From: Chloroflexota bacterium
Lineage (GTDB): Bacteria; Chloroflexota; Anaerolineae; Anaerolineales; Villigracilaceae
Direction: 5' to 3'
DNA length: 29,589 nt
Assembly (NCBI GenBank): GCA_021812905.1
Contig: JAKAMM010000001.1
Location: 1-29,589 of the forward strand
Shown here in pieces: positions 1 to 29,589 of the stretch (positions are counted from its first letter, which is position 1; each line of letters opens with the position of its first letter). The position numbers and the translations under genes were made by a program. Under the pieces are notes generated by a model. That model was not told the origin of the DNA. It worked only from the letters and a program-made list of their open reading frames with translations, and did not search any database.

Positions 1-1
1 T

Positions 2-301
2 TGCACAAAATGCCACCAGAACGCTCAGTTCACGGGACTTTCAACGGATTGCGTTTCCTGCCACGCTGACCCCGCTTTCCACGCTGGGTTGTTCAAGAAT
101 GCCTGTTCCGATTGCCATACGACCACCGCCTGGTCGCCGGCCCAATTCAATCTTTCGCATCCCCAGCCAACCAACGGCGGCGAGGGCGGATCTGGAGTCC
201 GTCATGGCGGCGCTTCCTGCCGCGATTGTCACACGGTTAATCTGGTGACGGCCACCTGTACCAAATGCCATGATAGCAATAACCCGGGCGGCGGCGATTA
301 A
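2..301 (+). CDS. Multiheme c-type cytochrome, C-terminal end (5' end outside window)
   Basis: The frame is open from the window edge to TAA at 299-301, giving the last 99 residues of a secreted multiheme cytochrome. Six CXXCH heme c motifs are visible (CTKCH, CVSCH, CSDCH, CRDCH, CTKCH and, partly at the edge, the same class), followed by an SNNPGGGD tail. The sequence lines up with the C-terminus of the next gene: the CHADPAFHAG segment, the NHGGASCR-like segment and the CHDSNNPG ending are all shared. The two genes are therefore tandem paralogues. By family knowledge it would be an exported electron carrier; its partner is unknown. An ATG at 89 lies inside the gene and is not a credible start, because heme motifs continue upstream of it. 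Confidence 0.9.
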   Translation, partial: CTKCHQNAQFTGLSTDCVSCHADPAFHAGLFKNACSDCHTTTAWSPAQFNLSHPQPTNGGEGGSGVRHGGASCRDCHTVNLVTATCTKCHDSNNPGGGD

Positions 302-330
302 TCTCATACAAAACTCTTTGAGTGTCCGCT

Positions 331-2706
331 ATGAATAATCGACTGGGTTGTTTAACTGGCGCCGGCATCTTTGCCATGCTTATTACCGCGCTGGCAATTG
401 CCGGTGTGGCCTTTGCGCAAGGCAATATGATGTTTTCTGCAGGCCCGTTGAATTCCCAGTCGAAGGGCCATCTGGTTGGCAATGTGGCTTCGCACGCGGA
501 TATCAGCGCACAATGCGAATACTGTCATACCGCGCCATGGGACTCTATAACCATGGCAGATCGTTGCATGGCTTGCCACACCGATATCGCCGCGCAGTTG
601 CCGGACGTTACCAAGCTGCACGGTGTGATGCTTCAATTCAATAAGAGCCTCACGTGTCGGAATTGCCATCCTGAGCATCGCGGGGCGGCTGCTTCGCTGA
701 CCGTGATGGACCCTTCGCTGTTCCCGCACAACGCTGAGGGATTCTCTTTAAACGGCCACCAGCAAAACGTCAATGGCGAAGCGTTTACCTGCGGCGCCTG
801 TCATTCCACTGATATTTCAAAATTCGATCCGGCCGTTTGCCAGACCTGTCATAATCAAATAGACACCGCATTTATGCAGACGCATATCCAGGCTTATGGG
901 GCCATCTGCTTGAATTGTCATGATGGCGTGGATCGCTTCGGCAGGAAAAATTTCGATCATAGTAAATTCGCTTTTCAACTGATCGGAAAACATGCGGCAG
1001 TTGATTGCGCCAAATGCCACGCGGGTGCGCAGACTTTGCAAACTTTCTCGTCTGCGCCCACGGATTGTTTCAGTTGCCATCAAAAAGACGATCCGCACGC
1101 TGGCCGCTTTGGGACGAATTGCGGTTCATGCCATACGCCCGACGGTTGGAAACCGGCAAACTTCAATCATGATTTGGCCGCCTTTAAGTTGACCGGCTTA
1201 CATGTCCAGGTTCAATGCGAGAAATGCCACGTCAATGGAGTTCTAAATGGCGCGCCAACGGATTGTTTCTCATGTCATCAAAAGGATGACAAGCATGGCG
1301 GCCAGTTTGGGGCCGATTGCGCCACCTGCCACACAACCGACGGTTGGGATAAGGCCAATGTTGATCATTCAAAATTTGCCTTCCCGCTGGTTGGAAAACA
1401 TTTGACTGTTGCCTGTGAGCAATGCCACGCAAATGCTGTCTTCAAAGGCACGCCGAAGGATTGTTATTCCTGCCATAAACAAAACGATCCGCATAATGGT
1501 CAGTTGGGTACGGACTGCGGCTCCTGTCACATACCCGATGGTTGGAAGCCCGCAAGATTTGATCATAACCTGGCTGCCTTTAAATTAACCGGCCAGCATG
1601 TCAATGTTGCATGTACTCAATGCCATGTGAACGATTTATTCAAAAGCACTCCAACAGACTGCGTTGCTTGTCACAAAAAAGATGATCAGCATAATGGTCA
1701 GTTCGGCACAAGCTGCGGCACTTGCCATAATACGAATAGTTGGAAGGATGTCACATTTGACCATAATCTGGCAGCCTTCAAGTTGACCGGCGCACATGTC
1801 AATGTGGCTTGCGCAAGCTGCCATGTGAATGGCGTCTTCAAGGGCACGCCGCAGGATTGTTATTCCTGCCATAAACAAAACGATCATCATAACGGTCAGT
1901 TCGGTACGAATTGCGGCGCTTGCCATGATACGAGTAGTTGGGCAAATGCCACCTTCGATCATAATCTGGCGGCCTTCAAGTTGACAGGAGCGCACGTCAA
2001 TGTAGCTTGTTCAAGTTGTCATGTCAACGGTGTCTTCAAAGGTACGCCGAAGGATTGCTATTCCTGCCATAAACAAAACGATCATCACAACAGCCAGCTT
2101 GGCGCGAATTGTGGTGCTTGTCATTCCACCAGTGCCTGGAAGCCTGCATCCTTCGATCATAATCTGGCGGCTTTCAAGTTGACCGGTGTGCACGTCAATG
2201 TAGCTTGTTCAAGTTGTCATATCAATGGCGTGTTCAAGGGCACACCGCAGGATTGCTATTCCTGCCATAAACAAAACGATCACCATAATGGAAGTTTTGG
2301 CACGAACTGTGGTTCTTGCCATAGCACAAGTACGTGGAGTGGCGCCACTTTCAACCATAACACCACTGGCTTCCCGCTGACGGGTGGACATGCGAACCTG
2401 AACTGTACGCGTTGCCATCAATCAGGTCAGTTCCAGGGACTCTCGACCGCTTGTTTCTCATGTCACGCTGACCCTGCTTTTCATGCCGGTGCGTTCGGCT
2501 TGAATTGTGCGCAGTGTCATAATACTTCTTCGTGGTCGTCTGCACGCTTCAGCGGTTCGCATCCAAGCCCTGGGGTTAACCACGGAGGCGCCAGTTGCCG
2601 GACCTGCCATCCATCTACTGTCTTCTCAGCTACCTGTCTCGCCTGCCATGATAGCAATAATCCTGGTGATGGCGGTGGAGGCGACGGAGGAGGGGGCGGC
2701 GATTAA
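331..2706 (+). CDS. Giant multiheme c-type cytochrome, 32 CXXCH motifs
   Basis: A protein of 791 residues with a Sec signal peptide (basic start, hydrophobic stretch, cleavage likely after AFA). I count 32 CXXCH motifs: six in the N-terminal part, 24 in eight triheme modules and two near the C-terminus. The modules are 66 residues long (the first about 70) and carry conserved extra histidines (ND-HHN, FDHN, TG-H) that are good candidates for distal heme ligands. The C-terminus is a Gly/Asp-rich tail. The likely role is long-range electron transfer outside the membrane; no membrane anchor follows the signal peptide. ATG 331 is preferred over the in-frame GTG at 322, because the truncated copy downstream aligns from its ATG at 2735 with 331 while the GTG region is not in frame there. 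No porin or OmcB-like partner is in view. Confidence 0.93.
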   Translation: MNNRLGCLTGAGIFAMLITALAIAGVAFAQGNMMFSAGPLNSQSKGHLVGNVASHADISAQCEYCHTAPWDSITMADRCMACHTDIAAQLPDVTKLHGVMLQFNKSLTCRNCHPEHRGAAASLTVMDPSLFPHNAEGFSLNGHQQNVNGEAFTCGACHSTDISKFDPAVCQTCHNQIDTAFMQTHIQAYGAICLNCHDGVDRFGRKNFDHSKFAFQLIGKHAAVDCAKCHAGAQTLQTFSSAPTDCFSCHQKDDPHAGRFGTNCGSCHTPDGWKPANFNHDLAAFKLTGLHVQVQCEKCHVNGVLNGAPTDCFSCHQKDDKHGGQFGADCATCHTTDGWDKANVDHSKFAFPLVGKHLTVACEQCHANAVFKGTPKDCYSCHKQNDPHNGQLGTDCGSCHIPDGWKPARFDHNLAAFKLTGQHVNVACTQCHVNDLFKSTPTDCVACHKKDDQHNGQFGTSCGTCHNTNSWKDVTFDHNLAAFKLTGAHVNVACASCHVNGVFKGTPQDCYSCHKQNDHHNGQFGTNCGACHDTSSWANATFDHNLAAFKLTGAHVNVACSSCHVNGVFKGTPKDCYSCHKQNDHHNSQLGANCGACHSTSAWKPASFDHNLAAFKLTGVHVNVACSSCHINGVFKGTPQDCYSCHKQNDHHNGSFGTNCGSCHSTSTWSGATFNHNTTGFPLTGGHANLNCTRCHQSGQFQGLSTACFSCHADPAFHAGAFGLNCAQCHNTSSWSSARFSGSHPSPGVNHGGASCRTCHPSTVFSATCLACHDSNNPGDGGGGDGGGGGD
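1006..2601 (+). repeat. Eight in-gene tandem repeats, 198 bp each, triheme modules
   Basis: The first cysteine codon of each module falls at 1006, 1216, 1414, 1612, 1810, 2008, 2206 and 2404. The period is exactly 198 bp except for the first unit (210 bp, four extra residues). Modules 5, 6 and 7 are the most alike, sharing long identical runs around the YSCHKQND and AAFKLTG segments, which points to recent expansion or homogenisation in the middle of the array. Modules 1-3 and 8 are more diverged. Each unit carries three CXXCH motifs. Confidence 0.9.
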
Positions 2707-2734
2707 TTCATATAAAACTTTATGAGTATCCACC

Positions 2735-2977
2735 ATGAGATGTAATCGACTGGGCTGTTTAACTGGCACCGGCACCTTTGCTACGCTTATTACCGCGCTG
2801 GCGATTTTCGGTGTGGCCTTTGCGCAAGGCAACATGATGTTTTCTGCAGGCCCGTTGAATGCCCAGTCGAAGGGCCATCTGGTTGGCAAATTTGCGAAGC
2901 TGGCGATTCAATGTCCGCCAGTTATTTATAGCTTGTCGTTTCCTTCCTATTCTTGCCCAATATTTCTCTCCCTTTGA
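2735..2977 (+). pseudogene. Truncated third copy of the multiheme cytochrome (5' remnant)
   Basis: The first 50 or so codons match the complete cytochrome gene closely: RLGCLTG, the hydrophobic signal segment, VAFAQGNMMFSAGPLN and the QSKGHLVG stretch. Similarity stops near 2886, and the remaining 30 codons to TGA at 2975-2977 contain no CXXCH motif. The spacer before it (2707-2734) also resembles the spacer before the intact gene (302-330). This is a gene copy that lost everything beyond the signal peptide, probably by unequal recombination or deletion in the tandem array. A short exported peptide could still be made. Confidence 0.8.
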
Positions 2978-3009
2978 GACAACCCCTTCTGAATGTTTGC
3001 CATATTTTT

Positions 3010-3375
3010 TCACCCGATTGCAACGACAAGAGCAACTGCATGACTCATACTGTGGCTGATGCTCACGGACCACTTCGTCAGTCCGAGTTCTTTGGCTTTT
3101 TCTGCCGCGCCTCCGGACAAAGTCAGGGTCGGCGCGTTTTGCTCATTCCCCAAAATTTCGATTTCCTTCCAGGTAACGTCCCCTATTCCGCAACCCAGCG
3201 CTTTCGCAACGGCTTCTTTGCCAGCAAAGCGTCCGGCCAGTGACTCGACTCGCTTTCCGAATTGGTCAAGTTCAGCAGGCGTATATATTCGCTCGAGGTA
3301 GTGTTTGCCGTGACGCGCAACCACTTCTTCGATGCGGGAGATTTCGATCAGGTCGACACCGGTTCTTAAATTCAT
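3010..3375 (-). CDS. acpS: Holo-[acyl-carrier-protein] synthase
   Basis: AcpS moves 4'-phosphopantetheine from CoA to the serine of apo-ACP, in the cytoplasm. The 121-residue protein has the family hallmarks: GVDLIEISRIEEV at the N-terminus with the Mg-binding Asp, the F-x-GKEAVAKALG helix near residues 50-60, and the SVSISHSMSHAVALV strand at the C-terminus. Length is typical (about 120-125). The frame is open to 3489, but the extra 38 residues would overlap the upstream peptidase gene and do not look like AcpS, so ATG 3375 is chosen. It lies 52 bp downstream of the M16 pair and converges with the cytochrome remnant. Confidence 0.93.
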   Translation of the reverse strand: MNLRTGVDLIEISRIEEVVARHGKHYLERIYTPAELDQFGKRVESLAGRFAGKEAVAKALGCGIGDVTWKEIEILGNEQNAPTLTLSGGAAEKAKELGLTKWSVSISHSMSHAVALVVAIG

Positions 3376-3427
3376 TCCATTTGGAAGCTTGCCATGATTT
3401 GAAACTTTTACAAGGCGTATATTTTCT

Positions 3428-4702
3428 TTACGGGCCTGCCGTCGCGACAGCCAAACGGTCGGGATCAATATATTTACGGGCGGTTTCAAGTATATCCGAG
3501 GCAGTGACGGAGCGCACTAAATCCGGATAGCGGCGATAATAATCCAATCCAAGATCATAGCGTTCGATGTTCACCAAAGATCCAGCCACACCGCCATTGG
3601 ATTCAAAAGCCAGCGGCAGGCGGCCAATGAAGTTGGCTTGGCTGTCTGCAAGCTCCTCTTCGGTGACCGCCTCTTTGACAAATCGCCTTAATTCTTTGAC
3701 GATCAATTCGCCAGCCTTCTTGACATTCGACGGATTCACACCTGCATTGACCGTCCATGCGCCGGGACCAACTCCCGCGCTCAGGTTCGAATAAACATAA
3801 TAAGCAAGACCAGCTTTCTCGCGAACTGATTTGCCAACACGGCCCATCATACCAAATTGACCAAGAATGGAATTGCCCAATGAGGCTGCCATATATTCCG
3901 GGTCCTTGCGGCGCGGGCCGTTCGAGCCGATGACAATATCGGCCTGCGATTTTTCGGCGATCTTAAAATGACGTTTGACCGTCTCATCCAAAATTTTTAA
4001 TTCAGGCAGAGCAGGCAATTCACGTTGATCCGGATTCTTCCAATCGCCAATTGCGCGCTGAACCAGATCAATCGCTTCTTTTGGTTCAACCGCGCCGACA
4101 ACGGAAACTACCATTCCATGCGGACCAAATCCGAAGCGATGATAATCAACAAGGTCCTGGCGCGTGACGGCTTTGATCGTGTCAGGATTGCCATCTTCCA
4201 AGCGCGAGTAAGGATGACCTTGGTAGAGAATTTCATCGAAGGTAATATCGGCCATATCGGAGGTATCCTGCAAACGGATAGCGAGACCGGTCAATAACTG
4301 ACTGCGAAGTTTCTCCACTTCATCAGCGGGAAAAACCGGCTGGCGCATGGCTTCGGACAACAGCCCAAGTAAAAGCGAGAGATCTTCTGCAAGAGCGCGG
4401 CCATTAAAACCGGTGGTATGCAGGCCGGAATCAAATCCAAAACTGGCGCCGACCGATTCAAGTTCATTGAAGAGCGCGTCGAAGGAATGTTTAGCGGTGC
4501 CACGCATCAGCGCGGAGGTGGCAAAATCAGCGAGGCCCAGTTTCCCGTCCGGATCGAACAGGCTGCCCGTCTGCATGTATCCGCTGATCGAAATGGAGGG
4601 ACTGTTGAAGTTGGAACGAGTCAAAATTGTGATCCCGTTCGATAAAACTTCGCGGTGAATATCCTCCGGGCCGGGCAGAGAATTTGTTTTAGCTTTGCTC
4701 AT
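3428..4702 (-). CDS. M16 family peptidase homologue, non-catalytic subunit
   Basis: A protein of 424 residues with the two-domain M16 (insulinase/processing-peptidase) fold. The N-terminal half has the GLADFATSALMRGT segment where active members have the HXXEH zinc motif; both histidines and the glutamate are gone, so it cannot bind zinc in the usual way. The C-terminal half has the VREKAGLAYYVYS motif with the Arg and Tyr typical of the substrate-holding partner subunit. Its start overlaps the stop of the catalytic M16 gene in an ATGA arrangement (4699-4702), pointing to coupled translation and a heterodimer like MPP or two-subunit bacterial M16B enzymes. The frame continues upstream to 4834 inside the neighbour; that extension is rejected. 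Confidence 0.9.
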   Translation of the reverse strand: MSKAKTNSLPGPEDIHREVLSNGITILTRSNFNSPSISISGYMQTGSLFDPDGKLGLADFATSALMRGTAKHSFDALFNELESVGASFGFDSGLHTTGFNGRALAEDLSLLLGLLSEAMRQPVFPADEVEKLRSQLLTGLAIRLQDTSDMADITFDEILYQGHPYSRLEDGNPDTIKAVTRQDLVDYHRFGFGPHGMVVSVVGAVEPKEAIDLVQRAIGDWKNPDQRELPALPELKILDETVKRHFKIAEKSQADIVIGSNGPRRKDPEYMAASLGNSILGQFGMMGRVGKSVREKAGLAYYVYSNLSAGVGPGAWTVNAGVNPSNVKKAGELIVKELRRFVKEAVTEEELADSQANFIGRLPLAFESNGGVAGSLVNIERYDLGLDYYRRYPDLVRSVTASDILETARKYIDPDRLAVATAGP

Positions 4703-5991
4703 TTGGATTCTCCGTTGCCCGTTGGCACATAAGTTCCAACCACGCGGGTTTGCGGGCGCAGATATTCGCATGCCACACGTTGCACATCTTTGGGCGCAAC
4801 CTTCAACATTTTCTCCAAATATGTTTCGAACCATTTATAGTCTGCAAACATTTCGGCATAACCAAGCCAGAAGGCTTGGTTGGTAATGTTCTCCGTGCCG
4901 TATGCAAAATTGGCGCGTGCTTGTTTGATGGCTCGCGCGATCTCCTCTTTTGAAACGAGAGAATCCTGAACGCGCTTGATCTCTTCGTCGAGCGCGGCCA
5001 ATGCTTCTTCGGGTTTTCGATTTGGATGAACGATCAAAGTAATTTGATACAGGAAAGGATCAACGGTCACGTTCGAGCCGCCCGAAAGCCCAACTGCGAA
5101 TTCCTTATCCACAAGCGAACGATACAAACGCGAAGTTTTATTTGAGATGCCGCCGCCGCCAAACATATTTAAGTTAGACGGCCCAGCCAACAGACTATCC
5201 AGCACGGACAACGCGAAGAAATCGGGATGAGAGGCGGAAGGGAAACGATACGCAACCTGCACATAAACGGTCTCACCCGGACCTTCAACGGACAGCCGCA
5301 CCTCGCCGCGTTGTTCCGGCTCCTGACGCGTCAAACGCAGCGGCGTTGCCCCAGCGGGAATCGGATCAAACAATTCCTTGATGCGCGCCAGCATATCCTT
5401 CGTGTTGAAATCGCCAGCCACACCCATGACCGCATTGTTGGGAACATAATACGTGCGATAGTGTTTGTAAAGATCATCGCGGGTCATTGTCTTGAGATCA
5501 GCCATATCGCCGATGACTTCGTGATGATAAGAATGGATTCGGAAAGCCGCCTGCTGAACCGCTTCGCCCAAACGGAACATCGGCTCGTTCTCATCCCCCT
5601 CCCGCTCGGAGATCACGACCGTGCGTTCGGACGAAAATTCTTTCTCGTCGAACTCGCTGTTGATCATCCGATCGGCTTCGAGATGCAGGGCAATGTCAAT
5701 TTTATCGGCGGGCATCGTCTCGAAATAAGTTGTCCAATCCAGGAAGGTAAAAGCGTTTCGCATCCCGCCATCGCGTGAGATGGCACGGTCAAGGACCGCG
5801 GCCGGGAATTGCGGCGTGCCTTTAAATTGCATGTGTTCGACCAGGTGCGAAATACCGGTCAACGGAGGCGCTTCGTCGCGCGAGCCGACGCGATACCAGA
5901 CCCACGACGAGATCAGCGGCGCGGTGTGAATTTCTTTCAGCAAAACGGTCAACCCATTGGAAAGTGTGGTTTTTATTAATGTATTTGGCAT
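4699..5991 (-). CDS. M16 family zinc peptidase, catalytic subunit
   Basis: A protein of 430 residues with the inverted zinc motif HLVEH at residues 49-53 and the distal glutamate in the SERTVVISERE segment near residue 129, as in pitrilysin/MPP-type enzymes. The usual flanking words GISHLVEHMQFKGT are intact. No signal peptide is visible, so it probably acts in the cytoplasm on short peptides or cleaved presequences. It should pair with the zinc-less homologue immediately downstream. The start ATG has no Shine-Dalgarno sequence but sits 7 nt after a perfect TATAAT on the minus strand, which suggests a leaderless or near-leaderless mRNA. Confidence 0.92.
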   Translation of the reverse strand: MPNTLIKTTLSNGLTVLLKEIHTAPLISSWVWYRVGSRDEAPPLTGISHLVEHMQFKGTPQFPAAVLDRAISRDGGMRNAFTFLDWTTYFETMPADKIDIALHLEADRMINSEFDEKEFSSERTVVISEREGDENEPMFRLGEAVQQAAFRIHSYHHEVIGDMADLKTMTRDDLYKHYRTYYVPNNAVMGVAGDFNTKDMLARIKELFDPIPAGATPLRLTRQEPEQRGEVRLSVEGPGETVYVQVAYRFPSASHPDFFALSVLDSLLAGPSNLNMFGGGGISNKTSRLYRSLVDKEFAVGLSGGSNVTVDPFLYQITLIVHPNRKPEEALAALDEEIKRVQDSLVSKEEIARAIKQARANFAYGTENITNQAFWLGYAEMFADYKWFETYLEKMLKVAPKDVQRVACEYLRPQTRVVGTYVPTGNGESK

Positions 5992-6043
5992 GACGGGGAT
6001 TATAAGCGAGAATAGTCGGACAAAATACTATTCTGTCCGACTA
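5992..6043 (-). promoter_or_regulatory. Promoter of the M16 pair with overlapping palindromes
   Basis: On the minus strand TATAAT lies at 6004-5999, and only 7 nt separate it from the start codon at 5991. Just upstream are two interlocked inverted repeats: a 10-bp arm pair TAGTCGGACA / TGTCCGACTA at 6013-6022 and 6034-6043, and GAATAGT / ACTATTC at 6010-6016 and 6027-6033. They cannot both form at once. They cover the expected -35 area, so an operator is plausible; a hairpin ending the upstream gene is the alternative. There is no T-run. Confidence 0.5.
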
Positions 6044-6087
6044 CTAAATGTCCTTAGAGTGGCCGTTACTTTATTTGACACTAATCT

Positions 6088-6843
6088 TTACGGGCAAATC
6101 ACGCCCCCATTGAGAGACAGGGCAAAAGGATTAATCATGCAATAAAGCGGTTTGATCGTATCTTTAAGCCCGCTAATGGCGGGATGTAATTCTGTATTTT
6201 GCAAGGGAATATCCACCGGGACATTAAGCGTGACCGGCACTTCTGTCTGAACGGGGACGGTGAAATTCAAAACAACATTGAGCGATGTCCCTGCCGGGAG
6301 CGTTACATCTGCGGGCGCATCGATGTTGAACAACGGCGTATTGATCTTCACATGCGCGCCCGTGATGGCAACATCCTGCGCCAGCGTAATGCCCGTCGTT
6401 GTTTGGACCGGAATGGAAAGATTTAAAGGAATGTTCGTTTGGACAGGGATGTTGGCCTTGATGTGCGCTTGATCCAGCAGCTCAAAGTTGGAGTAGAGTC
6501 CGCCAAGCAGGCCATTACCAATCCCAAGAGCATTTCCTTTCAAAAGCACAACGCCAAGCGCAATCAGCAGAAGAAGATTGACGGTCAGTGAAATTACGCT
6601 GGCAATCGTCCAAAAGGTTGGGAGCAGGCGGTCCTTCGTAAAACGGGAGCCGCTTTGGGAGTCCGGGGAAGGAGGCGCAGGTTGATTGGTGGAAACGTCT
6701 GCAGGTTTCGTTCTCTTCGGCAAACGGTCAACGACTTGGGGCTTGGGATGTTCATCCGATTCCTTATCCGCATCTGCGCTTGTAAGAATGTTATGGAAGC
6801 GATCCACTACGCTTTTCTTTTGCTTGTCATCTGGCATCGTCAT
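6088..6843 (-). CDS. Single-span membrane protein with repetitive beta-rich outer domain
   Basis: I do not recognise a named family. The 251-residue protein has a charged, Pro/Ser-rich cytoplasmic region (residues 1-70), one transmembrane helix (about 75-102, rich in Leu/Val/Ile) and an outer domain of about 150 residues. That domain reuses short words such as IPVQT, IPLNLSI, VPVTLNVP and VPVDIPL, consistent with a repetitive beta structure. A strong AGGAGG lies 4 nt before ATG 6843 and 10 nt before ATG 6837, so either could be the start; the frame also extends to 6885. It stands alone between the M16 pair and a gene-poor stretch. Confidence 0.75.
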   Translation of the reverse strand: MTMPDDKQKKSVVDRFHNILTSADADKESDEHPKPQVVDRLPKRTKPADVSTNQPAPPSPDSQSGSRFTKDRLLPTFWTIASVISLTVNLLLLIALGVVLLKGNALGIGNGLLGGLYSNFELLDQAHIKANIPVQTNIPLNLSIPVQTTTGITLAQDVAITGAHVKINTPLFNIDAPADVTLPAGTSLNVVLNFTVPVQTEVPVTLNVPVDIPLQNTELHPAISGLKDTIKPLYCMINPFALSLNGGVICP

Positions 6844-7276
6844 ACAGCCTCCTGTTGAACCGCTTAATCTTAGCATAGATGGCATGAAGTTCCGGCTTTC
6901 ATTGCGCTTGGAGAGTGCTTCTTAAGTCCGAATAATGGGCGGGGAAAAAGCATTAGCTACAGAGAGTACGGAGTCCACAGAGTTTTGAAAAGGTTTTTGC
7001 AGTGGACTCGCAGCATATATCCACACACCTGTATAAGCCAAAGCGGCGAGCATAAGTTCATGGGGATGCCTCGATATACGCGCACTGTACCATTTGAGGT
7101 TTCAATTCGTCGTTCACCATGCGTACCCAATAACCGCTGATGGGTGGGATTTGCGTTTATCTGATCAACTCGGTTTCAGATGGTATCACGCCCGCGAAGG
7201 AACAGATCACGTAGAAGCTGTCGTGATCTGCCTGGCAGGTTTGTTGGCCGACAATGACTCTAATCTTGTTGACCAC
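6844..7276. other. Gene-poor stretch, no supported gene
   Basis: No open frame here has a recognisable protein or a convincing start. One short inverted repeat is visible, GAGTCCAC at 6971-6978 with GTGGACTC at 7002-7009, which could be a weak hairpin. The part next to 7276 probably contains decayed 3' sequence of the GGDEF-type gene remnant. I see no tRNA, rRNA or mobile-element ends. Confidence 0.5.
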
Positions 7277-7675
7277 TCATCCAATCGAAGTGTCGGTGTC
7301 ATCTCGCAAGAGCAGTAAAAACTCATTGCCTCCCCAGCGCCCGACAATATCGGCTTTGCGTATGCTTTTTTCAAGAACATCGCTAATGCCATTCAAAACA
7401 CGATCCCCAACGGCATGCCCATATCGGTCGTTGACCTGTTTGAAGTCATCCACGTCAATGAACAATTCGATGATAACGTAGAGGTCGGTATTGCGGTCGA
7501 AGAGGTGGATCAGGTTGCTGAAAACGGTGGTCCCCGTATAAGTTACGAGCGAGAACGGCAGGTACCAACTTTTCATGCGCCGTTCCAGCCAGGAAATGGA
7601 TAAGTAAACGAACAGTCCGAGATTGATCGCGAAATTTATCAGCGCCTGGGCCTCGAGTGTCAGGCTGGGTTCCAT
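7277..7675 (-). pseudogene. Remnant of a membrane GGDEF-domain protein
   Basis: The first 70 codons encode hydrophobic, membrane-sensor-like sequence ([18 protein letters not shown] and a second weak span). The frame then joins abruptly to the first half of a GGDEF domain: [19 protein letters not shown] and [11 protein letters not shown]. The signature is GGNEF, and the protein stops about 10 residues later, so the second half of the domain is missing. The linker between membrane part and GGDEF is also far too short. Open, protein-like frame continues upstream of ATG 7675 to about 7709 without a start codon. The gene has lost both ends and probably an internal piece; diguanylate cyclase activity is not expected. 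Confidence 0.7.
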
Positions 7676-7711
7676 CGGGCTGATGCCGTACCCCCACAGG
7701 ATTGCAAAATC

Positions 7712-7747
7712 ATAAAGACTTCCAGACTATCGCCCGGAAGTCTTTAT
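7712..7747 (-). terminator. Hairpin at the 3' end of the long acs operon
   Basis: A perfect 12-bp inverted repeat, ATAAAGACTTCC at 7712-7723 and GGAAGTCTTTAT at 7736-7747, with a 12-nt loop. It begins 26 nt after the stop of the flavoprotein gene, the last gene of the operon. The T-run on the minus strand is short, so termination may be partial. Confidence 0.65.
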
Positions 7748-7772
7748 CTATAGCATCGGACCGGCAGAGCAT

Positions 7773-8678
7773 TTATAGCATCGGCAACAGATAGTCGTAC
7801 GCACTGAGAGCCGCCTTGGCGCCTTCGCCGACTGCGATCAACACCTGTTCGGCAAAATTGTTGGTCACGTCACCAGCGGCAAAGACGCCGGGCACGCTTG
7901 TACGGTTGGCGCAATCAATAATAATCCGGCCGCGCTCATCGAGCTTGAGCAGGTTCTTCACCATATCGGAGTTTGGCATGAGGGCCTTCTCGACGAACAT
8001 GGCGTCAGCCTCGTATTCAACCGTCTTGCCAGATGGATTTTTTAACCTCAGTGTGCGCGCATATTCATCACCCTTGACGTCAATCACCTCAAAGTTTTTG
8101 AGAACCGTGACATTTTCGGCCTCTTGCAGCTTTTTCCCAAGCGGTGTCTTGAACATTTTGTCACTGTTGCATACCATGTAGACATGTTTGGCAACCGTGG
8201 AGAGTTCGCCTGCCGAACGCAAAGCCAGATCGTCATCACCAATTACGATGGTGGTCTTGTCAATGAACAGCGGGGCATAACTGAGAGCGGAATAGCACAG
8301 GCCCTTCATCGTGAATTCTTTTTCGCCCGGCACACCCATGCGGACCTGCCGCGCGCCAGTTGCAATAATGAGTGCTTTGGCATCCAGCTCAGTCTCGCTT
8401 TTGGTAATGACGGCAAATCCGCCATTCTTCTGGCCTACCTTTTCCACATCTTCAATGTGACGCGCAAAGTCGAGGTATTCCAATTCACTGCGGAATTTGT
8501 TGACGACCTCCAATCCGCGGATAACCTGATATTCCTGAATCCACGGCAGAGCCAGGTGGTAGTTGGTCTTTCCGCCCAGGTCTTTGGTCAGGAGCAGAAC
8601 GTTGAGGCGTTTGCGGATGGCATAGACCGCCGCGGTTAATCCAGCAGGGCCGCCCCCAATGATGATTAGATCGTACAT
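7773..8678 (-). CDS. Thioredoxin-reductase-like FAD/NAD(P)H oxidoreductase without CXXC
   Basis: A protein of 301 residues with the TrxR fold: an N-terminal FAD-binding GGGPAG (residues 8-13), ATGAR near 107-110, a nucleotide-binding segment VIGDDDLALRSA (145-156) and the C-terminal FAD motif GVFAAGDV. At the place of the redox CXXC it has C128-Y-S-A131, so the second cysteine is missing. The nucleotide motif is also altered (Asp-Asp-Asp where Gly-Gly-Asp is usual). It therefore cannot be an ordinary thioredoxin reductase; it may resemble ferredoxin-NAD(P) reductases of this fold, or use another partner. It lies 18 bp after malic enzyme with a good AGGAG site and is the last gene of the operon. 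Confidence 0.85.
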   Translation of the reverse strand: MYDLIIIGGGPAGLTAAVYAIRKRLNVLLLTKDLGGKTNYHLALPWIQEYQVIRGLEVVNKFRSELEYLDFARHIEDVEKVGQKNGGFAVITKSETELDAKALIIATGARQVRMGVPGEKEFTMKGLCYSALSYAPLFIDKTTIVIGDDDLALRSAGELSTVAKHVYMVCNSDKMFKTPLGKKLQEAENVTVLKNFEVIDVKGDEYARTLRLKNPSGKTVEYEADAMFVEKALMPNSDMVKNLLKLDERGRIIIDCANRTSVPGVFAAGDVTNNFAEQVLIAVGEGAKAALSAYDYLLPML

Positions 8679-8696
8679 CGTGCTCTCCTTTCTCCA

Positions 8697-10082
8697 TCAA
8701 TAAGCAGACTTGATCGTTTCGGTATCAATCTGCGTTTCGTCGCCGCCTTCGGGTGGTTCGGGGATGAAACCGTTTTCCATCATCATTTGGGTCAGATGAC
8801 GCGAGCGTCTGATAATGCGCGTGGCGGTCTCGAATTCCTGCTCGTATGTTACATGGATACGCGCCAGCCCCTCTTCCTCCGCTTTCATGGCAACCGCGGC
8901 CGCTTCGCGCGGGAAAACCTCCCAGTCATCCATGTTGGGCAAGATATGTTCGGCATCGAGTTTGTCGCCGACATGATCTGAGAGGGCCCGCGCCGCGGCG
9001 AAACACATCTCATCCGAGATCGTTCGCGCGCGGACGTCCAACGTGCCGCGGAAAATTCCTGGAAAGCCCAGCGAATTGTTGACCTGGTTCGGGAAATCCG
9101 AGCGGCCGGTTGCGACGACAGCCGCGCCCGCTTCTTTCGCCTCCCAGGGCCAAATCTCGGGAACCGGGTTGGCACAAGCGAAGACAACCGCGTCTTTCGC
9201 CATCGTCTTAATCCATTCCGGCAAAATGACCCCCGGCCCGGATTTGGAGAGGGCGATCACAACATCCACACCTTTCATCGCTTCAGGGATGCCGCCTGCA
9301 CGTTTCTCGGCGTTCGTGATGTTGCATAGCTTCCATTTGTCCTTGTACTCGGCCTTGCGCATTTCGAGGTCTTTGCGATGTTTGCCGAGAATACCTTTCG
9401 TGTCAACCATGAAGCACTTGGACGGGTCCGCGCCCCAGCCGAAGATCAGACGCGAGCAAGCCACGTTGGAGGCGCCTGTCCCAATGAAGGCGATCCTGAC
9501 TTCGCTCATCTTCTTGCCAACGACTTTCAACGCGTTGATCAATCCCGCCAGTGTGACTGTGGCTGTACCCTGCTGATCATCGTGCCAGACGGGAATATCC
9601 GCCTTCTCGCGCAAAGTATCCAGAATGTAGAAGCATTTTGGCTGGGAAATGTCTTCGAGATTGACGCCACCGAAACCGGGTTGCAACATCAACACGGTGT
9701 TGATGATGGCGTCCGGGTCTTTGGTATCGAGCATGATCGGGACGCCGTCCACGCCGCCCAGATATTTGTAAAGCAATGCCTTTCCCTCCATTACAGGCAG
9801 ACCGGCTTTGGGTCCGATGTCGCCGAGACCCAGGACGCGCGTCCCATCGCTGACGACGATGACAGTGTTCCATTTGTTTGTATATTCATAGACCAGTTCA
9901 GGATCCGCCTGGATTGCCTTGCATGGCGCGGCCACGCCTGGCGTGTACCAGATGGCGAAATCGTTGAAACTGTGCACGGTGCATTTGAGTACCGTTTCGA
10001 TTTTCCCTCGATAGAATGGATGAAGCTTCATCGCGTCTGCCGAGGGTTTTTTGGCTTTTGCAAGCAGTTCATCAATATTCAT
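8697..10082 (-). CDS. NAD(P)-dependent malic enzyme
   Basis: Oxidative decarboxylation of malate to pyruvate in the cytoplasm, or the reverse. The 461-residue protein has the malic-enzyme N-domain ([10 protein letters not shown] with the catalytic Tyr, [21 protein letters not shown] with the catalytic Lys, [11 protein letters not shown] metal site) and the Rossmann domain ([22 protein letters not shown]). There is no phosphotransacetylase domain, so it is the short form. Cofactor choice cannot be decided from the sequence alone. An AAGGA site precedes ATG 10082. Its place in the acs operon suggests a link between acetyl-CoA/pyruvate and C4 acids. Confidence 0.93.
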
Positions 10083-10147
10083 GGTTTCCTTCTTTCATAC
10101 TTTGATAGAAATTACTGTTTGGGCGGCGGTCTGCGCGAATAGTTTTG

Positions 10148-10423
10148 CTAACCCATTCTGCGAATTGATTCTTCCCGCAAGGCAAGCATGACGGCGTGAA
10201 GGTTGAGGCCGCGCTTGCAGGCGCAGCGCGAGGCCTCTAAAACAGAATCAGACCAAAGGGTCCGGCATTGAAGCGCTTCGTCGTCGTCCAGCAGCACCAG
10301 TTGAATCAAGCTTGCCAAGGGGATATCCATTTCCTCTGAATGCTGGATATCGCAATCCAGACATACCTGACAGGCGTAAGCATCCTGCCCGGTGGCTTGT
10401 TTGATAATGCGGCGCAGGGACAC
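10148..10423 (-). CDS. Small HdrC-like iron-sulfur protein
   Basis: A protein of 91 residues resembling the core of heterodisulfide reductase subunit C: an N-terminal AYACQVCLDCD with C18, C21 and C24, then a DIPLASLI helix, and a second cluster region with C53, C67 and C69 followed by RGLNLHAVMLALRE. A normal HdrC has two full CX2CX2CX3C sets; here the fourth cysteine of the first set is missing and the second set is irregular, so at most unusual clusters form. It starts with GTG 2 nt after the acetyltransferase stop. No HdrA or HdrB is nearby. In several acetogens MetVF works with Hdr-like subunits, so an electron-delivery role to MetVF is a reasonable but unproven guess. Confidence 0.65.
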   Translation of the reverse strand: MSLRRIIKQATGQDAYACQVCLDCDIQHSEEMDIPLASLIQLVLLDDDEALQCRTLWSDSVLEASRCACKRGLNLHAVMLALREESIRRMG

Positions 10424-10425
10424 AA

Positions 10426-10992
10426 TTAGAACTCGTCCGTTTTCGGACGCAGCGGTATGGTCACAAGGACAACGTCGCGCGACTCTCCATCAGGAAACAT
10501 GAAGTAATCGTCCAGATTGGCCTGCGTTTTGAAGCCCAATGTTTCGAAGGCCTTGACCACTTTTGTTTCGTCAGCAACGATTTCGGCCATCAGGATAAAC
10601 AATCCTTGCTTACGGGCCAGATCCATCAGAACGCGCAATATCTTCATGCCAAGACCGCGCTTGCGGTAATCCTTGGACAGGAACAAGCGGACTTCTCCGA
10701 TGTGACGTTTCGGCCCCTCGCAAAAATGCAGGGTAGCGCTTCCGACCACGCGGTCTTTAGCCAGGGCCAGGATGGGCAGCACCGTGCTGTAATCGAGATG
10801 CTGACACCAATCCCGGATGAGCGCCGGGTCTTTGACGTAGTGACGGAAATAACGCATGTCATCATCGCTGACGGCAGAATAGAAATCCATCAGCCTCTGT
10901 TCGTCGTCCGGGATCATGGGGCGCAACAAGATATATGCGCCATCTTTGAGTGTGACCATTTCGCGGAAATTTTTGATTTGTTCAGGAAACAT
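10426..10992 (-). CDS. GNAT family N-acetyltransferase
   Basis: A protein of 188 residues with the GNAT core: LALAKDRVVGSATLHF (beta strands), then EVRLFLSKDYRKRGLGMKIL, the acetyl-CoA pyrophosphate-binding loop (R-x-x-G-x-G type), then LMAEIVADETKVVKAFETLGF (motif B region). The substrate is unknown; related proteins act on protein lysines or small molecules. ATG 10992 is chosen because GGGAGG lies just upstream; the frame also extends to 11022. It sits 40 bp after metVF and 2 bp before the HdrC-like gene, so it is part of the operon and could tune one of the acetyl-CoA-pathway enzymes. Confidence 0.85.
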   Translation of the reverse strand: MFPEQIKNFREMVTLKDGAYILLRPMIPDDEQRLMDFYSAVSDDDMRYFRHYVKDPALIRDWCQHLDYSTVLPILALAKDRVVGSATLHFCEGPKRHIGEVRLFLSKDYRKRGLGMKILRVLMDLARKQGLFILMAEIVADETKVVKAFETLGFKTQANLDDYFMFPDGESRDVVLVTIPLRPKTDEF

Positions 10993-11032
10993 GTGCCCTC
11001 CCAATTCAGTGTCATATTCCAAGTGTCAGGTG

Positions 11033-12526
11033 TCAGGCGGGAATTTTTTGGTCTTGTGACTGCGGAGCGACAAAGTCTTTCGGCAGAACGTTCGCTTCCG
11101 TGACGATGCGCGGAACGATCTCTTCCCAGCCAACGGCCATGATGTGCAGTCCGTTCACACCTTGACCTTCGAATTTTTTGATCTTCTCGATCAGTTCGAG
11201 AGCGATCCTCACGCCTTCTTCCTGCGCGTTGCCTGCTTTCTCCGCGGCTTCCATGCGTTTCATGATCGAATCCGGGACAAAGACGCCCGGCACTTCGTCG
11301 TTCATGAACTTCGCCATCTTGAAGGTCTTGAGCGGTGTGACGCCGATCAGAATATAGACTTTATCAAGAATATTTCGCTTTGTCAGTTCGTTCAGCCAGA
11401 TTTCCATGTGGCCGATGTCATAGACCAGGTTGGTCTGGAAGAACTGCGCTCCGGCATTGACCTTCTTATGTTCGCGCAGGGCCTGGAACTTCGGCTCGCT
11501 GGCAAAGGGTGAAGCCGCCGCGCCGAGGAAATATTTGGGCGGCGTCTTGATCTCGCGCCCGTCCATATATTTGCCTTCATCGCGCATACGGCGCATGATC
11601 CACAGCATTTGGATCGAGTCAATGTCGATCACGTCCATGCGGCCGCGCGGCGGGGGCGCCATTTTCATGCTGTCACCTGAAATGCAAAGGATGTTGCGAA
11701 TGCCAAGATCAGAGGCGCCCATCACTTCGGATTGCAACCCGACCCGCGTGCGGTCACGCGCCGCGATCTGCATGACGGGTTCCGCGCCCTGCTGGATCGC
11801 CATGCACGAGCAGGCCCATGAAGCGGTGCGCGGCGTGGCGGAGGGATTGTCCGTGAAGTTGATGGCGGCAACATAAGGCTTGACCAATTCGATGTTCTTG
11901 CACATCTTGTCGGTCTTGCATGAGATGGGCGGCGCGACTTCAGCGGTGACGACGAACTCGCCGGCTTTGAGTCTACGTTCCAACTCGGAGACGGGTTCGG
12001 TATATTTCGCCCCGTGATATTGATTGTCGCCCTGCCACCAATCAGGTTCGCGGATGACGCGGAAGATTTCATCCCACGTTTCATAGCGGACCTTGGCAGG
12101 CTTGAACAGCACTCCGTTAACGACCTTGCCCGTACCGATCTCCTTGACGCGATTCAATACGCCGCTCCATTGTTCCGTGCCGACCTTGTCCCAATCCAGC
12201 GGCGGCAGGACTTCGAGCAGGTGTTCTTCGCGTCCCATCGCAAAGGAGCGCTCGTAAATTTTGTACCAGATACATGGGCGCGTTTCGTCCACGTAGCAAT
12301 GTTCTTTTGTGGAACCGCCGCAGGGGCCGTTGCGCTCGCCTTTGGGACATTCCATCGGGCAGATGAAGGCTGTCTCCTGCAACAAGCAGTTGCCGCACAT
12401 GCGGCATCCAAACAGCGGACCTTTGATTGCCTTCTCAAGCGTTGCCAATACGCGGCGATTAAACGGTTCGCGCTTGAACGGCAGGTACGGCGGTTGCCAG
12501 CGGCGACCGGGTGTAAATCCAGGCAT
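11033..12526 (-). CDS. metF: Fused MetV-MetF methylenetetrahydrofolate reductase
   Basis: Reduces methylene-THF to methyl-THF, the last methyl-branch step before transfer to the corrinoid protein. The 497-residue protein has two parts. Residues about 1-170 are the MetV-like zinc/iron-sulfur domain, with eight cysteines at 41, 44, 47, 56, 60, 69, 77 and 85 (GCRMCGNC, CPMECPKGERNGPCGG). Residues about 185-480 are the MetF TIM barrel (FVVTAEVAPP, INFTDNPSA, NILCISGDS, FFQTNLVYD). In acetogens such as Moorella these are separate genes; here they are one chain with MetV first. A strong AAGGAGGTG precedes ATG 12526. The flavin and electron donor cannot be told from sequence. Confidence 0.93.
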   Translation of the reverse strand: MPGFTPGRRWQPPYLPFKREPFNRRVLATLEKAIKGPLFGCRMCGNCLLQETAFICPMECPKGERNGPCGGSTKEHCYVDETRPCIWYKIYERSFAMGREEHLLEVLPPLDWDKVGTEQWSGVLNRVKEIGTGKVVNGVLFKPAKVRYETWDEIFRVIREPDWWQGDNQYHGAKYTEPVSELERRLKAGEFVVTAEVAPPISCKTDKMCKNIELVKPYVAAINFTDNPSATPRTASWACSCMAIQQGAEPVMQIAARDRTRVGLQSEVMGASDLGIRNILCISGDSMKMAPPPRGRMDVIDIDSIQMLWIMRRMRDEGKYMDGREIKTPPKYFLGAAASPFASEPKFQALREHKKVNAGAQFFQTNLVYDIGHMEIWLNELTKRNILDKVYILIGVTPLKTFKMAKFMNDEVPGVFVPDSIMKRMEAAEKAGNAQEEGVRIALELIEKIKKFEGQGVNGLHIMAVGWEEIVPRIVTEANVLPKDFVAPQSQDQKIPA

Positions 12527-12540
12527 GAAGCACCTCCTTC

Positions 12541-12678
12541 GTCATTGCGAGTGAGCGCTGGTCGAGACGCAAGCAGTCGAGACCAAGCAAGCGTGGCAAG
12601 CTCAAGTAACTTTCAAATAGAACTTTGTAAGCAAACATGAGATTGCTTCCGGCGGAAGTGCGCCGCCCTCGCAATGAC
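12541..12678. repeat. MITE-like palindromic element between acsE and metF
   Basis: 138 bp bounded by perfect 11-bp inverted ends: GTCATTGCGAG at 12541-12551 and CTCGCAATGAC at 12668-12678. The right arm carries the typical inner word GAGATTGCTTCC. Non-coding elements with these GTCATTGCGAG / CTCGCAATGAC ends are widespread in bacterial genomes. No transposase is encoded here. The element fills the whole acsE-metF spacer and would fold into a long hairpin in the mRNA. Confidence 0.75.
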
Positions 12679-12681
12679 ATA

Positions 12682-13605
12682 TCAATTCATCAAATACGCA
12701 TCCGCGTAAATCACTTTATTCAGCAGGATCTGCGTCGTCTTCCAGATGGCGGACTGTTCGGGGTCGGACAGATCGAAGTCTTCCATCTGCGGCTCTTCGC
12801 CCGCGAAAGTCCGTTCAGCGATCTTGTTGTAGACGCGCGCCAGCGGCGTGGACAGATCCTTCGTTTCGATCCATTTGATGACAGCGTTCTGTTCGTTGTC
12901 GAACGGATTGGCGATCATCATCTGCAGGCCAACTCCCATTAACATGGCACAGTAGACGCGGTTGATGAGCGGACGATTGTCATTCGGCACCGCGTTCGAC
13001 ACGTTCGATAAACCGACCGAGATGTTGGGCGCGGGATCCCAGGCATATTGCAAAGTCCGAACCGCTTCGATGAGATGCGGGCAATATTGCTGGCACCCGC
13101 TCACGGTCAGCACGAGCGGGTCAATGATCAGATTCTCCATCGGCAGTTCAACTTCCATCATGCGCGGGATCAATTTCTCCACCGCTATGTTGACGCGCGC
13201 GTCCGCTTCGACGGGAATGCCTTCGGTCTTCATCGTCAGTGCAATGACTTTCGCGCCATATTTCTTCGCGAGCAGCGGCACTTTCTCCAATCGCTCTGGT
13301 TCCGCTGAAGTTGAATTCAAAATAGGCTGGTTCTTCTTGATGGTCTTCAGCGCGGCTTCCATGCCGTCCACGTTGGTCGTGTCAATCGAGAGCGGCACGT
13401 CCACCACCGTCTCCACCGTCTCGACGATCCACGGAAAAACCTCCGCCCAATCTTTTTTGCGCGGGCCGAGGTTGATGTCCACCGCCTTCGCTCCCGCTTC
13501 GACCTGCCGCACCGCCAAATCCATGAAGAACTCTCGGTCTCTCGCGGCCAGCGCCTCCTTTACTTTCTCCGAGATGATGTGAATGTTCTCTCCGATGATG
13601 TACAT
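12682..13605 (-). CDS. acsE: Methyl-THF:corrinoid/iron-sulfur protein methyltransferase
   Basis: Transfers the methyl group of methyl-THF to the cobalt of the corrinoid iron-sulfur protein AcsCD. The 307-residue protein is a pterin-binding TIM barrel: VDINLGPRKKDW, VPLSIDTTN, ILNSTSAEPERL, GAKVIALTM and the GLSNVSNAVPN loop with the conserved asparagines near the N5-methyl group. The known enzyme has about 262 residues; this one has about 40 extra C-terminal residues (SDPEQSAIWKTTQILLNKV region) of unknown purpose. GGAGG lies 5 nt before ATG 13605. It is flanked by acsV and metVF. Confidence 0.94.
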   Translation of the reverse strand: MYIIGENIHIISEKVKEALAARDREFFMDLAVRQVEAGAKAVDINLGPRKKDWAEVFPWIVETVETVVDVPLSIDTTNVDGMEAALKTIKKNQPILNSTSAEPERLEKVPLLAKKYGAKVIALTMKTEGIPVEADARVNIAVEKLIPRMMEVELPMENLIIDPLVLTVSGCQQYCPHLIEAVRTLQYAWDPAPNISVGLSNVSNAVPNDNRPLINRVYCAMLMGVGLQMMIANPFDNEQNAVIKWIETKDLSTPLARVYNKIAERTFAGEEPQMEDFDLSDPEQSAIWKTTQILLNKVIYADAYLMN

Positions 13606-13654
13606 AACGACCTCCGTTTGTTAGCTGGTTACATTGATCAACTTTCCATCGTAA

Positions 13655-13693
13655 CGTAATGCGTAATTCGTAATTTACGTATCACGCATTACG
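13655..13693. repeat. Short palindromic spacer repeat
   Basis: CGTAATGCGT at 13655-13664 pairs with ACGCATTACG at 13684-13693. The loop and flanks reuse the same word (GTAATTCGTAATTTACG, GGATTACG). It sits between the acsV stop and the acsE start and would form an intercistronic hairpin in the operon mRNA. Confidence 0.6.
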
Positions 13694-13695
13694 GA

Positions 13696-15627
13696 TTACG
13701 TTTTCAACGCCTCCGCCACGCTCGGAAACCTGCTCAAATCCGTGTGCGGCAAAAACAACGCCGATGTGAATGCTTCATAAAAAGTATTGTCAGCCGATAA
13801 TTCAATATAGGTCATACGCTTCGCGATCTCAGTAATACGTTCTCTTTTTCTCCAATCCAGCAACGCATAGTACGCGCCCTTTACAGATGTATTACCAAGA
13901 AACTCAAACCTGTTCCACTCCATGTCAGGTAATAAGCCAATCTGTACGGCTTTCTCCACGTTGATGTATTTTCCAAACGAGCCGCCGATCAACACCTTGT
14001 CTGTTGTTTCGAGTGGAACACCGACATTTTCAGCCAGCACGGTGAACCCCGCGTAGATAGCGGCCTTGGCGCGCAACAAGTTGTCGATATCGACTCTGGT
14101 GATGACGATATCTTCACCTGATTCGGACTCGGCGCCCCATGCAACTACATACTCTCCGCCGTGCGCTCCCTCGCGGACCCTTGAACTGTTGACCGTTAAA
14201 TTGACATTGCCAGCTTTGTCGAGGATTCCCGTTATGAACGCCTCCGACAGTAACGCGATCAACCCGGAGCCACAGATACCTTTCGGTTTGCCTCCACCAA
14301 TGACGCGATAAGTTGGTTCGTATGTTTCGCCGTTGATCCACACTTCTTCGATTGCGCCCTGCGTTGCCCTCATGCCATTCACAACACCCGCGCCTTCAAA
14401 GGCTGGCCCTGCCGAGCAGGCGCATGTGACCAGCCAATCGCGATTGCCTAAGACGGTTTCGCCATTCGTTCCTACATCAAGGAATAAAGTCACGTTTTCG
14501 GCATTGTCCAAACCCGATGACAACACGCCTGCTGTAATGTCCGCACCGACGTAACTCGCCACGCCGGGCAGACAGTCCACACTGGCTTCGGGATGAATGT
14601 TGAGCCCAACTTCGCGTGCGGTCATGATTGGCGGATGATTAACCGTTGGGATAAATGGTGAGAGCCGAATACTCGAAGCAGGGATTCCCAACAACAAGTG
14701 CATCATCGTGCTGTTGCCCGAGATGGTCACCTTCATCACATCTTCAGGCTTGGCTTTGACTCGCTTGCAGGCGGTCTCAAACAAGCCGTTGATCGTATCC
14801 AGCACGCGACGACGGAGTTCCTGCCCGCCACCGTTTTTGCTGGCGTAGACGATTCTTGAGACCACATCCTCGCCACGGGCGATCTGACCGTTGTATTCCG
14901 CCACCTGTGCTTTGACTTGTCCACTTACTAAATCAACCAGCCACAACGTAACTGTTGTCGTGCCGATATCGACTGCACTGCCCCACACAGGTGAGTATTC
15001 ATCCATCAGTCCGGGTTGTAGATCAATGAGTCGAACGGCTCTGTTAGCTTCACCGCTTTGGATAACATTTGCGATATCAACTACAGCCGTGATATTCCAA
15101 TCACCCTCGCGCAGAACATTGCCCATTCTTTGCAGGAGACTCAATGAGCAGGTCGCATTTTCATAGCGATACTGTAAGCGCAGAGCGGTTTGCAAGCGTG
15201 ACCAATCATCGGTCTGATCGTCCATGCTGGGAGGGGCAAGCTGCAGATGCGCGCGGCGGACGGTCTGCACGAACGAATATTCATAGTCGCCCGGAACGGT
15301 GACCTCAGCTACGACGCGGTCAGTGGTCAGTCGCCGTTCTATCTTCTCCTGCGGCGGGATATATACTGCAATGTCGCCTTCAACAACGCTTTGACACGCG
15401 AGCGCGTAGCCCTGCTCGACATCACCAGTGGAAAGACGTAACGTGCTTCTCCGCCGAACATTTCCCTCCGTCACCTGCACCGCGCAACGACCGCAACGCC
15501 CCTGCCCGCCGCACGGCTGGCCGATGTCAAGACCAGCCAGGTGGGCGGCGTCAGCCAGCATGGTGTTGGTCGGAACTTTAACGGTGGCGTTTTTGCTTTC
15601 GCCAGTGAAGGTAATGGTGTGTTGCAT
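13696..15627 (-). CDS. acsV: Corrinoid reductive activator AcsV (RACo-type ATPase)
   Basis: Uses ATP and a low-potential electron to return inactive Co(II) of the corrinoid protein to Co(I). The 643-residue protein starts with a plant-type [2Fe-2S] domain (C39, C45, C48, C78; the CGGQGRCGRC signature), followed by a linker and middle domain. The C-terminal ASKHA ATPase part has AVDIGTTTVTLWLVD, FLDVGTNGETV, CACSAGPAFEGAG, KGICGSGLI and VLIGGSFGKY. ATG 15627 is used; the frame extends to a TTG at 15669, but that extension is just spacer-repeat sequence. It lies between acsC and acsE, in line with its job on AcsCD. Confidence 0.94.
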   Translation of the reverse strand: MQHTITFTGESKNATVKVPTNTMLADAAHLAGLDIGQPCGGQGRCGRCAVQVTEGNVRRRSTLRLSTGDVEQGYALACQSVVEGDIAVYIPPQEKIERRLTTDRVVAEVTVPGDYEYSFVQTVRRAHLQLAPPSMDDQTDDWSRLQTALRLQYRYENATCSLSLLQRMGNVLREGDWNITAVVDIANVIQSGEANRAVRLIDLQPGLMDEYSPVWGSAVDIGTTTVTLWLVDLVSGQVKAQVAEYNGQIARGEDVVSRIVYASKNGGGQELRRRVLDTINGLFETACKRVKAKPEDVMKVTISGNSTMMHLLLGIPASSIRLSPFIPTVNHPPIMTAREVGLNIHPEASVDCLPGVASYVGADITAGVLSSGLDNAENVTLFLDVGTNGETVLGNRDWLVTCACSAGPAFEGAGVVNGMRATQGAIEEVWINGETYEPTYRVIGGGKPKGICGSGLIALLSEAFITGILDKAGNVNLTVNSSRVREGAHGGEYVVAWGAESESGEDIVITRVDIDNLLRAKAAIYAGFTVLAENVGVPLETTDKVLIGGSFGKYINVEKAVQIGLLPDMEWNRFEFLGNTSVKGAYYALLDWRKRERITEIAKRMTYIELSADNTFYEAFTSALFLPHTDLSRFPSVAEALKT

Positions 15628-15639
15628 CTTTTGTAAAAG

Positions 15640-15695
15640 GTTTGCAGGTTGGCAGGTTGGAACCTTCAAACTTTCAAACCTGCCAACCTGTAAAC
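15640..15695. repeat. Intercistronic hairpin of reiterated words (acsC-acsV)
   Basis: CAGGTTGGCAGGTT at 15645-15658 is perfectly complementary to AACCTGCCAACCTG at 15677-15690. With one wobble the stem extends to 15640-15658 / 15677-15695, about 19 bp. Each arm is itself a tandem of the short word GCAGGTTG. It fills the acsC-acsV spacer. Confidence 0.7.
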
Positions 15696-15696
15696 G

Positions 15697-17010
15697 TTAG
15701 TTGAGCGCCTGCTTCATAAACGCGGGCAAGTCCACCGCCTCGCGTGGACCGACGCGCACCTCCCAGCCGGGCAATTCTTCCTCGACTTCGCCGGAAAGCA
15801 CCGCCACATGGCCGGGCAGGACGATCCTCTTCCTGCTGACTTTGCTGGCAACGTCGAAGCCTTTGATGGCCTTGGCGATTCGCTCCGCATCGAATTTGCC
15901 TGCCGCCCACGCCGTCAGCACGGACATGCCTTCCGCATCCGTGACGACCAGCCAGGCGGGAAGACCTGAACCTTCCACTTCGTTCGCGACTGCAAAGTAC
16001 GTGATGCTGAAATTGGTTGTGACCAATACAGGGCTTTCGGGCTTGGGCGAGTTGATTTCGTAAATGCCAGGCTGGACCTGAATCGGTTTTTGCGGATCAG
16101 TGTAGATGTTTTCGCGCAGGACGAGTAATGGATACAGCAATTCGGACTTGAACTCGCTCAACACAATAAAGCCTGCATATTTCGCAATCGCTTGCGCGGC
16201 GGCAATGCCTTCGTCTTTTGCGTCGCATGGAAACGCAATGGTCGGATAACCCAGCGCGCGGAAATTGGCTTTGATCGCCAGGCGGCGCGCCTGCGTGGAA
16301 CGCGTCAGCCATTCGTTCATGTTCGTGCCGCCGAGATCGAGCACCATATCTTCCACGCCCTTCGCTTGAATCTTTTGAGTCAAGTCTGCGAGGGCGTCGA
16401 GCGAGTCAGCTTTGACGACTAGGGCGGCTTTATGATTCTTGGCAAGGTCGGCCATCGCGTCGGCATTGGAGGCGTCAGCCGCGTAAAGCAACGGGGTCTC
16501 GCCTCCGCAGGCTTGAAGTCCGGGTTGAAGCGAGGCGGGATCGCCCATCAAAATGAGCGGACGCTTCGTCGCAGTTCGAATCGTTTTAATGGCAGACGCC
16601 AAGTCGCCATCCGCAAGAACTGCGAAACCATCAATTGAAAAATCCATTCCCACGTAATTTACTTTATACGCATCGGCCTGCGCGACTTTTTGTGCAAGTT
16701 TAGGGTCAGAGACATTGACGCGGATGAAGAGGCTGGGTTTGTTGAAGAAAGTTTTTTCATGGCGGAACATCACGACTTCGTTGCCTGCTTTAACTTCCGT
16801 GCCATTGGCTTTGAGTGTGATGAGTCGAATCGGAGGCGCGGCGGACTCAGCCAATTGTTTTTGGGATGCTTCACTGACATACGGGCACACGCTCAGTTCA
16901 ACCTGCTTGGAGGCGAGCTTCATCGCAAAGGCGAGACAAGTGGGAAAGCCGCATTCTTTGCAGTTCGTTTGGGGGAGGAGTTTGTAGATTTGGATGCCGC
17001 TTAGTGCCAT
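15697..17010 (-). CDS. acsC: Corrinoid iron-sulfur protein large subunit (ACDS gamma)
   Basis: Large subunit of the corrinoid iron-sulfur protein, which carries the methyl group between AcsE and AcsB. The 437-residue protein (CdhE family) begins with the [4Fe-4S] domain (C17, C20, C25, C42; TNCKECGFPTCLAFAMKLA), followed by a TIM barrel (VNYVGMDFSIDGFAVL, RPLILMGDP, LVLDLGGTN). The C-terminal corrinoid-binding domain includes TTNFSITYF, GLPAWLVVTDAEGMSVL and ELPGWEVRVGPREA. An AAAGGA site precedes ATG 17010. It directly follows acsD. Confidence 0.95.
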   Translation of the reverse strand: MALSGIQIYKLLPQTNCKECGFPTCLAFAMKLASKQVELSVCPYVSEASQKQLAESAAPPIRLITLKANGTEVKAGNEVVMFRHEKTFFNKPSLFIRVNVSDPKLAQKVAQADAYKVNYVGMDFSIDGFAVLADGDLASAIKTIRTATKRPLILMGDPASLQPGLQACGGETPLLYAADASNADAMADLAKNHKAALVVKADSLDALADLTQKIQAKGVEDMVLDLGGTNMNEWLTRSTQARRLAIKANFRALGYPTIAFPCDAKDEGIAAAQAIAKYAGFIVLSEFKSELLYPLLVLRENIYTDPQKPIQVQPGIYEINSPKPESPVLVTTNFSITYFAVANEVEGSGLPAWLVVTDAEGMSVLTAWAAGKFDAERIAKAIKGFDVASKVSRKRIVLPGHVAVLSGEVEEELPGWEVRVGPREAVDLPAFMKQALN

Positions 17011-17030
17011 GTTGATTTCCTTTCATTCTC

Positions 17031-17089
17031 AAGTTGACAAGTTGTCAGGTTTGCAGGTGCAACATTTCAACATGCTAACTTGTAAACTT
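17031..17089. repeat. Spacer with reiterated words (acsD-acsC)
   Basis: A 79-bp spacer. ACAAGTT at 17037-17043 is complementary to AACTTGT at 17077-17083. It shares AGGTTTGCAGGT, TGTAAAC and CTTTCAAAC with the acsC-acsV spacer, so the two belong to one loose repeat family. Confidence 0.55.
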
Positions 17090-18034
17090 TCAAACAGTGA
17101 TAAGTTCGCCAATCGCTTCATGGATACGCTTGACGGATTCAGGATGCCTCAGCACAACCACATCCGCGCCCGATTCGATGAGTGAAATCGCGGTGAGCGT
17201 TTCCCAATTGATGGCGCGGGACTTCCAATCGCCCCACGCCTCCGGCACGCCTTCGCCAACCTTCGACTCTTTCGTCTTCCACGATTCAAAACCGGGCGTG
17301 ACAATCATCGGCTGCTGGGTCATCGTATCACCTTGAAGAGCCGCGAGCCGTAAGCGTTCCATCACGGAATAGCCATATTCGATCCCATAGCCCAGCGCGC
17401 CGGTGGTCGGGTCCATGATGATGCGATCATGCGGCATGCCCATGTCACTGATGAGAATGTTCAACTGCTTCGACAGATTCACATCCATTGGCGTGCGCGC
17501 CTGCACCAGATGACCATTCGCCATGGCGGTCGCCACAATCGTGCGATAATTTTTATCTTCGCAAATTCCAAGCACAAGTTTCTCGCCCTTGGTCGCTTCC
17601 GCAATTGGGACCAGCAACTCATTATCTTGTTCGGCTTGACCCGGACCCCAGACGATGAGCGGGAGTCCGCTGGCGGCTAATACGGATTTGACAGCCTGCA
17701 GCGCGTCTTCTGCGGAATCATCAACGGTCAGCGCCAGGACCAAAAGGTCTGCCCCCGCTTCTTGGGCCTTTTTCGCCCATTGAGCGACGTCCGTCATCGC
17801 TTCACCCCACGCCTCAACCAACAACGGCGACCAGTCTTCAGGGCGTCGCGATTTGATCTCAATCGCAATCATTGGTTTATTTGGCGCGGACGCTTCAAAG
17901 TGCAGAAAGGGCAGGGTCGTTTGTCCGCCCAGCGTGATGGACTTGGCGCGCGTACCACCCTCTGCGCTCGTTGCGCCGATGGTGACAGTTTTAATACTCC
18001 CGGGCCATTTGTCTTTGGGAATTTCGATGGGCAT
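17090..18034 (-). CDS. acsD: Corrinoid iron-sulfur protein small subunit (ACDS delta)
   Basis: Small subunit of the corrinoid iron-sulfur protein, a TIM barrel that covers the corrinoid carried by AcsC. The 314-residue protein (CdhD family) shows the expected FLHFEASAPNKPMIAIEI, ADLLVLALT, ARTPMDVNLSKQLNILI, MDPTTGALGYGIEYGYSVMERLR and GADVVVLRHPESV segments. The length matches the bacterial protein (about 320). GGAGG lies 4 nt before ATG 18034. It is upstream of acsC with a 79-bp spacer and downstream of the CBS-domain gene. Confidence 0.95.
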   Translation of the reverse strand: MPIEIPKDKWPGSIKTVTIGATSAEGGTRAKSITLGGQTTLPFLHFEASAPNKPMIAIEIKSRRPEDWSPLLVEAWGEAMTDVAQWAKKAQEAGADLLVLALTVDDSAEDALQAVKSVLAASGLPLIVWGPGQAEQDNELLVPIAEATKGEKLVLGICEDKNYRTIVATAMANGHLVQARTPMDVNLSKQLNILISDMGMPHDRIIMDPTTGALGYGIEYGYSVMERLRLAALQGDTMTQQPMIVTPGFESWKTKESKVGEGVPEAWGDWKSRAINWETLTAISLIESGADVVVLRHPESVKRIHEAIGELITV

Positions 18035-18040
18035 AGTTCC

Positions 18041-18123
18041 TCCGGTATTCGATATTCGTTATTCGTGAATCGGGATTCGGGAGTTGGGAGTCGCTTGTCG
18101 GATAAACCGATTTCCGATTCCCG
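18041..18123. repeat. Spacer of reiterated ATTCG / GATTCCCG words
   Basis: The spacer between the CBS gene and acsD is low in complexity: ATTCGATATTCGTTATTCG-type words on one side and CCGATTTCCGATTCCCG, TATCCGATTCCCG on the other, which partly pair with the GAATCGGGATTCGGGAG stretch. No gene is visible. It carries the ribosome binding site of acsD at its 5' edge. Confidence 0.5.
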
Positions 18124-18621
18124 TTATCCGATTCCCGCTTTTCTTCTTGCTTCATCTCTTCTTTCAATGAAAGTTTCAATCGGCGATTTTCGCTCCGCCG
18201 CAAGACCTAAATCCTTCAACTCGCTTTCATCCTTCGCGGCAACATGTCTCAAAATGTGCCGATAAGAAATATATGCGGCAGGATAAATAATGCCCACAGA
18301 GTTGTGTAGCATATAAGCGATACGGATTCCTTTGTCTCTCATCATCTGCGCCGCGACGGTCAGCGGAATATCCGCTCCTAACTCTGGCATGCCTTCGCTC
18401 ATGATGTCTTCGGCTTTCAAAGAATCAAGATTATCTTTGCCGTACGCCGCGACCAATTGCTCTTCACCGACCACGCCAATGCCATGACCTTCCGCGTCGA
18501 GCACACACATCGCTTCGACGTGGTGTTCGAGCAGGAAGCGCGCGATATCTTTAATGGGCGTTTCCCATTTGCAGGTCGGCACGCCGACGGTCATCAAGTC
18601 ACGGACGAGAAATGGTTTCAT
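18124..18621 (-). CDS. Paired CBS-domain protein in the CODH/ACS operon
   Basis: A protein of 165 residues (from ATG 18621) made of two CBS repeats, about residues 5-60 (VRDLMTVGVPTCKW, IARFLLEHHVEAMCVLD) and 73-130 (AEDIMSEGMPELGADIPLTVAAQMMRD), then a charged C-terminal tail. CBS pairs bind adenosyl ligands such as AMP, ATP or SAM, so a regulatory role for the complex is plausible but inferred. The start is uncertain: another ATG at 18693 directly follows the acsB stop (TAGATG) and would add 24 residues encoded by the spacer repeat. The 18621 start has no Shine-Dalgarno, while 18693 has GGAG about 12 nt upstream. Confidence 0.8.
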   Translation of the reverse strand: MKPFLVRDLMTVGVPTCKWETPIKDIARFLLEHHVEAMCVLDAEGHGIGVVGEEQLVAAYGKDNLDSLKAEDIMSEGMPELGADIPLTVAAQMMRDKGIRIAYMLHNSVGIIYPAAYISYRHILRHVAAKDESELKDLGLAAERKSPIETFIERRDEARRKAGIG

Positions 18622-18690
18622 GTTGAAGGTTGAAGGTTGGAAGGTCGAATGGGATGCGAACCTGCAACCTTCAACCTTCCAACCTTGAAA
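18622..18690. repeat. Two-register hairpin of reiterated GAAGGTT words (acsB-CBS)
   Basis: GAAGGTTGAAGGTT at 18625-18638 pairs with AACCTTCAACCTTC at 18666-18679 (14 bp). Alternatively AAGGTTGGAAGGT at 18633-18645 pairs with ACCTTCCAACCTT at 18674-18686 (13 bp). The two pairings share bases, so they are mutually exclusive. The element lies between acsB and the CBS gene and can be read through in the CBS frame. Confidence 0.7.
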
Positions 18691-18693
18691 CAT

Positions 18694-21600
18694 CTAGAAT
18701 ATTGGCTCCATCGCCATGGCGGGGTGATTGTGCCCTTCGAGCCAGGCAAGTAAATCTTCAACTGAGGTTACATTCCTTTCATCGGCGATCCTATCGAGCA
18801 GGTCGGGGTCGCCTTCGCGCTCGCAGACTGCCTTGAATTCATCGGACATGGTTTGCTTCAACACGGACGACATCCAAACCACGCGCTTGAAGCCGCCGTC
18901 AGCGGAGATGAACTTGGGGCTGATGAGGTAGAACTTGCCGACGCCCATCACCCCCGGGGTTTGAAGCCCGCCGCCCGCGATACCCGCCAGCGTAGAGAAC
19001 GTCATCCCCGCGGGAGTCATGGATGTGTCTTCGCGGCTGAGCACCATCACACCGTTGGCTTCGGGGATGAGCATCACAATGCACTCGAAACATCCACAGT
19101 TTTTAACGTGAATGCCGTTTGCCAGGTAACTGTTGATGTCAAGCAGGCTCAGGTTGTAAACGTAGTCGAATTGCCCGTTGTTCTTCACCTTTTCAACGCG
19201 GGTGATAGCATCTAGGAAGAAATCGTTTTCCAGCCAGGGAGCCAGCGTGGCGGACGTTTCGGGGGCTTCTTCAATCACGAGACGGACGTTATCCGCGACA
19301 GGCCGAGAGCGTCCCGTTTTGTAATAGAACAGCGTGGACGGGCTAAGGATGGCGTGGCTTTCCTGTAATCCCGCAATTGCTTTGCCAGCCTGATACGGCA
19401 AGACTTGATCCTGTCCCTTGTCGAGGCCGTTCTTCGGCAAAGCGGCGATTCGCCTGAGGGCATCGCTTTTTTGCGGGTGACGCGAGCGGGACATCTCGGC
19501 GAAACGGCGCAGGTTGGCGCCATGCAATTCCACGCGGTAAACCGAGCGGTCTTTTCGCAGGGAACTGACAACGCCCAATCGTTTCAACAACATTTGCATG
19601 TCGCGGGAGGCTTGCTTATCCTGGTGGCTCAAATAACATTCTGCAGACGGCCAGTTGCCTCCTCGCAGGCGCACAGAGCCGTCGCCGTCGAGAACGCCAG
19701 ACAGGAACGCGGCGATGTGTTCTTCGGGGAGCGAAATCAGCCGCGCCAAGTCCCAGGTTTGCCCGCCGCGCATCCGCACACCAAGACTTTCGGCCAGCAA
19801 TCCCAACAGGAAGTTGTTGCCATACAGATCGAAGCTATCTTGCGTGGGAACGATTGGCCTGCCATCAATCCTGCCCGTGCTACGCTTGGCGCGTTTTCCG
19901 GGCGCGGCGTCTGGGAAATGACTCGTGTAGATCGCGGAGAACGCATCCAGTAATCCTGCCTCGGCGTTGGTGAAGTTTACGCGACATTCGTCGCGCCCCT
20001 TCCAATCCAAAGAGCCGTCCGAGGCGATCAAACCCAACAGGTACAGCAAGTCGGGGGCGATCTCGGGCAGTCTCATGCGCGGGTGTCCGTTGGTTGGCGC
20101 GACTGTGGCGATGTTGCGCTTGAACTCGTCCCAGGAATGTTCCAATTGTTCTACGATGTGACGCAGGTCTCTCAGCGATATGGAGGTGACGCGCGGATCA
20201 GGTTGCTCCAATCCCAACGTCCGATAAGCCTTTGTGAGAGAGCCGTAGCGCGCCTGCATGGATTCGCGAATCTCGTTAAACAACACTTCGTCAGCCACAC
20301 GGCAGTCGTCAGGCAGTAGATCAATTGCCAGCGGAATTTTTTCTTCGAGACGCAAATGCTTGACGGCGTAGAGTCTGTCGCCTTTGTGCAACTCGTCCAC
20401 GCGCGCCCATGGACCGTGCCCGTTTTGCCCCCAGCGATCAACGGCAACTTCGTGATTAATGGTCAGGGTCAACTCCAGCCCGGATTTGGTCTCGATGTGG
20501 ATCAACTCTTCGGGCGCGGGATTCTTGTGAACGCCGAGTAATTTGCTTTGTGCCAGCCTGCCATTGTCGTCTAGTGTGTGTAGGTCGGATTGACAACCTG
20601 TGGTGAGCGAAGTCGAACCATCCGGCTTGCGATACGTATTGATGAAATCGCCAATCTTTTTCAGATGTCCATCCACAATCACGGTGGCGTCTTCAGTCAG
20701 GCAGGCCGTCATTGGGTTTTCCATGATGGAGTACATCGAAACTTCGTTGACCACACCATGCGAGCCGATGGCCGCGTACTCGTTCGTGCCGCTCCAGTAG
20801 CCTTTTCGGTCGTCAATCAGTTTGCCGAGTTTGATGGGCTGGTTCGGACCAGTCGGGTTGATGCTGAACGAGGCTTTACAGTCCAACCAGTTATATGCGC
20901 CGCACAAGCCGAGCCGTTCAGGCGAGACCACACAGACGTGGTTCGGCGCGAAGGATTGACACAAGGTGCAGGAGTAGAACTCGTCCACTTTGTTATCGGT
21001 CAGGTCGGCGAGGCGCTTGTTGCGAAAGTCGTACGCGAGGCGCGCCTTCTCCAGCCATTCAGCATGGAGCACGGGCTCGGTGACTATCGTGATTTGGACC
21101 TTATCCACGATCGCGCCGAAGTCTTCATGGAAACGCGCGTGCAGGATTTTGCCAAACGATTCAAGGTTGAACCCTTTGTCTGCCGCGGTATTCGAGACGC
21201 GGATCCAGGCGATGTCGCGCTGACCGACGTGTTGTATTCCGCTCGCTCCGTTGACAAAATAATGGATCTGACGTTCAAGCACAGGCTCGAAGTCCTGCTG
21301 CATTTGCCGTCCCGCCACTTTGATGACGATGCCCATATCCATTGAACCTTGTGGTTCAATCTTCGAGAAATCGGGGCCGACGACTTCTATTTTGCCGTCA
21401 GTGACCTCATCCAATTTCGCCATTTGCAGGAACTCAAAGGCGCGCGAGTGCTTGCCGCCAAACTCCACTCGCAAATCCGCCTTGCGGACCACTTCGCCTT
21501 CAAACGCAGAACCGTACGGCACAGGCACATCCACGTTGGATACTTTGACCTTTACGCCGCGTACTTCGATACACTTTTGCACCAATTGTTCAGCGCGCTC

Positions 21601-22584
21601 GAGATCGTCCTTGCCTTCGATTTGATTGAACGGCATGGAGACAACATGCTCGTAAGTCGTCACGCCTGTTGGCAAAATTTCCGGGATGACCGTATCCGCG
21701 ATAACGGGGAATCCGAAGTTGATCGCGCCTGCCGCCGCCGCGTATTTCAAATCGTCCACTTCGCCGAGTGCAAGCACAAAAGCAAAGACGCGGTCTTTGT
21801 TGTAAAGCAGGATTTCGCGTGACATGCCAGGCTTGAGTCCGCCGAAGGTCAACGCGGAGCGAGTTGCAAAGCCTAAAGCATAAATCGCAGAGATGGTGTC
21901 CGTACCAAATGGGACAGTGTATGTGTCGTAGCCCAGCTCAACGCCCTCTTCTTGAAGTTGATGGATAATACTTCTTCCATTCACATTGCCAGAGAGAAAG
22001 GTCAGAATGTTTCGCCGCTGCAACTCGCGCACGATCTTGACGGCGACTTCATTCGACTTGGCGCATCCGACAATCGCGGCGAATCCGGGCATACGACCAT
22101 CCACCAATTGAATGCCCCATGAGCGCAGTTGGATGTCATCAATTGGCCCGTTGAGATAACCATCACTTGATGCTTCTTTTCCATTATCGGGACTTGTGAA
22201 CGATGTTCCGCCTGCGAGTTTGAATCCCGGCATGGGCTCAGGCTGCAGCTTATAAGCGAAGCGTACAGCTTCAATTGTCTCCGCCGCGAGAAGCGTTGCC
22301 ATTCCTGAGTCAAGAGTCTCGCCAAGGTAGGGAGTCCATTTTGAGGCAGCAGGAATCGGATGAAGCATATCCCGCGCTTGTTTCATCACAGGCTGCAGGT
22401 CGCCGATTTTTTCAACGGTCTTGCCTGTCATGCCGAGAATCGTCGGCAGATAATATGCAGTGTTCGGAAACGCGACGGGCGTGTCCGCCCCTTTTTCTTT
22501 CAGCGCTCTATCCAGCATGATCTCGGCTTCGGTGACCAGCGCGTTGGCTCCGCGAATTGCGCGTGTGGCTATGTATCGTGACAT
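18694..22584 (-). CDS. acsB: Acetyl-CoA synthase AcsB, interrupted in frame by an intein
   Basis: Forms acetyl-CoA from CO, the methyl group of AcsCD and CoA at the nickel-iron A-cluster. The 1296-residue reading frame equals a 761-residue bacterial AcsB (Moorella enzyme about 729) plus a 535-residue intein. The N-terminal CODH-contact domain and middle domain are present. The [4Fe-4S] ligands are C539, C542, C551 and C561 (YSCTLCQSF, HVCVV, GLCGAYN), spaced exactly like Moorella C506, C509, C518 and C528. After removal of the intein the nickel-binding Cys-Gly-Cys falls at 628-630, again offset by 33 from C595/C597. AGGAG precedes ATG 22584. There is no frameshift in either extein. Confidence 0.96.
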   Translation of the reverse strand: MSRYIATRAIRGANALVTEAEIMLDRALKEKGADTPVAFPNTAYYLPTILGMTGKTVEKIGDLQPVMKQARDMLHPIPAASKWTPYLGETLDSGMATLLAAETIEAVRFAYKLQPEPMPGFKLAGGTSFTSPDNGKEASSDGYLNGPIDDIQLRSWGIQLVDGRMPGFAAIVGCAKSNEVAVKIVRELQRRNILTFLSGNVNGRSIIHQLQEEGVELGYDTYTVPFGTDTISAIYALGFATRSALTFGGLKPGMSREILLYNKDRVFAFVLALGEVDDLKYAAAAGAINFGFPVIADTVIPEILPTGVTTYEHVVSMPFNQIEGKDDLERAEQLVQKCIEVRGVKVKVSNVDVPVPYGSAFEGEVVRKADLRVEFGGKHSRAFEFLQMAKLDEVTDGKIEVVGPDFSKIEPQGSMDMGIVIKVAGRQMQQDFEPVLERQIHYFVNGASGIQHVGQRDIAWIRVSNTAADKGFNLESFGKILHARFHEDFGAIVDKVQITIVTEPVLHAEWLEKARLAYDFRNKRLADLTDNKVDEFYSCTLCQSFAPNHVCVVSPERLGLCGAYNWLDCKASFSINPTGPNQPIKLGKLIDDRKGYWSGTNEYAAIGSHGVVNEVSMYSIMENPMTACLTEDATVIVDGHLKKIGDFINTYRKPDGSTSLTTGCQSDLHTLDDNGRLAQSKLLGVHKNPAPEELIHIETKSGLELTLTINHEVAVDRWGQNGHGPWARVDELHKGDRLYAVKHLRLEEKIPLAIDLLPDDCRVADEVLFNEIRESMQARYGSLTKAYRTLGLEQPDPRVTSISLRDLRHIVEQLEHSWDEFKRNIATVAPTNGHPRMRLPEIAPDLLYLLGLIASDGSLDWKGRDECRVNFTNAEAGLLDAFSAIYTSHFPDAAPGKRAKRSTGRIDGRPIVPTQDSFDLYGNNFLLGLLAESLGVRMRGGQTWDLARLISLPEEHIAAFLSGVLDGDGSVRLRGGNWPSAECYLSHQDKQASRDMQMLLKRLGVVSSLRKDRSVYRVELHGANLRRFAEMSRSRHPQKSDALRRIAALPKNGLDKGQDQVLPYQAGKAIAGLQESHAILSPSTLFYYKTGRSRPVADNVRLVIEEAPETSATLAPWLENDFFLDAITRVEKVKNNGQFDYVYNLSLLDINSYLANGIHVKNCGCFECIVMLIPEANGVMVLSREDTSMTPAGMTFSTLAGIAGGGLQTPGVMGVGKFYLISPKFISADGGFKRVVWMSSVLKQTMSDEFKAVCEREGDPDLLDRIADERNVTSVEDLLAWLEGHNHPAMAMEPIF
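19099..20703 (-). mobile_element. Intein in AcsB with LAGLIDADG homing endonuclease
   Basis: 535 residues between MTA and CGCFECI of AcsB. Block A: Cys1 in CLTEDATVIVDG. Block B: LTLTINHEVAV (T81, N83, H84). Two LAGLIDADG helices: YLLGLIASDGS (Asp 229) and FLSGVLDGDGS (Asp 341), both acidic residues intact, so the endonuclease may be active. Blocks F and G: VYNLSLLDINSYLANG then IHVKN, ending in Asn535; the next residue is Cys (+1). Unusual points: the block F Asp is Asn517, the block F His is Asn524 and the penultimate His is Lys534. Residues about 130-215 and 400-500 are extra regions with helix-turn-helix-like parts. Splicing would be autocatalytic and must occur for AcsB to work. Confidence 0.95.
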
Positions 22585-22593
22585 AAGTGTCTC

Positions 22594-22684
22594 CTAGTCT
22601 ACTGGTCTAACTGGTCTTATTTGTCCAAGTGGTGTTTGTTACTCTGACCATTCAGACTATTTAGACCATCAGACCATTGAGACT
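22594..22684. repeat. Spacer of reiterated GGTCT / AGACCA words (acsA-acsB)
   Basis: AGTCTACTGGTCTAACTGG and the following TCT (22596-22617) can pair imperfectly with the AGACCATCAGACCATTGAG stretch before the acsA stop (about 22659-22682). Arms are repeats of GGTCT-type words. The acsB ribosome binding site (AGGAG, minus strand) lies at the 22591-22595 edge. Confidence 0.6.
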
Positions 22685-24691
22685 TTATCCGTAAATCGCG
22701 ACCTTCCGTTGTTCAACTGGCAACTTTTCCAACTCGATCATCCTCGCGTCGCCGCTGCGACCAAATTTGTTCGGGTCATATTCAGGCAGGCCCAAAGCGG
22801 CGCGCTTCTTATCAATGTGTTCCAAAGTTTTTTGTATCATCTCATCCGGATCGGGAATGAACTCCAGCTTGCCGCCGTAGATTTTCTCCCAACCCTCGCC
22901 GATATATTTCAGTACTGCATCGCTGTCCTGCACTCGGTCGGGCATTCCGCTCACGGGCGACGCGCCGCCGAAGATCACATAGGCGCCGGAAGCAACGCAA
23001 TATGTTGCAATCGCCAGCGCCTTCTCGCTCATCCATTCGGGTGCGAGACCGACGGCGGGGATTTGGTCAATGTCATTGCCGAGACCGCCTGTCTCGACCA
23101 TTTGAGTCAACACAGTCAGGATGCGCGTATTGTCAACGCATGAGCCCATGTGAAGGACAGGCGGAATGCCAACCGTTTCGCAAACTTCGCGCAGACCATT
23201 TCCGACTTCGCTCAAGCCGGCTTCGCCCAACATGAGTCCCAGCTTGCCCGACGCGATCGCGCCGCACCCCGTCTGCACGACGAGCACATCCTGTTTCAAT
23301 AAATCACGCACAACCTTGTTATGCAAATAGTCCTGCGACGAACGCGGATTGTTGCAGCCGACAATCGCGGCCACACCGCGGATGCGTCCACTCATAATCG
23401 CGTCATTCAACGGACGGAACGAGGCGCGATATGATCCACCGAGCATATAGTTGATGTATTCATTTGAGAAACCGGGGATTAAATCTTCTTTGATGTTTGG
23501 AATGCGTGTCTTGGAGTTATCGCGGTTTTTGAAGTTATCAATCGCCGTCTTCAGGATCGTCTTCGCCACCGTCAAGGCGTGATGCTCATCGAACTCGATA
23601 TGTGTCGCGCCCGTGATCTTGACCTTCGGCGAGGTCGTGATGATCTTGGTATGGAAATTCTGCGCCAAACCGACCAATGCCTGCATGATGCACTGCACAT
23701 CCACCACCATGGCTTCGACTGCGCCGGTCATGATGGCGAGTTCCTGATGCAGGAAGTTTCCCGCCGCGGGGATGCCCTGTCGCATAAGAATTTCATTTGC
23801 CGTGCAACAAATCCCTGAAAGGTTGACTCCCTGCGCTCCTGCCGCTTTTGCGTATGCAATGATCTCCGGATCTTGCGATGCCGCGACAATCATCTCGCTC
23901 AAGCTTGGCTCGTGTCCGTGCAACACCACGTTGACCATGTTCTCCTTGATGACACCGAGATTCGCCTGACCTAAAATCGGCGCGGGCGTGCCGAATAAAA
24001 TATCTGAGATGTCGGTGGCGATCATCGAGCCAGCCCAGCCATCGGCTAGTGATGTTCTAATGGCGTGATTCAAGATGTGTTCGGGTTCCTGGTCATCGCC
24101 GATGTGCGTACGGTGCAAAGCCTCGACCACCTCACGATCCACGCCGCGCGGCCAGACCTTTTGTTCGCGCCAGATTTGCTGTCGCTTCTTCGGCGCGCGT
24201 TTGGCAGGGACAACCTCGCCCTGCTGTTGGCCGAACTGCGAAATGTAAAGGTCGGCCAATTCATTGGCGATCTCTTCGGGCGCGCGTCCCTCCACTTTGA
24301 TATCGTAATAAGACGCGACCATCCGCAACTTCGCAACGTCGCGAATGCCGTATCCTTCCGCCTCGCCTTTCGCTGTTGCCTTCAAAAGGAAAGCCATATC
24401 GCGGCCATGATCCGAATGGGCCGCGGCGCCCGCCGCGATGGAACGCGTCAGGTTGCGGGCTTGCATGGTATCCAGCGTTGCGCCACACACGCCCACTTCC
24501 CCGCTCTTCGTCAATCGGCATGGACCCATCCCACATTGTTTGCAACACATGCCTGCCGCGCCGATGTTGCAGGGCACCATCTTGTCCGCACGCGTGAAGG
24601 CCGTATCGAGTCCCAACTCCTGGGCGCGGACCAGCATTTCCTGCGCGGCGGGGTCAGTCGAATATTCGGTGATTCCACGTTTCTTAGGCAT
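22685..24691 (-). CDS. acsA: Ni-Fe carbon monoxide dehydrogenase, catalytic subunit
   Basis: Interconverts CO2 and CO and passes CO to AcsB through the internal tunnel. The 668-residue protein is the bacterial AcsA/CooS type. The N-terminal cluster ligands are C41 and C49 (D-cluster) and C50, C53, C58, C69 (B-cluster) in CNIGAAGMCCKQCGMGPCR. The C-cluster region has the conserved HGHEPSLSE histidine and cysteines in LSGICCTANE, IVGCNNPR, VQTGCGAI, HMGSCVDN and ATYCVASG. ATG 24691, with GGAGG upstream, is preferred over the GTG at 24709. It overlaps the upstream small gene by 8 nt and precedes acsB. Confidence 0.96.
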   Translation of the reverse strand: MPKKRGITEYSTDPAAQEMLVRAQELGLDTAFTRADKMVPCNIGAAGMCCKQCGMGPCRLTKSGEVGVCGATLDTMQARNLTRSIAAGAAAHSDHGRDMAFLLKATAKGEAEGYGIRDVAKLRMVASYYDIKVEGRAPEEIANELADLYISQFGQQQGEVVPAKRAPKKRQQIWREQKVWPRGVDREVVEALHRTHIGDDQEPEHILNHAIRTSLADGWAGSMIATDISDILFGTPAPILGQANLGVIKENMVNVVLHGHEPSLSEMIVAASQDPEIIAYAKAAGAQGVNLSGICCTANEILMRQGIPAAGNFLHQELAIMTGAVEAMVVDVQCIMQALVGLAQNFHTKIITTSPKVKITGATHIEFDEHHALTVAKTILKTAIDNFKNRDNSKTRIPNIKEDLIPGFSNEYINYMLGGSYRASFRPLNDAIMSGRIRGVAAIVGCNNPRSSQDYLHNKVVRDLLKQDVLVVQTGCGAIASGKLGLMLGEAGLSEVGNGLREVCETVGIPPVLHMGSCVDNTRILTVLTQMVETGGLGNDIDQIPAVGLAPEWMSEKALAIATYCVASGAYVIFGGASPVSGMPDRVQDSDAVLKYIGEGWEKIYGGKLEFIPDPDEMIQKTLEHIDKKRAALGLPEYDPNKFGRSGDARMIELEKLPVEQRKVAIYG

Positions 24692-25094
24692 GATCCGCCT
24701 CCTCGTCACGCGTGACCGAAATGGTTCCCATTCCGGGGCACGGCCATAGCGGGCGTCCGCTGTAACTCACGCACTGGGCAAACGTCACCGTCTTCCCGGT
24801 CGTTTCATAAACAGCGGTGTGACGGAAGTAGCTTCTCTTTCCCTCATCAGATTGTTGAGCCGCAACTCCTGCCTCGACTGGCACTGTCCATTCGCCGAGA
24901 TAGCCCGCCTCATCCAGCCTGGCAGTGATTTGCAGGTCGTTGATCTTCTTCTCATCGTAAGTTACTTCAATAACCTGAAAGGCACTGCTGGCGTACACAT
25001 CCGCAACGCCTTCCAATTGCAAAAGAATACGCCTGACCTCGGTGACGTGGTGGTCGCCGAACAGGGCAGGCGTATTGAAACTTGAGGTCTTCAT
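24684..25094 (-). CDS. Small HMA-like protein, first gene of the acs operon
   Basis: A protein of 136 residues. Residues about 9-70 look like a heavy-metal-associated (ferredoxin-like) fold (EVRRILLQLEGVADVYASSAF, VIEVTYDEKKIND, ITARLDEAGYLGEW), but the usual CXXC metal loop is replaced by GDHH (13-16). The C-terminal part has two cysteines, C108 and C119, the latter in PCPGMG. Its position as first gene of the operon, overlapping the CODH gene by 8 nt, and its His/Cys pattern make a nickel-handling or assembly role plausible; this is inference. A strong AAGGAGGT precedes ATG 25094. Confidence 0.75.
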   Translation of the reverse strand: MKTSSFNTPALFGDHHVTEVRRILLQLEGVADVYASSAFQVIEVTYDEKKINDLQITARLDEAGYLGEWTVPVEAGVAAQQSDEGKRSYFRHTAVYETTGKTVTFAQCVSYSGRPLWPCPGMGTISVTRDEEADHA

Positions 25095-25309
25095 ATGAAC
25101 CTCCTTCTATGTTGTTTGCCTACATACAAAAATCGAGGAAATCTCCTCCGTGTCTATTCAATGTCATTCCTCAAAACCATTCTAGCATTTTGTATGTTCC
25201 ATCATCTGTGCTGAATGTCACGCAAAAAGCGGATAAATGTCGCATGTATTATGTGCAATAATGTATTCAGGATGACTTCGCTCAGTTTTCTTTTTCAAAC
25301 ACAAAAATT
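25095..25309. promoter_or_regulatory. Divergent control region of the acs operon and cooC
   Basis: A 215-bp spacer. For the acs operon (minus strand) an extended -10, TGCTAGAAT, lies at 25187-25179; no clear -35 is seen. A 10-bp inverted repeat, ACATACAAAA at 25122-25131 and TTTTGTATGT at 25188-25197, brackets the predicted start point: one half-site in the promoter, one in the leader. The word AATGTC occurs at 25160, 25214 and 25236 on the plus strand; the last two are 22 bp apart, about two helical turns. GAGGA/TCCTC at 25135-25148 followed on the minus strand by a short T-run could be a weak attenuator. Confidence 0.5.
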
Positions 25310-26083
25310 ATGAAACTTGCGATCACTGGCAAAGGCGGCGTGGGGAAAACGACACTGACCGCGCTCCTGGCGCAGACGTATGCGCTTCAGGGCCGGGACG
25401 TTTTAGCGGTTGACGCGGACCCAAGCCCCTGCCTCGCTGGAGCTTTGGGATTCCCGTCCGAACTGCGCGCGCGGCTTCGTCCCATCGCGGAGATGGATGA
25501 ATTAATTGAAGAACGCACGGGCGCGAAACCCGGAACGATTGGCGGATTCTTCACCCTCAACCCGCGCGTGGACGACATCCCCGAACGATTCAGCGTTCTT
25601 CATCGCGGCGTTCGATTATTGGAAATGGGGTCAGTTGATTTGGGAGGCTCTGGTTGTATCTGTCCCGAATCTGCCATGCTCAAAACACTTTTCACACATC
25701 TCATGTTTCGCAAGGATGACGTCCTTCTGCTGGACATGTACGCGGGTGTCGAACATCTCGGCCGCGCCACCGTTGACTTTGTGGACGCCATGTTGATTGT
25801 CGTCGAACCGACGCGGCGCAGTCTCGGCACTGCCGCGCAGATCAAGAAGCTGGCAAATGATATTGGCTTGACGCGTTTGTATCTGGTTGGGAATAAAGTG
25901 AGGAACGACGAAGAAGCAAAGTTTCTCGAATCAGAAACTCCTGACTTACCTTTACTTGGTTATCTGCCCGCTGATTTGAAAGTGCAGGAGGCGGACAGAC
26001 TCGGAATACCTGTGTATGATCATGTGCCAGTTTTACGGCAGGCGGTGGAAAAGATGGCAGTTGTGTTAGCGAGGCCGCAATGA
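25310..26083 (+). CDS. cooC: CooC/AcsF-type nickel-insertion ATPase (copy 1)
   Basis: A MinD-family ATPase that helps put nickel into CODH/ACS. The 257-residue protein has a deviant Walker A at the N-terminus (GKGGVGKTT, residues 7-15), the VDADPSP switch segment, and the paired metal-binding cysteines C116-I-C118 in GGSGCICPE, which in CooC bind metal at the dimer interface. It is transcribed away from the acs operon from the shared spacer. No Shine-Dalgarno is visible before ATG 25310. Whether it serves the C-cluster of AcsA or the A-cluster of AcsB cannot be told. Confidence 0.92.
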   Translation: MKLAITGKGGVGKTTLTALLAQTYALQGRDVLAVDADPSPCLAGALGFPSELRARLRPIAEMDELIEERTGAKPGTIGGFFTLNPRVDDIPERFSVLHRGVRLLEMGSVDLGGSGCICPESAMLKTLFTHLMFRKDDVLLLDMYAGVEHLGRATVDFVDAMLIVVEPTRRSLGTAAQIKKLANDIGLTRLYLVGNKVRNDEEAKFLESETPDLPLLGYLPADLKVQEADRLGIPVYDHVPVLRQAVEKMAVVLARPQ

Positions 26084-26511
26084 GCATCGGTTATTTCCTT
26101 GACAAAGAACATCAGCCTTCAGAGAAACAAATTGAAACAGCGCTAGGCTCGAACTACCATTTGTGGAAAACGTTGATTGAATTTATTGCTGAAAATTATC
26201 AAATCCCGCCAGAGATTAATTTTGGCGGCAACAAGTACGGCTGGAATTTATGGTATCGCAAGAGCGGAAAATCGCTGGTTTCTATTTTCCCTCAACAAAA
26301 TTATTTTGTTGCTCAGGTTGTCCTCGGCAAAGATCAGGTTGAAGAGGCTCTTAAACTGAAATTGGGCAAAAAAGTCGGCAGGCTGGTGAAGGAAACGCCC
26401 CAACTCCATGATGGCAAGTGGCTCTTTATCCCAGTGGCCTCACAAAAAGAGGTTGGCGATGTTGAGAAGTTATTGCTTCTCAAGCGCTCACCGATCAAAA
26501 AGAAAGTTTAG
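26080..26511 (+). CDS. DUF3788-type protein
   Basis: A protein of 143 residues that I match, from its YGWNLWYRKSGKSLVSIFP core and following VAQVVLGKDQ strand, to the DUF3788 family of unknown function. No catalytic or metal motif is evident. Its start overlaps the cooC stop (ATGA at 26080-26083), so it is translated with cooC. The next element downstream, after a good GGAGG, is a cooC 5' remnant. The base composition is more AT-rich than the cooC genes on either side. Confidence 0.7.
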   Translation: MSIGYFLDKEHQPSEKQIETALGSNYHLWKTLIEFIAENYQIPPEINFGGNKYGWNLWYRKSGKSLVSIFPQQNYFVAQVVLGKDQVEEALKLKLGKKVGRLVKETPQLHDGKWLFIPVASQKEVGDVEKLLLLKRSPIKKKV

Positions 26512-26529
26512 TGGTTTGATGGAGGAAGT

Positions 26530-26589
26530 ATGACAATCACAATCGCCATCGCGGGCAAAGATGGATCTGGCAAACACAAAAACAGGTAA
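26530..26589 (+). pseudogene. 5' remnant of a cooC gene
   Basis: A 20-codon frame starting MTITIAIAGKDGSGK and stopping at TAA. Its first 18 bases are identical to the start of the intact cooC copy at 27092, and the next 27 or so remain similar (the intact gene reads MTITIALAGKGGVGK). It has the better ribosome binding site (GGAGG, 26521 region) of the two. The toxin-antitoxin pair separates it from the intact copy. It is either a duplicated 5' end left by insertion of that pair or the stump of a third cooC. Confidence 0.75.
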
Positions 26590-26611
26590 AATAATAGGTA
26601 CGAGGTGTATC

Positions 26612-26827
26612 ATGGCTGAATTAGTATCTCAAATGACAAAAGAAGAACTTCGTTTGATGATTGACGAAGCGCTTGAGCAAAAGCTGATCGAACTTTTTGG
26701 CGACCCTGATGAAAGTCTTGAATTGAGCGACGATCTGAAAAAACAGCTGCTACAGCAGAGAGTGGCTGTCGAGAAAGGAGAGCGGGGCAGGCTGTTCACA
26801 GATGTGGTCAGGGAATTGGGGCTTTGA
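26612..26827 (+). CDS. Antitoxin of a RelE/ParE-type module
   Basis: A protein of 71 residues, mostly helical and rich in Glu/Leu/Lys (MTKEELRLMIDEALEQKLIE, LFGDPDESLELSDDLKKQLL). It resembles the small antitoxins often paired with RelE/ParE toxins: an N-terminal helical part and the GDPD segment. The partner toxin starts 1 nt after its stop. ATG 26612 is chosen because GAGGTG lies 6 nt upstream; the frame extends to 26561 but that would overlap the cooC remnant. Confidence 0.75.
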   Translation: MAELVSQMTKEELRLMIDEALEQKLIELFGDPDESLELSDDLKKQLLQQRVAVEKGERGRLFTDVVRELGL

Positions 26828-26828
26828 C

Positions 26829-27095
26829 ATGTACACTCTGCGGATATTGGAATCTGCGGCGCGCGATTTGGCAAATCTTGATAAGCCGGTGGCGCGCCGT
26901 ATTGTTTTACGTTTGAATTGGATGGTTGAAAATTTTGACGGTATCCGCCATATTCCATTATCTGGTGAATTGTCTGAGTTTTACAAGTTTCGCGTTGGGG
27001 ATCATCGGATTTTATATCAAATCCTTGATAATGAAAAAATCATCCTGATACATGCGGTTGGTCATCGCCGCGATGTTTATCGAGGTCGAAAATGA
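26829..27095 (+). CDS. RelE/ParE-superfamily toxin
   Basis: A protein of 88 residues with the RelE/ParE layout: YTLRILESAARDLANLDKP at the N-terminus, VARRIVLRLNWMVEN helix, then PLSGELSEFYKFRVGDHRIL and the C-terminal IHAVGHRRDVYRGR. The basic residues in the VGDHRILYQI and GHRRDVY segments are typical of the mRNA-cutting RelE type, though ParE-type gyrase inhibition cannot be excluded. ATG 26829 follows the antitoxin stop by 1 nt. Its TGA stop (27093-27095) overlaps the ATG of the second cooC (27092-27094). Confidence 0.85.
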   Translation: MYTLRILESAARDLANLDKPVARRIVLRLNWMVENFDGIRHIPLSGELSEFYKFRVGDHRILYQILDNEKIILIHAVGHRRDVYRGRK

Positions 27096-27880
27096 CAATC
27101 ACAATCGCCCTCGCAGGCAAAGGCGGTGTGGGCAAGACCACTGTCGCCGCGATGATTATTAAGTATCTGGCGCAGAATCAATCGGGAAGCATACTCGCCA
27201 TTGATGCCGATCCTTCGTCCAACCTGAACATGGTGCTCGGCCTTGATCTCGAATGGACGGTCGGCGACATCCGCGAAGACATGCTCGAACAAGTCAAGTC
27301 ATCGCTGACGAATGGCGGCGCGGCCATGGGAACCATGCCCGGTGGAACCAACAAGCGCGATTATCTCGATTACCATATTCATTCCGCCTTAGCCGAAGGC
27401 AATCGCTTTGACTTGATCGCCATGGGCCGCGGCGAGGGACAGGGCTGTTACTGCGCGGTCAACCACAACCTGCGCGAAGTGATTGACTCGATGAGCAAAC
27501 ACTATGCCTACGTCGTCATTGATAATGAAGCGGGCATGGAACACCTCAGCCGCCGCACGACGCGCGATGTGCAGCATCTGTTCATCGTCAGCGACCCGAC
27601 CCAGCGCGGCCTCGTCGCCGCGCAGCGCATCGCCGATATGCGCAAGGAACTGGACATCAATATCGAGAATGCTTATTTGATTATCAACCGCGTCAATGGC
27701 GACTTGCCTGCGCCGCTCAAAACCGAGATCGAAAAAACGGATGCGCCTGTGCTGGGCATTATTCCGGCCAACGACGATTTGTCTGCTTTCGAGTTTTCCG
27801 GCAAACCCCTGGTTGAGTTGGGCGACGACTCTCCCGTTTATCAATCAGTTGAAAAAATAATGCGGCAGATTCTCAAATGA
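27092..27880 (+). CDS. cooC: CooC-type nickel-insertion ATPase (copy 2)
   Basis: A 262-residue MinD-family ATPase. The Walker A GKGGVGKTT lies at residues 9-17, followed by AIDADPSSNL, and the metal-binding cysteines are C119-Y-C121 in GQGCYCAVN. VIDNEAGMEHLSRR, typical of CooC, follows. It is clearly diverged from copy 1, so the two may serve different nickel sites or partners. Its start overlaps the toxin stop, and only a weak GAGG lies upstream, so translation probably depends on ribosomes leaving the toxin gene. Confidence 0.93.
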   Translation: MTITIALAGKGGVGKTTVAAMIIKYLAQNQSGSILAIDADPSSNLNMVLGLDLEWTVGDIREDMLEQVKSSLTNGGAAMGTMPGGTNKRDYLDYHIHSALAEGNRFDLIAMGRGEGQGCYCAVNHNLREVIDSMSKHYAYVVIDNEAGMEHLSRRTTRDVQHLFIVSDPTQRGLVAAQRIADMRKELDINIENAYLIINRVNGDLPAPLKTEIEKTDAPVLGIIPANDDLSAFEFSGKPLVELGDDSPVYQSVEKIMRQILK

Positions 27881-27906
27881 ATTAGCCGCGCTTCAAAATA
27901 TTCCCC

Positions 27907-29589
27907 TTGGATATAAAATCAGGCGAAGTCGTTCTTCACGATAATACCGAAAAAGCATGGCTGCATTTCAAAAATCCGCACGCGATCATCACAACAAATC
28001 AGTTGGACGATGTAATGGGGGCGCTGCAAAAAATGGAAGAGTTGGCGGCGCAAAACAATTGGTATGCGGCGGGCTTTCTAAGTTACGAATCTGCGCCTGC
28101 GTTCGATCCTGTATTGAAAGTAAAACCGTCTTCAGGTTTCCCCTTAATTTGGTTCGGTCTTTACGATGAACCTGAAAAAATCACTCTGCCTGCTCCAACT
28201 CAACCTGCACCGCACCTAAACTGGACGCCATCTGTTACGCGCGCTGAATACAACTCGGCGATCGCGGCGGTAAAAGATCACATCGCGCACGGCAATACCT
28301 ATCAGGTGAACTACACCATGCGGCTGCGTACATCCTTGGCACAAGATGTCTGGCCGCTTTTTCTGGCGATGGTGCATGCGCAAGGCGTGGGCTACTCGGC
28401 TTATCTGAATATCGGTACGCACATTATCGCGTCCGCGTCTCCTGAATTGTTTTTCACTCAAGCAGGCGAGACTCTAACCTGCCGCCCGATGAAAGGTACT
28501 GTGAAGCGCGGACGGACAAACATGGAAGACGATCTACAGGCGCGCTGGCTTGAAGCATCCGAGAAGAACCGCGCCGAAAACGTGATGATCGTGGACATGG
28601 TCCGCAATGACCTGGGGCGCATTGCGAATATAGGCAGTGTGCGCGTGCCAAGACTATTTGCCACTGAGCGTTATCCCACACTCTGGCAGATGACATCCAC
28701 TGTAACGGCAAACAGCAATGCACGGCTGCATGAGATCCTGGGCGCGCTCTTTCCGTGCGCCTCCATCACCGGCGCGCCAAAGGTCAGCACGATGAAAATC
28801 ATCGCCGCGCTTGAAAATAGTCCGCGGAAAATATATACGGGTAGTATCGGCTTCGTCGCACCCGGACGGCGAGCGCAGTTCAACGTAGCGATCCGCACCT
28901 TATTACTGGAACACGCAAGCGGGCAATGCGAATATGGCGTAGGCGGCGGCATTGTATGGGATTCAACCAGCGCGGACGAATACGAAGAAGCCCTACTGAA
29001 AGCACGGGTATTATCCGCGCCGCGTTTTGATTTTCAATTACTTGAAACTCTACGCTGGACACCCGCTGAAGGTTTTAATTTATTGGAACAACACATCAAC
29101 AGAATGGTAGAGTCGGCTTATTATTTTGGCTTTCAAGCGGACAAAGACTCAATCGAGTCATATTTACAAAACCTCAGCGCTTCTTTTTCAAGCGAACCTC
29201 AGCGGGTACGCTTGCTTTTGACAAAAGATTCTGTCCTATCAGGCGAAAGCGTTCCTCTGCCTGCCGCTTCAGAATCACCCGTCCGCTTGCGGCTCGCATC
29301 CATGCCGATCAACTCTGCCGACGTATTCCTGTTCCACAAAACGACGCGGCGCACAGTCTACGAGCAGGCGCGCGCATCCGCACCCGCCGACTGCGACGAT
29401 GTGCTGCTCTTCAACGAACGCGGCGAATTGACCGAATCCACCATCGCCAATCTGGTTGTGGAATTAAACGGTGAACTGCTCACTCCGCCCATGGACTGCG
29501 GCCTGCTCTCCGGCACGCTGCGCGAACATTTACTGAAAACGGGGAAGATCAAAGAAGCCATTATTACAAAAGCACGATTACAAGACTGC
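27907..29589 (+). CDS. Fused aminodeoxychorismate synthase I / ADC lyase (PabB-PabC), partial
   Basis: The frame is open from an in-frame TAG at 27883 to the window end (561 codons). The N-terminal part is a PabB chorismate-binding domain: GNTYQVNYTMRL, PELFF, CRPMKGTVKRG, SEKNRAENVMIVDMVRNDLG, ITGAPKVSTMKII, FNVAIRTL, GVGGGIVWDS. From about 29030 a PabC-like aminotransferase-IV part follows: FNLLEQHINRMVESAYYFGF, HKTTRRTVYEQA, DVLLFNERGELTESTIANLV and GLLSGTLR. Together they make p-aminobenzoate for folate, which supplies THF to the methyl branch. The first plausible start is TTG 27907; no ATG comes before residue 37. The C-terminus is outside the window. Confidence 0.9.
   Translation, partial: MDIKSGEVVLHDNTEKAWLHFKNPHAIITTNQLDDVMGALQKMEELAAQNNWYAAGFLSYESAPAFDPVLKVKPSSGFPLIWFGLYDEPEKITLPAPTQPAPHLNWTPSVTRAEYNSAIAAVKDHIAHGNTYQVNYTMRLRTSLAQDVWPLFLAMVHAQGVGYSAYLNIGTHIIASASPELFFTQAGETLTCRPMKGTVKRGRTNMEDDLQARWLEASEKNRAENVMIVDMVRNDLGRIANIGSVRVPRLFATERYPTLWQMTSTVTANSNARLHEILGALFPCASITGAPKVSTMKIIAALENSPRKIYTGSIGFVAPGRRAQFNVAIRTLLLEHASGQCEYGVGGGIVWDSTSADEYEEALLKARVLSAPRFDFQLLETLRWTPAEGFNLLEQHINRMVESAYYFGFQADKDSIESYLQNLSASFSSEPQRVRLLLTKDSVLSGESVPLPAASESPVRLRLASMPINSADVFLFHKTTRRTVYEQARASAPADCDDVLLFNERGELTESTIANLVVELNGELLTPPMDCGLLSGTLREHLLKTGKIKEAIITKARLQDC

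Follow-up and report, generated by a model that had tools for sequence, protein, structure and literature searches.

What is a 535-residue insertion doing in acetyl-CoA synthase, immediately ahead of a cysteine whose aligned counterpart binds nickel in the active site? The question is raised by a 29,589-nucleotide stretch of a Chloroflexota genome (contig JAKAMM010000001.1; hereafter the window), in which the gene acsB carries such an insertion. In the Moorella enzyme, Cys506, Cys518 and Cys528 hold the cubane of the A-cluster, and the ligands of the proximal nickel further include Cys595 and Cys597. According to the parts of PMC8910529 that deal with this cluster, the Cys509 thiolate links the Fe4S4 cubane with both nickels, the proximal nickel is held by three cysteine thiolates, and the distal nickel by two amides and two thiolates of a Cys-Gly-Cys motif. 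Inteins are best known from proteins of replication, recombination and repair, as PMC5874633 puts it in its account of their hosts, and the intein passages of PMC6390638 and PMC3087415 name inteins of GyrB, DnaE and ribonucleotide reductase and none in AcsB. No published AcsB intein was found in open-access full text, a search that leaves subscription papers, preprints and InBase outside its scope.

An intein within acsB

The protein encoded by the window's acsB scores 926.4 bits against the AcsB profile NF040764 (cut-off 800), and with this equivalog match and all six A-cluster cysteines it qualifies as a bacterial AcsB. In the same chain the curated profile of the intein N-terminal region, TIGR01445, scores 37.8 against a cut-off of 24.5 and LAGLIDADG_3 scores 60.2 against 22.5, while PF14890 reaches 24.1, under its own cut-off of 35.8. 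The frame, the junction residues and the two profiles agree with the initial annotation, which had read a complete 535-residue intein within AcsB, and its in-frame presence is confirmed. The intein runs from Cys1 (codon 20701-20703) to a terminal Asn (codon 19099-19101, both on the minus strand), and its removal from the 1296-residue product leaves a predicted spliced AcsB of 761 residues. The features of the gene are as follows.

18694..22584 (-): acsB (acetyl-CoA synthase) frame with intein, 1296 aa, a single uninterrupted ORF
20704..22584 (-): N-extein, AcsB residues 1-627, with all four cubane cysteines inside (alignment to 1mjg)
20902..20970 (-): codons for the cubane cysteines equivalent to C506, C509, C518 and C528 (offset and 1mjg alignment; invariant in 195 exteins)
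20959..20961 (-): site B codon, Cys542, equivalent to Moorella C509; empty in the window, with a related intein there in 55 collected proteins
19099..20703 (-): intein at site A, Cys1 to Asn535, 535 aa (junction residues, TIGR01445, predicted model)
20341..20703 (-): N-terminal splicing segment spanning roughly intein residues 1-121, which include Cys1 and block-B T81/H84; kept in mini-inteins
19426..20064 (-): LAGLIDADG endonuclease domain, intein residues 214-426 (range of the VIA alignment to I-Tsp061I; PF14528)
20011..20040 (-): LAGLIDADG motif 1, LLGLIASDGS, with D229 (present in 72 of 73 full-length site-A inteins)
19675..19707 (-): LAGLIDADG motif 2, FLSGVLDGDGS, with D341 (present in 73 of 73)
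19099..19425 (-): C-terminal part, the SPSTLFYYKTGRSRP segment followed by splicing blocks F and G, ending in ...GIHVKN
19096..19098 (-): +1 Cys codon, equivalent to Moorella Cys595 (offset and 1mjg alignment)
18697..19098 (-): C-extein, 134 aa, beginning Cys-Gly-Cys; counterpart of PDB chains 3s2x and 5gol

Aligned by phmmer to the Moorella enzyme (PDB 1mjg), the exteins match over nearly their whole length, residues 10-628 with 26-595 and residues 1162-1295 with 594-728, so that AcsB is indeed collinear with a normal enzyme on either side of the intein. Window residue 628, the +1 Cys, is paired with Moorella Cys595, and the C-extein takes up the alignment again at Cys-Gly-Cys. An offset of 33, previously proposed to bring the cubane cysteines and the +1 Cys into register, agrees with this alignment and places C506, C509, C518, C528, C595 and C597 in the window's AcsB. 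The identification of the splicing cysteine with a nickel ligand therefore stands.

A profile search of the window places acsB among genes of the Wood-Ljungdahl pathway, with further genes of the window (the CBS-domain protein, the ATPases and the cytochrome) listed alongside.

22685-24709: CODH catalytic subunit (profile match)
18124-18693 (-): CBS-domain protein, between acsB and cdhD
17090-18034: CdhD (profile match)
15697-17010: CdhE (profile match)
13696-15669: AcsV-like gene (below the model cut-off)
12682-13605: methyltransferase-like gene (below the model cut-off)
11033-12526: MTHFR-like gene (below the model cut-off)
25310-26083 and 27092-27880 (+): two P-loop ATPases of the MinD/CbiA type, in divergent orientation to the acs genes
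322-2706 (+): protein of 794 aa bearing cytochrome c7/c3 domains

From their context one might guess at a CooC/AcsF-like role in nickel insertion for the two ATPases.

Splicing residues and predicted fold

The residues of a class-1 intein are present: Cys1, the block-B T..H, a C-terminal Asn and a Cys at the +1 position, with VYNLSLLDINSYLANGIHVKN/C at the C-terminal junction. The same holds for all 138 complete inserts that we collected at the two sites described below: Cys first, Asn last and Cys at +1. A predicted model of the window's intein aligns end to end with solved inteins, which points to a Hint fold, and both LAGLIDADG motifs retain their catalytic acids.

The C-terminal splicing blocks depart from the textbook, in which block F offers an Asp and a His and block G a penultimate His, the latter a feature of most inteins. 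In the window's intein both block F residues are replaced by Asn and the penultimate residue is Lys534, which sets it outside the subset in which a penultimate His assists Asn cyclisation. The lysine is a property of the family: it is found in 72 of 83 site-A and 49 of 55 site-B inserts, with a penultimate His in just one of each, and the block F His is retained in 54 of 55 site-B inteins. With these residues replaced C-terminal cleavage could be slow, and the sequences suggest that in these inteins it probably leans on groups other than those of the textbook blocks. Splicing is affected where the penultimate His is missing, according to the part of PMC5874633 that treats this residue. Among 73 full-length site-A inteins, no cysteine column besides Cys1 reaches 95%, the most frequent others standing at 48/73 and 43/73. 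A conserved trap cysteine of its own, as expected of a redox switch within the intein, is thereby not found, a result that covers intein-internal cysteines only.

The SPSTLFYYKTGRSRP segment follows the endonuclease (window 19219-19425, about intein residues 427-495) and is kept in six of the ten mini-inteins that have lost theirs.

A family of inteins at two sites

Was this insertion a unique case, as the initial annotation implied? It was not. A search by the window's intein region returned 82 proteins, 79 of them with the AcsB domain PF19436, and a search by an intein from a second site, site B, returned 63. The extein search, the one not biased towards these inteins, admitted only proteins of at least about 1011 aa and was followed for the best 120 of 1463 matches. 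Together these gave 224 distinct proteins, the window's included, drawn from a database clustered at 90% identity, so that all counts refer to clusters and not to genomes. At least 120 of the 224 carry a complete insert, which, with the intein searches themselves, rules out uniqueness. Mapped onto the window's extein, the inserts sit at residue 628 (Cys595, site A) or residue 542 (Cys509, site B). Complete inserts occupy site A, the place at which the initial annotation had proposed to look for inserts in homologues, in at least 83 proteins, site B in at least 55, and both in at least 18; incomplete inserts, such as those of P0032, P0034, P0035, P0053 and P0092 (site B), were left out of the counts. 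Ten of the site-A inserts are mini-inteins of 144-243 residues from which most or all of the endonuclease is gone.

Among the 120 matches listed by the extein search, 19 proteins carry A only, 5 B only and 4 both, and 92 are without a complete insert. One of the 92 (P0092) ends inside a site-B insert, and one counted as B only (P0084) ends inside a site-A insert. The intein-free proteins of this search, P0134-P0224, are AcsB-CdhD fusions (PF03599), a composition favoured by its length limit. Among 195 near-full exteins, no third insertion site within AcsB was seen for inserts of at least 25 aa, and the six inserts flagged at that length, from four proteins, are extensions at the N-terminus or fusions; the length limit of the extein search and its restriction to the best 120 of 1463 may have hidden rarer sites.

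Several irregular genes were met along the way. P0034 is annotated as starting exactly at MTA-Cys1 of its intein, a start that we doubt: in L062, which has a nearly identical intein, a continuous 2380-aa frame runs through upstream, making the annotated start a likely gene-calling artefact. A lone C-extein in G656 was discarded because the contig ends at that point. At L020:7256-7263 (and identically in L056) the site-A intein lies in two overlapping frames, with the stop/start overlap in ATGGATAA and AGGAAGG just upstream; either a frameshift or a naturally split intein may lie behind this, and in the sibling L059 the intein frame is continuous. P0101 and P0102 (1894 and 1896 aa) combine AcsB with a prismane/CODH domain (PF03063) in a single chain and have an intein at site B.

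Distribution among genomes

AcsB inteins account for 27 of 48 named intein loci, four of the 27 recognised from the C-extein side only, and come from Anaerolineae, other Chloroflexota, Aerophobetes, Omnitrophota, Actinomycetota, Acetothermia, Poribacteria, Clostridia and Subteraquimicrobium. Ten of the other 21 loci were scanned with Pfam and hold one CdhA, one HdrA-like, five TruB-like and three V-ATPase A hosts. In samples of genomes we then counted PF19436 matches that are split at the profile positions of site A or B. Each sample is centred on a known carrier that is itself counted, which biases the following shares upwards.

Phylum of G005 (Chloroflexota), 400 genomes: 2 clear among 49 AcsB-bearing
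Family of G008, 18 genomes: 6 of 10 AcsB-bearing
Phylum of G010, 17 genomes: 6 of 9 AcsB-bearing, two from the C side only
Phylum of G012, 285 genomes: 5 clear among 104 AcsB-bearing, further matches being partial
Order of G016: site A in 5 of 5 genomes, one from the C side only

AcsB inteins are rare overall and common in some groups, and in the order of G016 site A looks fixed. An intact second AcsB copy was not found in 23 genomes, covering 23 of the 27 AcsB-intein loci; these are metagenome-assembled genomes that may be incomplete, and their PF19436 matches are pieces of the intein-bearing gene or fragments at contig ends.

Descent, mobility and selection

In a quick intein tree (LG+G4, drawn with midpoint rooting; 70 rows, comprising 32 of the 83 site-A inteins, 28 of the 55 site-B inteins and ten others), the inteins of the two sites fall on opposite sides of one branch with support 100. 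The nearest outside row to site B, with support 96, is a CdhA intein from a Methanosarcinales metagenome-assembled genome (L022), whose long branch makes its placement unsure; the HdrA, TruB and V-ATPase inteins stand outside the AcsB/CdhA group. An extein tree of 195 sequences, 71 with A and 51 with B, requires at least 26 changes of carriage for A and at least 27 for B, against shuffle means of 58 and 46, so that carriage reflects inheritance in part and gain or loss in part. Intein identity also tracks extein identity, with a Spearman coefficient of 0.73 for A (2485 non-independent pairs) and 0.48 for B, and together with the shortfall of changes this indicates that much of the descent is vertical.

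Close relatives nevertheless differ. One pair of hosts with exteins 99.3% identical has A only in the one and B only in the other, a pair at 98.8% has A against none, and a pair at 96.2% has A and B against B only. This pattern of presence and absence among near-identical hosts fits homing, if indirectly.

Between the window and L001, the one pair compared, dN/dS is about 0.1 for the intein and 0.05-0.09 for the exteins, ratios that are rough because dS is near saturation; they indicate that the intein is under purifying selection in this pair. Third positions differ at 0.40 of 226 in the intein and 0.55 of 191 in the distal N-extein (Fisher p of about 0.002, from rounded counts of this one pair), in line with a later shared ancestry of the intein than of the extein.

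Why these cysteines

In 195 exteins, a set probably rich in Chloroflexota, eight Cys, Ser or Thr positions are invariant: T42 (window numbering) and C506, C509, S511, C518, C528, C595 and C597 (Moorella numbering). The six cysteines among them are A-cluster ligands. A class-1 intein requires Cys, Ser or Thr at +1 and a homing enzyme requires a fixed target; with most of the invariant candidates being ligands, landing on a ligand is to be expected. That both sites are nickel-bridging cysteines looks more surprising, yet 3 of the 28 pairs of invariant nucleophiles would satisfy this, a chance of about 11%, so that the coincidence is not significant by itself and we do not treat it as a statistical surprise. 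Both considerations lessen the need for a functional reason, and the nickel coincidence is in part explained.

Comparison with known systems

In predicted structure the window's intein resembles the archaeal V-ATPase A inteins TliVMA and PhoVMA and PI-PkoII, in each of which a LAGLIDADG endonuclease interrupts the Hint domain, at 17-20% identity in VIA structure alignments; it differs from them in its nickel-iron-sulfur host and its penultimate Lys. The CdhA intein of L022 has its +1 Cys within the CxxCCxCxxxxC motif of CdhA, and unlike the AcsB inteins it lies in another host subunit, ends in a penultimate Gln and sits on a long branch. Its gene (L022:1643-5722, plus strand; CODH alpha) holds a 561-aa intein whose +1 Cys, in the CxxCCxC motif, corresponds to position 71 of PDB 8riu, and no insert was seen in the two PF19436 (CdhC-type) matches of the same genome. 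Inteins of HdrA-like (L026, P0080), TruB/Cbf5-like (L025, L027, L032) and V-ATPase A (L034, L035) hosts share about 25-30% identity with the window's intein and have a penultimate Ser in P0080, L026, L025 and L034. The HdrA-like proteins, L026:4784-8281 (+) and P0080, have related inteins in a CSIC motif, with the motif's second Cys, presumably a possible cluster ligand, at +1.

Two nearby sites with carriers of one or both are also described for MCM-a and MCM-d of Haloferax, in the part of PMC10643990 on these alleles; there the host is a replicative helicase and homing was shown in vivo, whereas in AcsB homing is predicted from sequence. The conditional inteins of SufB and RadA, in the examples given by PMC5874633, resemble that of AcsB in occupying functional proteins, some at functional sites, and differ in that their response to a signal was measured.

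Discussion

Our reading is that a homing, self-splicing intein with a nested LAGLIDADG endonuclease very probably sits before the Cys595-equivalent codon of acsB. What was computed directly is the frame, the junction residues, the predicted fold, the family, the site specificity, the presence and absence among hosts, and purifying selection in the comparison with one relative. On this reading, Cys1 would form a thioester, the +1 Cys would attack it, and cyclisation of Asn535 would release the intein and leave a ligated AcsB of 761 residues, in which both nickel ions would have the +1 Cys among their ligands. The target of the endonuclease would be the stretch of intein-free acsB that codes for ENPMTA/CGCFEC, and cleavage there would lead to a copy of the intein at that place. 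The choice of site would then follow from the need for a +1 nucleophile and an unchanging target, in a protein whose invariant nucleophiles are nearly all A-cluster ligands.

At site A all cubane cysteines lie in the N-extein and the nickel motif in the C-extein, so that excision would separate cubane assembly from nickel insertion; site B splits the cubane ligands themselves, with Cys506 before the insert and Cys509, Cys518 and Cys528 after it. The Fe4S4 centre at site A could form first, and Cys595 and Cys597 would reach their native geometry only once the intein is excised. From this geometry we infer that the A-cluster is complete only after splicing, and, in a weaker form than in the initial annotation, we regard it as chemically plausible that intein removal could gate acetyl-CoA synthesis.

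A step further, nickel and splicing may vie for one thiol. Engineered variants of a 136-residue C-terminal fragment of the synthase bind Ni as NiN2S2, one with a Kd of 6.4 uM, in the experiments on that fragment in PMC8910529, and since the C-extein is the counterpart of such a fragment, nickel could bind the +1 thiol before splicing. With the C-extein as a self-folding nickel-binding domain, Ni(II) seated at Cys-Gly-Cys ahead of excision would make the nucleophile unavailable and hold the precursor unspliced, while splicing would bind the cubane half and the nickel half into a single chain; the formation of AcsB would then depend on metal status. The lineage, covering AcsB Cys595, AcsB Cys509 and a cluster cysteine of CdhA and perhaps sharing a lysine-based ending step, would be a specialist on metal-cluster cysteines. 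We offer this tentatively and think it rather doubtful.

A maintained post-translational switch, with nickel, redox state or the Fe4S4 centre controlling splicing and hence enzyme activity, is less probable again, and we consider it unlikely. The alignment of the +1 nucleophile with a nickel ligand, the kinship of the C-extein with the 3s2x/5gol fragment whose engineered variants bind Ni, and the conditional splicing established in other hosts (in the cases treated by PMC5874633) speak for it. Against this, Cys1 is alone conserved among the cysteines of the full-length site-A inteins, carriage flips among hosts whose exteins are 96-99% identical, and just 2 of the 49 AcsB-bearing genomes in the Chloroflexota sample show a clear split. 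The best reading is that the family parasitises the A-cluster cysteines and is not a dedicated switch.

That the intein is a non-splicing relic, in an acsB broken and on its way out, might be argued from the loss of the penultimate His and of both textbook residues of block F, but the frame is intact, the low dN/dS extends to intein and exteins alike, the six A-cluster cysteines are invariant in the 195 exteins and the other pathway genes around acsB are intact, and we judge this highly improbable. An assembly chimera joining intein to acsB, which the initial annotation had named as one way its claim might fail, is exceedingly unlikely given the same junction residue in independent contigs of many assemblies, and nothing was found in its favour.

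The pair of intein alleles in acetyl-CoA synthase is real, unreported as far as the searches of open-access full text show, ordinary in kind and striking in place: two related lineages, in several phyla, occupy a pair of cysteines by which an ancient carbon-fixation enzyme holds its catalytic nickel. Automated annotation labels some of these genes homing endonucleases, which calls for caution. Because the splicing nucleophile and the catalytic metal ligand are one atom, interference between metal loading and splicing is directly testable, and acetyl-CoA synthases with an intein, with a mini-intein or with neither form a natural set in which gene flow of the Wood-Ljungdahl pathway can be traced.
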